NCBI GenBank assembly: GCA_001942415.1
Contig: MKJX01000099.1
Coordinates: forward strand, 1 to 64,000
Direction: 5' to 3'
Length of the DNA: 64,000 bases
Source of the DNA: Pseudonocardia sp. CNS-139
GTDB taxonomy: Bacteria; Actinomycetota; Actinomycetes; Mycobacteriales; Pseudonocardiaceae
Shown one piece after another: positions 1 to 64,000 of the stretch. Positions within the stretch are counted from its first letter, which is position 1. The number at the start of each line of letters is the position of its first letter. The notes under the pieces are model-generated. The model saw only the letters and a program-made list of their open reading frames with translations. It did no database searches and was not told the DNA's origin. A program made the position numbers and the translations under genes.

Positions 1-66
1 AGGCGGTGCGCTGCCGCGACCGGAGCAGTGGGCATGCTCCAAGCATACTCGAACATGCGTTCGATT

Positions 67-837
67 TCATGGGTGTACGGTTCCGCTCGGCCGAGCTGAG
101 GAGCGGATTACTCGATCTGGGGCCGTGCTCGTACTTGCTGGTCGCGTTGCTGTTGCTGGGCACCGTCGGACAGATGGAAACCCCGGCGTGGAACGGGAGC
201 CGACCTGGACCTGCGCGACCCGCCGACTGCACAGCTCCTCGTAGAGCCTGAGCCGCTCCGGCACCGGCCTGGTGAGCGCGGCCATGCAGCGTGCGAGCAC
301 CCAGCCGTCGTCGATGGCCTGGGCCGCGCCTTGGGCCCCCAACTGAGCAGGGTCGCGGACCGGACCGGGTAGCAGACGAGATGTCGGCCGGGGCCGACCC
401 ATAACGACCGATCGCAGTTCGTCGGCGCCGATGACGACCGACGCCTGCACGTGCGCGCCGTTGTCGAAGACGAGCCGGTTCTGCTCGACGTCCACCAGCC
501 GGTGCCCGGTGTGGATCACGTCGCGGGGCAGCGCGTCGACGAGGATCGGGTGCAGATCTGCGCGGTGGAGGGTGTCGTACGGCGCGCCGAAGCGCTCCTC
601 GATCGCTTTCCCCGCGGGCTGTTCGACGATCACGCTGTTGTCGTCCCAGCGGCGCATGACCAGGGCGTCCGGCCACACACCGACGCGGTCGAGCTGGGCG
701 CCGAGCCCGAGCCGGTGCAGCAGCCGCGCCGCGTTCGGGCTGATCTGCACCCCGGCCCCGGCCTCGCGCAGCTCGGGAGCCTGCTCGTAGACGTCGACCT
801 CGATCCCGTGCCGGCGCAGACACAGTGCGGCGGTCAT
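67..837 (-). pseudogene. decayed FAD-dependent aromatic monooxygenase
   Basis: The frame holds recognisable pieces of a class A flavoprotein monooxygenase (salicylate-hydroxylase type): the tail of the glycine-rich nucleotide-binding motif (GGIGGMTAAL), the block AGAGVQISPNAARLLHRLGL, and GADELRSVV. It then jumps straight to AAQAIDDGWVLARC, which in intact relatives lies well over 100 residues further on, behind the second flavin-binding motif, which is absent here. The start before the glycine motif is missing and the C-terminus runs into unrelated sequence. Intact relatives hydroxylate aromatic rings with FAD and NAD(P)H. The internal deletion and lost ends make this a pseudogene rather than a sequencing frameshift. 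No neighbour suggests a substrate. Confidence 0.7.
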
Positions 838-995
838 GCCACCGATGCCACCGAGCGCGCGGTGGGCAACGCCGCTACGGTGCCGCGGAGCTGCGGCGCA
901 TCGGGCCTGATCCACATCGTGCAGCTCGGCCCGCCCCTGTACGTGACCGGTTTGGTCACGGGTCGAGGCGTGACGAAACCACCACGGCGTCGGGC

Positions 996-1190
996 GTGGA
1001 CACGTACCGCTGCAGGGCGTGCCATCGCCCGCTGCTCTCCTCCCACACCGGCAGGCCGCGCAGCTACTGCTCCCGCGCCCGTCGACAGCGCGCCCACCGC
1101 ACGGTTCCGCTGGACCTGGTCGAGACCAGGAAGTTCGGCTCGCGGGCGATCGACAAGCGCTACGGTCGCGCCCGGACCGACCGAGAGGAC
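996..1190 (+). other. possible small zinc-finger gene or remnant
   Basis: From a GTG at 996 the plus strand encodes a short cysteine motif, CRACHRPL followed by GRPRSYCSRARRQRAHR. This resembles the small actinobacterial proteins with a CxxC...YCSxxCRQRAYR zinc finger, although one expected cysteine reads as arginine here (SRARRQ). The frame does not stop before the VOC gene at 1195, so the true end cannot be placed and a frameshift or decay is likely. Function is unknown. Apart from this, the roughly 350 bases between the monooxygenase remnant and the VOC gene show nothing recognisable. Confidence 0.3.
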
Positions 1191-1194
1191 GCGC

Positions 1195-1575
1195 ATGGCC
1201 AGCAAGTTCACCGAGCTCGCGATCGACTGCGCCGACCCCGCCGCGCTCGCCCGGTTCTGGTGCGCGGTGCTCGGCTACGAGGTACAGGACGAGGAGGACG
1301 GCTTCGTCGGCATCGGCTCCCCGGCCGTGCCCGACGACCAACGCGGCCCGGTGGCCCCGGCGTTGACGTTCGCGCGCGTGCCCGAGGGCAAGACGGTCAA
1401 GAACCGGCTGCACATCGACGTCAGCCCGACCGACCGGGACCAGCACGACGAGGTCCGCCGCCTGCTCGACCTGGGCGCCCGGCACGCCGACGTCGGCCAG
1501 GGCGACGAGCGCTGGGTCGTGCTCGCCGACCCCGAGGGGAACGAGTTCTGCGTCCTCGCCGACCGCCGCCCCTGA
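1195..1575 (+). CDS. VOC (glyoxalase-like) family protein
   Basis: A 126-residue protein beginning at ATG 1195, a family-typical small size. The N-terminus contains CADPAALARFWCAVLGYEV, the usual opening of actinobacterial glyoxalase-like proteins, and the C-terminus has LADPEGNEFCVLADR, the last strand of the vicinal-oxygen-chelate fold with its metal-ligand glutamate/asparagine region. VOC proteins bind small molecules or perform metal-dependent chemistry such as dioxygenation, isomerisation or antibiotic sequestration; the substrate cannot be predicted. It stands alone on the plus strand, convergent with acpS, the two stop codons being only a few bases apart. Confidence 0.85.
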   Translation: MASKFTELAIDCADPAALARFWCAVLGYEVQDEEDGFVGIGSPAVPDDQRGPVAPALTFARVPEGKTVKNRLHIDVSPTDRDQHDEVRRLLDLGARHADVGQGDERWVVLADPEGNEFCVLADRRP

Positions 1576-1582
1576 CCGGCGC

Positions 1583-1963
1583 TCAGACGGAGCGCGCCAC
1601 CGCCACCGCGATCGCCATCGAGCCGGTGTGGGTGATGCTCACCGTCACCGCGAGCCCCGCCGGCAGCCGCGGCCCCAGCCGCACCACCGGCCGCCCGTCC
1701 GGTTCGGCGACGATCTCCACGTCCCGGACGTTGGCCGCGACCCACGGGGCCAGCGCCTTCACCACCGCCTCCTTGGCGCACCACCGTCCGGCGAAGCGTT
1801 CGGCGCTGAGCCCGGACAGGCAGTGGGCCCGTTCGGCGGGGGTGAAGAGGCGCAGGTCGGGGGCGTGCCAGCGGGCGATCTCCTCGGCGTCGACGCCGAC
1901 GCCGGGCAGGTCGGCCAGCTCGGCCAGCGCGGCGAGCGTGTCCGTCACCTCGGCGAGCGTCAC
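1583..1963 (-). CDS. acpS: holo-ACP synthase (4'-phosphopantetheinyl transferase)
   Basis: A 126-residue AcpS-type enzyme that transfers 4'-phosphopantetheine from CoA to the serine of an acyl carrier protein. GVDAEEIARW carries the Mg-binding aspartate, FAGRWCAKEAVVKAL is the family signature with the second acidic residue and lysine, and VSITHTG is the closing strand. The start is GTG at 1963, overlapping the stop of the LuxC-like gene as GTGA, so it is translationally coupled. It is the last gene of the operon that contains its own ACP (6396-6674), which suggests a dedicated activator for that ACP rather than the housekeeping AcpS; this is inference. Confidence 0.9.
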   Translation of the reverse strand: MTLAEVTDTLAALAELADLPGVGVDAEEIARWHAPDLRLFTPAERAHCLSGLSAERFAGRWCAKEAVVKALAPWVAANVRDVEIVAEPDGRPVVRLGPRLPAGLAVTVSITHTGSMAIAVAVARSV

Positions 1964-3182
1964 GGCGCGACGACCACCCGCCGCGTGAACGACTGGAGCA
2001 GGTCGTGGCCGTCCCACACCCGGCCGAACGTGAGCGCCTGCCCGACCGGCACGATCCGGTCGATGCCGCGCCCGTTCAGCGCGACGGCGAGCGCGCGCAG
2101 GTCGGCCGCGGCGAAGCCGTGGTGGGTGAGGGTCTGGACCCGCCGGTCGACGTGCTCCACGAGGTCGCCCAGCGCGTCCAGGCGGTGCTGCAGGAAGATC
2201 CCGCCGCCGCAGAAGTCCGCACCCGCGACGGGGAACGCGTCGACGGACAGCACCGCCAGCTCGTTGCCGTACGCGCCGTACCCGGTGACCGGCTGGTCGA
2301 GCACCGTGCGGTAGCCGTAGCCGAGCTTCGCGAGCGCGCCGGCCGTGTCGACCCGGTAGCCGCGTTCGGCGACGCGGCGGGCGAGCCGGTCGAAGAGGTC
2401 CGCGCCGGCGTCCGCGCAGGTCGCGGGGTCACCGACCCACACGACCACCCGCGGTGACGAGCAGCCGAGCTGGTCGAACCAGTAGGTGTCGTTGTAGAAG
2501 CCGTGCACCAGGCGTCGCGTTCGGCGGGCCCCAGCGCGGTGTACGCGGCGGCGTCCAGCGCTGCCATGCTGGTGCGGTCGGAGAACGTCAGCTCGCCGGC
2601 GTGCGGGGCGAGCGGGCTGCGGCGCACGGTGTCGACGGTCGCGTCGCCGCCCCAGATCACCCGCACGTCGCAGGCCAGCGAGAACGCGTCGGTGACGGTC
2701 TTGTCGTGCCCGTACCGGACGATCGCGGTGGTGTCGCGCACGGCCGGATGGTCCGGCAGCAGTTCGCCGACGACGTCCACGAGCAGGTCGGTCTGCGCGC
2801 TCGCCCGCTCGGACAGGCGCACGACGTTGCGGTTGCCGCACAGCACCGACAGCAGCCACGAGTAGACGAACACGGTGTCGACGTTCGCGGGTGGTATGTG
2901 GAAGACGGTGCCGCGCGGCACGAGCACGGTGGTCTCGTCGGCCAGGTCGGCGAACGCGGCTGCCATCCGCGCGACGGCCGACCGGCGCAGGAAGTACGCC
3001 AGCGCCTGCACCTCGGGCAGGTGCCGGGCGCGGCGCCCGAGCGCGCGCGAGAGGTCCGCGCAGAACGCCGTGACCTCCGGCCCGAACGGCCGCAGCGCCG
3101 GGGTCGCGGCCAGCGCCGGGAGCAGGACGTCCAGGTCCACCGCGTCCGCGCGCGGCGCGACCATGCGCACGGCCGCGCTCAC
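1960..3182 (-). CDS. LuxC-like acyl-CoA/acyl-protein reductase (frameshifted)
   Basis: About 407 residues, similar in layout to LuxC, the NADPH-dependent reductase that converts an enzyme-bound acyl thioester to a fatty aldehyde. Landmarks are VFHIPPANVDTVFVYSW, GNRNVVRLS and, after a frame change near 2500, FYNDTYWFDQLGCSSPR, where the cysteine is the likely acyl-accepting nucleophile, then YGNELAVLSVDAF. The break follows DAW and is restored by adding one G, so it looks like a sequencing deletion. The gene starts at GTG 3182 overlapping the LuxE-like stop by GTGA and its own stop overlaps acpS. The pairing LuxE-LuxC mirrors the bioluminescence fatty-acid reductase complex, but no luciferase genes are present. 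Confidence 0.85.
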
Positions 3183-4252
3183 GACGCACTCGCGTAGGCG
3201 TGCGTGTCGCTGCAGCCGCGCAGCTCGGTCTGCGGCACCCGGCCGATGATCTCCAGCTGCTTGCCGCCCCAGCCCGTCGCCGGGTCCGCGACGCCGTGCA
3301 CGACGCCGAGGTCCTCCGTGAGCAGGACGTGCCCCGGGTAGCTGCGCGGCAGCGTGCTGAGCACCTCGACCACGCCTGGGGTGCCGTGCGGCACCTCCGC
3401 CCAGGTCACGGGGTCGCGCACGATCACCTCGGAGAAGTTCGGCGCGTGCAGGTACCCGTCGCGCCCTCCAGGAGGACGCCGCCCACCTGCTCGACCATCC
3501 CGTAGAAGTTGTGCACCCGCCGCAGCCCCGTGGACGCGTGCAGCGCCGCCTTGAACTCGGCGTTGCCGACGGCCTCGGCCTGCAGCTTCTTCCACCCGCC
3601 GCTGTGCACGAGCACGGCCTGCGAGAGGTCGACGTCCAGGCCCAGCTCGACGATCCGGCGGTGGAGGTACTTCCACACCATGAACGTGAAGCCGAAGACG
3701 AGCACCGGCCCGCCGGCGAAGCGGTCGCGGAACCGCAGCAGCGCCTCGACGTCCAGCTCCATGTCGTCGTCGAGCACGTACGTGTGGTGCCGCCCGAAGC
3801 TCAGCATCCCCAGCACACCGGCGCCGCGGGCGCTGAACGACGCCCGGTCCCGCACGACGTTCGGCGTGTCGACGACCAGCATCGGCAGCCGCTGCCGGCC
3901 CAGCACCGACGTCATGACGGCGGCCAGCCCGGGTCTGGGCCTGCGCGGTGTCGCGGTCGAGCACGATCCGGCTGACCCGCTGCCCGGTGGTGCCGCTGGA
4001 GGTCATGATCTTGAAGACCTCCTCGTCGGGCACGCTGCGCAGCAGGTGCGACTTGAAGAGCGATACGGGCAGGTAGGGCAGGTCGGCGAGCGAGCCGTAC
4101 GGGCCCGCGGGCAGCACCGAGAGCAGCCGCGCGTAGTCGGCGCAGGCGCGCCGGTGGTGCTCCACCAGCTCGGCCAGCCGGTCGAGCAGGAGCACCTCCT
4201 TCTCCGCCTGCGGGATCGAGAACTGCGGTCGCAGCACCAGCTCGTCGGACAT
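3179..4252 (-). CDS. LuxE/PaaK-family acyl-protein synthetase (two frameshifts)
   Basis: About 357 residues. The N-terminal part has FKIMTSSGTTGQRVS, the glycine-rich ATP-binding loop of the LuxE acyl-protein synthetases (adenylate-forming). The middle, in another frame, reads LVFGFTFMVWKYLHRR and RRVHNFYGMVEQVGGV, and the C-terminus ends with LTEDLGVVHG and IIGRVPQTELRGCSDTHAY, typical of LuxE. The frame changes lie near 3935 and 3465. LuxE activates a fatty acid as acyl-AMP and passes it to its own cysteine and then to LuxC. Start ATG at 4252 overlaps the ligase stop by one base (TGATG), and the stop overlaps the LuxC-like start. Confidence 0.87.
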   Translation of the reverse strand: MSDELVLRPQFSIPQAEKEVLLLDRLAELVEHHRRACADYARLLSVLPAGPYGSLADLPYLPVSLFKSHLLRSVPDEEVFKIMTSSGTTGQRVSRIVLDRDTAQAQTRAGRRHDVGAGPAAAADAGRRHAERRAGPGVVQRPRRRCAGDAELRAAPHVRARRRHGAGRRGAAAVPRPLRRRAGARLRLHVHGVEVPPPPDRRAGPGRRPLAGRARAQRRVEEAAGRGRRQRRVQGGAARVHGAAAGAQLLRDGRAGGRRPPGGRDGYLHAPNFSEVIVRDPVTWAEVPHGTPGVVEVLSTLPRSYPGHVLLTEDLGVVHGVADPATGWGGKQLEIIGRVPQTELRGCSDTHAYASAS

Positions 4253-5635
4253 CAGGCGCTCCGCTTCCCGCGCGCCTCCAGCGTGCGGTAGTCGATCTTG
4301 CCGTTGGGGGTGCGCGGCAGCGGGTCCGTCCGCCGGAACCGCACGGCGCTGACGGGCACGCGCAGGTCGTGGGCGAGGCGGCGGCGCCGGTCGTCGAAGC
4401 CGTCCTCGTCCGCGCCCTCGCAGTGCACGACCAGCGAGTCCGGCCCGGCCACCACCGCGACCGGCCCGCCGCCCTGCAGCATCTGCTCGACCTCGTCGAG
4501 GCTGATCCGGGTGCCGTACACCTTGGCGATGCGCGTGGTGCGGCCGCCGAGGAAGAGGTAGCCGTCGGCGTCGAGCGAGCCGAGGTCGCCGGTCTCCAGC
4601 CGGTCGCCGTGGACGTCGCCGAGCGCGAGGTCGGACGTGTCCTCGGCGTAGCCCATCATCACGTTCGGCCCCTGGTAGACGACGTGGCCCTGCGCGTCCG
4701 ACGGGAGCGGCGTGCCGTCCGCGCCGCGGATCTCGATGCGCCCGCCGGGCAGCGGCAGCCCGGCCGAGCCGAGCTTCGCCGGCAGCGCCGACGACGGCAG
4801 GCAGGTCATCCGCGGCGCCGCCTCCGTCTGCCCGTACATGACGTGGAACGCGCCGCCGCGCGCGGTCATGATCTCGTGGAACCACGTGACGACGGCCGGC
4901 TCCAGCCGCCCGCCGGCCTGCGTCAGCATCCGGACGGACGGCAGGTCGAGCTTGTCGAAGCCCAGCCGGCGCAGCATGTGGAACGTGTAGGGCACCCCCG
5001 CTCAGCGACGTCGGCTCGTGCTGCTTCACGGTGTCCCAGAACGCGGGCTCCAGCACCGTCGCACCGCTGACCACCACCGACCCGCCGGCCGCGAGGTGCG
5101 TGTTCAACACGGACATGCCGAAGCTGTAATGCAGCGGCAGCATCGTGATCGCGCGGTCGTCGGCGGTGAGGCCGAGCGACGCGACGATCGCCGCGGTGTT
5201 GGCCGCGACGTTCCCCCGCGAGAGCCGCACGAACTTGGGACTCCCGGTGCTCCCGGACGTCGTGAGCAGCACGGCGAGGTCGGGGTGCACGGGCGGCGGG
5301 ACGCCGTCGAACGTGCGGTGGCGGCCGCCGCCGCGGTAGCCGGGCAGCGCGCAGCCGGCCGGCGGGTCGACGACCAGCGCGGGGCGGTAGCGCGCGACCA
5401 GCGCATCGGCCTGCGCCGGGTGCAGCGTCGGGTCGAGCAGCGCGACCGGCGTGCCGTGGTGCAGCGCGGCGACGTGGTCGACCACCGTCTCGACGGTGGC
5501 GGCCGCGAACAGGAACACCAGCCCGCGCGCCGGCTCCCGGTCGGCCACCAGCCCGGCCAGCGCGCGGTGTGTGACGACCCGCCCGGTCCCGGCGTCGACG
5601 AGCGCGGGCGCGTCGCTCTGCGGATGCAGGATCAC
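4252..5635 (-). CDS. acyl-AMP ligase (ANL superfamily, frameshifted)
   Basis: About 460 residues of an adenylate-forming acyl ligase. LLTTSGSTGSPKFVRLSRGN is the P-loop core, MYGQTEA the A5 motif, TGDLGSLDADGYLFLGGR the hinge region, and RTPNGKIDYRTL carries the catalytic lysine of the mobile C-terminal domain. The frame changes near 4997 at a run of five G where four would keep the frame, so an inserted base is likely. Start is GTG at 5635, nine bases after the SDR stop. With an ACP three genes upstream, it could load an acyl chain on that ACP (fatty acyl-ACP ligase) or make acyl-CoA; the chain length is not predictable. Confidence 0.88.
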
Positions 5636-5644
5636 GGGCGCCCC

Positions 5645-6403
5645 CTAGACGAGCATTCCGCCGTCGACGCCGAGCACGACGCCGGTGACGTACGCCGACA
5701 TGTCGGAGGCGAGGAACAGCACCGCCTTCGCGACGTCGTCCGGGGTGCCGACGCGGCCGATCTTGATCGACGCGGCCCGCTCGCGGTACTTCTCCGGGGG
5801 CAGCGCCCTGGTCATGTCGGTGTCGATGAAGCCGGGCGCGACCGCGTTGACCCGCACGCCGGCCGGGGCCAGCTCCTTCGCCGCCGACCGGGTCAGCCCG
5901 ATCAGCGCCGCCTTGGACGCGCCGTACACGGCCTGGCCCTCGTTGCCGACCACGCCGATGATCGACGAGACGTTGACGACCGACCCGCCGCCGCTGCGCC
6001 GCATCAGCCGGGCCGCGGCCTGCAGGTGGCGGATCGGGCCGAGCGTGTTGACGGCGAACGTGTTCTCCAGCGCCTGGTCGGAGATCATCCCGATCAGGGC
6101 GTCGTCGAGCACGCCCGCGCTGTTGACCAGCACGTCCAGCCGGCCCAGCTCGCTGCGGATGGTCCTGTACGCGGCCGTGATCTGCGCGGCGTCGCGGGAG
6201 TCGCACTCGATGCCGACCGCGCGCACGCCGTAGGTGTCGGCCAGCTCCTTGGCCCGCAGCTCGGCGGCCGCGGTGCCGGACGCGCCGGCGACGACGACGT
6301 CCGCGCCGTGCTCGGCCAGCCGGCAGGCGGTGACCCAGCCGATCCCGCGGGTCGACCCGGTGACGAACGCGACCCGCCCGCTCAGGTCGAGCAGGTCACT
6401 CAC
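5645..6403 (-). CDS. FabG-like short-chain dehydrogenase (3-oxoacyl-ACP reductase type)
   Basis: A 252-residue intact SDR. TGSTRGIG binds the dinucleotide, NSAG and the serine in VNVSSIIG precede the active site, and VYGASKAAL supplies the Tyr-x-x-x-Lys pair; IDTDM and the closing VDGGMLV are typical of FabG. The family reduces 3-oxoacyl-ACP or other carbonyls with NADPH. It begins at GTG 6403, eight bases inside the end of the ACP gene, so it is coupled to the ACP and probably acts on an ACP-bound intermediate. Lack of a ketosynthase nearby means that chain elongation is not evident. Confidence 0.9.
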   Translation of the reverse strand: MSDLLDLSGRVAFVTGSTRGIGWVTACRLAEHGADVVVAGASGTAAAELRAKELADTYGVRAVGIECDSRDAAQITAAYRTIRSELGRLDVLVNSAGVLDDALIGMISDQALENTFAVNTLGPIRHLQAAARLMRRSGGGSVVNVSSIIGVVGNEGQAVYGASKAALIGLTRSAAKELAPAGVRVNAVAPGFIDTDMTRALPPEKYRERAASIKIGRVGTPDDVAKAVLFLASDMSAYVTGVVLGVDGGMLV

Positions 6404-6674
6404 GGTTTCGACCCGCCCCGGCGCCTTCCATCCCCCAGGTCACGCCGTACTTCGCGAGGATCTCCCTGACCTTGGGGTAGCTGCTCATGTCGATGACGTC
6501 CTCGGTGTCGATCATGACGTCGAAGGCGTCCTCGATCTCGGCGACGAGCCGCATGTGGGCCACCGAGTCCCACTGCTCGATGCCGCGGTAGGCGAGCGTC
6601 TCCCACGCGACGTCGGCCGGCACGTCGAGCGCGTCGACGAACGCCTGCTGGAGGATCTTCTCGTTGGTCACCAT
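6396..6674 (-). CDS. acyl carrier protein
   Basis: A 92-residue acidic protein with the phosphopantetheine attachment site WDSVAHMRLVAEIEDAF; the serine in DSVAHM is the expected carrier residue. The pattern continues with DVIDMSSYPKVREIL, the usual third and fourth helices of ACPs found outside fatty-acid synthase loci. ATG 6674 lies seven bases inside the end of the upstream phosphoglycosyl transferase gene, and the SDR starts within its own end. It is the hub of the operon: AcpS, SDR, ligase and LuxC/LuxE-like enzymes can all be imagined acting on its thioester, though which do is not shown by the sequence. Confidence 0.92.
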   Translation of the reverse strand: MVTNEKILQQAFVDALDVPADVAWETLAYRGIEQWDSVAHMRLVAEIEDAFDVMIDTEDVIDMSSYPKVREILAKYGVTWGMEGAGAGRNRE

Positions 6675-7423
6675 CGGGGCTCCTCCGGCTGGTCGACGAT
6701 CGGCATGGGTCCGGTGGCGGCGGCGTACGACGCGCCGTTCGGCCGGGGGAGGGTGACGCGGGGCACCACCACGAGCGGTTCGGTCGGGACGTCCAAGGGT
6801 CGGGGTGCCGGCGGCGCGTCCGCCGTCCAGATGTCGATCAGCTGCCCGGACTCGGTGCGGAAGCCCTCGTTCACCCCACCCGCGCCGCGCGCGCCGGACG
6901 GCCGGATCACGCGCAGCGCCGTGAGCGCCACGATCCGCATGTCCAGGGCGAACGAGCGGTTCTGCAGGTACCAGAGGTCCAGCTCGATGCGCTCGGTCCA
7001 GCTGATCGCGTTGCGGCCGTTGACCTGCGCCCACCCGGTCAGCCCCGGCCGCACGACCAGGCGGCCGCGCTGGCGCGGCGAGAAGTGCGCGGCCTGGTTG
7101 GGCAGCGCCGGGCGCGGCCCGATGATGCTCATGTCGCCGCGGACGATGTTCCACAGCTGCGGCAGCTCGTCGAGACCGCTGCCGCGCAGGAACCGGCCGA
7201 GCGCCGGGATGCGCTCCACGTCCTGCTGGCCGTGGTAGTCGGCGGGGCGCATGCTCCGGAACTTGACGAGCGTGAACACCTCCCCGCCGCGCCCGGCGCG
7301 CTCCTGCCGGAACAGCACCGGGCCGCCCATCGTGAGGAGGATCGCGAGCGCGACCAGCCCCACGACCGGCGCCACGACGATCCCGATGGTGACGCAGACG
7401 ACGACGTCGACCACTCGCCTCAT
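6668..7423 (-). CDS. phosphoglycosyl transferase (PglC/WcaJ-type sugar transferase)
   Basis: About 251 residues of the monotopic bacterial sugar-transferase family, which moves a phospho-sugar from UDP-sugar to undecaprenyl phosphate at the inner membrane face. One N-terminal hydrophobic stretch (VVVCVTIGIVVAPVVGLVAL) is followed by GGPVLFRQERAGRGG, VKFRSM, the catalytic Asp-Glu dyad in SGLDELPQLWN, GDMSIIGPRPAL and VRPGLTGWAQVNGRN. The start ATG 7423 overlaps the aminotransferase stop (ATGA). A proline-rich tail of about 50 residues after the conserved domain is unusual. Its position beside PglF- and PglE-like genes suggests a 4-amino-sugar phosphate as substrate. Confidence 0.92.
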   Translation of the reverse strand: MRRVVDVVVCVTIGIVVAPVVGLVALAILLTMGGPVLFRQERAGRGGEVFTLVKFRSMRPADYHGQQDVERIPALGRFLRGSGLDELPQLWNIVRGDMSIIGPRPALPNQAAHFSPRQRGRLVVRPGLTGWAQVNGRNAISWTERIELDLWYLQNRSFALDMRIVALTALRVIRPSGARGAGGVNEGFRTESGQLIDIWTADAPPAPRPLDVPTEPLVVVPRVTLPRPNGASYAAATGPMPIVDQPEEPRW

Positions 7424-8645
7424 GCTGTGACCTCCCCCAGAACCTTCAGCACGGCGTCGGCGCTCGCCTGCACGTCCGCCGACGCGAGCGCCGGATGCAC
7501 CTGCAGCACGAACGACGTGCGGCCGAGCCACGCCGCGACCGGCAGCGGGGCCGGCGGCCGGCCCACGCCGTCGAAGGCGCGCTCGCGGTGGATCTCCGGG
7601 CAGCCGCCGGACGCGCAGGCGACGCCCTCCGCCGCGACCGCGGCGACGACCCGGTCCCGGTCCCAGCCCGGCCTGAGCAGCTCCGGGCGGACCTGGGCGT
7701 AGAAGCGGTAGTAGGCGTGCTCGACGCCGTCCGGCACAGCGGGCAGCCGCAGCGCCGGCACGCCGCCGAGCGCGTCGGCGAGCATCCCGGCGTACGCCCG
7801 CCGCCGCGCGACCCAGCCCTCGATCTTGGGCAGCTGCAGCCGCCCCACGGCCGCCTGCACCTCGGTCATGCGGGCGTTGGTGCCGAAGCTGTCGTGCAGC
7901 CAGCGGAAACCCGGCGGGTGCTGCCCCTCGTGCACACCCGACCAGCTCTTGCCGTGGTCCTTCAGCTCCCAGCAGCGGCGGGCGAGGGCCTCGTCGTCGG
8001 TGGTGATCGCGCCGCCCTCGCCGGCCGTCGTCATGATCTTGTCCTGGCAGAACGACCAGCCCGCGACGCGCCCGGTGCGGCCGACCGCGCGGCCGTCCCG
8101 GCGGGCGCCGTGGGCCTGCGCGCAGTCCTCGACGAGGGGCAGCCCGCGGGCGTCGGCGAGCGCGGCCAGCGGCGCGACGTCCGCGGGGTGGCCGCCGACG
8201 TGCACGACGACCAGCGCCGCCGTGCGCGCGGTGATCGCCGGCGCCACGGTGGCGGCGGTCATGGCCTGCGAGTCCGGGTCGACGTCGACGACCACCGGCC
8301 GGGCGCCGCACGCCGCCACCGCGCTGGCGGTGGCGATGAACGTCGCCGACGGGACGATCACCTCGCGCCCGGGCCGACCCCGAGCGCCTGCAGCGCGATC
8401 TCCAGCGCGACCGTGCCGTTGGCGACGGCGACCGCGTGCCGCGCCCCGCTCCAGCGCGCGAGCTCGTCCTCGAACGCGCGGCCGTGCTCGCCGGTCCAGT
8501 AGTTCACCCGGCCCGAGAGCAGCACCTCGCCCGCGACGGCCGCGTCCGCGGCGTCGAACACCGGCCAGGTCGGGGCCGGGGTCCGGCGCACCGGCTCGCC
8601 CCCGTCGACGGCGAGCCGGCCGCCGGCGACGGTGGTGGTGGTCAC
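7420..8645 (-). CDS. DegT/DnrJ/EryC1 sugar aminotransferase (frameshifted)
   Basis: About 408 residues. The N-terminal part has LAVDGGEPVR and GARHAVAVANGTVALEIALQ; after a one-base loss near 8365 the frame continues with VPSATFIATA, DCAQAHGAR and SFCQDKIMTTAGEGGAI, whose lysine should bind PLP. DYxxNxR-type contacts are replaced by GTNARMTEVQAAVG, normal for the family. These enzymes aminate keto-sugars of nucleotide-linked intermediates, here most likely the 4-keto product of the PglF-like dehydratase. Start GTG 8645 overlaps the preceding stop as GTGA. Confidence 0.9.
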
Positions 8646-10597
8646 TGCTCGCCCATCGCGACGCTGGACGTCCGGGTGTTGGGCGTCCGGGTGTTGGGCA
8701 GCCGGGCGGGCGCCCGCCGCATCTCGACCACCGGCGGCACGTTCGTCACCCCGGCGAGCTGGGCCATGCGGGCGTACGCGGTCTGCGGGGTGACCGGCAG
8801 CGCGATCGCCAGCGCGTCCAGCGGCGGCACGTCGACGTGCGAGACGGCCGGGTGCACCGGGCGGACGTCCTCCTCGCCCTCGCCGATGAGGCACTCGTGC
8901 AGCTTCTCGCCGTCGCGCAGCCCGGTGTAGAGGATCTGCACCGGGCGCCCGGCCAGCGCCGTGAGCTGCAGCGCGATGTCGAGGATGCGCACGGGCTCGC
9001 CCATGTCCAGCACCATCGCCTCGCCGGGGCGGCCGATCGCCGCGGCCTGCACGACCAGCCGGACGGCCTCCGGGATGGTCATGAAGAAGCGGGTGACGTC
9101 CGGGTGCGTGATCGTGATCGGCTGGTCCTTGGCGATCTGCTCGGCGAACGTGGTGAGCACCGAGCCGCGGCTGCCGATCACGTTGCCGAACCGCACGGAG
9201 AGGTAGGTGCCGGTCTCCGCGCGGGCCGCCGCGTCGGCGACCAGCCGCTCGCCGATCCGCTTCGAGTAGCCCAGCACGCTCGTCGGGTCGGCGGCCTTGT
9301 CGGTGGAGATGTTGACGAACCGGTCCACCCGGGTCGCGAGCGCCGCCTCGACGACGTTCGCGGTGCCCTGCACGTTCGTCTGCCAGGCCTCGAACGGGTA
9401 CTGCTCCAGCATCGGCAGGTGCTTGAGCGCGGCGGCGTGGAAGACGACGTCCGGGCGGCGCTCCGCGAACAGCCGCCGCACGGTCTCCTCGTCGCGGATG
9501 TCGGCGAGGATCACGTCCGGCGAGTCCAGGAGGGCCCGTCCGTGGATGCTCAGCTGCAGGGCGTGCAGCGCCGACTCGTCCCGGTCGAGCATCAGCAGCT
9601 CGGCCGGGCCGCACTCGTGCACCTGGCGGCACAGCTCGGAGCCGATCGACCCGCCCGCGCCCGTGACCAGCACCGTCCGGCCGGTGATGTACCCGGCGAT
9701 GGACGACATGTCGATCTCGACGGGCTTGCGACCGATCAGGTCGGCGATGTCGAGGTCGCGCAGGTCGGAGAAGCCGATCCACTCGCGGAACATGTCGTGC
9801 AGCGCGGGGATGACCTTGACCTGCAGGCCCGCGCGCGTCGCGACGCCGCTGATCTCGCGCATCACGGCGACGTCCAGGTCGCGGACGGCGACGACGAGCA
9901 GGTCGGCGGCGGTGCCCGCGGCGATCGCGGCGATGTCCTCCCGGGTGCCGCGGACGGCGACCCCGTCGATCCGGCGGTCGCGGGTGCGCGGGTCGTCGTC
10001 GAGGACGGCGACGGGCAGGTACCCGCTCGCCGGGTCGGACAGCATCGACCGGATGATCTGCTGGCCGCCCCACCCGGCCCCGAACACGATCACCCGCTTC
10101 GCCGACGCGGCGTCCGGGCGGGCGTGCTGGTCGCGGGCCAGCCGGAACGCCAGCCGCAGGCCGGCCGCCATCGTGACCGCGACGAGCGTGGCGGTGATCG
10201 GCACCGACCGCGGGATCGCGATCAGCCCGGCCAGTACGATCACGAACAGGACCGCGCCGGTGGCGCCCATCACGCGGGCGACGCGGACGGCGTCGTCGAG
10301 CCCGCCGGCCACGGGCCGGCCGGCGAAGCGTTGGAAGAGGATGTCGAGCACGAGCTGGAGCACCACGGCGACCCCCACGGCCGTGAGCACCGGCACCAAC
10401 TGGATCTCGCCGAGCTCCTGGTCGAACCTGAACCAGACGCCGGCGAAGAGTCCGACCAGCCAAGCGGCACAGTCCCAAACAGCTATTCCGACCCGGTACT
10501 CGAACCAACCCTGCCCCTCGCTGGGCATGTTGCGAGCCATGAACGCCCCTCTCAGATCGGACCCCCCGTGGGAAGCCGAAATGAGATTCGGCGCCAT
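8642..10597 (-). CDS. membrane nucleotide-sugar dehydratase (PglF/WbpM/CapD type)
   Basis: A 651-residue, full-length member of the large membrane-bound UDP-sugar 4,6-dehydratase family. Four hydrophobic segments fill roughly residues 30-150, then a first Rossmann-like region (VIVFGAGWGGQQI), and the catalytic domain with VTGAGGSIGSELCRQ, FHAAALKHLPMLE and NISTDKAADPTSVLGYSKR, which keeps the Asp-Lys pair of the active site. It would convert UDP-GlcNAc to the 4-keto-6-deoxy sugar. It is the first gene of the nine-gene run. Two in-frame upstream methionines exist (10597 and 10540), so the start is uncertain. The C-terminal end carries a perfect 15-base tandem repeat. Confidence 0.92.
   Translation of the reverse strand: MAPNLISASHGGSDLRGAFMARNMPSEGQGWFEYRVGIAVWDCAAWLVGLFAGVWFRFDQELGEIQLVPVLTAVGVAVVLQLVLDILFQRFAGRPVAGGLDDAVRVARVMGATGAVLFVIVLAGLIAIPRSVPITATLVAVTMAAGLRLAFRLARDQHARPDAASAKRVIVFGAGWGGQQIIRSMLSDPASGYLPVAVLDDDPRTRDRRIDGVAVRGTREDIAAIAAGTAADLLVVAVRDLDVAVMREISGVATRAGLQVKVIPALHDMFREWIGFSDLRDLDIADLIGRKPVEIDMSSIAGYITGRTVLVTGAGGSIGSELCRQVHECGPAELLMLDRDESALHALQLSIHGRALLDSPDVILADIRDEETVRRLFAERRPDVVFHAAALKHLPMLEQYPFEAWQTNVQGTANVVEAALATRVDRFVNISTDKAADPTSVLGYSKRIGERLVADAAARAETGTYLSVRFGNVIGSRGSVLTTFAEQIAKDQPITITHPDVTRFFMTIPEAVRLVVQAAAIGRPGEAMVLDMGEPVRILDIALQLTALAGRPVQILYTGLRDGEKLHECLIGEGEEDVRPVHPAVSHVDVPPLDALAIALPVTPQTAYARMAQLAGVTNVPPVVEMRRAPARLPNTRTPNTRTSSVAMGEQ
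8670..8699. repeat. 15-bp perfect tandem repeat in 3' end of dehydratase gene
   Basis: Two adjacent identical copies of GTCCGGGTGTTGGGC (8670-8684 and 8685-8699). In the dehydratase frame this gives two successive copies of the five residues TPNTR near the C-terminus, outside the conserved domain. Being a multiple of three it leaves the frame intact. Confidence 0.9.
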
Positions 10598-10726
10598 CCC
10601 CCGGGTTCGTTACCCCGGCGAGGGGATGCCGCTGTCGGGCGCAGAAACGTGCCCCGAAGGGCCGCCTACGCTGGGCCTACCGGGTGAAATGGATCAAATT
10701 CGCATCGTGACCGGCGGCTGATACGG

Positions 10727-11305
10727 TCATTCGCGGGAGCGGCGCTCCGCCAAACGGTCGACGAGCAACGCGCTGCCATACATCGCAATGATCGCCGTGC
10801 ATACGCCCGCGAGGATGTCCGACGTGTAGTGCAGCCCGTTGGCCACGAGGCTCACGCCCAGCACGGCGGCGGTGCCGGCGAGGGCGGCAGCGGTGCCCGC
10901 GCCGACCGCCACGGGCCACCGCCCGGCCAGGCTCATGGCGAGCAGGCTCGTGCCGGCGACGAACGCGACGGCGCCCGCGGTGTGGCCGCTCGGGAGCGCG
11001 TAGCCAGTCTCCAGCAGGCGGCCGATCGTGGGCTGCAGCACGGTGACCGCGCCGGCGGTGACCGCGAGCCCGAGCACGTTGGCGAGGGCGACCCGCGGGC
11101 GCCGCAGCGCGAGCGAGACCAGCACGATCGCGACGAGGAACGGCGGGATCCACGCCGGGCTGCCCAGCCGGACGAGCGGGCGCAGGACCTGCCGGTCGTC
11201 GCCGAAGAGCGCGATCACGATGCCGTCGGCCCAGGTGTCGAACGGGACGGGCCCCTCGACGCCGGCGAAGGCGGCCGCGAGCCCGGCGAGCCCCACCGCG
11301 CACAC
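10727..11305 (-). CDS. PAP2-family membrane phosphatase
   Basis: About 192 residues with five to six hydrophobic stretches. The motifs YALPSGHTAGAVAF and GLHYTSDILAG match the second and third signatures of the PAP2 family, with the two active-site histidines and the aspartate. The first motif (KxxxxxxRP) is not clear; PTIGRLLETG lies where it would be. Such enzymes dephosphorylate lipid phosphates, for instance undecaprenyl pyrophosphate, on the outer membrane face, which fits recycling of the lipid carrier used by the phosphoglycosyl transferase. The start is uncertain: GTG 11305 is used, but the hydrophobic helix (PIGWLVGVCAVG) extends upstream of it with no in-frame ATG. Confidence 0.8.
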   Translation of the reverse strand: MCAVGLAGLAAAFAGVEGPVPFDTWADGIVIALFGDDRQVLRPLVRLGSPAWIPPFLVAIVLVSLALRRPRVALANVLGLAVTAGAVTVLQPTIGRLLETGYALPSGHTAGAVAFVAGTSLLAMSLAGRWPVAVGAGTAAALAGTAAVLGVSLVANGLHYTSDILAGVCTAIIAMYGSALLVDRLAERRSRE

Positions 11306-11491
11306 CCCGACCAGCCAGCCGATCGGCCTGCGCAGCGCCGCGGGGACGGTGGGCGCCCGCCCGTGCGGCGCGCGTTCACCACTGCCGGTCCCGCCACGGG
11401 TGCGTCCTCTCGTCCCCTGCCCATCTCGTCCGGGCCCGTCCGTTGTACCGGACGGACACGCCCCGTGGCCTCCGAGTGGCCGGCCCGGCTC

Positions 11492-12450
11492 TCAGCGACT
11501 CGCCAGGGTGCGGATCCACGCGAGCGTCGCGCGCAGCCCGTCGACGAGCGGGGTGGGCGGGGCGAGCGCCAGGTCGCGGGTCGCGTTGCCGACGTCGAGG
11601 CAGCTGCGCTGCACCTCGCCCGCCCGGGCCTCGGCGAACTCCGGCGCGACGGCCGCCGGGTCGCGCCCGCGGCCTCGGCGACCGCGGTGGCGAGCTCGCG
11701 GACGCTGACCTCGACGCCCGTGCCGACGTTGTAGACGCGCAGCGGCGGCGCCGGGGCCGCCGCGGCCGCGAGGTTGGCCGCGGCGACGTCGCCGACGTAG
11801 ACGAAGTCGCGGGTCTGGCTGCCGTCGCCGAAGATCACCGGGCGCTCACCGGCGAGGATCCGGTCGCAGAAGATCGCGATCACGCCCGCGTCGCCGCGCG
11901 GGTCCTGGCGCGGGCCGTACACGTTGCCGTACCGCAGGGTCAGCACGTCGAGGCCGTGCGTGCGGCGGAACCAGTCGGCGTACGTCTCGACCGTGCGCTT
12001 GCTCAGCCCGTAGGCCGAGAGCGGCTCGGTGGGCGCCGTCTCGGGCGTCGGGACGGGCGCGTCGGCGCCGTAGATCGCGCCGCCGGTGGACGTGTTGACC
12101 ACCCGGCGGGCCCCGGCGGCGACGGCGGCCGCGAACACGTTGACCGAGCCGAGCACGTTGATCGACGCGTCGTGCGCGGGGTCGGCCATCGACTTGCGGA
12201 CGTCGATCTGCGCGGCGAGGTGGAACACCACCTCCGGCTCGAACGCGCGGAACGCGGCCTCGACCGCTGCGCCGTCGCGCACGTCCTGGACCAGCAGTTC
12301 CACGCTCCCCGGGAGGTTGGCCCGGGACCCCCGGCTGAGGTCGTCGACGACCAGCACGGCCGCGCCGCCGGCCGCCAAGGCGTCCACGACATGGGATGCG
12401 ACGAATCCGGCGCCGCCCGTGACGACGGCGCGCCTGACCGGTTGTTCCAC
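11492..12450 (-). CDS. NAD-dependent nucleotide-sugar epimerase/dehydratase (frameshifted)
   Basis: About 318 residues of the extended SDR family. VVTGGAGFVASH binds NAD, FHLAAQIDVRKSM is the substrate-side loop, and SAYGLSKRTVE holds the Tyr-x-x-x-Lys catalytic pair, followed by LRYGNVYGPRQDP and IFGDGSQTRDFVYVGDVA. The frame changes near 11670; the restored C-terminus (GEVQRSCLDVGNA...) is typical and stops at 11492. Relatives interconvert UDP-glucose/galactose or make 4-keto sugars. It supplies another activated sugar next to the glycan operon; the exact sugar cannot be told from sequence. Confidence 0.88.
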
Positions 12451-12481
12451 GCGCCCACCGTAGCGGCCCGAGATCCCGCCG

Positions 12482-12545
12482 TCGCAGCCCGCGGCGCCCC
12501 GTCGCAGCCCGTCGACGTGCTGCGAGAGGGCGCGACGTGCTGCGA
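12482..12545. repeat. nested inverted repeat between minus-strand genes
   Basis: Four copies of a TCGCAGC core: two direct (12482-12488, 12502-12508) and two inverted GCTGCGA (12519-12525, 12539-12545). They can fold as a hairpin within a hairpin. The element lies just downstream of the HemL-like gene and upstream of the epimerase, so a transcription terminator or processing site is the simplest reading. Confidence 0.6.
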
Positions 12546-12568
12546 GGGCAGGGCACCTCGGCTGACGG

Positions 12569-13875
12569 TCAGGCGTAGCGGCGGAAGACCGGCTGCACCG
12601 GACGGCCGCCCATCCACTCGCTCGGGTCGCCCGCGTCGAGCGCCTTGCGGTACACGGCGCAGGCCTGCGCCACGACGTCCACGGTGCGGTCCACGTCCTC
12701 GGGGGTGAGCGCGGCGCTCACCACGAACGACGGGCCGAGCACGCCGCCCGTCACGAGCTGGCGCAGGAACAGCGTCCGGTACTGCTGCGACGGCCGGCGT
12801 CGGCGTCGAGCGTGGCGAAGACCAGGTTGCTGGCCCGGCCGCGGACGAGCACGTGCTCGCCGACGCCCATGCCCTCGGCCGCCGCGCGCACCCCGGCGGC
12901 GAGCCGGTCGCCCAGCGCGTGCAGGCGGGCCGCGATGCCGTCCTCCGCGTAGGTCCGCATCACGGCCATGGCCGCGGCCAGCGAGTGCGTCTCGGCGCCG
13001 TGGGTGGTGGAGAGCAGGAACACCCGCTCGCGGTCGTGGCGCAGCCCGCCCTGCTCCATGAGGTCGCGCCGGCCCGCCAGCGCGGACACCGCGAACCCGT
13101 TGCCGAGCGCCTTGCCGAACGTCGAGAGGTCCGGCGTCACGCCGTACACACTCTGCGCGCCGGCCTCCGACCAGCGGAAACCGGTGATCATCTCGTCGAA
13201 GACGAGCACTGCGCCGTGCCGGGTGGCCAGCTCGCGGACGCCCTCCAGGTAGCCGGGCGGCGGCTCGGACTGGGTGGCCGGCTCCATCACGATGCACGCG
13301 ACCTGGCCGTCGTGATGGGCCAGCAGGTCGCCGAGCGCGGCGAGGTCGCCGTACGGGAACCCGACGGTCGGCTGGGCCGGGATGCCCGCGTTCATCGGGG
13401 TGCCGCCGATGAACCAGTCGTCGGTGGAGAAGAACGGGTGGTCGCGGCAGAGCGCCACGAGCGTGCGACCGGTCGCCGCGCGCGCCAGCCGGACGGCCGC
13501 GGTGGTCGCGTCCGAGCCGTTCTTCGCGAACTTGACCATCTCGGCGGTCGGCACCGTCTCCAGGAACAGCTCCGCGGCCGCGGCCTCGACCGCGCTCGGC
13601 CGCACGAAGTTGGAGCCGCGCTCCAGCTCGTAGCGCACGGCGGCCAGCACCCGCGGGTGCGCGTGGCCGAGGCTCACCGACCGCAGCCCGGAGCCGTACT
13701 CGAGGTACACGTTCCCGTCGACGTCCCAGACGTGGGCGCCGCGGCCGTGCGAGATCACCGGGGCCAGGCCCTCGGGGTACTGGTCGTCGCCCTTCGCGTA
13801 CGTGTGGGCGCCGCCGGGCACGAGGTCGTGCAGCCGCGCGTTCATCCGCTCCGAGACGGGAAGCATCGAGGACAT
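12569..13875 (-). CDS. class III aminotransferase, HemL-like (frameshifted)
   Basis: About 434 residues resembling glutamate-1-semialdehyde 2,1-aminomutase. RLHDLVPGGAHTYAKGDD and VDGNVYLEYGSGLRSVSLGH open the fold, NGSDATTAAVRLARA is the cofactor-phosphate region, VLVFDEMITGFR holds the PLP-ring aspartate, and LSTFGKALGNG the Schiff-base lysine. The frame changes near 12795. The TYAKGDDQYPEG opening is seen in HemL-like proteins of sugar clusters rather than in haem synthesis, and no haem genes are nearby, so a role in glycan or natural-product building blocks is more likely (inference). Start ATG at 13875. Confidence 0.85.
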
Positions 13876-13954
13876 GCCCCTACAACCAGCCCGTGCGGGG
13901 CGCGGTTGCTGGACTTCGCCCCACCGGGCCAGTACCGGGTGGTAGACCGGCGAC

Positions 13955-15408
13955 GTGACCACCGAGCGTACGGACCACGTCGCCGCGACCCAGCCCCATC
14001 ACCTGTCCGCGCTGGAGCAGGCCGCGGCGCTGCGCCTCGGCGAGATGTCCGCCGTCGAGCTCGTCGAACACCAGCTGCGCCGCATCGACGACCTGGACGC
14101 GCGGCTGGGCGCGTTCGTCACCGTGACCGCGGACGCCGCGCTGGAGCAGGCCGCCGCGGCCGACTCGGCCCGCCTCGCCGGCGACGACCGCCCGCTGCTC
14201 GGCGTGCCGACCGCGATCAAGGACCTGGTCGCGACCGCGGGTGTGCGCACGACGTTCGGCTCGGCGGTCTACGCCGACTTCGTGCCCGCCGTCGACGACG
14301 ACTCCGCGCGGCTGCTGCGCGCGGCCGGAACGATCAGCCTCGGCAAGACCGCCACTCCCGAGTTCGGCCTCCCGCCCTACACCGAGCCCGCCGGGCGCCC
14401 GCCGGCCGTCACGCCGTGGGACCCGGGGCGGCTGGCCGGCGGGTCGTCCGGCGGGGCCGGGGCGGCGACGGCGGCCGGGCTCGTCCCGTTCGCGCACGGC
14501 ACCGACGGCGGCGGCTCGATCCGCATCCCGGCCGCCGCGTGCGGGCTCGTCGGGCTCAAGACCACGCGCGGGCTCGTCTCGCGCGGCCCGCTGGGCGGCG
14601 ACCCGCTCGGCATGTCCGTCTCCGGGCCGCTCGCGCGCACCGTCGCGGACGCGGCGGCGCTGCTCGACGCGCTCGCCGTCCCGGTGCCGGGGGAGCCGTA
14701 CCCGCTGCTCACCCGCACGCCGAGCTACCTCGACGCGTCGCGCGTCCCGCCGGGGCCGCTGCGGATCGGGCGCTACGCGACCCCGCCCGTGCCCGGCGTC
14801 GCCGTCGACCGGGCCTGCCTGGACGCGTACGAGCGCGCGACGGAGCTGCTGGCGATGCTCGGCCACGAGATCGTCGAGGACTTCGACCCCGGGATCGACG
14901 AGGGCTTCCTGCCCCACTTCGAGGTGCTGTGGGCGGTGCTGGCGCACGGCCACCCGGTGCCGCCCGAGGCCGAACCCCTGCTCACGCCGCTGACCCGGTG
15001 GTGGCGCGCCCGCGGCGCGGCGATCGGCGGGCCGCAGTACCTGGCCTCGACGCAGGCCGCGATCGTCACGACCCGGCGGGTGGTCGCGGCGCACGCGGCC
15101 GTCGACGTCGTGCTGACGCCGATGCTCGCCCAGCTCCCGCGGCCGTCGGCTGGTTCACCGCGGGCGGCGACCCCGCGCAGGACTACGAGCGGCAGAAGGC
15201 GTTCACGCCGTTCACGGCGACGTACAACATCACCGGGCAGCCCGCGCTGAGCCTCCCGCTGGGGTGGGGGAGCGAGGGCGACGGCGCCGACCTGCCGGTC
15301 TCCGTGCAGCTCGTCGGCCGGCCGGGGTCCGATGCCGTGCTGCTGGCCCTGGGCGCGGAGCTGCAGTCGGCCGCCGGCTGGACGCCGGCCCTCCCGCCCG
15401 GCTGGTAG
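13955..15408 (+). CDS. amidase signature family hydrolase (frameshifted)
   Basis: About 484 residues. GVPTAIKDLVAT carries the catalytic lysine, AGGSSGGAGAATAAG the cis-serine, and FAHGTDGGGSIRIPAAACG the nucleophilic serine of the Ser-cisSer-Lys triad. The frame changes near 15145 inside the C-terminal third, after which FTPFTATYNITGQPALSLPL and VSVQLVGRPGSDAVLL complete the family pattern. Members hydrolyse amides such as carboxamides, aryl acylamides or glutamine; specificity is not predictable. Start GTG at 13955, only 79 bases from the divergent HemL-like gene, so the two probably share a promoter region. Confidence 0.9.
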
Positions 15409-15455
15409 GCCGGGCCGGACGCCGGGGTGGGGCGCGCGCGGGATATCGTTCCCCC

Positions 15456-15689
15456 GTGAGCGTGCTGGAGACGATCCTGATCTTCGCGGTGCCGTCGGTG
15501 GGCCTCTACCTGCTGATCGTCCTGCTGGTCGTCGCTCCGCGGATGGCCCGGCGCCCGCGGTACCGGGTCGGCCAGCCGTGGCCGTACGCGCCGCTGTGGT
15601 GGACGGCCAACCCGGAGGGCGCCCAGCTGCCCTCGACCGAGGGGATCGTGGTGACCGGTGAGCGCGGGAGTGCCAGTGGCGACTGGTGA
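15456..15689 (+). CDS. small membrane protein
   Basis: A 77-residue protein from GTG 15456. A single hydrophobic segment (TILIFAVPSVGLYLLIVLLV) near the N-terminus is followed by a basic, proline-rich tail (RMARRPRYRVGQPWPYAPLW). It overlaps the start of the DUF5130 gene by 32 bases, so the two are co-translated. Such short proteins sit upstream of DUF5130 genes in other actinomycetes as I recall; no function is known. Confidence 0.7.
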   Translation: MSVLETILIFAVPSVGLYLLIVLLVVAPRMARRPRYRVGQPWPYAPLWWTANPEGAQLPSTEGIVVTGERGSASGDW

Positions 15690-16227
15690 GGGGCACGGGC
15701 ACGGCGCGGTTGCCGTCGTCCCCGAGGAACTGCCCGTCGGCGCCGTCGTCACCCTGTCGGGCCGCGTCTCGGCCGCCGAGGTCTACGAGGACCCGGACCC
15801 CGCCGAGCACCCGTTCTCGCCGGTGCAGCTCTCCCGCCTCGACGAGGCGCTGACGCTCGCCAGCCGCGAGACCGGGATGCTGTTCAGCATCTACCTCGGC
15901 GACCTGGGCGACGACCCGGAGAAGCAGGCCGGCGAGCTGCACGACCAGCTCCCGGGCGCCGTCGAGGCCGTGCTGGTGGCCGTGAGCCCCGGCCAACGGG
16001 TGGTGCACGTCGTCACCGGGCCGGAGGCGCGGCTGCGCCTGCCCGACCGGCTCGCGAAGCTCGCCGTCATGAGCATGGTGGCCTCCTTCAAGGAGGGCGA
16101 CCTCCTCGGCGGGCTGCTCAGCGGCCTGCGCATGCTCGCCGACCAGGCGGCAGCCGCCGCACCCGCTGAGCGCAACGGGCGACCGGTGACCGATCGTCCG
16201 TCACTTTTGACCTTTCATCGACGTTAG
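15658..16227 (+). CDS. DUF5130 (TPM-like) family protein
   Basis: About 189 residues. The core FSIYLGDLGDD and VEAVLVAVSPGQRVVHVVTG, followed by RLAKLAVMSMVASFKEGDLLGGLLSGL, matches the actinobacterial DUF5130 family, related to TPM-type domains. The protein lacks an evident signal peptide. It overlaps the upstream small membrane-protein gene, suggesting that the pair acts together at the membrane. A later GTG at 15670 is a possible alternative start. No catalytic role is established. Confidence 0.78.
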   Translation: MSAGVPVATGEGHGHGAVAVVPEELPVGAVVTLSGRVSAAEVYEDPDPAEHPFSPVQLSRLDEALTLASRETGMLFSIYLGDLGDDPEKQAGELHDQLPGAVEAVLVAVSPGQRVVHVVTGPEARLRLPDRLAKLAVMSMVASFKEGDLLGGLLSGLRMLADQAAAAAPAERNGRPVTDRPSLLTFHRR

Positions 16228-16313
16228 CGATGGTCGATTCGGCCTGACAGTCGCATACTGTGCGTCGAGTGGCCCCCCGAAGGCCACGGACTGATGAAGG
16301 GCGGGACCCCACA

Positions 16314-16635
16314 TGGATGACTCGGCAACGCGCCGCACGGCACGCCGTCGAAACGGGCCGGCTCGTCCGTCCTCACGCCGCCGACGGGGATCCCCGCGAT
16401 CCCGGACCACGTGATCCCCGAGCTGGACCTCCCGATCCCGGCGCAGCGCACGTCGCCCGTCACGCCCGTCGAGCCGCCGGCGCAGGCCCCGGTCGTCGCG
16501 CCGTGCACCTGCGGGCACCCGAAGTCGGCCCACGAGCACTACCGCCCCGGCACCGACTGCGGCGCCTGCGGCCCCACCGCCTGCGCGTCGTACAAGCCGG
16601 AGAAGGGCTTCTGGAGCCGCCTGCTGGGCGGCTGA
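16314..16635 (+). CDS. small zinc-ribbon protein (one indel)
   Basis: A protein of about 107 residues whose C-terminal half contains CTCGHPKSAHEHYRPGTDC and CGACGPTACASYKP, several Cys and His residues spaced for one or two zinc sites. From ATG 16314 the frame meets a stop unless one C is added near 16321; the corrected reading continues without interruption, so I treat it as one gene with a sequencing deletion. The middle is proline-rich. Its function is unknown; it is convergent with pepN across a strong hairpin. Confidence 0.6.
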
Positions 16636-16646
16636 CGCCCGGCTCC

Positions 16647-16716
16647 ACCGCACACACCTCAAGGACTCCGCACACACGTTCTGACGTGTGTGCGGAGTCC
16701 GTTTGGTGTGTGCGGT
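16647..16716. terminator. large nested-hairpin bidirectional terminator
   Basis: Outer arms of 12 bases (16647-16658 and 16705-16716, ACCGCACACACC with its complement) enclose 5-base internal loops and inner arms of 16 bases (16664-16679 and 16684-16699), all perfectly paired, with a 4-base loop TCTG. It sits exactly between the convergent zinc-ribbon gene (stop 16635) and pepN (stop 16721). No U-tract follows, as is common in actinomycetes. Confidence 0.85.
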
Positions 16717-16720
16717 CGGG

Positions 16721-19279
16721 TTAGGAGCGGTCGAAGTCGCGGGCCGCCAGTGCCCGGACGATGCGGCCCGGCCCTCCGACACCAGCCGGCGCAGGGCCGG
16801 CGGGTGGGAGTCGTCGGCCAGCCACGCGTCCGCGGCGTCGACGGTGGACTTGTCCACCGCCCATGACGGGAAGAGCCCGATCACCACGGACTGGGCGCGC
16901 TCGCTCGTCCGCCGCGACCAGACCTCGGCCACCTCGGCGAGTACCGCTCGACGTAGGTGCCGAGCAGGCCGCGCTGCGCGGGGTGGCTGAACCCGCTGAT
17001 GATCGCCTCCTGCACGGCGTTCGGGATGTCGTCTTCGTGCACGGCGCGCTGCCAGGCCCGCTCCTTGGCGTCCGCCGCCGGCAGGAGCGCGTGGGCGCGC
17101 TCGGCCTGGCGCTGGCCGGTGGACGTCGGGTCGCTCTGCAGCTCCGCCTCGATCGCGGCCTCGGTCGCGTGCCCGTGCGCGACGAGGGCCTGCAGGAGCC
17201 GCCAGCGCAGGTCGGTGTCGACGGTCAGCCCGTCCGGCACGTCGACGCCGTCGAGCCAGCCCTGCATGCCCTCCAGCACCGACGTGTAGAGGACGCTGCT
17301 GGTCAGCGCGTTGACGACGGCGAGCTGCGTGTCCGAGCCCGCGGGCGCGGTGCTGAGCCGGAAAAGCAGTGCCTCGACGAGCAGCGGCCAGCCGCGCTCG
17401 GCCGCCCATGTCTCGTCGGCGTAGGACGCCACCGCGGTCTGCGCCTGCTGCAGCAGCCGCTGCACCACGCCGATCTCCGACTCCGCGCCGAACCCGCCGC
17501 CGACGAGCGCGGTGAAGTCGCGCGCTTGAGCTCGGCCTCGCGGGTCATCTCCCACGCGGCCGACCAGCACAGTGTGCGGGGCAGCGGCTCGGCGATGTCG
17601 CCGATGCGGTCGACGAGCGTGGTGAGCGACTCGGGGTCCAGCCGCAGTGCGCAGTACGTGAGGTCGTCGTCGTTGACCAGCACGAGCCGCCCGCGCGGCA
17701 CGCCGGCCAGCTCCGGCACCGCGGTGCGCTCGCCGCTGACGTCCACCTCGACGCGGTGGGTCCGGACGAGCTTGCCGCCCTCGTCGTCGTAGACGCCGAC
17801 GGCGATGCGGTGGGTGCGCAGCTCGCCGGCGCCCGGCCGGGCCCCGCCCTGGACGACCTCGAACCGGGTGAACCGGCCCTCGGCGTCCACCTCGAACGCC
17901 GGGCGGAGCAGGTTGAGCCCGGTGGTCTTGAGCCACTCGGCGCCCCAGCCGGACAGGTCGCGCCCGGACGACTCCTCCAGCGCGGCGAGCAGGTCGTCGA
18001 ACGTCGCGTTGCCCCACGCGTGCCGCTGGAAGTACGTGCGCAGCCCGGCGAGGAACGGCTCCAGCCCCACGTAGGCGACGAGCTGCTTGAGCACCGACGC
18101 GCCCTTGGCGTAGGTGATCCCGTCGAAGTTGACCTCGACGGCCTGCAGGTCGGGGATGTCGGCGGCCACGGGGGTGCGTGGACGGGAGCTGGTCCTGCCG
18201 GTACGCCCAGGACTTCTCGACGTCGCGAACGTCGTCCACGCCTCGGTGTACTCGGTGGCCTCGGCCTGGCACAGCACGGACGCCCACGTCGCGAACGACT
18301 CGTTCAGCCACAGGTCGTCCCACCAGCGCATGGTGACGAGGTCGCCGAACCACATGTGCGCCATCTCGTGCAGCACGGTCTCGGCGCGCCGCTCGTACAG
18401 GAACCGCGTGACGCGGGACCGGAAGACGTAGTCCTCCAGGAACGTCACCGCGCCGGCGTTCTCCATCGCGCCCGCGTTGAACTCGGGCACGAAGAGCTGG
18501 TCGTACTTCCCGAACGGGTACCGGACGGCGAACGTGCGGTGGTAGAAGTCGAAACCCTGCTTGGTCTCGGTGAACAGGCGCTCGTGGTCCATGTGCGGGG
18601 CGAGCGAGGCCCGGCAGTAGATGCCGAGCGGGATGGTGCCGCCCTCGTCGCGGTACTCGTCGCGCCACTCGGCGTACGGGCCGGCGACCAGCGCCACCAG
18701 GTACGTCGACATGATCTCGCTGGTCGCGAAGCGGTGCACGGCCGCGCCGCCGGGCCCGTCCTCGACCTCCGCGAGCGCGTTCGACACGACCTTCCAGTCG
18801 GCCGGCGCGGTGACGGTGAGCGTGTAGCGGGCCTTGAGGTCGGGCTGGTCGAAGCAGGCGAAGAGGCGCTTGGCGTCGGCCGTCTCGAACTGCGAGTAGA
18901 GGTAGACGGCGCCGTCGACCGGGTCGACGAACCGGTGCAGCCCCTCTCCGGTGTTCATGTAGCGCCCGGTGGCCTCGACGCGCAGCTCGTTGTCGGCGGC
19001 GAGGCCGGGCAGCACGATGCCGTCGTCCTCGCGGTAGCCGCTGACGTCGAGCGGCTCGCCGTTGAGCGTGGCGGACGCGACCGCGGCGCCCACGAAGTCG
19101 ATCCAGCTGTCGGCGCCCGGCTCGGCGCAGCGGAAGCGGACGGTCGCCGTGGTGGCGAATGTGGTCTCGCCCGGCTTGCCGCCTCCGTCGGTCAGGTCGA
19201 GCTCGACCGTGTAGTCGACGACGTCGAGCAGCGCGGCACGCCGCTCGGCGTCGGCGCGGGTGAGGTTGGGCGGGGCCAT
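16721..19279 (-). CDS. pepN: aminopeptidase N, M1 family (several frameshifts)
   Basis: About 852 residues, the usual size of actinobacterial PepN. FNAGAMENAGAVTF is the substrate-binding GAMEN motif, VLHEMAHMWFGDLV the zinc-binding HExxH helix, and LWLNESFATW supplies the third zinc ligand. The C-terminal ERAP-like helical domain is present and ends RALAARDFDRS. The frame changes near 18225 and 18172 (a missing G and an extra C that compensate), 17525, 16945 and 16760, consistent with sequencing indels in an intact gene. The enzyme removes N-terminal residues from peptides in the cytosol. Start ATG 19279. Confidence 0.93.
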
Positions 19280-19462
19280 GCGGACTCGGGACTCCTACGT
19301 GTCGGGTGGGCGTCGAGAGCGTGGACGCCGGTGGGCTGACCGCCGATCCAACCACGCGTCGGCGGGTGCTGCCCGTGAGATCGCGGCCACGGGGAATCCC
19401 GGCGCGGCCGGCCGGGTTGTCAGAGTTGTTGCGTGTTCATGGATGACCTGACGGGAGAGCTC

Positions 19463-20077
19463 ATGACGAGCGCCGAGAAGACCCGCGTCGACTTCTGGTT
19501 CGACCCGCTGTGCCCGTGGGCGTGGATCACGTCCCGCTGGATGATCGAGGTACGTGAGGTGCGCGACGTCGAGATCCGCTGGCACGTGATGAGCCTCTCG
19601 GTGCTCAACGAGGACCGTGACCTGCCCGAGCAGTACCGGCAGATGATGGACCGGGCGTGGGGCCCGGTGCGCGTCGCGATCGCCGCGGCCCGCGAGCACG
19701 GCGCGGAGATCCTGGAGCCGCTCTACACCGCGCTCGGCACCCGGATCCACAACCAGAACAACAAGGACTTCGACGTCGTCATCAAGGAGGCGCTGGCCGA
19801 GCTGGAGCTGCCGGCCTCCCTGGCCGACGCCGCGTACAGCACCGACTTCGACACCGAGCTGCGCGAGAGCCACAACGCCGGTATGAAGCCCGTCGGCCTC
19901 GACGTCGGCACGCCGACGATCCACATCGACGAGGTGGCGTTCTTCGGCCCCGTGCTCTCGCGGATCCCGCGCGGCGAGGAGGCCGGCAAGGTCTTCGACG
20001 GCGCCCGCCTGCTCGCGAGCTACCCGCACTTCTTCGAGCTGAAGCGCACCCGCACCGAGGGCCCCGAGTTCGACTGA
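19463..20077 (+). CDS. DsbA-family mycothiol-dependent oxidoreductase (Rv2466c-like)
   Basis: A 204-residue intact thioredoxin-fold protein. [19 protein letters not shown] holds the single-cysteine-type CPWAW active site seen in mycobacterial Rv2466c, a mycothiol-dependent reductase, and [19 protein letters not shown] carries the cis-proline loop. ATG 19463 is chosen because GGGAG lies eight bases upstream; an in-frame ATG at 19439 is less well placed. In the family it reduces thiol-bound or nitro substrates using mycothiol; here substrate is unknown. It is convergent with the CBS gene across a strong inverted repeat. Confidence 0.9.
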
Positions 20078-20095
20078 GGCTCCCCGTCCGTTAGG

Positions 20096-20146
20096 TCAGG
20101 AAAGCCACATTCAGGTCAGTAGCGGCCTTGAATGTGGCTTTCCTGA
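20096..20146. terminator. 18-bp perfect inverted repeat, bidirectional terminator
   Basis: Arms 20096-20113 (TCAGGAAAGCCACATTCA) and 20129-20146 are perfect complements with a 15-base loop. It lies between the convergent DsbA-like and CBS genes. The core AAAGCCAC/GTGGCTTT recurs in the inverted repeat at 59005-59059. Confidence 0.88.
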
Positions 20147-20165
20147 CGGCCGATCCCGGCCGCGG

Positions 20166-20600
20166 TCAGTGGCGGGCAATCACCGCGTCGCGCAGGACCC
20201 CCGTCTCCATCTCCATCTCCCGGAGCCGGTTCTTCACGAGATCGCCGATGCTGACCATCCCGATCAGCCGGCCACCCACCGTGACGGGCAGGTGCCGGTA
20301 GCGGCCCGCGGTCATCCGGGCCATCGCGTGCGCCACGGTCTCGTCCGGCTCGCACGTCTGCACGTGCCGCGTCATGACCTCGCTGATCGGCATCGTCAGC
20401 AGCGCCGCGCCGTGCTTGCGCAGCGCCCGGACGATGTCGCGCTCCGAGACGATGCCTCGCATGGCCCGGTTCTCGTCGAGCACGAGGACCGCTCCGACGC
20501 CGAGCTTCCCGAGCCTCTCGACGACCTCGGCCACCGTGTGCCACGGCAGCACGGAATGCACGGTGTGTCCCTTGGCGTCGAGAATTGCGGCGATCTTCAT
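20166..20600 (-). CDS. CBS-domain pair protein
   Basis: A 144-residue protein made almost entirely of two CBS motifs: VVERLGKLGVGAVLVLDENRA with GIVSERDIVRAL, and RMTAGRYRHLPVT with LIGMVSIGDLVK. CBS pairs bind adenosine nucleotides and usually regulate partner proteins; stand-alone versions of this size occur widely in actinobacteria, some associated with hypoxia or redox stress. ATG 20600 is preferred over longer frames because GGGGGAG precedes it at the proper distance. The roughly 310 bases between it and the divergent kinase gene show no gene or clear regulatory motif. Confidence 0.88.
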   Translation of the reverse strand: MKIAAILDAKGHTVHSVLPWHTVAEVVERLGKLGVGAVLVLDENRAMRGIVSERDIVRALRKHGAALLTMPISEVMTRHVQTCEPDETVAHAMARMTAGRYRHLPVTVGGRLIGMVSIGDLVKNRLREMEMETGVLRDAVIARH

Positions 20601-20914
20601 CTCTCCCCCTTCGCTACGGCTCCGGCACCCCATCGTGCTCCTCTTCGGGCGATCGCGCGTGCGGGACGTCGCATTCATCACCGGATCGGTGCACCACTCG
20701 TGCGGTATGTCGAGATCGGTGCGCCGAACGGTGGCCGGGGGAGCGCAGGCCGTAGCAAATATGAACGTTCCACCAATGCGTATCCGCCGGAGGTCGAATT
20801 GGACCGATGCGGCATTGCCCGTTCGGGTCCGGGCCGCCGGATCGGGGGAGCGCAGGTCACGCCGCGGTCACGCGTTCAGCGGCGTCTCAGCACCGCTCGT
20901 TACCCTTGCGGGCG

Positions 20915-22463
20915 ATGAGTCCGCCGTCCGAGGAGCCGCGAGAGGTACCGCCCGCCGGGAAGCAGCCCGTCCGGGTCGGCAACCGGTACCGGCTCGACGA
21001 ACGGATCGGGCCGGGGCGATGGGCGCCGTCTGGCGCGCCACCGACGAGCTGCTCAACCGCACCGTCGCGGTCAAGGAGCTGCTGATCGCGGCCGCGCCCC
21101 CGACGGCGGCCGGCGTCGACGCGCTGGAGGAGTCGCGCCAGCGCATCCTGCGCGAGGGCCGCATCGGTGCCCGGCTCCAGCACGCGCACGTCATCAGCAT
21201 GTTCGACGTGGTCGTGTACGAGGACCGGCCCTGGCTGGTGATGGAGTACCTGCCGTCCCGCTCGCTGGCCCAGCTGCTCGGGGAGAAGGGGCCGCTGCCG
21301 CAGCGCGAGGTCGCCGACATCGGCCGGCAGGTGGCCGACGGGCTCGCCGCCGCCCACGTCGCCGGGGTCGTGCACCGCGACGTCAAGCCGGGCAACGTGC
21401 TGATCGCCGAGGACGGCCTGGTCAAGCTCACCGACTTCGGCGTCTCCCGGGCCGTCGACGACGTGCAGCTCACCCGCACCGGCCTGATCGCCGGCACCCC
21501 CGCGTTCCTCTCGCCGGAGGTCGCCCGCGGCGAGGACCCGGCGGCCGCGTCCGACGTCTTCGCGCTCGGCGCCACGCTCTACGCGGCGGTCGAGGGCGTG
21601 CCGCCGTTCGGGCTGGACGACAACGCGTACGCGCTGCTGCACAAGGTCGCGACCGGCGAGGTGCGCCCGCCCGAGCAGACCGGGCCGGTCATGGACGTGA
21701 TCATGTGGCTGCTCGCCCGCGACCCGGAGGACCGGCCGTCCGCCACCCAGGCCCGCGACGCGCTCGCCGCGGCCGCGAGCGGGCGCGACCCGGGTGGGTC
21801 GGCCACCGCCGCCACCGCGGTGCTCGGAGCGCGCGCGACCGACCCGCCGCCCACCCGCCCGACGGTCCGGCCGGTCGCCGCGCCCCCGCCGCGCGCCGCC
21901 GCACCAACACCCTCCGCAACCTGCTGCTCTTCCTGCTGCTGGCGGTGCTCGCGGCGGGTGCGGGCGTCGTCGCGGCCGTGCTGAACGGCGCCGGGAACGG
22001 CGGCGGCGGGCAGGCCGCCCCGCCGCCCCCGCCGGCCGCCACGTCCGCGCCGGTCACGACCACGCCGAGCGCCCCGACGACCACCGCGAGCCCCACGCCG
22101 ACACCCACCCCCACGACGACGGCCACCACCCCGCCCACGACGACCTCCGTGCCCGGCGGGACCGACGCCGTCGCCTTCGTGCAGGGCTACTACGCGCTCC
22201 TCCCGGGCAACACGGAGGCCGCCTTCGCGCTGCTCGGCCCGGCGGCCCAGCAGGCGTCCGGCGGGCGCGCCGGGTTCGACGCCTTCTACGGCGGGATCCG
22301 GTCGGTGAGCCTGGAGAACGTGCGCGCGACCGGCGACGACACGGTCGAGGCGACGGTCGTCTTCGTCCGCACCGACGGCACCGAGAGCCCTGAGCCGTAC
22401 CGCTTCGTGCTGACGACGAACGCCCAGGGACAAACGATCATGGACTCCTTCACGCGCCCGTGA
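20915..22463 (+). CDS. receptor-type Ser/Thr protein kinase (two frameshifts)
   Basis: About 516 residues. The kinase domain begins at NRYRLDERIGPG, continues after a frame change near 21015 with GAMGAVWRA, and shows the lysine in TVAVKELL, VVHRDVKPGNVL (catalytic loop), LTDFGVSRA (Mg-binding) and GTPAFLSPEVARG (activation segment). A second frame change near 21900 leads to one transmembrane helix (NLLLFLLLAVLAAGAGVVAA), a Pro/Thr-rich extracellular linker, and a C-terminal domain with an NTF2/SnoaL-like look (VAFVQGYYALLPGNTEAAFA). This is the usual PknB-like architecture without PASTA repeats. Start ATG 20915. Confidence 0.9.
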
Positions 22464-22478
22464 GGCTGTCCCTCCCCG

Positions 22479-22560
22479 CCCCGAACGCATTGTGGAGCCA
22501 TATTGCACTTTGGGGAGCCTTCAGAGTGCGTTGTGGAGCCAGAATGCACGTTTGGGGGGG
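22479..22560. repeat. left arm of about 82-bp inverted repeat pair
   Basis: This sequence and the complement of 23464-23544 agree at roughly 85 per cent of positions by eye over their full length. Each arm contains two direct sub-copies built around TTGTGGAGCCA. The arms flank the DUF559-type gene closely on both sides: this one lies between the kinase stop (22463) and that gene's start (22610). Confidence 0.85.
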
Positions 22561-22609
22561 CTGTGGACAACTTCCGGCGGGGTTCGGACTCGTCCGGCAT
22601 GCTTTTCTC

Positions 22610-23463
22610 ATGGGGGAGCGTCGTCTGCCGTTGTTGTTCCGGGGGTCGGAGGCGGTCGCGCGCGGGATGCTGACCCGCGGCGAGCTACGCGGGCCGGGGG
22701 TGCGGCGGATCTGTCACGGCATCTACGCGCCGGCGTCCGCGACGGTCACGCACGACCTGCGCTGCCGGGCGCTGGCGCTGGCGATGCCGGCGGGCGTGGT
22801 GATCACCGGACGGTCGGCGGCCACGGTGCGCGGGGTGCGGATCGCCTGGCCCGAGGACCCCGTGCAGGTGCTCGCGCCGCTGGAGATGCGGCTGGGGCAC
22901 CGCCGCGGGCTGTCCGTCCGGCGCACGGACATCGAGCCCGCCGACTGGGAGCCGTGGATGGGCGGCCGCCTGGCCGGGCCGCTGCGGCTCACGCTCGACC
23001 TGCTGCTCGGCCGGCCGCTGCCCGACGCCGTCGCCGACCTGGACGCGGTGGTGCGCGGCGGGCTGGTCACGCTGGAGGCCGTCACGGCGATGGTGGCCGA
23101 ACGCGACGACAAGGGCATCGCCGGCGCCCGTCGCGCGGTCGAGCTCGCCGACCCGGTCGCGGAGTCGCTGCCGGAGTCGCGGATGCGGGTGCTGCTCGTG
23201 CTCGCCGGGCTCGAGCCGGTGCCCCAGCACTGGATCGAGGACGCGAGCGGTCCCATCGCCCGCGTCGACCTCGCGTTCCCCCGGCACCGCCTCGCGATCG
23301 AGTACGACGGCGACTGGCGCGACGGCGAGACGTGGGCGCTCAACCGCGACCGCGAGCGGCTCAACCGCGTGCACGCCGCCGGCTGGGACGTCGTGTTCGT
23401 GACGGCACCGCTGCTTCGGGATGAACACAGCTGGTACGAACGATCCGCCAGGCCCTCCCGTAA
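22610..23463 (+). CDS. AbiEi-like/DUF559 endonuclease-fold protein (one frameshift)
   Basis: About 284 residues. The N-terminal third (MLTRGELRGPGVRRICHGIY) resembles the winged-helix of AbiEi-type antitoxins, and the C-terminal part (VDLAFPRHRLAIEYDGDWR, then NRDRERLNRVHAAGWDVVFV) is the DUF559/Vsr-like PD-(D/E)xK nuclease fold with acidic residues in place. The frame changes near 23425; the corrected end LVRTIRQALP is typical and stops at TAA 23463. Such proteins are abundant in actinomycetes, some annotated as type IV antitoxins, without a proven role. No toxin partner is adjacent. ATG 22610 is chosen because homology begins there. Confidence 0.8.
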
Positions 23464-23544
23464 CCCCCCCGAACCGCAATATGGCTCCACAATGCACTCT
23501 GAAGGCGCCCAAAACTGCCATATGGCTCCACAATGCACTTGGGG
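23464..23544. repeat. right arm of about 82-bp inverted repeat pair
   Basis: Inverted copy of 22479-22560, starting at the base after the DUF559-type stop codon and ending eight bases before the stop of the convergent S9 peptidase gene. It contains two direct copies of TATGGCTCCACAATGCACT. It may act as a terminator for both genes or be the end of a mobile cassette. Confidence 0.85.
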
Positions 23545-23551
23545 TGGGCGC

Positions 23552-25416
23552 TTATGCAGTGCGTTCGCCTACCTTCAGCAAGTGGGTTGTCACCCAGCTC
23601 GTCAGTTCACGGACGAACGCCACGCGGTTCTCCGTGCCGTGCACCTCGTGGCCCTCGTCGGTGAAGAGCAGGAAGCCGGGGGCGGCGCCGCGGTCGCGCA
23701 GCGCGGCCACCACCTGCTCCGCCTCACCCACGGGGACGTTGGTGTCGTGCGCGCCGTGCACCACGAGCAGAGGCGCGGTGATCTGGTCCGCGCGGTGCAG
23801 CGGGGACAACTCGTGCAGGAGGGCGGCGTCCGTGTCCGGGTCGCCGTACTCGGACGTCGCGGCCGCGGCGATCCACGGTTCGGTGCCCGCGTAGAACGTC
23901 GCGAAGTCGGAGATCCCGCAGACGTCGACGCCGATCGTGAAGACCTCCGGGAACCACGCGAGCGCCGCCAGCGTGAGGTACCCGCCGTACGAGCGCCCGG
24001 CGACGCCCAGCCGGGTGGGGTCGGCGAGCCCGGAGCCGACGAGGAAGTCGGCGGTCGCGCGCACGTCGCGGATCGCGGCGAACCGGCGCTCGCCGTCGTC
24101 GGCCGCGATGAACGTGCGCCCGTACCCGGCCGAGCCGCGCACGTTCGGCGCGAAGACGGCGACGCCCGCGGCCACGAGCGCCTGGAAGAGCGGCTGGAAG
24201 ACGGGCCGCTCCTGCGACTCCGGGCCGCCGTGCAGCCAGACGAGGGTGGGCAGCGGCCCGAGCGCGCTGCCCGGCCGGAAGAGCCAGCCCGACAGCGCGA
24301 GCCCGTCCTCGGCGGCGAACTCGTGCAGCGTCGGGGTGACGAGATCGGGGTGCTCGGTGGGCTCGGCCGGGACGAGCGGGTCGGGCTCGCCGGGGCCGTC
24401 GAGCGGCAGGCGGGCGATCTGCGGCGGCACGTCCGGGCCCTCGCTCGCGACGACGAGCCCGAGTCCGTCGCGGGTGAACGCGGCCCCGGTCACGACGCGC
24501 CCGGGGCCGGCGGCACCGGCTCCAGCAGCCCCGTGCGCAGGTCGAGCAGCTCGGTCTCGCTGCGCCCGTCGACGTTCCAGACGAGCGCGGCCCGCGCGCC
24601 GCCGGGGTCGAGGGTGACGAGGTCGAGGTCGTCGTCGGGACGTTCGGCGATCGCGTACGCGGCGGAGACGCCGCTGTTCCCGCGCAGCGTGACGGCGAGC
24701 AGCGCGGGGCGCTCGCGCCCGGCGTCGGTGTGGACGTAGAGCTGCCGCCCGGTGACGCCGAACCGGGCGTCGGCGACGGTCGCCCCGCCCGGGAGCAGCT
24801 CGGTGCGGCGGCCGCTGCGCAGGTCGACGAGCTCCAGCCGGCGCTCGCCGCGGCGCCCCAGCCGGACGACGGCGCGGCGCCCGTCGCCGCTCACCGCGCA
24901 CACCCGCGCCGCCGGCCCGGCCGCGAGCGGCACGGACGTGCCGTCCTGCAGCTCCACCAGGCACGCCTGCCCGTCGCCGGACGGGTCGCCGAAGAGCGTG
25001 ATGCCGAGCCGGCGCCCGTCCAGCGACCAGGCGCCGAGCGTCGCGGCGACGGCGCCGGGGGCCAGCTCGTGCATCGGGCCGCCGTCCGCGGGCACGACCT
25101 GCACGCGGGTGCGCTCGCCGCCGCCGGGCGCGGTCTCGGCGGCCAGCCACCGCCCGTCCGGCGACCAGCTCAGCGCCTGCACGTCCCCCGCGAACGGGAG
25201 CGGCTCGGTGGGCTCGGGCAGCGGCCCGCCGTCGGCCGGGAGCGGGGCCAGCCACGCGCGCGGACGGCCGTCGCGGTCGGAGACCCAGGCCAGCCGCGTG
25301 CCGTCGGGCGAGGGGACGGGGTGGCCGTGCCGCGCCGGGAACAGCGCGAGCCGGGCGTCGACCCCGAGGCGGGCCAGCCGCCGCTCGGTGAACTCCGAGA
25401 TCCCCACCTGCGCCAT
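23552..25416 (-). CDS. S9-family prolyl-oligopeptidase-like peptidase (frameshifted)
   Basis: About 620 residues. The N-terminal half has WD/beta-propeller-type repeats (SPDGTRLAWVSDRDG, WSPDGRWLAAET, WSLDGRRLGITLF). After a frame change near 24495 the alpha/beta-hydrolase domain follows with LVWLHGGPESQ, the nucleophile in GVAGRSYGGYLTL, aspartate in VVHGAHDTNVP and histidine in DEGHEVHG. This is the dipeptidyl/acylaminoacyl peptidase layout; no signal peptide, so probably cytosolic. Start ATG 25416 lies four bases from the stop of the amidotransferase gene, so the pair is an operon and the peptidase may act on the amidotransferase product or related peptides (inference). Confidence 0.9.
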
Positions 25417-25420
25417 ATCG

Positions 25421-27202
25421 CTAGAGCCCCCTCTCCTGCAACCACATCTCCAGCAGCGCCACCTGCCACAGGGCGTTCGAACCGAGGTTCGTCCGCTTCG
25501 TGTTCGGGTCGGCGAGCATGGCGTCGAGCCAGTCCCGCCGCACGAGCCCGCGCGCCTTCGCGACCGGGTCGGTCACGGCGTCGCGCACCCGGTCGAGGAA
25601 CGGGCCCTCCAGGTGCCGGATGGCGGGCACCGGAAAGTACCCCTTCGGGCGGTCGATGACGGCGTCCGGGACGACCCCGCGGGCCGCGTCCTTGAGCACA
25701 CCCTTGCCGCCCTGGGTGAGCTTGAGCTCCGGCGGGCAGGCTGCGGCCAGCTCGACCAGCTCGTGGTCGAGGAACGGCACGCGCGCCTCCAGGCCCCAGG
25801 CCATCGTCATGTTGTCGACGCGCTTGACGGGGTCGTCCACCAGCATGATCGTCGAGTCCAGCCGCAGCGCGGCGTCGAGCGTGTCGGCGGCGCCGGGGGC
25901 CGCGAAGTGCTCGGTGACGAAGGCCCGGCTCGGGTCGTCGGCGAGCACCCACTCGGGTTCGAGGATGTGCGCCAGCTCCTCGTGCGGGCGGTCGGTGAAC
26001 ACGCTCTCGTACGCGGCGACGCCCCGGTGCCGCGGCACCCCGGCCAGCGGGGGGTACCAGCTGTACCCGGCGAACACCTCGTCGGCGCCCTGCCCGGACT
26101 GCACGACCGTGACGGACTTCGACACCTCCTCGGCGAGCAGGTAGAACGCGACGCAGTCGTGGCTGACCATGGGCTCGGACATCGCCGCGATCGCGTCGTC
26201 GACGGCCGGCAGCATCCGCGCCGGGTCGACGAGGATCTGCTGGTGGTCGGTGCCGAACGTGCGTGCGACCAGGTCGGAGAACTCGAACTCGTCGCCGGAC
26301 TCGCCCGCGGTGGCGTGGAACCCGACGCTGAACGTCTTGAGGCCGGTCTGGCCCATGTCCGCGAGCAGGCCCACCACCAGCGACGAGTCCAGCCCGCCGC
26401 TGAGCAGCACCCCGACCGGGACGTCCGCGACCATCCGCCGGCGCACCGCGAGCCGCAGCGCCTCCAGCACCGCGTCGCGCCAGTCGCGGGCGGTCATCCG
26501 CGCGTTCTCCGGCCGCCGGACGTGCTCGGGGCGCCAGTACACGTGGTCGCTGCTCGTCCCGTCCGGCCGGACGGTGCGGACGGTGGCCGGCGGCAGCTTG
26601 CGCACGCCGTTGAGGATCGTGTGCGGGGCCGGGACGACCGAGTGGAACGTCATGTAGTGGTGCAGCGCGACCGGGTCGAGCGAGGTGTCGACGCCGCCGC
26701 CGGCCAGCAGCGCGGGCAGCGTCGAGGCGAACCGCAGCCGGCCGGGCGATTCGGCGACGTACAGCGGCTTGATGCCGAGCCGGTCGCGGCCCAGCGTCAG
26801 GACGCCCGTGTCGCGTTCCACGACTGCGAACGCGAACATGCCGAGGAACCGCTCGACGCACCCCGCGCCCCACTGCTTGAACGCCTTGAGCAGCACCTCG
26901 GTGTCGGTCTCGGAGAAGAAGCGGTGGCCCGCGGCCTCCAGCTCGGCGCGCAGCTCGCGGTAGTTGTAGATCAGCCCGTTGAAGACGGCGGTGAGACCGA
27001 GCTCCGGGTCGACCATGGGCTGGGCCCCGCGTTCGGACAGGTCGAGGATCTTGAGCCGGCGGTGGCCGAGCGCGGTCGCGCCGCTCGCGTGCACCCCGGA
27101 GCCGTCCGGGCCACGGCGGTGCATCTCGGCCGTGATCCGGGCGACGGCGGCCACGTCGGGCGGTGCGCCGTCGAAGCGGATCTCGCCCGCGATTCCGCAC
27201 AT
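25421..27202 (-). CDS. AsnB-type glutamine-dependent amidotransferase (NAGGN-type candidate)
   Basis: A 593-residue intact protein. Residues 1-200 form the class II glutaminase domain (MCGIAGEIRF with nucleophile Cys2; MHRRGPDGSG; NGLIYNYRELR), and the C-terminal synthetase domain has GVLLSGGLDSSLVVGLLAD, the ATP pyrophosphatase loop, and SGQGADEVFAGY. From memory it looks most like the asparagine-synthase relatives that make N-acetylglutaminylglutamine amide, an osmolyte, but the usual GNAT/ATP-grasp partner is not in this window, so a plain AsnB role or another peptide substrate is possible. It precedes the S9 peptidase gene by four bases and diverges from the LLM gene. Confidence 0.87.
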   Translation of the reverse strand: MCGIAGEIRFDGAPPDVAAVARITAEMHRRGPDGSGVHASGATALGHRRLKILDLSERGAQPMVDPELGLTAVFNGLIYNYRELRAELEAAGHRFFSETDTEVLLKAFKQWGAGCVERFLGMFAFAVVERDTGVLTLGRDRLGIKPLYVAESPGRLRFASTLPALLAGGGVDTSLDPVALHHYMTFHSVVPAPHTILNGVRKLPPATVRTVRPDGTSSDHVYWRPEHVRRPENARMTARDWRDAVLEALRLAVRRRMVADVPVGVLLSGGLDSSLVVGLLADMGQTGLKTFSVGFHATAGESGDEFEFSDLVARTFGTDHQQILVDPARMLPAVDDAIAAMSEPMVSHDCVAFYLLAEEVSKSVTVVQSGQGADEVFAGYSWYPPLAGVPRHRGVAAYESVFTDRPHEELAHILEPEWVLADDPSRAFVTEHFAAPGAADTLDAALRLDSTIMLVDDPVKRVDNMTMAWGLEARVPFLDHELVELAAACPPELKLTQGGKGVLKDAARGVVPDAVIDRPKGYFPVPAIRHLEGPFLDRVRDAVTDPVAKARGLVRRDWLDAMLADPNTKRTNLGSNALWQVALLEMWLQERGL

Positions 27203-27323
27203 GTGCGCCTCCCTCGTCGACCCCCGTCCCGAGTGGACGATGCGCCGGCCCGTCCGCGCAAGTCAGACCCGGTTTCGAGTGTGTGACCGGCGGATGGTCG
27301 CACGCGCGTGGTGCACTGGCCCC

Positions 27324-28113
27324 GTGACGATCACGGGTGTGGTGTTCCGGCCGCAGTCACCGCCCGAGCGGCTGCGCGACGTCGTCCGCGCCGCGGACGC
27401 GGCGGGGCTGGCCGAGCTGTGGCTGTGGGAGGACTGCTTCCTGGAGGGCGGGCTGACGGCCGCCACCGCGGCGCTGGCCTGGAGCGAGCGGCTGCGGGTC
27501 GGGATCGGGCTGCTGCCGGTGCCGCTGCGCAACCCGGCGCTGGCCGCGATGGAGATCGCGACGGTCGAGCGCCTGTTCCCCGGGCGGTTCCTGCCCGGGC
27601 TCGGCCACGGGGTGCTCGACTGGATGGGGCAGGTCGGGGCCCGCGTCGCGTCGCCGATGACGCTGCTGCGCGAGCACACCGGCGCCGTGCGCGACCTGCT
27701 GCACGGGCGCACGCTCGACGTCGACGGGACGTACGTGCACCTCTCCGGCGTGGCGCTGGACTGGCCGCCCGCCGCGGCGCCGCCGGTGCTCGTCGGGGCC
27801 CGCGGGCCGCGGACCGTGCGGCTGGCCGGCGAGATCGCGACGGGGTGCTGCTCGACTCCGGGCTGACGGCCGAGCAGGTCGGGGCCGCTGTGCGACTCGC
27901 CGCCGAGGGCCGGGAGGCGGCCGGCCGCACGGGCGAGCCCTTCCGCACCACCGTCTACGTCGAGGTGGACCCGGCCGGCCCTGCGCTCTCGGCACGGGTG
28001 CCGACACGGCGGCGGCGTTCGGCGAGGCCGGGGCCGACGCGGTGGTCTTCCAGGCCCCGGGCGACCACCCCGACCCGGAGCCGCTGATCGCGGCCTGCGC
28101 GGCGGTGCGGTAG
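27324..28113 (+). CDS. LLM-class flavin-dependent oxidoreductase (two frameshifts)
   Basis: About 263 residues of a luciferase-like monooxygenase, a TIM-barrel family using FMN or F420. GVVFRPQSPPERLRDVVRAA, LWLWEDCFLEGGLTAATAAL and GRFLPGLGHGVLDWMGQVG are family features. Frame changes near 27845 and 27990; the corrected end reads AGADAVVFQAPGD and stops at 28113. Start GTG 27324. It is divergent from the amidotransferase gene with about 120 bases between them, and convergent with the toxin gene. Substrate unknown. Confidence 0.87.
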
Positions 28114-28122
28114 GGCGGCGGT

Positions 28123-28171
28123 GTGGTCTGGACGGCGGTGTGGTCGGGGCGGCGGAGCGCTACCAGACCAC
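28123..28171. terminator. possible terminator between LLM and VapC genes
   Basis: GTGGTCTGG at 28123-28131 pairs with CCAGACCAC at 28163-28171, the second arm reaching into the end of vapC. A near-direct repeat of GGCGGTGTGGTC also lies in the loop. It is placed at the convergent end of the two genes. Confidence 0.5.
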
Positions 28172-28555
28172 CTGCACCCCGGGGAAGTCGGCGAGCGCGC
28201 GGTCGGCCGTGACCAGCGGGAGCGTCTCGACCATGCACTGCGCGGCGATCATCCGGTCGAACGGGTCGCGGTGCTCCCACGAGAGGGAGCCGGCCGTCAG
28301 CGCGTGCTGCGAGCTGATCGGCAGCTCGCGGGCCCGCAACCGTCTCAGGTGCTCGGCGTAGCCGTGCACCACGGCCTGCGCCGAGTGAAGCCTGCCGAGC
28401 CGGAACTTCGTGCCGATCTCCCACGCGGAGGCGGCCGAGACGACGAGGTCGGTGCCGGGGTCGCGGATGCGGTCGACCGTCGCGTCGGGGACGCGGTCCG
28501 GGTCGAGCAGCACCCACAGCAGGGCGTGCGTGTCGAGCAGGAGCGACGAGGTCAC
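28160..28555 (-). CDS. PIN-domain toxin, VapC type
   Basis: A 131-residue PIN-domain protein: LLLDTHALLWVLLDP carries the first acidic residue, SAASAWEIGTKFRLG the second, and HRDPFDRMIAAQC with ADRALADF the others, giving the four-acid metal site of a ribonuclease. In VapBC-like modules this toxin cleaves RNA such as tRNA when its antitoxin is degraded. GTG 28555 overlaps the antitoxin stop as GTGA, the normal antitoxin-first coupling. Confidence 0.9.
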   Translation of the reverse strand: MTSSLLLDTHALLWVLLDPDRVPDATVDRIRDPGTDLVVSAASAWEIGTKFRLGRLHSAQAVVHGYAEHLRRLRARELPISSQHALTAGSLSWEHRDPFDRMIAAQCMVETLPLVTADRALADFPGVQVVW

Positions 28556-28844
28556 TCCCACCGGGCCACCTCCTCGTCGGCAGCGGTTCGAAGAAGGCAT
28601 CCGGCACTGCCCCGGGCACGAACCCGACCGGCCGCGCCCCCACTGTCACCGGCTCCCTGCGGGACTCCGTCGCCTCGGCCCGCTCCGCGAGCTCGATCAG
28701 CCGGTCGAGGTCGTCGGCAGCGATGATCGCGGCGACGCGGTGCCCGTGTTTCGTGAGGTAGACGGGCAGGTGGTCGGTGCGCACGCGATCGATGACCACG
28801 GCGAACTGCTCGCGGGCGGCGGAGATCGTGAGCATCTGGGTCAC
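28552..28844 (-). CDS. Phd/YefM-family antitoxin (one indel)
   Basis: About 97 residues. The N-terminal DNA-binding region MLTISAAREQFAVVIDRV followed by VYLTKHGHRVAAIIAADDL is the Phd/YefM fold. Near 28576 one base is missing; adding it gives a C-terminus ending in VARWE with a TGA overlapping the toxin start, as expected for such pairs. Either GTG 28844 or ATG 28835 may be the start. Upstream (28845-28885) GTACGA-type half-sites repeat and could be the autoregulatory operator; this is only suggestive. Confidence 0.85.
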
Positions 28845-28891
28845 GCGTCGAATCGTACCGAATGGCGCGAGTTCAGTACAGTTCGTACAAA

Positions 28892-31455
28892 TCAGCGCAG
28901 AACCCAGGTGTCCTTCGCCCCGCCACCCCGCGACGAGTTCACGATCAGGCTCCCGGCCGGCGCCACCCGGCTGAGCGCGGCCGGCGCCACGTCCACGGCC
29001 GTGCGGTCGCCCGCCCGCGACTGGAACGCGAACGCCCGCAGGTCCACCGCGCGCGGCTCCAGCCGCTCGCCGTCGAACGTCGGGTGCGTCGAGAGCTGCA
29101 CGACGTCCTGGGCCACCCAGCCCGCGGGGTTCGCGCGCACCGCGTCGGCGAGCGCCGCCAGCTCCGCGCGCCCGGCGTCCGGGCCGATCACGATCCCGGC
29201 ACCGCCGTAGCCGTCCACGGGCTTGAGCACCAGCTCGCCGAGCCGGTCGAGCACCTCGGCCCGGCGCTCCGGGTCGACGCACGGGTAGGTCGGCACGTTC
29301 GGCAGCAGCGCGTCCTCGCCGAGGTAGTACCGGATCATGTCCGGGACGTAGGCGTAGACGAGCTTGTCGTCGGCCACCCCGTTGCCCGGCGCGTTGAGCA
29401 CGGCGACCGCGCCGCGGGCCATCGCGTTGCACAGCGCACGCCCGATCGGGCGCAGGTCGGCGCCGGTCGCGGCCAGCAGCTCGCGCTCGTCGATGCGCCG
29501 GTAGAGCGCGGAGAGCCGGCGCCGGGCGCCCACACCCACCAGGTGCACGCCGTCCTCGGTGACCTGCAGGTCCCGCGGCGTCACGACCGGCACGCCCATG
29601 CGCTCGGCGAGCAGCCGGTGCTCGAAGAACGCCGAGTCGGACGGCCCGGCCGAGAGCAGCGCGACCGCGTCGTGGCCGGGGTCGTCCGGCTCGGTGGCCG
29701 AGAGCAGCGTCGAGCGCAGCATGCCCGGCACCGGCTCCAGCCCCACGACGCCGGCCGGCGGCTCCAGGTCGGGCATGACACTCCGGATGAGCCGCCTGCT
29801 CATGATCGAGTAGCCGATCCCGGACGGCACCCGGAGGTTGTCCTCCAGCACGAGCCAGTGCTCGGCCCGGTCACGCACGAGGTCGATGCCCGCCACCGCG
29901 ACGCGCACCGCGTCGGGCGGGACGAGCCGGCCGATCCGGCTGCGGCCCGGCGCGGCGTCCACGACGTGCGCCGGGACCACGCCGTCGGCGACGATCCGGC
30001 GCTCGCCGTAGACGTCGCGCAGGAACGCCTCCAGCGCCCGGACGCGCTGGCCGAGCCCGGCGGAGAGGCCCGCCCAGTCGTCGGACGTGACGATCCGCGG
30101 CACGAGGTCCAGCGGGAAGAGCCGGTCGGCCTCCCCGTCGCCCACCCGGAACGTCACGCCGCGGGCGCGCTGCTCGGTGTGCAGCGCCGACCGGGCGGCG
30201 ACCAGCCCGCGCGGACCGAGCCGGTCGAGCGTGCGGAACATCCAGCCGTAGTGCGGCAGCACCGTGCCGCCGGCGCTGACGGCCTCGTCGAACCGGTCGC
30301 CCGTGTCGTAGCCGGCGAGCAGCCGCGGGGTCAGCGGGACGGTCGGCGCCGGCTCGGCGATGGGCGTCCGGCCCTGGGTGGCGGCGACCAGCGCGTCGAC
30401 GACGTCGGTCAGCTCGCCGCGGCGCCCGGCCACCCGGCGCTGGCGGGCGGCGGCGCTGCCCCGCGCGAGCGTGGCCTGCGACAGCTGCAGCACGTGCTCC
30501 CAGTCGCCCGTCTCCTCCAGGTACGGCCGCAGCTGCTGGACGAGCTGCCCGATGAGCAGCGGCGGGGCGACCAGGGTCGGGCCGGTGACGTCGACGAGGT
30601 CGCCCTCCAGCCCGGAGCGCGCGGCCCGCCAGCTCGCCGCGCGCAGCAGCTCGTGGCGCGACTCGGGCAGCGGGAGGCCGGCGTCGAGGTCGGCGCGGGC
30701 CATCGCGACCAGCGCCCGGAAGAGCCCCGCGACGAGCACCACGTCGTCGACCTCGGGGCACGCGTCGCACACCCGCAGCTCGACCGTCGGCAGGTGGGCG
30801 CTCGGCCGGATGTCGAAGTAGACCATCCCCGGGTCGCTGATCGTGCCCGACGCGATGAGCTGGGCGACCAGCGTGTCGTAGTCGGCGGCCGTCTCGACGT
30901 GCGCGGGCGGGCCCGCGGTCGGCCAGCGCGACCAGACCATCGACCGGAAGCTCGCGTAGCCGGTGTCGCTCCCGTTCCAGTACGGCGAGCTCGCCGAGAT
31001 CGCCAGCAGGACCGGCAGGTACGGCGCCACCCGCCGCACGACCTGCACGGCCGTGTCCCGGTCCGGCACGTCGACGTGCACCTGTGCGCCGCAGATGTGC
31101 TGCTCGCGCACGAGCATCTGGTACTCGTGCTGCATGCGCTCGTAGCGGGCGCCCGCCGAGATCGCGTCGCCGTCCGGGTCGGCGAGCGGGACGGTGCCGG
31201 CCGCGACCACCCCCAGCCCGAGCGGCGCGGCGACCGACTCCAGCTTGGCCCGCAGCCGGCGCAGGTGCCCTGGAGCTCGTCGAGCGTGCCGCAGACCGGC
31301 GTGTTCGTCTCGACGAGCGACCGCTGCAGCTCCGGCGCGAACTCGGCGCCGTCGAGGCGGGCGAGCAGCGCGTCGACCTCGGGCGCGGCACGGCGCGTCT
31401 CGAGGTCGACGACGTGGAACTCCTCCTCCACGCCGAGCAGAGGGAGGTCGCTCAT
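28892..31455 (-). CDS. carboxylate-amine ligase / circularly permuted ATP-grasp fusion (frameshifted)
   Basis: About 855 residues. The N-terminal half is a GCS2/YbdK-type glutamate-cysteine-ligase-like domain (LLGVEEEFHVVD; after a frame change near 31270, HICGAQVHVDVPDRDTA and VELRVCDACPEVDDV). The C-terminal half, from about PHYGWMFRTL, is the circularly permuted type-2 ATP-grasp domain (AHWLVLEDNLRVPSGIGYS is split as LEDNLRVPSGIGYS; LVLKPVDGYGGAGIVIGPD binds ATP). Both halves form peptide-like amide bonds in known relatives, so a two-step peptide or modified amino-acid synthesis is plausible, but no product is known for this fusion. It stands next to TA, TenA and amidotransferase genes. 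Confidence 0.87.
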
Positions 31456-31530
31456 CCGCGTGACGCTAGGAGGAATTTGTTACGAGGGTGCTGCCGGGAC
31501 GCGACTCCGTCGCCGGGCGGTCCCGGCCCG

Positions 31531-32175
31531 TCAGGTGTACGCGGCGTCGAAGAAGGCCAGCTCCAGGTCGACGGCCCGGACGAAGAGCCCCCGCACCCGC
31601 TCGCGGTGGGCGGCGTCGAGGCCGAACGCGACCCGGTCCAGCTCGGCGTGCAGGAACGCGACCCACGCCTCGAACGCCTGCCCGCTGTGCAGCTCGATCC
31701 ACTCCCGCTGGATCGGCTCGGCGGGCAGCGGGACGTCGTCGCGGGTGGCCCAGTCGAGGTAGAGCCACTCCGCGACGAGCAGCACGGCCAGGCAGGACGC
31801 GTAGTCGGCGCTGCGCCGCGCGGTGTCCATCAGCGCGGTGAACCCCTCCGTCGGCGACAGCAGCACGGGGTCGGTGCGGTCGGCGAGCGGCACGTCGAGC
31901 GCGTCGAGGGCGCGGGCGAAGAAGTCGTTCTCGGGGCCGGCCACCACGGCGAGCTGGCGGGCGTGCACGACTCGGGGCTCGACGGTGTCGGCGCACGCGA
32001 CCGCCGCGCCCATCAGCGCCACGAACGCGTCGAAGAACTGGTGGTCCTGCACGAGGTAGGTGCGCAGGACGCCCGGCGGCACCTCGCCGCGCCGGATCTC
32101 CCGCACGAACCGGTGGGCCACGGCGGCCTCCCACGTCGGTCCGGTCAGCTCCCGCAGCTCCACAGCGAACGTCAC
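31531..32175 (-). CDS. TenA/thiaminase-II family protein
   Basis: A 214-residue all-helical protein with YLVQDHQFFDAFVALMG and LLVAEWLYLDWAT, matching the active-site helices of TenA. The active-site cysteine of thiaminase II (usually in a YxxWxxxYxxxxF/C region) is not evident, which suggests the TenA_E or haem-oxygenase-like side branch. GTG 32175 overlaps the stop of the metallo-hydrolase gene as GTGA. TenA proteins salvage thiamin pyrimidines; here the coupling with an MBL-fold hydrolase and ComB is unusual. Confidence 0.82.
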   Translation of the reverse strand: MTFAVELRELTGPTWEAAVAHRFVREIRRGEVPPGVLRTYLVQDHQFFDAFVALMGAAVACADTVEPRVVHARQLAVVAGPENDFFARALDALDVPLADRTDPVLLSPTEGFTALMDTARRSADYASCLAVLLVAEWLYLDWATRDDVPLPAEPIQREWIELHSGQAFEAWVAFLHAELDRVAFGLDAAHRERVRGLFVRAVDLELAFFDAAYT

Positions 32176-32876
32176 CGGGTCGACCTTAGGGCCAGGCTCG
32201 CCAGGTACGCCCGCTGCTCCGCCACGAACGCCGGGTCGACCGGGTCGCCGTGGCCGGGCACGACCACCCGTGGTGCCAGGGCGAGGAGGGCGTCGAGGGT
32301 CGCCGGCCACTCGGCGAGCACGGCGTCGCCGAGGTCGGGCGGGGCGCCCTCCTCGACGAGGTCGCCGGCGAACACGACCTGCTGGTCCGGCACGTGGACG
32401 ACCAGGTCGTGGTCGGTGTGGCCGCGGCCGAGGTGCAGCAGGTGGGCGGTGCGGCCGCCGAGGTCGAGCGCGACGGGCGCAGCGGCGTCCGGGAGCGGCG
32501 GGTCGGTGGCGGCGAGGGCCGCGGCCGTGGTGGCGTCGCCGCGGTCGCGGTAGTGGCGCGTCCACTCCGCGCGCTGCGCGGCGGCCGTCGCCGCGAGCAC
32601 CTCCCGGCAGCGGGGCAGCGCGTGGACCGGCGCGCCCGGGAACGCCGACGTGCCGAAGCAGTGGTCGAAGTGGGCGTGCGTGATCGCGACGGCCGGCGGC
32701 AGCGGCGTCACCGCCCGGACCGCCGCGGCCAGCTCGGCGCCCTGCCGTTCGTCGCCGCGGGTGTCGACGACCAGCGCGCGTTCGGCCCCGAGCACGAGGC
32801 CGACCGTGAGGTCCAGCTCGGCGTAGCGGCGGGCGAGGACGCCGTCCCCGACCTCGACCCAGCGGCCCTCCGTCAA
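32172..32876 (-). CDS. metallo-beta-lactamase-fold hydrolase
   Basis: About 234 residues. THAHFDHCFGTSAF gives HxHxDH, HLGRGHTDHDLVVH the next histidine, VFAGDLVEEG the bridging aspartate, and VVVPGHGDPVD the last histidine, so the two-zinc site is complete. The likely start is TTG 32876, overlapping the ComB stop as TTGA. It sits in the middle of the comB-MBL-tenA run. The substrate is unknown; family members cleave thioesters, lactones or phosphodiesters. Confidence 0.87.
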   Translation of the reverse strand: MTEGRWVEVGDGVLARRYAELDLTVGLVLGAERALVVDTRGDERQGAELAAAVRAVTPLPPAVAITHAHFDHCFGTSAFPGAPVHALPRCREVLAATAAAQRAEWTRHYRDRGDATTAAALAATDPPLPDAAAPVALDLGGRTAHLLHLGRGHTDHDLVVHVPDQQVVFAGDLVEEGAPPDLGDAVLAEWPATLDALLALAPRVVVPGHGDPVDPAFVAEQRAYLASLALRSTR

Positions 32877-33612
32877 CGCTGCAGCAGCCCGTCGCGCAGC
32901 CGGGGCGCCACCGGGCTCGTGTCGGCCGCGGCGGCCAGCGCGACGTCGGCGCCGTAGCCGTCGGCGAGCAGCTCCCGCCCGGACGCGGTGGCGGCGAGCA
33001 CCGCCGACAGCCCGCGGGCCCGCGCCGCCGCGTACTGGGCGGCGGCCAGGTCGGCCTCCGGGGACCGGTCCTCCGGCGGGAGCGCGGCGGCGATGGCGCC
33101 GGCGCCGAGCGCGTCCTCGACGGCCACCCGCAGCGTGTCGCCCGGCCACCGCTCCCCGGCCGGGACGATCCCCACCGGCCCGCCGACGGCCGCGGCCGCC
33201 GCCGCGACGGCCGACGCGTTGCGCAGGCACCCCGCGAAGAGCACGGCCCCGCCCGCGGCGACGGTCGCGCAGAGCGTCGCGCCGTTGGGTGAGGGCAGGC
33301 CGATCCCGGTGCCGGGCGCGAGCCCCACCAGCGACGACGGGCGCAGCGACGGCCCGGGCCCGTCCCGCGGCCCGGCCGGCAGCAGCCCGAGCGAGCGCGC
33401 CTGCTCGGCCGCCGTGTCGGGGTCGCCGTGGCGCTGCGGGAGCACGGTGGCCCCGCGCCCGACCGCGACGTCCACCGCCGTGCAGAACGACAGCACGTCC
33501 ACCACGATCACGGCGGCGCACTCCTGGGCGAGCAGCTCGGCGCCTCCCGTCCCCACTCGAGGCGCACGCGGTGGTCGCGCTGGCGGTGCTCGGGCCGGAC
33601 GGTGACGCTCAT
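32873..33612 (-). CDS. comB: 2-phosphosulfolactate phosphatase-like protein (one frameshift)
   Basis: About 246 residues of the ComB family, named for the coenzyme M pathway enzyme that dephosphorylates 2-phosphosulfolactate. Features are AAVIVVDVLSFCTAVDVAVG, PNGATLCATVAAGG and AGERWPGDTLRVAVEDALGAGAI. The N-terminal MSVTVRPEHRQRDHRVRLEW is in another frame; the break near 33552 lies in a G run. ATG 33612 (or 33618) starts the gene. ComB homologues are common in bacteria that do not make coenzyme M, and neither comA nor comC is visible, so the substrate is open. Confidence 0.85.
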
Positions 33613-33684
33613 CGGCATGACCCTACTGGCCCCCGCACGGTGACCGCGGTGCTGCGAATCTCGCCCGACGTCGCAGCGCTGGTG

Positions 33685-33720
33685 GCCTCCTCGCAGCACG
33701 TCCACCGGCTGCGAGGAGGC
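33685..33720. terminator. 12-bp hairpin terminator for the hydrolase gene
   Basis: GCCTCCTCGCAG (33685-33696) pairs perfectly with CTGCGAGGAGGC (33709-33720), loop of 12. It lies 17 bases past the stop of the minus-strand hydrolase-membrane gene and before comB. Confidence 0.8.
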
Positions 33721-33736
33721 CCGGGGGGCTGCGAGG

Positions 33737-35100
33737 TCAGGGGAGGAGCAGGCCCCAGTACGCCGCCCAGGGGATGAAGACCGCCCCGGCCACCAGCAGG
33801 GGGAGCGACGCCCGGTCGCGCCGGCGGACGGCCAGCGCGACCGCCGCCGGCACCGCGACGACCGCCACCGCCTGCAGCGCCAGCCACAGCAGCGGGCGGC
33901 CGGCGACCATCGGGCCCGGGTCGAACGTGCGGCCCCGCGTCGCCTGGACGAAGCCCAGGTAGCCGAGCCCGCCGAGCATCGCGACGAGCCCGGCGCCGGC
34001 GAGCACCCGGGCCGAACGCGGGGTCGACGGTCCCCGGCGGCGCACCGCGCGCACGCCCGTGACCAGCCAGAACCCGCCGAACCCGATCAGCATGACGAGG
34101 AGCGCGCCCAGCTGCACCCACTCCGACTTGTACCAGGCCAGCGGCGGCACCCCGGCCGTCGGGCGGGCCTGGTCGCCGGTGCCCGCGACGGACGTCGGCG
34201 GCGCCGCGCCGGCCGCGACCGCGCCGACCCACGACGTCACCAGGTCGACGGTAGCCGGGCGCGAGGGCCGGGCCCCTGTCGAACCCGGTGGCCGTCGTCC
34301 GCAGGGAGTGCTCGGCGTCGGCGAACGTGCGCAGCGTGTAGTGCCGGTTGCCGCCCGCGTCGAGCGCGGCCCGGAAGCCCGCGACGCTCTCGACCGGCGG
34401 CGTCAGCCGGTCCTTCGCACCCCAGACGCCCAGCACCGGCACGGTCAGCGCGCGCAGCGGCGGCGCCGGGTCGTAGTAGGGCTCGGGGAACATCCCGAGG
34501 CCGGAGATCAGCCGGTAGAACGTGCGGGTGCTCGCGTCCACGAGCGAGCCCTCGACGCCGGCGTGGTGCATCTTGGCCTGGTCGCCCACGTCTGCTGGCG
34601 CAGCGGGGCCACCCCGTTCGCGCCCACGACCACGACGAACGCCGTCTCCGGAGCCCGGGACGCGGCGAGCGGTGCGACCCAGCCGCCCTCGCTGAACCCC
34701 CAGATCCCGACGGCGGACGGCGCCACCTCGGGCCGTCCGCGCAGCACCGCGGCCGCCGCGGCGGCGTCGTCGGCGAGCTGCGCGTAGGAGCGCTGGGTGA
34801 GCGAGTAGCCGACCGTCCGCTTGTCGTAGGTGAGCGTCGCGACGCCGGCCCGCGCGAACGCGGCGGCCTCCTCCCGGAGCTTCTCGCGCGGCCCGGTCCC
34901 GGCGCCGTGCACGAGCACCATCCGGGCAGGCCCGGGAGGGCGGCTTCGGGGACGTGCAGCGTCGCGGCGAGCGTCAGCCCGTCGCTGGTGGCGACGCTCA
35001 GCGCGACCTCCGCGACGCCCGGCTCGGGTGGCGGCGGGGGCGCCGACGTCAGGGCGAGGGCCGCGGCGACCGCGGCGAGTGACGTTCCTACTGCGTACAT
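33737..35100 (-). CDS. secreted/membrane alpha/beta hydrolase fused to C-terminal membrane domain
   Basis: About 454 residues after joining frames (changes near 34925, 34595 and 34245). A signal-anchor segment (MYAVGTSLAAVAAALALTS) is followed by SVATSDGLTLAATLHVPE, the oxyanion region MVLVHGAGTGPR, the nucleophile elbow GIWGFSEGGWVAPL, VLGVWGAKDRLTPP (acid) and FADAEHSLRTT (histidine). The C-terminal 130 residues hold four hydrophobic helices (LGALLVMLIGFGGFWLVTG and later). This couples an extracellular serine hydrolase to a membrane module, a pattern seen in some actinobacterial hydrolases. It is divergent from an ArsR-type gene with a palindrome between them. Confidence 0.8.
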
Positions 35101-35122
35101 GGCCGTCCATCCACAGAGAGAA

Positions 35123-35146
35123 GTTTGCAGAGAAATCTTTGCAAAC
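35123..35146. promoter_or_regulatory. palindromic operator in divergent promoter
   Basis: GTTTGCA (35123-35129) and TGCAAAC (35140-35146) are perfect inverted arms separated by ten A/T-rich bases, an unusually A/T-rich patch in this genome. It lies midway between the hydrolase start (35100) and the ArsR-type start (35170), so the regulator probably binds here and controls both genes. Confidence 0.65.
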
Positions 35147-35169
35147 ACAACCCTGCTAGGGTCGCCGCG

Positions 35170-35736
35170 ATGGCGGATCAGGGACAACCCCGAGAGCTCA
35201 CCGATCCCGCCGCCCTGAGGGCGCTCGGGCATCCGCTGCGGCAGCAGATCCTGCGGCGGCTGCGGCGCGACGGCCCGGCGACGTCGACGTCGCTCGCGCG
35301 GGCGCTCGGCGAGAACACCGGCGCCACCAGCTACCACCTGCGCAGGCTCGCCGAGCACGGGTTCGTCCACGAGCTGCCGGAGCGGGGCAGCGGCCGGGAG
35401 CGGTGGTGGGAGGCCCGTGAGCAGGACCTCCGGTTCCCGCGGCGCAGCCTCATGAGCGAGGAGGCGCGCGACGCGTTCGCGGAGCTGGGACGGCTGGAGG
35501 TGGCCGCGGACGTCGAGGCGTTCGCCCGGTTCCAGGAGCAGCGCGACGCGATGGGCGAGTGGGGCGACGCGCTGCTCTTCGCCCGCGGCGCGCTGCGGCT
35601 CACGGGCGAGGAGCTGCTGCGGTTCTGGAACGACTACATGGCCCTCTACCAGCGCTACGCCGACGAGACGCGGGAACCCGCCGACGGTGCGCGGCGGGTG
35701 CTCGTGCGGTTCGTCGCCTTCCCGGACGTCGACTAG
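35170..35736 (+). CDS. ArsR-type winged-helix transcriptional regulator
   Basis: A 188-residue protein. Residues 10-80 form the winged helix (PAALRALGHPLRQQILRRL, then STSLARALGENTGATSYHLR with the recognition helix, and LAEHGFVHEL). A further C-terminal helical region (EELLRFWNDYMALYQRYAD) resembles the longer ArsR-like regulators without metal-binding cysteines. Start ATG 35170. The adjacent palindrome and divergent hydrolase gene suggest local regulation; a ligand cannot be predicted. Confidence 0.87.
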   Translation: MADQGQPRELTDPAALRALGHPLRQQILRRLRRDGPATSTSLARALGENTGATSYHLRRLAEHGFVHELPERGSGRERWWEAREQDLRFPRRSLMSEEARDAFAELGRLEVAADVEAFARFQEQRDAMGEWGDALLFARGALRLTGEELLRFWNDYMALYQRYADETREPADGARRVLVRFVAFPDVD

Positions 35737-35793
35737 CCAACGGGAAGGCCGCCGCCCGGCCGGCCCCTCGACCCGGCCGGGCAGCGGCGAGGC

Positions 35794-37679
35794 TCAGGCG
35801 ATCGCGGCCACGGGGCTCACGGGCTCGTCGAACTGGGTGCGGTACAGCTGCGCGTAGCGCCCGCCGCGGGCCAGCAGCTCGGTGTGGTGCCGCGCTCGAC
35901 CACCCGCCCGGCCTCCAGCACGAGGATCTGGTCGGCGGCGCGCACCGTGGACAGCCGGTGCGCGATGACGATCGCCGTGCGCCCGGCCAGCGCCTCGCCG
36001 AGCGCCTCCTGCACCGCCGCCTCCGACGTGGAGTCGAGGTGGGCCGTGGCCTCGTCCAGCACGACCACCCGCGGGCGGGCCAGCAGCAGCCGGGCGATCG
36101 TCAGCCGCTGGCGCTCGCCTCCGGAGAGCCGGTAGCCGCGCTCGCCGACGACCGTGTCCAGCCCGTCGGGCAGCGCCGCGACCAGCTCGCCGAGCCGGGC
36201 CCGCTCCAGCGCGTGCCACAGGTCGGCGTCGGTGGCCTCGGGCCGGGCGAGCAGCAGGTTGGCCCGGATCGACTCGTGGAACAGGTGCCCGTCCTGCGTG
36301 ACCAGGCCGAGCGCGCCGCGGATCGACTCGAACGACAGGTCGCGCACGTCCACCCCGCCCAGCCGGACGGCCCCCGCGTCGACGTCGTAGAGCCGGGGGA
36401 GCAGCTGGGCGATCGTCGACTTGCCCGCCCCCGACGACCCGACCAGCGCGACCATCTGCCCCGGCTCCGCCCGGAACGCGACGTCGTGCAGCACCTCCTC
36501 CCCGCCGCGGGTGTCGAGCCGCGCCACCTCCTCCAGCGACGCGAGCGACACCTTCCCGGCCGCCGGGTACGCGAACCGGACGCCGGACAGCTCCACCGAC
36601 AGGGGCCCCTCGGGCAGCGGCTCCGGGCGCTCCGGCTCGGCCACCAGCGGCGGCAGGTCCAGCACCTCGAAGACCCGTTCGAAGCTCACCAGCGCGGTCA
36701 TCACCTCGACCCGCGCGCTCGCCAGCGCGGTGAGCGGCGCGTACAGGCGCGTGAGCAGCAGCGCGAGCGCCACCACGTCGCCTGCGGCCATCCCGCCGGT
36801 GAGCGCGAGGTAGCCGCCGAGCCCGTAGACGAGCGCGAGCGCCAGCGCGGAGACGAGCGTCAGCGCCGAGACGAACACCCACTGCACCATCGCCGTGCGG
36901 ACGCCGATGTCGCGGACGCGCGCGGCGCGCGCCACGAACTCGCGCGTCTCCTCGGCCGGGCGTCCGAAGAGCTTGACGAGCGTGGCGCCGGGGGCCGAGA
37001 ACCGCTCGGTCATCTGCGTGCCCATCGCGGCGTTGTGGTCGGCGGCCTCGCGCTCCAGCACCGCCAGGCGCCGGCCCATCCGCCGGGCCGGCAGCACGAA
37101 CACCGGCAGCAGCACCAGCGCGAGGAGCGTGACCTGCCACGACAGGCTCAGCATCACGCCGAGCGTGAGCGCGAGCGTGACGAGGTTGCCCACGACGCCC
37201 GACAGCGTGTCGCTGAACGCGCGCTGCGCGCCGATGACGTCGTTGTTGAGCCGGCTGACCAGCGCGCCCGTGCGGGTGCGGGTGAAGAACGCGACGGGCT
37301 GGCGCTGCACGTGGTCGAACACCGCGGTGCGCAGGTCGAGGATCAGGCCCTCGCCCAGCGACGCCGACATGTGGCGCTCCAGGATGCCGGCCGCGGCCTC
37401 GGCCACCGCGATGACGGCGATGACGAGCGCGAGCCCGACCACCATCCCGACCGGCCCGCCGCCGACGATCGTGTCGACGACCCGTCCGGCGAGCACCGGG
37501 GTGGCCACGGCCAGCACCGCGCCCAGCACGCTGACCAGCAGGAACGCCGCGAGCCGGCGCCGGTGCGGCCGGGCGAACGCGGCGATGCGCCGCAGCGTGG
37601 CGCGCGAGAACGGCCGCCGCTCGTCGGTGGCGTGCGCGGCCTGGTACATCGAGTGCCACGCCACCATCTCCATGCTCAT
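35794..37679 (-). CDS. ABC transporter, fused membrane and ATPase (exporter type, frameshifted)
   Basis: About 628 residues. Six hydrophobic helices span roughly residues 40-320, followed by the nucleotide-binding domain: Walker A VALVGSSGAGKSTIAQLLP, Q-loop LVTQDGHLFHESI, signature YRLSGGERQRLTIARLLL, Walker B VVVLDEATAHLD and the H-loop VIAHRLSTV. The frame changes near 35885, after which YAQLYRTQFDEP completes the C-terminus. A half-transporter that would act as homodimer; exporters of this class move lipids, drugs or peptides. ATG 37679 is preceded by GGGGAGAGG. The substrate is unknown. Confidence 0.92.
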
Positions 37680-37849
37680 GGTCGTTCCCTCTCCCCGTCG
37701 CTGCCGTCCGTACGTCTGACGAACCGGCGGCCGGGAACTCATCGGTCCATCGCCGCGCCGAGTGTGGCGGAGGGGTCCGACAGTTTCCGGCGAACCGGAC
37801 GTACGGGCACCGTAGAAGTTGAAGTCAGCTACAGGTCAAGGCCGCCTTT

Positions 37850-37921
37850 CCGCGAGTCGGGGTCTGGCGGTACGCGAGTCGGGGTGGCGCGACTCGCGTG
37901 CACCCAGGGCGCGACTCGCGG
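37850..37921. repeat. nested inverted repeat
   Basis: Outer arms CCGCGAGTCG (37850-37859) and its complement (37912-37921) enclose inner arms ACGCGAGTCG (37872-37881) and CGACTCGCGT (37890-37899), all perfect. The same CGCGAGTCG core therefore occurs four times in 72 bases. It lies in the 365-base gap upstream of both the ABC gene (minus) and the AI-2E transporter gene (plus), so it is not at a gene end; no gene was seen in the gap. Confidence 0.75.
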
Positions 37922-38044
37922 GATCCTCCGCCGACTCGTTCGGCGACCCGCTGGTCACCTTCTGAGACGAACGCCCCCGCGTCCCACCGATGTCGGCGTT
38001 CTCTGGAAGCCTGGTGGCGCACACCGGGCGTCTGGAGGAGTGGC

Positions 38045-39282
38045 GTGACGACGACCGAGCGTCCCCGCCGCGGGCGGGGCACCGCGATCGGGGAAGGCAT
38101 CACGTGGGCCGCGCGCTGGAGCCTGCGGCTGGCGCTGGTCGCGCTGGGCATCACGCTGATCGGCTGGATCGTGGGCCAGCTGTGGTCGATCGCGCTGCCC
38201 GTGATCATGGCGGTGATCGTCGCCACCGTGCTGTGGCCGCCCACGGCCTGGCTGCGCAAGCACCGCTTCCCGCCGGCGCTCGCCGCGGCCACCGTGCTGC
38301 TGGCCGGCATCGTCGTGCTGGCCGGCGTGGTCGCGCTGATCAGCACGTCGGTGTCGGGCAGCATCCCGCAGATCTCGGCCAGCGCGTCCACCGGCGTCCA
38401 GGCGATCCAGCAGTGGCTCTCCGGGCCGCCGCTCAACCTCGCGCAGGGCCAGCTCGACGCCGCGCTGCAGACCGCCACCCAGCAGCTGCAGGCGAGCATC
38501 TCGTCGATCACCACCAGCGTGCTCACGGGCGTCGGCAGCGTCGCGTCCGGCGTGGTCACGGCCCTGATCACGCTCGTGCTCGCGTTCCTGTTCGTGAAGG
38601 ACGGGCCGCGGTTCCTGCCGTGGCTGCGCAAGGTGGCGGGCGAGGGCGCGGGCGGCCACGTCGCCGAGGTGCTGCGCCGGATCTGGAAGACGCTCACCGA
38701 CTTCATCCGGGTGCAGGCCATCGTCGCGCTGGTCGACGGCGTGCTGATCGGCATCGGGCTGGTGGTGCTCGGCGTGCCGCTGGCGATCCCGCTGGCCGTG
38801 CTGACGTTCCTCGGCGGGTTCGTGCCGATCGTCGGCGCGTTCGTGGCCGGGGCGCTGTCCGTGCTGGTCGCGCTCGTGAGCAACGGGTTCACGACGGCCC
38901 TGATCGTGCTCGCGATCATCGTCGCCGTGCAGCAGCTGGAGGGCAACATCCTGCAGCCGATCCTGCAGGGCCGCAGCCTCAACCTGCACGCCGCCGTCGT
39001 GCTGCTCGCGATCACCGCGGGCTCCACGCTGTGGGGCATCGCGGGCGCGTTCCTGGCGGTGCCGGTCGCGTCGGCCGCCGCGATCGTCATGCGCTACCTC
39101 GGCGAACGGATCGCGACCGGGTCGCGAGCTATGCGGCCGCGGACCGCACGACGCTCGCGCTCCCGGCCACCGACCTGGTGGGCCCGCCCGACGCCGCGGA
39201 GCCCGGCACCCCGGAGAAGCCGGGCCCCGACGCCGCCACCCCGGGAGACGGCGAGGCGCCCGCGCGTCCCGACGGCGGGTGA
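38045..39282 (+). CDS. AI-2E family transporter (PerM-like, frameshifted at C-terminus)
   Basis: About 413 residues with eight hydrophobic helices in the usual arrangement: an N-terminal pair (VALGITLIGWIVGQLWSIALP), a soluble region with QLDAALQTATQQLQASISS, and the C-terminal bundle (FLGGFVPIVGAFVAGALSV, QQLEGNILQPILQGRSLNLH), the family signature. The frame changes near 39128 and the corrected polar tail ends at 39282. The family includes TqsA and Na/H antiporter-like members, so the cargo is not defined. GTG 38045 is preceded by GGAGGAG. Confidence 0.9.
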
Positions 39283-39386
39283 GAACGGCCCACCCGTCCG
39301 GGTGGGAGCCCTGACCTGGGCGGATCACCTCCTCCGGGGCCGGGTAGCCGGGGCCGCGGGCAGCTCGGCACCCGAGGAGGAGCGCG

Positions 39387-40073
39387 ATGAGTCGTCCGGC
39401 GGGCGATTCCGCCGCCACCGACCCGATCGGTCGGCCGTACCCGGGTGCGCACCCACCGATCGAGCCGCCCACGCCGACGCGAGCTGGGTCGGCGAGCCGT
39501 GGCCGGAGCCGCCGCCGCGTTCCCGGGGCCGCCGCCGGGCCCCGTGGCTGCTGCTCCTCGGGCTGGTGGTGCTGGGGCTGGTGCTGTGGGGGTTCGCCCG
39601 CCACGGCTCGGCCGGTTCGGCCGAACCCCGTTGGCCGGCGTCCGGCACGTCCGGGCACGGCTCCCCGAACGGGCACCCGAACGGCGCCCCGGCGGGTGCG
39701 CTGAGCACGGCGGGCGGCGCCCCGATCCTTCCGCTCGCCGGCGCCGCGGGGCCGGGCGGCGAGCTGACCGCGCTGTCCGGCGCGGACGTCACCGGCACGT
39801 CGCTGCAGGTGCTCTCGGCGCCGACGCGGCCGGGTTCTGGGTCGGGAACAGCAACGCCGACCGGGTCTGGGTGGAGGTGGCGGCGTCCGACGGGCTGCCG
39901 GCCCCGATCCGCACCGGTGACCTCGTGGACTTCTCGGGTGAGCTCGTCGGGCACGGCCCCGACTTCGCCGCGCAGCACGGGATCGACGCCACCGCGGGCG
40001 CGACCAGCTCACCCGGCAGGGCGCGCACGTCCGGGCGCAGCCGGACCAGATCCGCCCGGTCGGCGAGCCGTGA
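39387..40073 (+). CDS. membrane-anchored protein with extracellular OB-like domain (three indels)
   Basis: About 229 residues when frames are joined (changes near 39465, 39830 and 40005). A proline-rich cytosolic start (MSRPAGDSAATDPIGRPYPG) precedes one transmembrane helix (PWLLLLGLVVLGLVLWGFA), a Gly/Pro-rich linker, and a C-terminal region GFWVGNSNADRVWVEVAA... with IRTGDLVDFSGELVGH, which looks like the small OB-fold domains of actinobacterial membrane proteins. I do not recognise a named family. It precedes rpiB by 89 bases. Confidence 0.65.
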
Positions 40074-40162
40074 CGCTCACGACCGAGGTGCCGTTCGAGC
40101 TGGCGGACGACCTCGAACCCGTCGAGATGCCCGAACCGGTCGGTAGGGCAGGATGGCGCCCC

Positions 40163-40651
40163 GTGCGCGTCTACCTCGGTTCCGACCACGCCGGCTTCGA
40201 CCTCAAGGCCCACCTGATCGCGCAGCTCACCGGCCTCGGCCACGAGGCCGTCGACGTCGGCCCGGCCACCTACGACGCGGCCGACGACTACCCGCCGTTC
40301 TGCATCGAGGCGGCCCGCCGCACGCTGGCCGACCCGGACGGTCTCGGCGTGGTGATCGGCGGCTCGGGCAACGGCGAGCAGATGGCGGCCAACAAGGTGC
40401 CCGGCATCCGGTGCGCGCTCGCCTGGAGCACCGAGACCGCCACACTCGCCCGCCAGCACAACAACGCGCAGGTCGTGGCCGTCGGGGCGCGGATGCACAC
40501 GGCGGAGGACGCGACGGAGATCGTGCTCGCGTTCGTCGGCACCCCGTTCTCCGGCGAGCCCCGCCACGAACGCCGGATCGAGCAGCTCGCCGAGTACGAG
40601 CGCACCGGTGTGCCCCCGGTGCTCCCGCCGGACCAGGTCCCGGGCGCGTAG
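40163..40651 (+). CDS. rpiB: ribose-5-phosphate isomerase B
   Basis: A 162-residue intact enzyme of the pentose phosphate pathway, interconverting ribose-5- and ribulose-5-phosphate. YLGSDHAGFDLK opens the RpiB fold, VVIGGSGNGEQMAANKVPGIRC is split by the active-site loop: here SGSGNGE reads GGSGNGEQMAANK, which has serine in place of the catalytic cysteine, as in mycobacterial RpiB. HNNAQVVAVGARM follows. Start GTG 40163; its stop TAG shares a base with the GTG of the glycosylase gene. Confidence 0.93.
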   Translation: MRVYLGSDHAGFDLKAHLIAQLTGLGHEAVDVGPATYDAADDYPPFCIEAARRTLADPDGLGVVIGGSGNGEQMAANKVPGIRCALAWSTETATLARQHNNAQVVAVGARMHTAEDATEIVLAFVGTPFSGEPRHERRIEQLAEYERTGVPPVLPPDQVPGA

Positions 40652-41465
40652 TGCCGGAAGGGCACACCCTCCACCGCCTCGCCGGCCTGCACCACGGCCT
40701 CTTCGCGGGCACCGCGGTCGCGGTGTCGAGCCCGCAGGGCCGGTTCGCGGCGGGCGCCGCGCTCGTCGACGGGCGGGTGCTGGAGCGCGCGGAGGCGCAC
40801 GGCAAGCACCTCTTCCACCACTACGGCCCCGGCCGCGTCGTGCACGTCCACCTGGGCCTCTACGGGGTGTTCGAGGACGGGCCGGCGCCCGCGGGCCCGC
40901 CGCGCGGGCAGGTCCGGATGCGGATGGAGGGCCCGGCGCACTACGCCGACCTGCGCGGCGCCACGGCCTGCGAGCTGCTCACCGACGCCGAGGCGGACGC
41001 CCTGCACGCCCGGCTCGGCGCCGACCCGCTGCGCCCGGACGCCGACCCGGACCTCGCGTGGGCGCGCATCTCCCGGTCGCGCGCGCCGCTCGCGACGCTG
41101 CTCATGGACCAGGCGGTCGTCGCGGGCGTCGGCAACGTGTACCGCGCGAGGTGCTCTTCCGGCACCACCTCGACCCGCAGTTGCCCGGGCGGGCGCTCGA
41201 CCGGGCCGGCTGGGACGCGATCTGGGCCGACCTCGTCGCGCTGATGGCCGACGGCGTGCGCACGGGCCGGATCGACACCGTCGCGCCCGAGCACGACCCC
41301 GAGGTCACCGGCCGCGCGCCGCGCCGGGACCGGCACGGCGGCGAGGTGTACGTCTACCGGCGGGCCGGGCTGCCGTGCCTGGTCTGCGGCACGCCCGTGG
41401 CCCGCGCGGAGCACCAGAACCGCAACCTGTTCTGGTGCCCCGGCTGCCAGCCCGTGGCTGCTTAG
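40651..41465 (+). CDS. Fpg/Nei-family DNA glycosylase (Nei2-like, frameshifted)
   Basis: About 270 residues. Mature Pro2-Glu3 of VPEGHTLHRLAG are the catalytic N-terminal residues; HGKHLFHHYG and VHVHLGLYG follow. DQAVVAGVGNVYRAE (with a frame change near 41150) is the helix-two-turn-helix, and CLVCGTPVARAEHQNRNLFWCPGCQ is the C-terminal zinc finger. The PEGHT opening is typical of actinobacterial Nei2, which removes oxidised bases in base-excision repair. Start GTG 40651 directly follows rpiB, an arrangement I recall from other actinomycetes. Confidence 0.9.
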
Positions 41466-42435
41466 ACCGGCACCGCCTCCAGCACGTGCACCCCGGCGCG
41501 GCCGGGGTCGTGCGCACCAGCCGGAACCCGGCGTCCGCGAGCAGCCGGGCGAACTCGGCCTCCGTGCGCTCGCGGCCGTGCAGCAGCGCGAGCATGTGCA
41601 GGTCCATGCGGATGGCCGCCGCGTCGTCGGCCGCGCGCGCCGGCAGCACGGCCTCGACCACCACGAGCGTCGCGCCGTCCGGCGTCGCGCGGCGGCAGGT
41701 GCGCAGGATCTCCAGCGCCTCGCCGTCGTCCCAGTCGTGCAGCACGCGGGAGAGCAGGTAGCCGTCGGCGCCCGGCGGGACGGCCGCGAAGAAGTCCCCG
41801 CCCTCGTGCGGCAGGCCCACGCCGGCCACCACCTCGGGCCGGTCGAAGAGCAGCACGCCGAGGTCCGGGTGGGCGGCGGTGATCGCGCGCAGGAGCACGC
41901 CCCGCCCGCCGCCGACGTCGACCAGGCGCCCGAACCGGCCGAAGTCGTACGCCGCGACGACGGCTGCGGCCTCCCGGGCCGACCGTCCCGACATCGACCC
42001 CTGGAACAGCCCGTACTCCTCGGGGTGCGCCGCGAGCCACGTGAAGAACGGCTCGCCGTACACCGCGTCGAACGCCGTGCCGCCGTTGCGCACGCTGTCG
42101 AGCAGACCGGCGAAGGCAGCGTGGTACACCCGGCCCCGTGCCAGCACGACCCCGCGCTGCGAGCCCGGCGCGTCGGCCGCGAGCAGCGCGCCCTCGGCCG
42201 TGAGCGCGAACCGTCCGTCCGGCAGCTCGTCGAGCACGTGCTCGGCGGCCAGGCCGCGCAGCACCCTGTGCAGCGGTGCGGGCGCCGCGCCCACGGCCGC
42301 CGCGATCTCCGCCGCGGACGCCGGGCCGTCCGCCAGCACCTCGGCGACGCCCAGCTCGGCCGCGACGTAGAGGATCTGCGTGGTGAGGTAGCCGTCCGCG
42401 AGCCGGGCCAGCCGGGCGGCGGGGTCGGTGGTCAT
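41462..42435 (-). CDS. O-methyltransferase, COMT-like (frameshifted near the end)
   Basis: About 324 residues. An N-terminal dimerisation/winged-helix part (YLTTQILYVAAELGVAEVLAD) is followed by the SAM-binding VDVGGGRGVLLRAI, DRPEVVAG, and the catalytic-site helices around LSRVLHDWDDGEALEILR, matching small-molecule O-methyltransferases of secondary metabolism. The frame changes near 41500 and the last residues are GVHVLEAVPV. Its stop overlaps that of the convergent glycosylase. ATG 42435 overlaps the stop of the chimeric gene upstream (ATGA). Confidence 0.88.
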
Positions 42436-43312
42436 CGGCCCATCGTGGCGGCCGCGCGGCCGTACCGCTCGCCGATCGCCCGGACGTGCTCGACCAGCTC
42501 CGGCGGGTCCAGCACGTCGAAGTCGACGTCCAGCAGCGCGAGGTGGACCGCGAGCGTCCGGAGCGTGTCGGCGCCGGTGCGGAACTCGCAGTGGCCCGCG
42601 CCGAGCGGCACGACCGTGCCCATGGCCGGCGTGATCCGGTCCGCGATCGCGGCGGCCGGCACGTGCAGCCGGACGCGGGCCTGGTGCTCCCACAGCGCCG
42701 CGCCCGCGCCGCGCGTGACGTACGCCGCGAGGTCCGGGTCCGGCGGAGCGCGCGGCGGGAAGCGCGGCCCGGTCGGGATGCGCGGGACGATCCGGTCGGC
42801 GCGGAACGTGCGCCGGCCCCGCCGGTCGACGTCCCACGCGACGAGGTACCAGCGGCGTCCGGTGTGCACGAGCCGGTGCGGCTCGGTGTCGCGGCGGCGC
42901 ACCGCGCCTGGTGGTCGGTGTAGTCGAAGCGCAGCCGCTCGTGGTCGCGCGTGGCTACGGCGATGGCCGTGAGCACGTCGCCGTGACGGTCGGGCCGGTG
43001 CCCGGGACCGGCACGACCGCCCCGGCCAGCGTCGCGACCCGGCGCCGCAGCCGGGACGGCAGCACGTGCTCCAGCTTCGCGAGCGCGCGCACCGACGTCT
43101 CCTCGATGCCGCCGACGCTCCTGCGTCTTCACGACGGCCGGGTGCGCGAGCAGCTCGCGGGCCTCGGCGTAGCCGGTGACGACCCACGCGGGCACACCCG
43201 TGAACAGCGTGACGTGCCGGACGGGCCCGTCCGCGGCGAGCGCGCGGAACGCGGCGTGCCGGGACGAGCCCGTGGTCTCCGTGAAGGGGGACGGAGCCCC
43301 CTCAGCCGTCAT
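42432..43312 (-). pseudogene. cytochrome P450 N-terminus joined to WYL regulator lacking its HTH
   Basis: From ATG 43312 the first ~64 residues are the start of a P450 (FRALAADGPVRHVTLFTGVP, then AWVVTGYAEARELLAHPAVV), ending at KTQ. From about 43120 the sequence becomes the middle and end of a YafY/WYL-type regulator, in another frame: SVGGIEETSVRALAKLEHVL, then, after a further frame change near 42985, RRWYLVAWDVDRRGRRTFRA and a C-terminal WCX-like region ending at 42432. The P450 heme-binding part and the regulator's DNA-binding domain are both missing, and no room exists for them. It is a deletion junction or an assembly join. The regulator part still overlaps the methyltransferase start. 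Confidence 0.75.
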
Positions 43313-43314
43313 GC

Positions 43315-43335
43315 GACCGACCGTAGCGGTCGGTC
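43315..43335. promoter_or_regulatory. TetR-type palindrome upstream of the P450 fragment
   Basis: GACCGACC (43315-43322) and GGTCGGTC (43328-43335) are perfect inverted arms with a 5-base spacer, the form of many TetR operators. It starts three bases before the P450-fragment ATG, covers the ribosome-binding region and overlaps the stop codon of the next gene. Its regulator is not adjacent. Confidence 0.55.
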
Positions 43336-44074
43336 AGAAGTCGCCTCCGAAGTCGCCGCCGCCGAAGTCGCCGCCCCCGCCGAAGTCGTCACCGCCGCCG
43401 AAGTCGTCGCCACCGTTCGAGTCCTCGATGGCCTCCTCGTAGCCGGCGGCGTACGCGGCGTCGTAGCCCACCCCGGCCATGCCGGAGAACATCGCGCTGA
43501 ACAGCAGCGCCGAGCCGATGCCCCACGCGCGGCGACCAGCGCGGGCTTCCACCACGCTCGGAGTACCAGCCTGCGGCACCGGCCGCCCGGCGACCATGCC
43601 GCCCGGGTAGTAGTGCGAGTTCATCTCCGACGGGTGCGGGGCGGCGCTGTAGGCGTGGCCCTCGACCTCGACGTTGCGCGTCTCGCTCACGGCGCCGGCC
43701 TGCTGCTGGCCGGGCAGCGGCGGCAGGTCGGGACCCGGGTCGAGACCCATCGCCTGACGCGCCGCGCGGACGTAGTAGAGGCCCTCGTACGCCGTCTCCG
43801 TGACGTGCCGGGCCTGCGCGGCGGTGCGCGCCTGGTCCATCTGCGAGCCGGCGGCGTTGTAGCGCTCACCGGCGTCGGCCAGGGCCTGCTTGGCGGCCTC
43901 GTTGGTGCCGACGAGGTTCAGCACCTGCCCGCCGAGCCGCTCCACCCAGCGGCGTGCCTCGGACTTCGCGTCCTCCAACTCGCGGGCCTGGGACGCAGCC
44001 CGCTGGCGGAACAGCCAGACGGCACCGGCCACGACCAACAGGAGGACCACGACCGTCAGGATCGTGCCCGTCAC
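43334..44074 (-). CDS. single-pass membrane protein with Gly-Asp-Phe repeat tail
   Basis: About 246 residues. An N-terminal transmembrane helix (ILTVVVLLLVVAGAVWLF) is followed by a charged, probably coiled-coil stretch (QARELEDAKSEARRWVERL to AAQARHVTETAYEGLYYVR), a second hydrophobic patch, and a tail of repeated GGDDFGG/GGDFGG units. The family, conserved in actinomycetes next to HAD-hydrolase genes as I recall, is of unknown function. GTG 44074 is preferred since AAAGGTGG lies eight bases upstream; GTG 44083 is the alternative. It is divergent from the HAD gene. Confidence 0.75.
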   Translation of the reverse strand: MTGTILTVVVLLLVVAGAVWLFRQRAASQARELEDAKSEARRWVERLGGQVLNLVGTNEAAKQALADAGERYNAAGSQMDQARTAAQARHVTETAYEGLYYVRAARQAMGLDPGPDLPPLPGQQQAGAVSETRNVEVEGHAYSAAPHPSEMNSHYYPGGMVAGRPVPQAGTPSVVEARAGRRAWGIGSALLFSAMFSGMAGVGYDAAYAAGYEEAIEDSNGGDDFGGGDDFGGGGDFGGGDFGGDF

Positions 44075-44159
44075 CTGAACCACCTTTTCCCGTGAGAAAC
44101 CCGACGCGGCGTCAACGGACAAATCTCCCGCTGCGTTCCCGTAGCCTAGGCTCCCGCTC

Positions 44160-44938
44160 GTGGCCGACCAGAAGCCCATCGAGTGCTGGATGACGGACAT
44201 GGACGGCGTGCTCGTCCACGAGGGTCGGCTCATTCCGGGGGCCGACGCGTTCGTCAACCGGCTGCGCGAGACGGGCCGTCCGTTCCTGGTGCTGACCAAC
44301 AACTCGATCTACACGCCGCGGGATCTCCAGTTCCGGCTGCGCACCAGCGGTATCGACCTCCCGATCGAGGCGATCTGGACGTCCGCGCTGGCCACGGCCA
44401 CCTTCCTGGACGACCAGCGGCCGCAGGGCAGCGCCTACGCGTCGGCGAGGCCGGGCTCACCACCGCACTGCACGAGATCGGCTACGTCCTCACCGACAAC
44501 AAGCCCGACTACGTCGTGCTCGGCGAGACCCGCACCTACAGCTTCGAGGCCGTCACCACCGCGATCCGGCTGGTCCGGGCCGGCGCCCGGTTCGTCGCGA
44601 CCAACCCCGACCCGACCGGCCCGTCCAGCGAGGGCGTGCTGCCGGCCACCGGCTCGGTGGCGGCGCTGATCAGCCGGGCCACCGGCGTCGACCCGTACTT
44701 CGTCGGCAAGCCGAACCCGCTGATGATGCGCGCCGCGCTCAACCGGGTGCAGGCGCACTCCGAGACCACCGCGATGGTCGGCGACCGGATGGACACCGAC
44801 ATCGTCGCCGGGCTGGAGGCCGGGATGCGCACGGTGCTGGTGCTCAGCGGGATCATGCAGGCCGAGGACATCGAGCGGTTCCCGTACCGGCCCAGCCGCG
44901 TCGTCGCCTCGGTCGCCGACCTGGTCGACGAGGTCTGA
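44160..44938 (+). CDS. HAD-IIA family phosphatase (NagD-like, one frameshift)
   Basis: About 259 residues. CWMTDMDGVLVHEG holds the nucleophilic aspartate and acid/base, FLVLTNNS motif II, and FVGKPNPLMMRAAL plus AMVGDRMDTDIVAGLEAGM motifs III and IV. The C2 cap (YVVLGETRTYSFEAV, ATNPDPTGPSSEGVLPATG) marks the IIA subgroup of p-nitrophenyl phosphatase/NagD. The frame changes near 44445. GTG 44160 is the start. A hairpin terminator follows at 44950. Confidence 0.9.
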
Positions 44939-44949
44939 CGGGCGCTGCC

Positions 44950-44983
44950 GGGTCCGCGTCGGCGGGCACACCGACGCAGACCC
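44950..44983 (+). terminator. hairpin terminator after the HAD gene
   Basis: GGGTCCGCGTCGG (44950-44962) pairs with CCGACGCAGACCC (44971-44983) with one mismatch and an 8-base loop, 12 bases past the HAD stop codon. Confidence 0.75.
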
Positions 44984-45134
44984 GGGGCCGGTGGAGGAGG
45001 GGTTCACCGGCCGGGACGAACGAGGTGCTCCGTCCCCGCGGGTCCACTCGGCACGCGCCGAACGCGTGTTACCACCGGTTCACCCGGGTGTGGCGCGCGT
45101 AGCGCGATACTGGGGCGGCGGGAAGGAGCACCAG

Positions 45135-45875
45135 ATGGCCCACCAGCCCGAACCGCGACTCCCTGGGCCCGACGACACCGACCGGGCATTGATCGGCGGA
45201 GCGGCCGGGGAGGTGCTCGGTCTCTGCGACGAGTTCTTCCGCAGCCACGCAAGCCCCGCCGTCCACGCCGAGCTGCGCGGGTTCCTGACCGGCCTGGGCC
45301 ATCACCCCGTCGCGGGCCTCGGTGCGTTCCTCGCCGAGCTCAGCTCCACGGCCCTGCACGCCGAGACCGGCCGCCCGCGGCACGACGAGATCACACGGGC
45401 CGCCGAGCTGACCCGGTTGCTCGCCCAGGCCTCCCTGCTCCCGGCCGGAGCCCACACCCGCGATGTCGGTGCGTACCGAGCGTTGGAGGTCATGGTCCGC
45501 GGACCGGGCGAGTACTGGGCCACCGCCGACGTGGTCGACGAGGACGGGTCCGGTCACCTGGAGGTGACGGTGGCCAGCGCCTCGCGACGGTCGCCGCTCA
45601 CCCTCGCCGACCTCCAGCAGTACCGCGGTCAGCATCCCGGCGTGTCGGGCTCGGAACGCCACCAGCCCGACGGCAGCGTCATCACCACCTGCACCACGAC
45701 GTCGCCCGAACCCGGCCGCGTGATCACCCAACGGGCGATCCTGGCGCGGCCGGACGGGACCTACATCGACGTCATGACCAGCAACGAAGACGCCCGCACC
45801 AGCGGGCGCACCCGGCCGACCCCACCACTCGACGCCGAGACCGTCCTCGGCAAGGTTGCCGACCTGCGCCCCTGA
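45135..45875 (+). CDS. hypothetical protein
   Basis: A 246-residue, mostly soluble protein without signal peptide. ATG 45135 is preceded by GAAGGAG. The middle part (LEVMVRGPGEYWATADVVDE) and the C-terminus (VITQRAILARPDGTYIDVMTSNEDA) are the most structured. I recognise no family. It stands alone between a terminator and a small zinc-ribbon gene on the same strand, 55 bases ahead of it. Confidence 0.7.
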   Translation: MAHQPEPRLPGPDDTDRALIGGAAGEVLGLCDEFFRSHASPAVHAELRGFLTGLGHHPVAGLGAFLAELSSTALHAETGRPRHDEITRAAELTRLLAQASLLPAGAHTRDVGAYRALEVMVRGPGEYWATADVVDEDGSGHLEVTVASASRRSPLTLADLQQYRGQHPGVSGSERHQPDGSVITTCTTTSPEPGRVITQRAILARPDGTYIDVMTSNEDARTSGRTRPTPPLDAETVLGKVADLRP

Positions 45876-45930
45876 CGCTGCCGGACCGGATCCCGGAGAA
45901 TGACAGGGGTGTGATTTACCCTCGGTCCCC

Positions 45931-46086
45931 ATGCAGACGACGACGAACACGACCGGCTGGTGGGTGTGTTCCGGGTGCGGCGTCGAGGCCGAGCTTCCCG
46001 TGGTGTCCACCTCCGGCTGCGAGGTCCCGTGTCCCGACTGCGGCGAGCCCATGGGCGAGCAGTGGGAGTGGGAGGCGGCCGCCTGA
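45931..46086 (+). CDS. 51-residue zinc-ribbon microprotein
   Basis: A complete short gene from ATG 45931 to TGA 46086. It carries WVCSGCGVEAELP and VPCPDCGEPMGEQ, two CxxC knuckles about 20 residues apart, the form of a one-zinc ribbon, and ends in an acidic tail. Such tiny proteins occur widely in actinomycetes without known role. It is convergent with the acetyltransferase gene, with ten bases between stops. Confidence 0.65.
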   Translation: MQTTTNTTGWWVCSGCGVEAELPVVSTSGCEVPCPDCGEPMGEQWEWEAAA

Positions 46087-46096
46087 CGGGCGGTCC

Positions 46097-46585
46097 TCAG
46101 AGCACGAGCTCGTAGTCCTGGCCCACCAGGTCGGCGCCGAAGCTGTGGTGCGGGGCCTGGGCGACGAGCCGGAAGCCCGCCGCGCGGTAGATCCCGCGCG
46201 CGGCGACGAGCACGTCGTTCGTCCAGAGGGCGACGCGTTCGTAGCCGGCGTCCCGGGCGAACGCCACGCACGTGTCCACGAGCCGGCGGCCGAGCCGGTG
46301 CCCGCGCGCGTCGGGGTGCACGAGCAGGATGCGCAGCTGTGCCGTGCCGGGCTGGTCGCCCTGCACGCAGAACACGCAGCCGACGCGGCGGCCGTCCAGC
46401 TCGGCGATCCAACCGCGTTCGCGGGCGGGGTCGTGCTTCGCGGCGAAGTCGGCCACGATCCGCGCGACCAGCGCCTCGAACGAGGCGTCCCAGCCGAACT
46501 CCCGCGTGTACTGCTCGCCGTGCGCCATCACGACCCAGCCGAGGTCGCCCGGCTCCCCGAGCGCCCGGATCCGTGCCGCCGCCAT
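46097..46585 (-). CDS. GNAT-family N-acetyltransferase
   Basis: About 162 residues. LRILLVHPDARGHRLGRRLV is the acetyl-CoA pyrophosphate-binding motif A, and ALWTNDVLVAARGIYRAAGF motif B; the C-terminal LVGQDYELVL is typical. ATG 46585 with GAGGGCAG upstream is chosen because a longer GTG start at 46600 would lie inside the palindromic operator. It is divergent from the TetR gene, which probably represses it. Substrate unknown. Confidence 0.88.
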   Translation of the reverse strand: MAAARIRALGEPGDLGWVVMAHGEQYTREFGWDASFEALVARIVADFAAKHDPARERGWIAELDGRRVGCVFCVQGDQPGTAQLRILLVHPDARGHRLGRRLVDTCVAFARDAGYERVALWTNDVLVAARGIYRAAGFRLVAQAPHHSFGADLVGQDYELVL

Positions 46586-46598
46586 CTGCCCTCGATTC

Positions 46599-46618
46599 AC
46601 TGAAACGACTGTTTCAGT
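46599..46618. promoter_or_regulatory. palindromic operator between GNAT and TetR genes
   Basis: ACTGAAAC (46599-46606), a 4-base spacer GACT, and GTTTCAGT (46611-46618) form a perfect palindrome centred in the 46-base gap between the two divergent genes. This is the classical place and form for autoregulation by the adjacent TetR protein. Confidence 0.75.
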
Positions 46619-46631
46619 GCAGACTGGCCCG

Positions 46632-47203
46632 GTGACCGCCGCCGCGCAAGCCCCGTCGCCCCGTCGCGAGGAGCTGCTGGAGCTCGCGTACGCCTACGTG
46701 CTCCGGCACGGGCTCGCCGGCATGTCGCTGCGGCCGCTCGCGGAGGCCGTCGGGTCGAGCCCGCGGGTGCTCCTCTACCTCTTCGGCTCGAAGGACGGGC
46801 TGGTCCAGGCCCTGCTCGCGCGGTCGCGCACCGAGGAGCTGGCGCTGCTGGCAGACGTCCGGGCCGCCGGCGGCGACCTCGCGGACGCGTCGGGCGGCTG
46901 TGGGACTGGCTCGCCGATCCCGCGCACGCCGGCCTGCTCCGGCTGTGGGCGGAGGGCTACGCGCGTTCGCTCGTCGAGCCGGACGGCCCGTGGGCCGGCT
47001 TCGCCGCCCGGACCGTCGAGGACTGGCTCGCGCTGCTCGGCGCCGCCGCCGGCCCGGGCCACGACCCCGAGGTGCCGACGGCGCTGCTCGCCGCGCTGCG
47101 CGGCGGGATGCTCGACGTGCTCGCGACCGGCGACACCGCGCGCGTCACGGCGGCGGTCCGGGCGCAGGTGAGCGCCTTGCTCAGGCGAAGTGGTCCTTCG
47201 TGA
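46632..47203 (+). CDS. TetR-family regulator (one frameshift)
   Basis: About 191 residues. RREELLELAYAYVLRHGLAG and MSLRPLAEAVGSSPRVLLYL, then FGSKDGLVQALLARS, form the N-terminal helix-turn-helix. The ligand-binding part continues after a frame change near 46895 (RLWDWLADPAHAGLLRLW and AALRGGMLDVLATGD). Start GTG 46632. It is divergent from a GNAT gene with a perfect palindrome in the gap, so it likely controls both. Its last 23 bases overlap the convergent acetamidase remnant. Confidence 0.87.
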
Positions 47204-47802
47204 TCACCCCGTGCACGCCGACGGTCCGGTCCACGACCTGCGAGATCGTGAAGTCCGCCGCGGCCGACAGGTAGGCGTAGGCCGTGGCGCGGTCCATGCC
47301 CTGGTCGTGCTCCAGGAGGTCCAGCGCGTTCACCACCGCGCGGCGCATCGCCACGTCCAGGTCGCCGACCTGCCCGTTCGCCGCGCCGTCCGGGTCGGAG
47401 AGGCCGATCGGCACCCACGCGCCGGCCGTCTCCGCGAACGGGTAGCGGTAGGCGACCGACGGCGCGTCGCCCGAGCCGGGCTTGCACACCGTCAGCCGGA
47501 ACGTCGCCCGCAGCGACCCCTCCAGCGCCGTGAGGGCCACTGGCCTTACCCACCCCGCCGGCTCCGCCGGTGCCGTCCCCCGTGCCATCGCCCATCGCGA
47601 GGTGCGGTCGCCGACGAGTCGGGCCGAGCCGGGCTGCAGGGCCCGGCGGGGATCGCGGGGCCGCCCGCGGGCGGCCGGCGGCGGTGAGCAGCCCGGCACC
47701 GGCGGACGCGGCGGTGAGCGCGGTGGCCGCGCGGAGGAAGCCGCGGCGGCCGATGCCTCGGACGATCAGCGCACGGGCAGCACCTGGACGGGGGAACGCC
47801 AT
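47181..47802 (-). pseudogene. Tat-exported acetamidase/formamidase remnant
   Basis: About 206 residues across two frames. ATG 47802 opens a twin-arginine signal (GRRGFLRAATALTAASAGAG), followed after a frame change near 47695 by a short LQPGSARLVGD piece. The rest is only the C-terminal third of an FmdA/AmdA-family amidase (DVAMRRAVVNALDLLEHDQG, AYAYLSAAADFTISQVVDR). The roughly 150 residues that hold most of the active site are missing, so the gene seems internally deleted rather than just frameshifted. Intact relatives hydrolyse formamide or acetamide. Tat export of this family is itself uncommon. Confidence 0.6.
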
Positions 47803-47836
47803 GCCGTGATCGTCATCGGACGGTGTCTCGACCGGG

Positions 47837-49361
47837 TTACCCGACGTGTCGGACGAGTGACGAAGTCGGGTCCGCGGGTGCCCGTTCGAGGAACGGCGTG
47901 AGCAGGTCGGGCACCGCCTCCTCGGCCACCGCGAGGCCCGCGCTCGTCCCGGCGTCGTGGATCGCGTACTCACCGGCGCCCGCCGCCGTGGTCGCCAGCA
48001 CCGTCGCGAGCCCGGCCCGGCGCTGCAGGATCGACTGCCGCACCGTCCAACCGACGATCCCGCGCCGCTGCAGCGCGACCGTCGAGCGCCGGACCGTCCC
48101 GCTGCGCATCACGAGGTAGCCGCCGGTGACCCCGTGGCCGAGGCTGCGGTAGGCGTCGAGCGCGAGCAGCACCGCGACCGGCACCAGCACGATCGCGCTG
48201 ATCCACGCGAGGTGCAGCAGCACGTCCGTGAGGAGGGCGCCGAGCACGACCAGCACGACCTCGAACGCGGCGACCGTCGCGAGCGCCCACCGCAGCCGCC
48301 GTCCCTGGGCCGCGACCGGGTGCGGCCGCAGCCGGACGGCGCTCGTGGGGGAGACCGGCTCGTGCAGCACGTCCGCGGCGACCCGGTCGGCCACGGCGCG
48401 CGGCGCGGCGGGCAGGAGCGTGCGGCGGTCGGTCTGCTCGTCCTCGGTCTTCGCGGCGAGCCCGGTCGCGACCGCGTCCACCCGCGCGGCGCCGGCCAGC
48501 CGCGCGCCGAGCGGCTCGACGAGGTCCACCCCGCGCAGGCGGGCCTCCTCCAGCGAGATCGAGCGGGTCGTCAGCAGGCCGCGGCGCACCCGCAGCGTCC
48601 CGCCCGGCTCGCGGTCCAGGCGGTAGTTCCACCACATCTCGACGAACAGCGCGAGTGCCGCGACCACGCCGATGGCCAGCGCGACCGCCACCAGGACGAC
48701 GATCATCGTGACCAGCGGGACGTCCCGGAACAGGTCGCCGACGAACCGGATCACGCCGTTCTGCAGCCCGAACCAGTCGGAGACGTTGAGCACCAGACCG
48801 AACGCGCTCCCGCCCAGCACGGGCGTCAGGAACGAGATCGGGGCGTAGCGGATCCAGGCTGGGTCGAGCGAGGCGAGCAGCCCCTCGTCGGAGACCTCGG
48901 CCCGGCCGGGCGGTGCAGCAGGTCCCGGCGCAGCGCGTCGCCCGCCTCGCGGGTGACGGGTCGCAGCGCGATGCTGCCCTCGCCCGCACCGGCCTGCTCA
49001 CCGGTGCCGATCCGGACCGTGACCAGCCCGAACACCCGCAGCAGCGGGTCGGCCGTGACGTCGACCGTGCGGACGCGGTCGCGCTGCAGCGACCGTCGCC
49101 GCCGCACCAGCACCCCGTTGTGCAGCTCGACCCGGTCCGGCCCGACGCGGTAGCGGGTGGCCCGCCAGCGCAGTTCGTCGTAGCCGGCGCCGGCCGCGAC
49201 CAGCAGCAGCGCGCCTGGCAGCACCCACAGCAGGGCCGTGCCCACGGCGTCCCGCCGGCGATGCCGACCGCCGTCGGCAGCCCCGCGGTGGTCGCCAGCC
49301 CGGCCGTCATGATCGCGGTGACGAGGACCGTGCGCCGGTCCAGCCGCTCCCACCCGGTCAC
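47837..49361 (-). CDS. PH-domain (YdbT-like) membrane protein (frameshifted)
   Basis: About 507 residues. Repeated bacterial PH (DUF304) domains alternate with hydrophobic helix pairs: TRYRVGPDRVELHNGVLVRR with DRVRTVDVTADPLLRVFGL; then GGTLRVRRGLLTTRSISLEE; then GGYLVMRSGTVRRSTVALQ. Frame changes near 49245 and 48905. This is the YdbT-type partner of the smaller YdbS-type protein encoded just upstream, whose stop it overlaps (GTGA, start GTG 49361). The Bacillus pair contributes to resistance to some bacteriocins; here the role is unknown. It may be repressed by the divergent TetR. Confidence 0.85.
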
Positions 49362-49861
49362 GTGGCGTCGCCCGGCGTGGCCTGCGTCGTCGCGGTCAGG
49401 CGTTCGGCGAGGTCCTCGGCCAGCCGGTGGTCGAGCCCCTCGATCTTCACCGCGCCCTTCGCCGACGCCGTCGTCACGGTGACCGTCGCGAGCCCGAACC
49501 GCTGCTCCAGCGGGCCGCGCTGGGTGTCGACCGTCTGGATGCGGGACATCGGCGCGACCCGCCACTCCTGGACGAACCAGCCCGTCCGCGTGTAGACGGC
49601 GTCGTCCGTCACCTCCCAGCGGTGGTGGCGGAACCACAGCCGGGGCAGCGCCAGCGTCATCGGGACGCCGACGACCGCGACGAGGACCGCCGGGAGCAGC
49701 AGCCAGAACCGCGCCGGCGGGATCAGCAGCCCCAGCACGACCAGGACCAGCACCGGCGACCCGAACACCAGCGCGAGTGTGGTCGTCCACCACCCGACCG
49801 CCCGCGGATCGACCTGGTGGCGCGGCGGCCGCAGCCGCAGCTCCTCAGCCGTTGTCGTCAT
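49358..49861 (-). CDS. PH-domain (YdbS-like) membrane protein
   Basis: A 167-residue intact protein. Two hydrophobic helices ([40 protein letters not shown]) are followed by a single PH domain: [20 protein letters not shown], then [20 protein letters not shown] and [16 protein letters not shown] 49861. First gene of the two-gene PH operon, divergent from a TetR gene with two tandem palindromes between them. Confidence 0.9.
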
Positions 49862-49886
49862 GTCGCCCCCCGAAGCGCTTTCGGCA

Positions 49887-49916
49887 ATGCGATCGCATCG
49901 TACAATGCGATCGCAT
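49887..49916. promoter_or_regulatory. two tandem palindromic operators
   Basis: The perfect 12-base palindrome ATGCGATCGCAT occurs twice, at 49887-49898 and 49905-49916, as part of an 18-base direct repeat. The pair fills the 69-base gap between the PH operon and the divergent TetR gene. It is probably the TetR binding site; GTG of the regulator follows 14 bases later. Confidence 0.8.
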
Positions 49917-49930
49917 CGTGAAGGAGGCCC

Positions 49931-50530
49931 GTGCCCAAGCGAGTGGACGTCGACGCGCGCCGTCGCGAGATCGCCGACGCCCTGCTGCGGCTCGCCGCCA
50001 CCGAGGGCCTGGAGTCCGTCAGCCTCCGGCACGTCGCCGCCGAGGCGGGCGTCTCGATGGGCGCGGTGCAGCACTACTTCCGCACCAAGGACGACATGCT
50101 CCGCTTCGCACTGGAGCACCAGGCCCGGCGCCGCGAGCAGCGCATCGTCGCCCGGCTGACCGCCGCCGGCCGCCCGCCCACCGTCCGCGAGATCATCCGG
50201 ACGTCGCTCCTGGAGGTGCTCCCGACCGACGACGAGAGCCGCGCCGACTGGCTCGTCGGCATCGCGTTCTTCATCCGCGCGATGCGCGACCCGGCGATGG
50301 CCGAGGTGCTCGCCGAGGGCGTCCCCCAGGTTGTCGGGTTCTTCACCGAGCAGCTCGGTGCCGCCCAGGCCGACGGACTGCTGGCGCCCGGCGTGGACCC
50401 GTACCAGGAGGCGGTGCTGCTGTGGTCGGCGGTGGACTCGCAGGCGACCGCCATCGTGCTGGGGGAGCGGGACCCGGGCGACGCCGTGGCGACGGTGGAC
50501 TACTACCTCGACCGGCTCTTCGTGATTTGA
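49931..50530 (+). CDS. TetR-family regulator
   Basis: A 199-residue intact regulator. [20 protein letters not shown] with [20 protein letters not shown] and [12 protein letters not shown] form the helix-turn-helix; the C-terminal domain ([20 protein letters not shown]) is of the TetR_C_6 type seen in BetI-like proteins. Start GTG 49931, eight bases after GAAGGAGG. Together with the tandem palindromes it is likely the local repressor of itself and of the PH-domain operon. Confidence 0.9.
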
Positions 50531-50642
50531 TGGACACGGTCGTTCGGTTTCGGTGTACGTGTGATGCACGCCCGCGGGAACAACTGGTGGGCGCTGACCT
50601 GCATCACGGAGATGCAGACGTCCTGCTCGCCAGTGGCCGGCC

Positions 50643-50665
50643 GGGACGCGCACGGCGCGCGTCCC
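50643..50665 (+). other. hairpin in cspA leader
   Basis: GGGACGCGC (50643-50651) pairs with GCGCGTCCC (50657-50665) over a 5-base loop. It lies in a leader of about 160 bases upstream of cspA, ending nine bases before the AAGGAG ribosome site. Long structured leaders are usual for cold-shock genes; a thermosensor role here is only a possibility. Apart from it, no gene is seen between 50531 and 50688. Confidence 0.5.
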
Positions 50666-50688
50666 ACCGTCTGCAAGGAGCACGTCGC

Positions 50689-50892
50689 ATGACACAGGGA
50701 ACCGTGAAGTGGTTCAACGGCGAGAAGGGCTTCGGCTTCATCGCCGTCGACGGGGGCGGCGCTGACGTCTTCGTGCACTACTCGGAGATCGACGCGTCCG
50801 GCTTCCGCACGCTCGACGAGGGCCAGCGTGTGGAGTTCGAGATCGGCCAGGGCGCCAAGGGGCCGCAGGCCACGAAGGTCCGCCCGGTCTGA
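50689..50892 (+). CDS. cspA: CspA-family cold-shock protein
   Basis: A 67-residue intact OB-fold protein. [18 protein letters not shown] holds RNP1 (KGFGFI) and [13 protein letters not shown]2 (VFVHY), with [18 protein letters not shown] closing the fold. It binds single-stranded nucleic acid and acts as an RNA chaperone. ATG 50689 is preceded by AAGGAG at the right distance. A strong hairpin terminator follows. Confidence 0.95.
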
Positions 50893-50908
50893 CGCAGCCC
50901 GGTGACAC

Positions 50909-50941
50909 CAGGAGCCCGCTCCCGCAGGGGGCGGGCTCCTG
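50909..50941 (+). terminator. cspA terminator
   Basis: CAGGAGCCCGC (50909-50919) pairs perfectly with GCGGGCTCCTG (50931-50941) over an 11-base loop, 17 bases past the cspA stop codon. It ends just before the tRNA-Pro gene on the other strand, so it may serve both. Confidence 0.85.
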
Positions 50942-50950
50942 CCGTGTCGG

Positions 50951-51024
50951 TCGGGGTGGCGGGATTTGAACCCACGGCCCCTCGCTCCCAAAGCGAGTGC
51001 GCTACCAAGCTGCGCCACACCCCG
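50951..51024 (-). tRNA. tRNA-Pro (anticodon TGG)
   Basis: The minus strand folds as a complete tRNA: acceptor arms CGGGGTG/CACCCCG, D-arm with CAGCTTGGTAGCG, anticodon stem CTCGC/GCGAG with loop TTTGGGA (anticodon TGG), and T-arm with GGTTCAAATCC. CCA is not encoded. It decodes proline CCN codons. Confidence 0.96.
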
Positions 51025-51165
51025 TACGGGCTGAGTGTATGTGCAGGCTTGCGCGGCTCGGGCGCGGACCGGACGGGCGCGCACCCGGACGCGCCGGGCG
51101 GGCGAGCCGCGGGGGTCGGGCGGTCCGCTAGGCTGGCCCTGGCTCCGGCGGTGTCGCCGGACCGC

Positions 51166-51239
51166 GCGGGCGTAGCTCAATGGTAGAGCCCCAGTCTTCC
51201 AAACTGGCTACGCGGGTTCGATTCCCGTCGCCCGCTCCA
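51166..51239 (+). tRNA. tRNA-Gly (anticodon TCC)
   Basis: A complete cloverleaf: acceptor arms GCGGGCG/CGCCCGC, D-arm AGCTCAATGGTAGAGC, anticodon stem CCAGT/ACTGG with loop CTTCCAA (anticodon TCC), T-loop GTTCGATTC, and an encoded 3' CCA (51237-51239). It lies about 140 bases from the divergent tRNA-Pro. Confidence 0.97.
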
Positions 51240-51245
51240 CGCTGT

Positions 51246-51791
51246 CTACCTGCGACGACGGCCGACTGCGAGATCGAGCATCGCGATCTCCTGTCCGGTC
51301 TCACCGAGCGCACGTACGACCGGAGGCCGCTTCTTCCAGACGGCCAGCAGACGTCCGTGGCGGGGCGCCGGCCGCGGCGCCCCGGATATGTCCACGGCCG
51401 TCACCTCCCGAGCAACGAGCAGTTGTGCGTAGTACACGCAGGCCGACGGCAACGGCAGGAACGAACTTCGGCCGAGCGTCGTGCTGCCCCCGCCTCTTGA
51501 GACCAACAGACCCGGGAGGTCCACGGCTCGCGGCCGATCGGAGAGGCCGTCCTCGTCGTCGTTGTGACCTGAACCGCCCAGGCGGATCCACGCTCCGTCC
51601 CGGTAGGTCAGCGTGTGGAACTCCTGCCAGAAGGTGTTGTGCCCGCGGCGGACGAACCACGTTGCGGCCACGTCGTCCTGCACGTCGTACGCCACCGCGG
51701 CGAACCGTCGCCGCCTGCTCAACCGGGCGGGGTCGGCCTCGAACCCCGACTCGATCAGCCGGACGCTCTCGACCAGCGGGTCATACGACAC
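51246..51791 (-). CDS. hypothetical protein
   Basis: About 181 residues from GTG 51791; the open frame extends upstream to 51899, so a longer start is possible. The middle contains RRGHNTFWQEFHTLTYRDGA followed by IRLGGSGHND, an aromatic-rich block found in actinobacterial proteins of unknown role as I recall. No signal peptide or membrane helix. It ends seven bases from the tRNA-Gly gene. Codon use shows fewer G/C-ending codons than its neighbours in places, hinting at a different origin. Confidence 0.6.
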   Translation of the reverse strand: MSYDPLVESVRLIESGFEADPARLSRRRRFAAVAYDVQDDVAATWFVRRGHNTFWQEFHTLTYRDGAWIRLGGSGHNDDEDGLSDRPRAVDLPGLLVSRGGGSTTLGRSSFLPLPSACVYYAQLLVAREVTAVDISGAPRPAPRHGRLLAVWKKRPPVVRALGETGQEIAMLDLAVGRRRR

Positions 51792-52052
51792 GAACGGACG
51801 GTAGCCACCTGCCGGACGTCCGCCGCGAGTATTTCGGACAGCCCTCAGCCCGCGATGCCGTGCAGCCGACGGGCCTCGTTCTGAGTCCGTCGGTTCCAAC
51901 GGTATGCGTAGTTCGTACGGTCCGTGACAGTTCGGCGCTGCCGCTGCGCGATCGGGCGATCCTCACCCGAGAGGATGGCGAGGCGTGAGCGGACGGCGGC
52001 GGGTACTGGCATGCTGCGGCCGCACGTGTCGTACCGATCATCGGAGGTTGTC

Positions 52053-52280
52053 ATGGCTGTTTCCGTGAACCTGGACTCGCTGCTCGACAAGGCCTGGGAG
52101 AGCGAGTCGCTCGACAACATCCTCAAGGCACCGGTCGCTGCGCTGGCCGGCGTCAGCGACGGTGACGCCGAGCTGCTCAAGAAGGCGTTCAACATCACCA
52201 CGGTCGAGGACCTCGGCAAGAACAAGTACTTCAAGGCGGCCCTCGCACTGGTCCAGCTGTCCGAGGCCGGCGCCAAGTAG
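52053..52280 (+). CDS. small helix-hairpin-helix-like protein
   Basis: A 75-residue intact protein from ATG 52053 with GGAGG upstream. After a short acidic start (LDSLLDKAWESESLDNIL) comes KAPVAALAGVSDGDAELLKK, then AFNITTVEDLGKNKYFKAAL, which has the look of a helix-hairpin-helix (GVSDGDAELL and a second helix, TVEDLG). Small proteins of this type are known across bacteria without clear function. It stands alone between the hypothetical gene and a decayed region. Confidence 0.75.
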   Translation: MAVSVNLDSLLDKAWESESLDNILKAPVAALAGVSDGDAELLKKAFNITTVEDLGKNKYFKAALALVQLSEAGAK

Positions 52281-52299
52281 CGCCGATCTCCCCCGCGCC

Positions 52300-52590
52300 G
52301 CCGAGGATGCCGTCTACGCCGCGGCCTTCGCGTGTCTCGCCGATCCCGTCCGCGTCCAGCTCCTGTCCGTGCTCGCCGGCGGCAGGTTGACGCCGCCCGG
52401 CTGCCGGGGCACCGCTGGGTCGCGGAGGTCGCCGGGGCGGACGCCGGCTGGCTCTGGACGCTGTAGGCCGTGATCGTCGCGGGCCAACCGGGTTCCGGGT
52501 GCTGGGCGTGCGCGACCGGGTCGGGTGGCACCGCGGAGCCTGGCGCGACACCGTCGTGACGGAGCGCCGCAGCCTAGGATTCGCCATCCG
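52300..52590 (+). pseudogene. remnants of ArsR regulator and GNAT acetyltransferase
   Basis: Two scraps in sequence. At 52300-52390 the frame reads YAAAFACLADPVRVQLLSVLAGG, which is the N-terminal helix of an ArsR-type regulator (ALADPxRxxLL) cut before the recognition helix. At about 52485-52575 another frame reads GFRVLGVRDRVGWHRGAWRD and TVVTERRS, the characteristic last residues of phosphinothricin-type GNAT acetyltransferases. Nothing intact lies between. This looks like the two ends of a lost regulator-to-acetyltransferase segment, with the middle deleted. Confidence 0.45.
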
Positions 52591-52625
52591 TGGCAGCGGC
52601 CGCGGATCCGGGTGAGTATCGGGGC

Positions 52626-53471
52626 ATGGACCGCGCCCAGCTCGCCGACTTCCTGCGCCGCAGGCGCGAGGGCCTGCGCCCGGAGGACGTCGGGCTGCCG
52701 GCCGGGCCGCGGCGGCGGACGCCGGGGCTGCGGCGCGAGGAGGTCGCTCAGCTCGCCGGGGTGTCGGCCGACTACTGCATGCGGCTGGAGCAGCGGCGCA
52801 GCTCGCAGCCGTCGCCGCAGGTCCTGGCCGCGCTGGCGCGGGCGCTGCGGCTCACCGACGACGAACGCGACCACCTGTTCGTGCTGGCCGGGCACCCCGC
52901 TCCGGTCGGACGGGCGGCGGGCGAGCACGTCCGCCCGGCGCTCCTGCACCTGCTCGACGCGCTGCCGCACACGCCCGCGCAGATCGTCAGCGACCTCGGC
53001 GACCTGCTCGCGCAGAACCGCATCGCGCGCTACCTCTTCGGCGAGTACTGCTCGGAGCGCGAGGAGTCGCGCAACATCCTCGTCCGCTGGTTCACCACGG
53101 TGCGCGCCGCGCACCCCGACGACGAGCACGAGCACCTGAGCCGCGTGCACGTCGCCGACCTGCGGGCCGCCGTGGCCCGCAGGGGTTCCGACCCGGCGGC
53201 CGCCGCGCTCGTCCGCCGCCTGTGCGCTGCGAGCCCGGAGTTCACCCGACTCTGGGACGAGCACGAGGTGGCTGTGCGCCGCCGCAGCCGGATGCGTGTG
53301 GTGCACCCGGCCGTCGGGCTGCTGGAGCTCGACGGCGAAACCCTCCTGACGCCGGCCGCGGACCAGAAGCTGCTGGTCTTCGCGCCGCCGCCGGGCAGTT
53401 CCAGCGCCGACAAGCTCGCGCTGCTCGGTGTGGTCGGCGACCAGAGATTCGCCGCCGCCACCGGCGACTGA
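52626..53471 (+). CDS. XRE/MmyB-type transcriptional regulator
   Basis: A 281-residue intact regulator. LADFLRRRREGLRPEDVGLP and GLRREEVAQLAGVSADYCMR, then LEQRRSSQPSPQVLAALARA form the Cro/C1-type helix-turn-helix. The C-terminal domain (IVSDLGDLLAQNRIARYLFG; LVRRLCAASPEFTRLWDEHE) is the MmyB-like ligand-binding fold, common in Streptomyces and relatives and thought to sense small hydrophobic ligands. ATG 52626. The SnoaL gene follows on the same strand 30 bases later and may be under its control. Confidence 0.92.
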   Translation: MDRAQLADFLRRRREGLRPEDVGLPAGPRRRTPGLRREEVAQLAGVSADYCMRLEQRRSSQPSPQVLAALARALRLTDDERDHLFVLAGHPAPVGRAAGEHVRPALLHLLDALPHTPAQIVSDLGDLLAQNRIARYLFGEYCSEREESRNILVRWFTTVRAAHPDDEHEHLSRVHVADLRAAVARRGSDPAAAALVRRLCAASPEFTRLWDEHEVAVRRRSRMRVVHPAVGLLELDGETLLTPAADQKLLVFAPPPGSSSADKLALLGVVGDQRFAAATGD

Positions 53472-53501
53472 CCCTGCACACCCCGATTCGAGGAGACACC
53501 T

Positions 53502-53831
53502 GTGTCCGCAGCACTGCCCGAGGCCGTGGAGGCCTATCTGCAGGCGAAGTTCGACGAGAACGCCGACGGGCTCGCCGCGCTCTTCGCCGAGGACGCCGTC
53601 GTGCACGACGAGAACCGCGACCACGCCGGGCGCGCCGCCATCCGGGACTGGGCGGCCGGCGTGTCGGCCGCCTACGACATCACCCGCACCGTGACCGGCA
53701 CGACGGTGCACGGGCCTGCGGCCCTCGTCCGGGTGCGGGTGGCGGGCAACTTCCCGGGCAGCCCGGTGGACCTGCACCACCACTTCACGGTTGCGGACGA
53801 CCGGATCGCCGCCCTCACGATCTGCCCGTGA
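53502..53831 (+). CDS. SnoaL/NTF2-like protein
   Basis: A 109-residue intact protein with AVEAYLQAKFDENADGLAAL, FAEDAVVHDE and a C-terminal HHHFTVADDRIAALTI, the cone-shaped NTF2/SnoaL fold. Members include polyketide cyclases and ketosteroid isomerases but most have no known substrate. GTG 53502 is preceded by GAGGAG. A hairpin follows its stop. Confidence 0.85.
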   Translation: MSAALPEAVEAYLQAKFDENADGLAALFAEDAVVHDENRDHAGRAAIRDWAAGVSAAYDITRTVTGTTVHGPAALVRVRVAGNFPGSPVDLHHHFTVADDRIAALTICP

Positions 53832-53842
53832 GTCACCCAGTG

Positions 53843-53876
53843 TGACAAATCCGGTCATTCGCTGCCGGGCTTGTCA
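53843..53876 (+). terminator. hairpin after the SnoaL gene
   Basis: TGACAA...CCGG (53843-53854) faces CCGG...TTGTCA (53865-53876): ten of twelve positions pair, over a 10-base loop, 12 bases past the stop codon. The remaining 145 bases up to the secreted-protein gene hold nothing recognisable. Confidence 0.6.
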
Positions 53877-54022
53877 CTTCGCGTAGCTTCATGCACGGCT
53901 CGCCGTCCGCCGCGGATTACCCGTTGGGGCGACAGCGGTGGATGAACCTGCGGGCGAACGGTTACGTTCCTGGTGATCGACGTCGACACGTAGCGAATTC
54001 CGTACCCCATTCAGGAGTCATC

Positions 54023-54293
54023 GTGTTGAGACGCGCAGGAATTGTCCTCGGGCGGCGACAGCGGGCCTGCTCGTGTTGAGCCCGCTCGCCTACGCCGCTG
54101 ACCAGCAGCAAGAACCGCCCGGCAGCCTGATCGACCTCGACGACGTCAATGTGCTGAGCAACCTCCCCGTCTGCCCGATCTGACGTTGCCGATCGCCGTC
54201 GGCAACGTGCTGGGCATTCTCGGAATCGGTGCCGCGAGCTCCACCGCGGCGGATGCGCCCGTCACCTGTGCGGCGGTCGACGCCGACCACTAG
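54023..54293 (+). CDS. small secreted protein, chaplin/rodlin-like (two indels)
   Basis: About 90 residues when two single-base deletions (near 54050 and 54175) are corrected. GTG 54023 opens a signal peptide (RRAGIVLGAATAGLLVLSPL) with cleavage expected after AYA, then a mature part with two cysteines (NLPVCPDL and APVTCAAV) flanking a hydrophobic stretch VGNVLGILGIGAAS. This size, exported hydrophobic core and cysteine pair recall the rodlin/chaplin-type surface proteins of sporulating actinomycetes, though the similarity is only of pattern. CAGGAG lies eight bases upstream of the start. Confidence 0.55.
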
Positions 54294-54394
54294 CGGTTCA
54301 CGGACAACGGGTCGCGCGCCGAACTCGGCGGGCGACCCGTTCGTCTTCCGTCGACGGGCGGAACCCGCTTGCCCGTACTGGGTACACTGTACGC

Positions 54395-55195
54395 ATGATT
54401 CTGGTCACGGGGGCGACGGGGAACGTCGGCCGGCTGGTGGTGGACCACCTGCTGGCCGCTGGAGCGACGGACGTGCGGGCGCTGACCAACCATCCGGAAC
54501 GGGCGAAGCTGCCGCCGGAGGTCGACGTCGTGCGCGGCTACCTGGGCGCGGTGGAGACGCTGCCGGCCGCGCTGGAGGGCGTCGAGCGGATGTACCTGGC
54601 GCCGCTGGAGACCACCGTGCGCGAGGTGACGGGGCTCGCGGCGAAGGCGGGCGTGCAGCACGTCGTGGACCTCGCCGGGCCGAAGGACTCCTGGTGGGGG
54701 CCGATCGAGGTGGCGGTCGAGGAGTCCGGCGTCGCGTGGACGCACCTGGAGGCCGGCGAGTTCATGGACAACACGCTGTCCTGGGCCGACCAGATCCGGA
54801 CGACCGGGCAGGTGCGCGACGCGTACCCGGGTTCGGCCAACGCGATGATCGCGCTCGACGACATCGCCGCCGCGGCGGCCGTCTGCCTGACGCAGGACGG
54901 GCACACCGGCCGGGCCTACGAGCTGACCGGCCCCGAGTCGCTGACGCGGGCCGAGAAGGTGCGGCTCATCGGGGAGGCGCTCGGGCGCGAGGTGCCGTAC
55001 GTGGAGCTGAGCCACGCGGAGGCGGTTGAGGAGCTGCGGCCCTCGATGGGGGAGTACGCCCAGTGGTACGTCGACGGGATGGCCGACCTGGTCGCGCACC
55101 CCCAGCGGGCGCTGCCGACGTTCAGGGAGCTGACCGGGCGGCCGGGCACGACGTTCGCGGAGTGGGCGCGGCGCAACGTGGAGCTGTTCCGCTAA
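54395..55195 (+). CDS. NmrA-like NAD(P)-binding protein
   Basis: A 266-residue intact atypical SDR. ILVTGATGNVGRLVVDHLLA is the glycine-rich nucleotide-binding loop, and HLEAGEFMDNTLSWADQI with GSANAMIALDDIAAAA matches the NmrA/QOR-like proteins, which lack the usual Tyr-Lys pair and may sense or use NADPH. ATG 54395. Its TAA overlaps the stop of the convergent flavin monooxygenase gene. Confidence 0.9.
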   Translation: MILVTGATGNVGRLVVDHLLAAGATDVRALTNHPERAKLPPEVDVVRGYLGAVETLPAALEGVERMYLAPLETTVREVTGLAAKAGVQHVVDLAGPKDSWWGPIEVAVEESGVAWTHLEAGEFMDNTLSWADQIRTTGQVRDAYPGSANAMIALDDIAAAAAVCLTQDGHTGRAYELTGPESLTRAEKVRLIGEALGREVPYVELSHAEAVEELRPSMGEYAQWYVDGMADLVAHPQRALPTFRELTGRPGTTFAEWARRNVELFR

Positions 55196-56231
55196 CGCCG
55201 GGCGTGGGCGCGCAGCCGGCGGGCGACGTGCCGCGCGTCCCGGCCGACGCCGTGCATCGTGGCCGAGAGGATCGTGCGCTGGAAGTCGAGCCCGACGAAC
55301 GCGAGGCCGGGGTGGGTGCGGGACAGCCCGGACCGCTGCACCGGGCGGCCGCCGGGCCCGAGCGCGCCCAGCGGGCGCAGGTGGTCCAGGTCCGGGTGGT
55401 AGCCGGTGGCGAGCACGACCGCGTCGACGTGCTCGGTGCGGCCGTCCGGCCAGCGCAGGTCCGTGCCGTCGGCGCCGACGAACATCGGGCGCGCGTCGGG
55501 ACGGCCGGCGGCGAGCGCGGCCCGGTAGCCGCCGACGTCGAGCGCGGGCACCCCGCTGGGACGGATCAGCGGCCCGACGGGCAGCCGGCCGGCGAGCGCG
55601 GCGACCGTCCAGAACCGCGAGTCGCCGGGCACCGGGCCGTCCGTGACGAACCGGACGGGACCGCGGGTGGCCAGCGAGACGCGGGCGTGCCCGGCCAGCT
55701 CGACGGCGATCTGCACGGCGGAGTTGCCGCGGCCGACCACGACCACCCGCTGCCCGGCGAACGCGGCGGGGCTGCGGTAGTCGGCCGAGTGCAGGACGCG
55801 GCCGCGGTAGCCGCGGAGCGCGGGCAGCTCGGGTGTGCGCGGGCGGCCGAAGGCGCCCGTCGCGGAGACGACCATGGGCGCGGTCAGCTCGGCGCCGTCG
55901 GCGGTGCGGACGCGGAAGCCGGCCGGGTCGCGCACGACGGCCGTGACGCGCCGGCCGGTGTGGACGGGGCAGTCCAGCCGGGCGGCGCTCGTGCGCAGGT
56001 AGGCGGCGGCCTCGTCGCGGGTGGGGTAGCGGTGCGGTCGCCGGGGAACGGCAGCCCGGGCAGCGCGTTGAAGTGCGCCGGGGTGAACAGGACGAGGCTG
56101 TCGTAGTACCGCGGCCACGAGCCCGTCGGATGGTCGCCGGCCTCCAGGACGCGCGGCCGGAGCCCGGCCCGCAGGAGGGCTCCGGCGGCCGCGATGCCCG
56201 CCTGCCCGGCGCCGATCACGATCACCTGCAC
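55192..56231 (-). CDS. FAD/NADP-dependent monooxygenase, FMO-like (one frameshift)
   Basis: About 346 residues. VQVIVIGAGQAGIAAAGALL binds FAD, and GQRVVVVGRGNSAVQIAVEL the second nucleotide; VLATGYHPDLDHL is the ATG motif. The frame changes near 56035 before YPTRDEAAAYL. This layout matches the flavoprotein oxidoreductases annotated as FMO or CzcO-like. GTG 56231. Neighbouring genes (NmrA, protease) give no clue to substrate. Confidence 0.88.
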
Positions 56232-56277
56232 GCCCGCATTGTGGGCAGCGCGGGAGCTTCCGGACAATCCGATTGGG

Positions 56278-57098
56278 CTACCGCACGTCGGGCGGTGTGA
56301 ACGGCTCGGTGCCGAGCACGAGCGAGACCGTGCCGATGCCGCCGTAGCGGTTCGCGTAGGTGAGCGCGTGCGCGAGGTCGGTGACGCCGTTGGTGCGGCT
56401 TCCGTCCAGGAAGAGCGTGCTGAGCACGCCGAACGCGCGGCCGTCCGCGTCGAGGTAGCCGCTGCCGGAGTCGCCGGGACGGCCGGGCGGGGAGGTGTCG
56501 ACGCGGTGGGTCAGCCGCCGGGGCCCGAGCCGAGGCTGCGCCCCTCCTTGACCGCGCGCCGGTGCTGCGGCTGGTAGCTGTAGACGGGCTCGCCGGACAC
56601 GGTGCCGTCCGTGTCGAGGTCGGTGGGCCCGCCCAGCCGCGGGACGGTCGGGTCCACCCGCTCGACGTCCCGCGCGGCCAGCTCGACCAGCGCGAAGTCG
56701 TTGAGCGTGCAGAGGGTCTGGTCGGTCTCGCCGCGCACCTGCATCGTGCCCCACGAGGTGTACGCCAGCGTGCCGGTCGTGCGCTCGCCGTCGGCCGTCT
56801 CGACGACCACCGGGGTGCCGAGCGGGAGCGTGCGCTCGGCGCAGCCGCTCAGCCCGGTGGCCTCGCCGCCGGCCGCGCAGTGTGCCGCGTAGCCCAGGTA
56901 GGTGGCCTCCGTCCCGGCGAAGACGAACGCGGCCGTGCACGCGCTGGTGGCGTCCGTCTCGACGGGGCTGAGCATCAGCACCCCGGGTGTGATGTCGGCG
57001 TCGCGCGGTGCGGCGGACGCGGTGACCGGTACGACGAGGCCGAACGCTGCGGTGGCCACGGCGGTGGCGACGAACAGCGCGCTGCGGCGACGATCCAC
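56278..57098 (-). CDS. secreted trypsin-like serine protease (one frameshift)
   Basis: About 273 residues. An N-terminal signal peptide (LFVATAVATAAFGLVVPVTA) precedes a chymotrypsin-fold domain: YAAHCAAG (His), TLNDFALVEL (Asp) and, after a frame change near 56515, RPGDSGSGYLDADG (nucleophilic Ser). Cysteines at SACTAAF and HCAAGG, SGCAER and QTLCTL suggest disulfides, fitting an exported protein. GTG 57098 is the start. The protein would act outside the cell. Confidence 0.85.
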
Positions 57099-57305
57099 AT
57101 CAACTCCCCGGCGCGGATGATCGCCCTACCGTAAGCGGAGCGCAGCCCGGTTGGGTCCGAACGTAACTCGACGGAGTGACGTCCGAGCGCCGACCGATCG
57201 GCGAACGGACACCGGCGTCAGGGCGTCCGTACGCGTCTGCGAGGCTGGCCCGGCTCCCCGCACCGGTCCCGGCTGGCGCGCCGTCGCGACCTGAGAGGGA
57301 CCGGT

Positions 57306-57934
57306 GTGGACCTGTTCGCCGTGTGCGACGCCCTGCTGCGCAGCCCGTGGCTGCTGCCGCTGCTGGTCGTCATGATCGCGGTGGACGCGCCGTTCCCGAT
57401 GTTCCCGAGCGAGACGCTGCTGATGTCGGCGTCGGCGATGGCGTTCGGCAGCCACGACGTGACGCTGGTCGCGGGACTGTTCGTGGCCTCGGTCGTCGGT
57501 TCGGTGCTCGGCGACACCGCGGTGTTCTGGCTCGGCCGCTGCTCGCACCGCGTGCTGCGCCGCGCGTCGACGTGGAGTGCGGGATCGCCGGCTGGGTGCG
57601 GGCCCGGATGCTGGCCCGGCCGGGGGTCGCGCTGGTCGGGGCGCGGTTCGTGCCCGGCGGGCGGCTGGTGAGCACGGCCGCGGCCGGGCGGTTCGGGCTG
57701 CCGCTGCGCCGCTTCCTGCCGTGGACGGTGGCGAGCTCCGCGGCGTGGGCGGTCTACATGCTGCTGATCGGGCTGGCGCTGGGCCCGATCACGGGCGGGA
57801 ACCCGCTGCTGAGCCTGCTCGCCGGGGCCGTGATGGCGGTGCTGACCGCGGTCGGGTTCGCCGTCGCGGGCCGGGTGCGCCGGATGCGCGCGACGCCTGA
57901 CCGGCCGGTCAGGACGCTCGTCACCACCGGTTGA
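57306..57934 (+). CDS. DedA-family membrane protein (one frameshift)
   Basis: About 209 residues. SPWLLPLLVVMIAVDAPFPM with FPSETLLMSASAMA is the conserved opening, and, after a frame change near 57570, VGARFVPGGRLVSTAAAGRF is the DedA signature with its membrane-embedded glycine/arginine; AWAVYMLLIGLALGPITG follows. DedA proteins are lipid scramblases/flippases, for instance recycling undecaprenyl phosphate or phosphatidylethanolamine. GTG 57306 (GTG 57304 in another frame is a decoy). Confidence 0.88.
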
Positions 57935-57953
57935 CCGGTCCCATACTTCCGGC

Positions 57954-58205
57954 GTGAACCAGCGCTGGGTGGGCGACGTCGGGGTCGACAACGCCAGGTG
58001 GCTCGCCACCGAGAGCCGGACCGCCGGGCTCGCGGCCGAGTACCGGCCGCGGGACGTCGGCGAGGGCCGGATCGAGTACAACGCGCTCGCCCTCGGGGCC
58101 GCGCGCGAGCTCGGTGAGGAGGAGGACGGCTACATCACCGACGACGGCGAGGGGCTGCGCGTCTGGATCGGCGACGACGCGTTCGAGCTGGTCGGCGACG
58201 ACTGA
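57954..58205 (+). CDS. hypothetical small acidic protein
   Basis: An 83-residue protein from GTG 57954, 19 bases after the DedA gene. The C-terminal half is strongly acidic (ARELGEEEDGYITDDGEGLR) and ends VWIGDDAFELVGDD. No cysteine, membrane helix or known domain. It may be co-transcribed with dedA. I recognise no family. Confidence 0.6.
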   Translation: MNQRWVGDVGVDNARWLATESRTAGLAAEYRPRDVGEGRIEYNALALGAARELGEEEDGYITDDGEGLRVWIGDDAFELVGDD

Positions 58206-58222
58206 GAGCGCAAGAACAAAAC

Positions 58223-58289
58223 GAGAGCACTGCTCTTGACGGGTTCGACCCGCGGTGGTTCACTGATCCTCAGTGAGAGCACTGCTCTC
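58223..58289 (+). promoter_or_regulatory. promoter with two palindromic operators
   Basis: GAGAGCA-C-TGCTCTT (58223-58237) and the perfect GAGAGCA-C-TGCTCTC (58275-58289) are 52 bases apart. TTGACG at 58235-58240 fits a -35 box, with a weak TTCACT -10 near 58259-58264, so one palindrome overlaps the -35 region and the other lies just past the expected transcription start. This is a typical repressor arrangement for the deazaflavin-oxidoreductase gene that begins at 58314. No regulator gene is adjacent. Confidence 0.75.
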
Positions 58290-58313
58290 GAATAGCACCC
58301 GAGGAGAACCACG

Positions 58314-58758
58314 ATGAGCAACACCGAGCGCTACGTCCGCGTCGGCCGGGCCACCGACGTCTTCACGCCGTGGTCGGGTGGCTGACCCGCCTCGGCGTGA
58401 GCGTGTGGGGCTCGCGGGTGCTGGCCGTGCGCGGGCGCAAGAGCGGCGAGTGGCGCACCACGCCCGTCAACCTGCTGACCCACGACGGCAGCGCTACCTC
58501 GTCGCCCCGCGCGGGCACACGCAGTGGGTGCGCAACCTGCGCGCCGCGGGCGGGACGGGCGAGCTGCGCGTCGGGCGGCGGGTCGAGGCGTTCACCGCCG
58601 ACGAGCTGGCCGACGACGAGAAGCCGTCCGTGCTGCGGGCGTACCTGCGGCGGTGGAAGTTCGAGGTGGGCGTGTTCTTCGACGGGGTGGACGCCTCGGC
58701 GACCGACGCCACGCTGCGCCGGATCGCCCCGGGCTACCCGGTCTTCCGGCTCCGCTGA
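58314..58758 (+). CDS. deazaflavin (F420)-dependent nitroreductase-family protein (two indels)
   Basis: About 148 residues after correcting indels near 58368 and 58490. WLTRLGVSVWGSRVLAVRGR with RKSGEWRTTPVNLLTHDG, and RYLVAPRGHTQWVRNLRAAG, are the hallmarks of the Ddn-like split-barrel enzymes that bind F420. Mycobacterial relatives reduce nitroimidazoles and quinones. ATG 58314 has GAGGAG upstream. The doubled palindrome before it indicates inducible expression. Confidence 0.87.
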
Positions 58759-59004
58759 GCTGCGGCTGAGCCGGAGAAGGCGGATCAACCGGTGCCGGCG
58801 GAGGCTCCCCTTTCCGCCGGCCCCGGTCAGTTCGCTCAACGGCCGACCCGGCGGCGAGGTTCGGTATGTCAGCACGCTCCGTCGAGCGGGTGAGTGCGAG
58901 CGGTGATCGGCGGGGGTCGTGGCGGCGGCCGGTGGGACGGCCCGGGAGGACCGGTCGGCGCAGGCCGGTCACGTTCCGTCGAGGTGTCGGCGCCCGTCGG
59001 CGAG

Positions 59005-59059
59005 TTGCAGCAAAGCCACCCCCACGCCGTCTCGCTGCATGAGGGTGGCTTTGCTGCAA
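59005..59059. terminator. 17-bp perfect inverted repeat
   Basis: TTGCAGCAAAGCCACCC (59005-59021) and its complement (59043-59059) with a 21-base loop. It lies between the convergent F420-type gene and the PucR gene and shares the AAAGCCAC core with the repeat at 20096. The rest of the 318-base gap (58759-59076) shows nothing recognisable. Confidence 0.85.
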
Positions 59060-59076
59060 CGGGGGGCGGGCGGGAG

Positions 59077-60943
59077 TCAGCCGCCGCGGAGGGCGCGAAG
59101 GTGCAGGGCCAGCTGGAGCTCCAGGGCCCGGGCGGGCTCGTGCCAGTCGGGGCCGAGCAGCGCCGCCACCCGTTCCAGGCGCTGCGCCACCGTGTTGACG
59201 TGCACGTGCAGCGCGGCGGCCGCCCGGCTCGGGCTCCCGCCGGCCGTGAAGTACGCGGCGAGCGTGCCGAGCAGGTCGGTGCCGCGGCGGGCGTCGTAGG
59301 CGGTGACGGGCCCGGAGCACGCGCTCCAGGTACCCGTCGACGTCGGCCGGCCCGCCCGACACGAGCCCGGCGAACCCGAGGTCGCGGGCGCGCCCGCGGT
59401 CATGCCCAGCGCGGCGAGCGCGTCGGCGGTCCGGACGGCCTCGGCGTGTGCCGCCTGCAGCCCCGCGGCCGGGACGACCGGGCCCGCCGCGCCGACCGTC
59501 ACCCCGTCGCCCAGCCGGCGGGCCAGTTCCGCGGCGACTGCGGACGCGTCCCGCCCGGGCACGACCGCGACGACCGCGCCCGTCGCGCCGGCGAGCCCGC
59601 GGCCGAGCCCGGCGGACGACCGCGCCCGTCGCTCGCCGGCGAGCCCGCGGCCGAGCCCGGCGGTGGCCGCCAGGTGCGTCCCGCGCCGCACGCCCCGGCA
59701 GACGGCGACGACGTGCGGCGTCTGCAGCCGCAGGCCCAAGAGCCGCCCGCGTTCGACGAGCGTGGAGTCGGTGGGCCCGGCCGGGCGGGCGAGCAGGTCG
59801 GCGAGCAGGTCGGTGCGCACCCGCTGGTCGGCCTCGGCCGCGCGCAGCCGGAAGAGCAGCACGAGCGCCGTCACCATGGCGGCCCGCTCGACCGTGCGGC
59901 CCTGCCCGGAGTCGAGCGCCGGGCGCCCGCCGAGCACGAGCGTGCCGAGCCGCTGCCCGGCCGCGCTCACGGCGACGGCCCACGTGCCGTCCGCCTCCGC
60001 GAGCCGTCCGGACGCGGCCGAGCGCCGTACGGCGTCGGAGCCGGCGAGCGGGTCGCGGTCCGGGCCCGGGTCGGGCGCGGCGCCGTACGTGGCGGTCCGG
60101 TGGCCGTCGACGTCGAGCACGGCCACCCAGCAGCCGAGCAGCTCGCCGAGCGCGGCCGCGATGTCGTCCACCCCGCCGCCGGAGAGCACGACGCCGGCGA
60201 ACCGGTCGTGGGCCGCGGCGGCCTGCTCGATCCCGGCGTGCGCGGCCGAGAGCGCGGCGAGGGCCCCGGCCGTCTCGGCCGCGCGGCGGGCCTGCACGAG
60301 CGAGACGGCGGCCAGCGCGGCCAGCGAGCCGAGCAGCGCCACCTCGTCCCGCCCGAACGGGCGGTAGGTGCGGTTGCCGCGAACAGCACGCCGACGAACT
60401 CGCCGTCGACGAGCAGCGGCACCCCGCAGATCGCGACCAGCCCCTCCTCCTCGACGGCCGCGTCGATCTCGGGGGTGTGGTCGTAGCGGCCGTCGCTCGG
60501 GTAGTCCGGCGTCCAGTACGGGCGACGGGTCTGCGCGACGAGCCCGCCGAGCCCGGCGCCCTGCGCCAGCCGCAGCGCCTGGAACCGCGCCGACACCGAC
60601 CCGGCCGTCGCGCGCATGTACGTGTCGCCGCGCTCGGCGTCGGCCAGCGTGAGGTAGGAGCAGTCGGCGCCGAGCAGACTGCGGGTGCGGCGGACGATCG
60701 CGTCGAGCACCCCGCCGGGCTCGGGCCGCGAGGCGAGGTCGCGGGCGATGTCGACCAGGGCCGACAGCTCGGACTCGCGGCGGCGGTGCGCGTCGATCCC
60801 GGACCGCACGCGCAGCGCGAGCTCGCGGGCGACCGCCCCCGTCTCGGGGTCGGCCGCCGCGAGCGCCCGCGCCTGCTCCTCGATCCTCTCCGCGGGGGCG
60901 TCCTGCGCGAGCAGCGCAGCAGCTCCAACGCGGTGCGGGACAC
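59077..60943 (-). CDS. PucR/CdaR-family regulator with GAF domains (frameshifted)
   Basis: About 620 residues. After a short N-terminal helical part (GTG 60943; frame change near 60915) comes a GAF domain (YMRATAGSVSARFQALRLAQ; GLVAICGVPLLVDGEFVGVL, with a frame change near 60375), a second sensor region (LAGSDAVRRSAASGRLAEAD), and, after a frame change near 59320, the C-terminal PucR helix-turn-helix SRAAAALHVHVNTVAQRLER. A duplicated stretch GLGRGLAG occurs in the middle. Such regulators often activate adjacent catabolic genes; here those of hydroxybutyrate import and oxidation. Confidence 0.87.
59574..59663. repeat. tandem duplication of about 46 bp inside the PucR gene
   Basis: The segment 59574-59619 is repeated at 59620-59663 and just beyond with a two-base insertion (CT) as the main difference, giving GLGRGLAG twice in the protein. 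It lies in a poorly conserved region between the sensor and DNA-binding domains. Confidence 0.75.
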
Positions 60944-60993
60944 GGCGGCGATGATGCCACCGCCGGCCCCGGCCACCTGCTCGTTCCGGTCGG

Positions 60994-62322
60994 TCAGCGG
61001 GTCAGCGCCGGGTCGTCGGCGAGGTCGCGGTGGCGCGTCTCGCCGTACGTCGCGACGGCCACGAGCGTCAGCAGCGCGGAGAGCGCCACGTAGACCGCGA
61101 CCGCGTACCCGCTGTCGAACGCGGTGTAGAGCGCGACCGCGATGATCGGTGCCAGGCCGCCGGCCACCACCGACGCGAGCTGGTAGCCGACCGACACGCC
61201 GGAGTAGCGCACGTTCGTGCCGAACAGCTCGGACAGGAACGCGGCCTGCGGGCCGTACATCGCCCCGTGGAAGAAGAGCCCGCCGACCACGGCCAGCACG
61301 GTGAGCCCGAAGTTCGTCGTGTCGATGAGCGCGATGAAGACGAACCCCCAGACGCCCACCCCCGCCGCTCCCAGCAGGTAGACGGGCCTGCGCCCGAACC
61401 GGTCCGACAGCGCGCCCCAGATCGGCACGGTCACCAGGTGGAACGCCGCGCCGATCAGGACCGCGCCGAGGACGAACGAGCTGGGCAGGCCGAACCTCGC
61501 CGTGAGGTAGGAGGTGATGACGATCGTGAAGATGTAGTAGGAGACGTTCTCGGCGAACCGCGCGCCCATCGCCGTGAACACCTCGCGCGGGTAGCGCCGG
61601 AACACGTCGACGATCGGCATGTGCTCGGCGGCCGGCTGCTCGGCGGCGCGCTCCTGCGCGGCCCTGAACACCGGCGACTCCTCGACCGACAGCCGGATGT
61701 AGAGCCCGATCAGCACCAGCACGGCCGAGAGCAGGAACGGGATGCGCCAGCCCCACGACTGGAAGGACGCGTCGTCCTGGACGGCGGCGAGCAGGAACAG
61801 CAGCCCGTTGGCCAGCAGCTGGCCGAGCGGCACGCCCGCCTGCGGCCAGCTCGCCCAGTAGCCGCGACGGGCCGGGTCGCCGTGCTCGGAGACGATGAGC
61901 ACGGCACCGCCCCACTCGCCGCCCAGCGCGAAACCCTGGATCAGCCGCAGGACGATCAGCAGGATCGGCGCCGCCACCCCGATCGTGGCCGCGCTGGGGA
62001 GCAGGCCGATGGCGAACGTCGCCGCGCCCATCATCACGAGGCTGATGACCAGCAGCTTCTTGCGGCCGAGCCGGTCGCCGTAGTGCCCGAACACGAGCCC
62101 GCCGACGGGCCGGGCCACGAACCCGATCGCGAACGTCGCCAGCGAGGCGACCGTTCCGGCCGCGGGGCCGAGCGCCGGGAAGAAGACCGAGTTGAACACC
62201 AGCGCCGCGGCGACGCCGTAGAGGAAGAAGTCGTACCACTCGACGGTGGTGCCGGCCATGCTGGCGGCGACCACCCTGATGATGTTGGTGTTCTGGCGGG
62301 TACCGGTCTGCCTGTCGACCAC
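60994..62322 (-). CDS. MFS transporter, MHS family
   Basis: A 442-residue intact transporter with 12 helices. AASMAGTTVEWYDFFLYGVA and GHYGDRLGRKKLLVISLVMM hold the metabolite:H+ symporter signatures, with RLIQGFALGGEWGGAVLIVS and SDRFGRRPVYLLGA (second-half loop). MHS members import organic acids such as shikimate, proline/betaine or alpha-ketoglutarate. It lies between hydroxybutyrate dehydrogenase and PucR genes on one strand, so the cargo may be 3-hydroxybutyrate or a related acid (inference). Start ATG 62322, 16 bases from the dehydrogenase stop. Confidence 0.93.
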   Translation of the reverse strand: MVDRQTGTRQNTNIIRVVAASMAGTTVEWYDFFLYGVAAALVFNSVFFPALGPAAGTVASLATFAIGFVARPVGGLVFGHYGDRLGRKKLLVISLVMMGAATFAIGLLPSAATIGVAAPILLIVLRLIQGFALGGEWGGAVLIVSEHGDPARRGYWASWPQAGVPLGQLLANGLLFLLAAVQDDASFQSWGWRIPFLLSAVLVLIGLYIRLSVEESPVFRAAQERAAEQPAAEHMPIVDVFRRYPREVFTAMGARFAENVSYYIFTIVITSYLTARFGLPSSFVLGAVLIGAAFHLVTVPIWGALSDRFGRRPVYLLGAAGVGVWGFVFIALIDTTNFGLTVLAVVGGLFFHGAMYGPQAAFLSELFGTNVRYSGVSVGYQLASVVAGGLAPIIAVALYTAFDSGYAVAVYVALSALLTLVAVATYGETRHRDLADDPALTR

Positions 62323-62338
62323 GTTGTCTCCCGGGTTC

Positions 62339-63105
62339 CTAGTGTGCGGTCCAGCCGCCGTCCACGGACAGCGACGCTCCCGAGACGGACGCCGACGCGG
62401 GGCCGTACAGCACCGCGGCGAGCTCGGCCACCTCGTCCGGCTCGACGAGGCGCTTCACGGCCACCGGGCCGAGCATCACCTGCTCGACCACCGCGTCCTC
62501 GTCGATGCCGTGCGCGCGGGCCTGGTCCGCGACCTGCCGCTCGACCAGCGGCGTGCGGACGTAGGCGGGCGCGATGCAGTTGCTCGTGACGCCGTGGGCG
62601 GCGCCCTCCAGCGCGATCACCTTGGAGAGCCCTTCCAGGCCGTGCTTCGCGCTGACGTATGCGGCCTTGAACGGGCTGGCCCGCAGGCCGTGCACGCTGG
62701 AGACGTTGACGACGCGGCCCCAGCCGCGGGCGTACATGTGCGGGAGGACGCGGCGGGCCAGCCGGAACGGCGCCTCCAGCATCACCCGCAGGATCAGCGA
62801 GAACCGCTCGGGGTCGAACTCCGGCACCGGCGCGACGTGTTGCAGGCCCGCGTGTTGACGAGCACGTCGACCTCGGCCGGGAGCGCGTCGACGGCGGCGA
62901 GGTCCGAGAGGTCGCAGACGACCGGGCGGACGCCGGGCACGTCGTCGGCGAGGGCCTTGAGGCCGGTCTCGTCGCGGTCCACGGCGAGCACGTCGGCGCC
63001 GTCGGCCACCAGCCGGCGCGCCAGCGCTGCGCCGATGCCCGACGCGGCACCGGTCACGAGCGCGGTGCGCCCGGCCAGCACGGGCGCGTTCGGCACGGAG
63101 CTCAT
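62339..63105 (-). CDS. 3-hydroxybutyrate dehydrogenase-like SDR (one frameshift)
   Basis: About 255 residues. TALVTGAASGIGAALARRLV binds NAD; after a frame change near 62850, the sequence AGLQHVAPVPEFDPERFSLI, VVNVSSVHGLRASPFKAAYV and SAKHGLEGLSKVIALE (Tyr-x-x-x-Lys) and NCIAPAYVRTPLVERQV closely follow bacterial D-3-hydroxybutyrate dehydrogenase, including the QHV and LVE substrate residues. It oxidises 3-hydroxybutyrate to acetoacetate in ketone-body/PHB use. First gene of the operon with MHS transporter and PucR regulator. ATG 63105. Confidence 0.9.
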
Positions 63106-63200
63106 GCCGCAGGACGGTACGTCCGCGGGCCCGATCCGGTCCGTGGCGGCGCCCTACTGATCCGGCCCGGTCGATGTGGCGGCGCCACACCCGAGGTCGA

Positions 63201-63701
63201 TCACACGAACCGGTACCCGGGGTGCACGCCGGGCGTGAGGCCCTGCTCGCCGGCGATCAGGACGAGCAGCGCGCGCAGGGTCGCCCGCTGGTCGTCGTCG
63301 AGCGCGGCGCAGATCGTGTCGTCGTGGGCCTGCCCGAGCTGCGCGATCCGCTGCAGGAGCGCCTCGCCCTCGGCGGTGACGTGCAGGGCGTGCAGCCGCC
63401 GGTCGCCGGGGTTGCGGCGGCGCTCGACGAGCCCGCGGTCGGCCAGCGCGTCGACGAGCGCGACGAGCCGGCTCGGGGGTGTGCCGAGGAACTGGGCGAC
63501 GGCCTGCTGGCTCAGCCCCGGTGCGGCCGCGATGGCCCGCAGCAGCCCGGTCTGCGGCGGCGTGAGGCCGAGGCCGGCGATGCGCTCGGCGAACCGGTTC
63601 GCGGCGTGGGTGCCGACGGCGGTCAGCAGGAACGCCGCTCCGGGCGGGTGACCGGGAGGTTCGGGACAGGCGGGCACGGACGAGACCGTATCAGTTGACA
63701 A
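63201..63701 (-). CDS. MarR-family regulator
   Basis: A 166-residue intact regulator. LTPPQTGLLRAIAAAPGLSQ with QAVAQFLGTPPSRLVALVDA and DRGLVERRRNPGDRRLHALH form the winged helix with its basic wing. Either TTG 63701 or GTG 63677 is the start; neither has a clear ribosome site. It is divergent from an LLM oxidoreductase gene, 59 bases apart, which it likely regulates. Confidence 0.9.
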   Translation of the reverse strand: MSTDTVSSVPACPEPPGHPPGAAFLLTAVGTHAANRFAERIAGLGLTPPQTGLLRAIAAAPGLSQQAVAQFLGTPPSRLVALVDALADRGLVERRRNPGDRRLHALHVTAEGEALLQRIAQLGQAHDDTICAALDDDQRATLRALLVLIAGEQGLTPGVHPGYRFV

Positions 63702-63760
63702 ACCATGTACGCGAGAGAACGATTTTGACTTGTAACGATACCTGCGGGGGAAGGAATCCC

Positions 63761-64000
63761 ATGACCCAGCCGTCCACGACCAAGCCGTTCCGCTTCGGCG
63801 TCGTCGCGACGCCCACCAGCCCCGACGAGTGGGTCGCGACGGCCCGCCGCATCGAGGAGCTGGGCTTCTCGACCCTCCTCATGCCGGACGGGCTGCAGCT
63901 GCTCGCCCCGTTCCCGTCGCTGGCGCTGGCCGCGAGCGCGACGAAGGCGCTGCACGTCGGAACCTTCGTGCTGGCCGCGCCGCTGCGCCCGGCGCGCGCC
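63761..64000 (+). CDS. LLM-class F420-dependent oxidoreductase (cut by window end)
   Basis: The first 80 residues only; the gene continues beyond the window. KPFRFGVVATPTSPDEWVAT, ARRIEELGFSTLLMPDGLQL and SATKALHVGTFVLAAPLRP are typical of the luciferase-like F420 oxidoreductases (TIGR03621 type). ATG 63761 is preceded by GGGGAAGG. Divergent from a MarR gene. Confidence 0.88.
   Translation, partial: MTQPSTTKPFRFGVVATPTSPDEWVATARRIEELGFSTLLMPDGLQLLAPFPSLALAASATKALHVGTFVLAAPLRPARA

What the first reader, a model, noticed from the sequence alone, without database searches (positions are those of the whole stretch)
1583..10597. Amino-sugar phosphoglycosyl transfer genes fused in one operon with a LuxC/LuxE-like fatty-acid reductase set
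Seen: nine minus-strand genes, eight junctions with overlaps of 1-8 bases or gaps of at most 9, in the order PglF-like dehydratase, DegT aminotransferase, PglC-like transferase, ACP, FabG-like SDR, ANL ligase, LuxE-like, LuxC-like, AcpS. Known: LuxE and LuxC together turn an acid into an aldehyde; the first three make and load a 4-amino sugar on undecaprenyl phosphate. Inference: the acyl branch may supply an acyl, hydroxyacyl or aldehyde group that decorates the sugar, or the two branches may meet in a glycolipid. No luciferase, ketosynthase or glycosyltransferase is present. I recall LuxC/LuxE-like genes in some Gram-negative polysaccharide loci, but an actinomycete version with its own AcpS seems little studied.
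Basis: partly seen in the sequence, partly recalled or inferred. Interest (0 to 1): 0.75.

Follow-up and report, generated by a model that had tools for sequence, protein, structure and literature searches.

The report
Sugar-decorating cassette built around LuxE/LuxC
A soil actinomycete carries a conserved gene set that probably reduces one end of a small organic acid and attaches the product to an amino sugar that starts a surface polysaccharide; the "bioluminescence-type" genes in it most likely make a short sugar decoration, not light or fat.

Summary
The nine genes are real and in the stated order, but four (aminotransferase, ligase, LuxE, LuxC) are broken by five frameshifts, probably indel errors of a draft contig: Pseudonocardia sp. 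TRM90224 has the same locus intact (57-80% identity). There it adjoins 13 genes (glycosyltransferases, flippase, likely polymerase, chain-length kinase, GNAT acyltransferases) whose orthologues lie on another contig of the window's genome. So the operon is the initiating half of a Wzx/Wzy-type locus.

ACP-SDR-ligase-LuxE-LuxC is a widespread cassette: exact order in 77 of 96 loci, members in eight phyla, usually beside amino-sugar or nonulosonate genes. Its LuxE groups with fused LuxE-LuxC proteins, apart from lux-operon LuxE; in one family of such loci an iron alcohol dehydrogenase replaces the SDR. That order matches, by recall, the Vibrio cholerae O1 tetronate genes.

Best explanation: the ligase loads one carboxylate of a dicarboxylate on the ACP, LuxE/LuxC reduce the other to an aldehyde, the SDR makes an alcohol, and the hydroxyacyl group goes to the 4-amine of a bacillosamine-type sugar. 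Substrate, product and transferase are inferred. New variant of a known kind; published "fatty-acid/liposugar" guesses are probably wrong.

The parts
10727..11305 (-). PAP2-family phosphatase (possible lipid-phosphate phosphatase of the same locus)
   Evidence: PF01569; 40% identical gene at the same place in TRM90224
8642..10540 (-).
   Evidence: PF02719 328 bits; best PDB match 5bju WlaL protein; 67% to TRM90224
7420..8645 (-). DegT/PglE-type 4-amino sugar aminotransferase, one frameshift near 8370
   Evidence: PF01041 on both pieces; 75-77% to TRM90224; best PDB match of that orthologue 7l7x
6668..7423 (-). PglC-type phosphoglycosyl transferase
   Evidence: PF02397; best PDB matches 8g1n/8e37 diacetylbacillosaminyl-1-phosphate transferase; 70% to TRM90224
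6396..6674 (-). acyl carrier protein with WDSVAHM motif
   Evidence: PF00550 just under cut-off; motif serine in all 18 aligned rows
5645..6403 (-). SDR oxidoreductase, proposed aldehyde-to-alcohol reductase
   Evidence: PF13561/PF00106; Ser147, Tyr160, Lys164 in all 20 aligned rows; Fe-ADH stands in for it in L250
4252..5635 (-). ANL (AMP-forming) ligase, proposed dicarboxylate:ACP ligase, one frameshift near 5000
   Evidence: PF00501 on both pieces; 61-68% to TRM90224; C-terminal Lys in all 21 relatives aligned, and read in the window
3179..4252 (-). LuxE-type acyl-protein synthetase, two frameshifts near 3927 and 3460
   Evidence: PF04443; 74-80% to TRM90224; C-terminal Cys in all 16 relatives aligned, and read in the window
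1960..3182 (-). LuxC-type acyl-protein thioester reductase, one frameshift near 2514
   Evidence: PF05893; 58-63% to TRM90224; Cys in all 22 relatives aligned, and read in the window
1583..1963 (-). AcpS-type phosphopantetheinyl transferase
   Evidence: PF01648; 59% to TRM90224
11215..12450 (-). NDP-sugar epimerase upstream on the same strand (C-terminus looks frameshifted); link to the operon uncertain
   Evidence: PF01370; not beside the TRM90224 operon
12569..13962 (-). class-III aminotransferase upstream on the same strand (C-terminus looks frameshifted); link uncertain
   Evidence: PF00202 on the N-terminal piece, no match for the other piece; not beside the TRM90224 operon

Best explanation
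The operon is the initiating half of a Wzx/Wzy-type surface-polysaccharide locus. PglF and the DegT enzyme make a UDP-4-amino-4,6-dideoxy-GlcNAc and PglC puts the sugar phosphate on undecaprenyl phosphate (inferred from families). The five-gene cassette ACP-SDR-ligase-LuxE-LuxC, activated by its own AcpS, makes a short omega-hydroxyacyl thioester. The ligase loads one carboxylate of a small dicarboxylate (malate, succinate or the like) on the ACP. LuxE adenylates the other and takes it as a thioester on its C-terminal cysteine, passes it to the LuxC cysteine, and LuxC reduces it with NADPH to an aldehyde. The SDR reduces the aldehyde to the alcohol. An acyltransferase (GNAT type in Pseudonocardia; PglD-like, LpxA-like or GNAT elsewhere) moves the hydroxyacyl group to the 4-amine of the sugar. 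Shown by sequence: gene content, order, conserved catalytic residues, conservation, link to polysaccharide genes. Inferred: substrate, order of the two activations, product, transferase. It works like the Vibrio cholerae O1 tetronate pathway.
For: (1) Identical, unbroken locus in TRM90224. (2) There it adjoins 13 genes: four glycosyltransferases, Polysacc_synt flippase (12 predicted membrane segments), an 11-segment protein without family, Wzz/tyrosine kinase, two PF13480 GNATs, epimerase and others; all 13 have orthologues on contig C185 of the window's genome, while the flanks mostly do not match. (3) Exact five-gene order in 77 of the 96 loci (of 112 examined) that hold this LuxE; of 93 with ligase, LuxE and LuxC, 75 have an acyltransferase cluster and 78 a DegT within 10 kb of LuxE (loci were chosen by LuxE/LuxC and many are close relatives). 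(4) In three loci of unnamed, presumably Vibrionaceae genomes a fused LuxE-LuxC (825-827 aa) follows a ligase and an Fe-ADH (Pfam-tested in L250), beside NeuB and PglD-like genes. (5) Cassette and fused LuxE lie together on one side of a branch (SH-aLRT 98), apart from lux-operon LuxE; 10 of those 11 lux rows were checked and have a luciferase-like gene upstream, 6 over the Pfam cut-off. (6) An LpxA-like protein, a family that uses acyl-ACP, is found in 54 loci, next to the ACP in 51 (one member compared). (7) Two acid-activating enzymes and no ketosynthase in the operon fit a diacid. (8) Aeromonas piscicola AH-3, with the same five genes listed in the same order beside pse genes, has a pseudaminic derivative of 376.14 Da and an unknown 102 Da unit (PMC7874193, passages); acetyl replaced by C4H6O3 gives 376.148 and C4H6O3 itself is 102.032. 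(9) AmcH, another adenylate-forming ligase, loads 2-oxoglutarate on an ACP (PMC10698177, passages).
Against: No acyltransferase lies in the operon itself; PglD_N and LpxA-like searches of the window's genome found none, and the GNAT orthologues are on another contig. 18 of 93 loci showed none of the five acyltransferase clusters, though clusters undercount: Deinococcus has a PglD-like one. LpxA-like enzymes do not exclude a long acyl chain. The ligase matches AmcH weakly (68.8 bits, cut-off 370). The SDR is nearest 3-oxoacyl-ACP reductase (242 bits, cut-off 297.75) and passes only a generic SDR subfamily cut-off among the 25 models shown (NF005559), so a 3-keto substrate is not excluded. AmcH loaded only 2-oxoglutarate and not malate or succinate, so the substrate of one ligase says little of another. 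Other LuxE/LuxC loci hold TPP enzymes, NeuB or transketolases, suggesting other uses of the aldehyde. V. cholerae gene identities are recalled; I did not find that cluster in the genomes searched.
Confidence: 0.6

Rival explanations
1. Fatty-acid or 'liposugar' module: the cassette makes a medium or long acyl group or fatty aldehyde that is put on the glycan, as guessed for enterobacterial and Aeromonas flagellin islands.
For: Names of the gene families; published suggestions in PMC4875605 and PMC7874193 (passages); LpxA-like protein beside the ACP in 51 loci.
Against: LuxE is apart from lux-operon LuxE; LuxC and LuxE of TRM90224 score far under the long-chain equivalog cut-offs (40.8 of 750, 60.9 of 550); by gene content no ketosynthase and no LuxD-type thioesterase in the operon; the two unexplained Aeromonas masses fit C4H6O3.
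Confidence: 0.15
2. The LuxC aldehyde is itself the building block: it is joined to a sugar or keto acid by C-C bond formation or reductive amination, and the SDR acts elsewhere.
For: Loci L252-L254 with LuxE/LuxC, NeuB-type synthase and TPP-type enzyme (Pfam-tested in L254, with a FabA-like protein), ACP and ligase; Rhizobium locus with LuxE/LuxC and split transketolase.
Against: By gene content no TPP enzyme, transketolase or NeuB in the operon; the tight ACP-SDR-ligase set and the SDR/Fe-ADH exchange point to an alcohol.
Confidence: 0.13
3. 3-hydroxyacyl route: the SDR reduces a 3-ketoacyl-ACP as FabG does, giving a 3-hydroxybutyryl-type N-acyl group; LuxE/LuxC act on a different molecule.
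For: SDR nearest to 3-oxoacyl-ACP reductase; 3-hydroxybutyryl amino sugars are common (recalled).
Against: Leaves LuxE/LuxC unexplained although they sit side by side with the ligase in nearly all loci; no ketosynthase in the operon; Fe-ADH stands in for the SDR in the fused version.
Confidence: 0.08
4. Two independent pathways merely share a transcript, or the broken genes are pseudogenes.
For: Five frameshifts in four genes; the cassette occurs in other loci without PglF/PglC.
Against: Intact in TRM90224; frameshifts are spread along the contig; the sugar transferase-cassette pairing recurs in Deinococcus, Virgisporangium, Micrococcales 31B and an acidobacterium.
Confidence: 0.04

Closest known systems
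Vibrio cholerae O1 tetronate genes (rfb/wbe region VC0248-VC0252; putative pathway Morona et al. 1995, title seen in the reference list of PMC3441752)
   Same: Amino sugar N-acylated by a C4 dihydroxy acid; a 471-aa WbeL predicted for tetronate synthesis (PMC3441752, passages). By recall: ACP, ligase, alcohol dehydrogenase, LuxE/LuxC-like RfbN, acyltransferase. Loci L248 and L250 have that order.
   Different: SDR instead of Fe-ADH, separate LuxE and LuxC, own AcpS, bacillosamine-type sugar and PglC instead of GDP-perosamine; product unknown here.
Aeromonas Group II and enterobacterial flagellin glycosylation islands
   Same: Same five genes listed in the same order in Aeromonas (ACP, 3-oxoacyl-ACP reductase, AMP synthetase, LuxE, LuxC; PMC7874193, passages); same gene kinds in enterobacteria (PMC4875605, passages).
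   Different: In Aeromonas beside pseudaminic acid genes; here beside PglF/DegT/PglC and, in the relative, a Wzx/Wzy locus. No AcpS is mentioned in the passages seen.
Campylobacter Pgl diacetylbacillosamine route (PglF, PglE, PglD, PglC)
   Same: PglF best matches the WlaL structure and PglC the diacetylbacillosamine transferase.
   Different: No PglD in the operon; the cassette probably supplies another acyl group.
lux fatty-acid reductase LuxC/LuxE (structure 7xc6)
   Same: Homologous; the invariant cysteines align.
   Different: Far apart in the LuxE tree; LuxC about 400 against 477 residues; no luciferase or LuxD in the operon.

Membership tests
LuxC (PF05893) | profile match over the curated cut-off | tested here: met
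   56.2 bits, cut-off 21
LuxE (PF04443) | profile match over the curated cut-off | tested here: met
   90 bits, cut-off 24.9
lux long-chain fatty-acid reductase (NF052251, NF052244) | equivalog cut-off | tested here: not met
   intact TRM90224 proteins 40.8 of 750 and 60.9 of 550
lux long-chain fatty-acid reductase (NF052251, NF052244) | LuxE branches with lux-operon LuxE | tested here: not met
   52-row tree from 71 loci chosen, TRM90224 standing for the window
V. cholerae tetronate (rfbKLMNO) type | ACP, ligase, LuxE and LuxC together in a sugar locus | tested here: met
V. cholerae tetronate (rfbKLMNO) type | Fe-ADH and fused LuxE-LuxC (recalled for RfbM, RfbN; seen in L248-L250) | tested here: not met
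   SDR and separate genes in the window; Fe-ADH and fusion in L250
V. cholerae tetronate (rfbKLMNO) type | dedicated acyltransferase in the gene set | tested here: inconclusive
   none in the operon; GNAT orthologues on C185
V. cholerae tetronate (rfbKLMNO) type | product 3-deoxy-L-glycero-tetronate | not testable with these tools
   needs biochemistry
Bacillosamine (Pgl) initiation | PglF, PglE, PglC homologues in one operon | tested here: met
Bacillosamine (Pgl) initiation | PglD acetyltransferase | tested here: not met
   PglD_N 0 matches in the own genome (genome 78.5% complete and error-prone)
Wzx/Wzy-type polysaccharide locus | flippase, polymerase, chain-length regulator, glycosyltransferases | tested here: met
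   beside the operon in TRM90224, orthologues on C185; polymerase only by membrane segments

The most novel reading that the evidence does not exclude
LuxE/LuxC-type reductases are mainly sugar-decorating enzymes: a module spread over at least eight phyla loads a dicarboxylate on an ACP and reduces its free end to an omega-hydroxyacyl group for amino sugars, and the bioluminescent fatty-acid reductase is a specialised side branch of this enzyme family. In the window's organism the module decorates the first, lipid-linked sugar of a surface polysaccharide.
Probability: 0.35. Interest if true: 0.75.

Novelty: new variant of a known kind. Interest (0 to 1): 0.55.

Why it matters
The tetronate route of the cholera O antigen was proposed from sequence in 1995, and a 2012 paper (PMC3441752, passages seen) still speaks of a gene predicted for it; flagellin papers call the same kinds of genes fatty-acid or liposugar genes. 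A split, five-protein actinomycete version with its own AcpS makes the chemistry directly testable in laboratory hosts, would change how LuxC/LuxE are annotated in many polysaccharide loci, and offers an account of the unexplained 102 and 376 Da units of an Aeromonas flagellin glycan.

Tried and rejected
Pseudogene operon: rejected as the less likely reading because TRM90224 is intact and frameshift density is raised in both stretches of the contig examined. Lux-type fatty aldehyde pathway: lowered by the tree and the equivalog scores. Acyltransferase inside the operon: none found; PglD_N and an LpxA-like query gave nothing in the own genome, and five acyltransferase clusters (up to six members each) gave no hit in the 84 kb of contig C99 held, while the TRM90224 GNAT query found C185. 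The V. cholerae cluster itself was sought among genomes of the family and genus reached through G711 and G954 (247 genomes; 227 genomes) and not recognised; three related loci were found, and a fourth match (L268) was not examined. L200-L205 (fused LuxE-LuxC elsewhere in Pseudomonadota) had no clear sugar context in the ORF listing and were left. Literature on actinomycete versions: LuxE/LuxC searches gave nothing specific, on teichulosonic acids, gave nothing used. A careful tree did not finish; the quick one is reported. Structure prediction was not used.

A1 holds 16 LuxE proteins, A2 22 LuxC, A3 21 ligases, A4 20 SDRs, A5 18 ACPs, picked from the loci then held; window rows are only in A4 and A5. 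Gene calls in loci were made by my own codon-usage script; L090 printed no calls, so it is missing from the order counts, and small ACP genes were sometimes missed.


Full report
What is there. The window is the left end of an 89-kb contig of a 7.1-Mb, 250-contig genome of 78.5% estimated completeness. The genome is of the genus of Pseudonocardia sp. TRM90224: G450 is listed as same genus, and its contig of 81,421 bases has the length of the named TRM90224 contig. Four of them are broken by five frameshifts against TRM90224. A coding model finds 4.2 and 6.4 shifts per 10 kb coding in two stretches of this contig and 0 to 2.2 in eight control stretches, two of which overlap and two of which trained the codon table. 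I read the breaks as indel errors of the draft.

The intact counterpart. TRM90224 holds PAP2-PglF-DegT-PglC-ACP-SDR-ligase-LuxE-LuxC-AcpS in the same order, all open. In the genus, a LuxE profile found strong matches in 2 of 62 genomes, the own one and TRM90224; two further weak matches (E 1.8e-4 and 9.8e-4) make the tally 4 of 62. Other LuxC-family hits in the genus are weak and probably other aldehyde dehydrogenases (not examined), except one strong LuxC in G002 that does not belong to this cassette.

The missing half. Beside the TRM90224 operon, on both strands, lie 13 genes: a 328-aa protein without significant family match, a PF13480 GNAT, an epimerase, a protein with a sub-threshold deacetylase match, a second PF13480 GNAT, a 680-aa protein with a weak Glyco_hydro_42M match, four glycosyltransferases (one GT2-type, three GT4-type), an 11-segment membrane protein without family, a Polysacc_synt flippase and a chain-length/tyrosine kinase. 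All 13 have orthologues in the window's genome on contig C185:2426-17889, in the same order save one swapped pair; several of these too are split over frames. In the 72 kb of the TRM90224 contig compared with C99:1-83900 and C185:1-35000, genes next to this 26-kb block do not match, apart from a few scattered hits elsewhere on C99 and one weak SDR hit.

The cassette across bacteria. tblastn with window proteins found ACP, ligase, LuxE and LuxC with an SDR in Actinomycetota, Deinococcota, Acidobacteriota, Pseudomonadota, Bacillota, Chloroflexota, Campylobacterota and a candidate GN15 bacterium; in Bacillota the SDR is displaced upstream, and in some loci (for example L087, L091) no SDR hit was seen. 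Of 112 loci examined, 96 have a LuxE of this cluster and 77 of those have the exact order on one strand. They are not independent: one Pseudonocardiaceae-dominated group makes up 54 of the 104 rows of the LuxE tree. At a strict cut-off the LuxE profile found 3 of 396 genomes sampled over the phylum, the own one included, so the cassette is patchy; PF04443 in general was found in 44 of 397 genomes of the order and 29 of 398 of the phylum of Sphingopyxis.

Contexts. (a) Sugar transferase plus cassette: window, TRM90224, Micrococcales bacterium 31B, Virgisporangium, Deinococcus sp. NW-56 (plasmid, among glycosyltransferases) and an acidobacterium with PglF. In 31B, Virgisporangium, Deinococcus and Actinoplanes liguriensis a PglD-like acyltransferase follows LuxC (Pfam-tested in 31B and Deinococcus). 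(b) Amycolatopsis type: GFO/IDH oxidoreductase, DegT, an LpxA-like protein (54 loci, adjacent to the ACP in 51), an LPG-synthase-TM protein. (c) Nonulosonate type: NeuB, cytidylyltransferase and GNAT genes in Micromonosporaceae and Bacillota; in Arcobacter the cassette is followed by a small protein I take by eye for PseH-like and by a NeuB-cluster gene. AcpS homologues were seen in L049, L050, L076, L081, L082, L083, L084 and L154. In the LuxE tree the window, TRM90224, L049, L050, L076, L081, L082, L085 and L154 form one group (SH-aLRT 92, quick tree), with AcpS in 8 of 9.

Mechanism. Catalytic residues are kept: ACP serine (18 of 18 rows), SDR Ser-Tyr-Lys (20 of 20), ligase lysine (21 of 21), LuxC cysteine (22 of 22), LuxE cysteine (16 of 16); the two cysteines align with cysteines of LuxC and LuxE in 7xc6 (their catalytic role is recalled). 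Both the ligase and LuxE keep the glycine-rich motif that I recall as ATP-binding, so two carboxylates, or one acid twice, are activated. A diacid explains this without a ketosynthase. The sharpest comparison is L248-L250, from the family of G711. The order there is ACP, ligase, iron alcohol dehydrogenase (Pfam-tested in L250; similar 374-aa proteins in L248 and L249), fused LuxE-LuxC; an ACP was called in L248 and L250, not in L249. NeuB and PglD-like genes lie beside (Pfam-tested in L250). An alcohol dehydrogenase in place of the SDR argues that this step reduces an aldehyde. The order equals, by recall, rfbK-L-M-N of V. cholerae O1. PMC3441752 (passages) assigns VC0248-VC0252 to tetronate biosynthesis, cites the 1995 pathway paper, and reports that an in-frame wbeL deletion is devoid of O1 antigen while a phase variant keeps some; PMC6562859 (passages) names the acyl group (S)-2,4-dihydroxybutyryl. 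In Aeromonas AH-3 the same five genes lie beside pse genes; its 376.14 Da sugar and 102 Da unit fit a C4H6O3 acyl group. That mass argument is mine; the authors suggest a liposugar.

Tree. With lux-operon LuxE included, cassette and fused LuxE (33 rows) lie on one side of a branch with support 98, and the 11 lux LuxE form another group with 100. Long branches are flagged, so I use only this split. Of the 11 lux rows, 10 were checked for a luciferase-like gene upstream and all 10 matched PF00296, 6 over its cut-off; the eleventh starts at a contig edge.

Limits. No enzyme has been assayed. The acyltransferase for the window's sugar is not identified; two GNATs are candidates. The DegT orthologue matches structure 7l7x best by far (386.6 bits, next 195.7), which supports a sugar aminotransferase but not the exact sugar. 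Transcription as one unit was not tested. The V. cholerae proteins were not compared directly.

Noticed in passing
window 1-64000 and G000:C99:64001-83900 (L075): Frameshift density is raised along the contig, for example a split amidase near 15139; reading frames from this genome should be handled with care.
   Followed up: yes
   Followed up: partly
L079 (Rhizobium anhuiense plasmid) 5203-17386: LuxE/LuxC beside DegT, split transketolase, LpxA-like acyltransferase, GMC oxidoreductase and FabZ; possible unknown amino-diol or glycolipid pathway.
   Followed up: no
L053, L054, L131, L141, L160 and others (Micromonosporaceae and kin), clusters c27, c28, c36: Proteins of about 340, 277 and 587 aa kept beside the cassette and nonulosonate-type genes; the one member of each scanned matched no Pfam family.
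   Followed up: no
L112 (Rhodococcus rhodnii NRRL B-16535): Its LuxE is almost identical to that of Kibdelosporangium aridum (L105); the genome may be mislabelled or the locus recently transferred.
   Followed up: no
L200-L205 (unnamed Pseudomonadota): LuxE-LuxC fusions of about 820 aa, in L200-L203 followed by an AMP ligase, without an obvious sugar locus in the ORF listing.
   Followed up: no
Amycolatopsis-type loci, cluster c7 (55 loci): An LPG_synthase_TM membrane protein (one member scanned) is regularly found near the cassette; a flippase-like or transfer role for the decorated sugar is possible.
   Followed up: no
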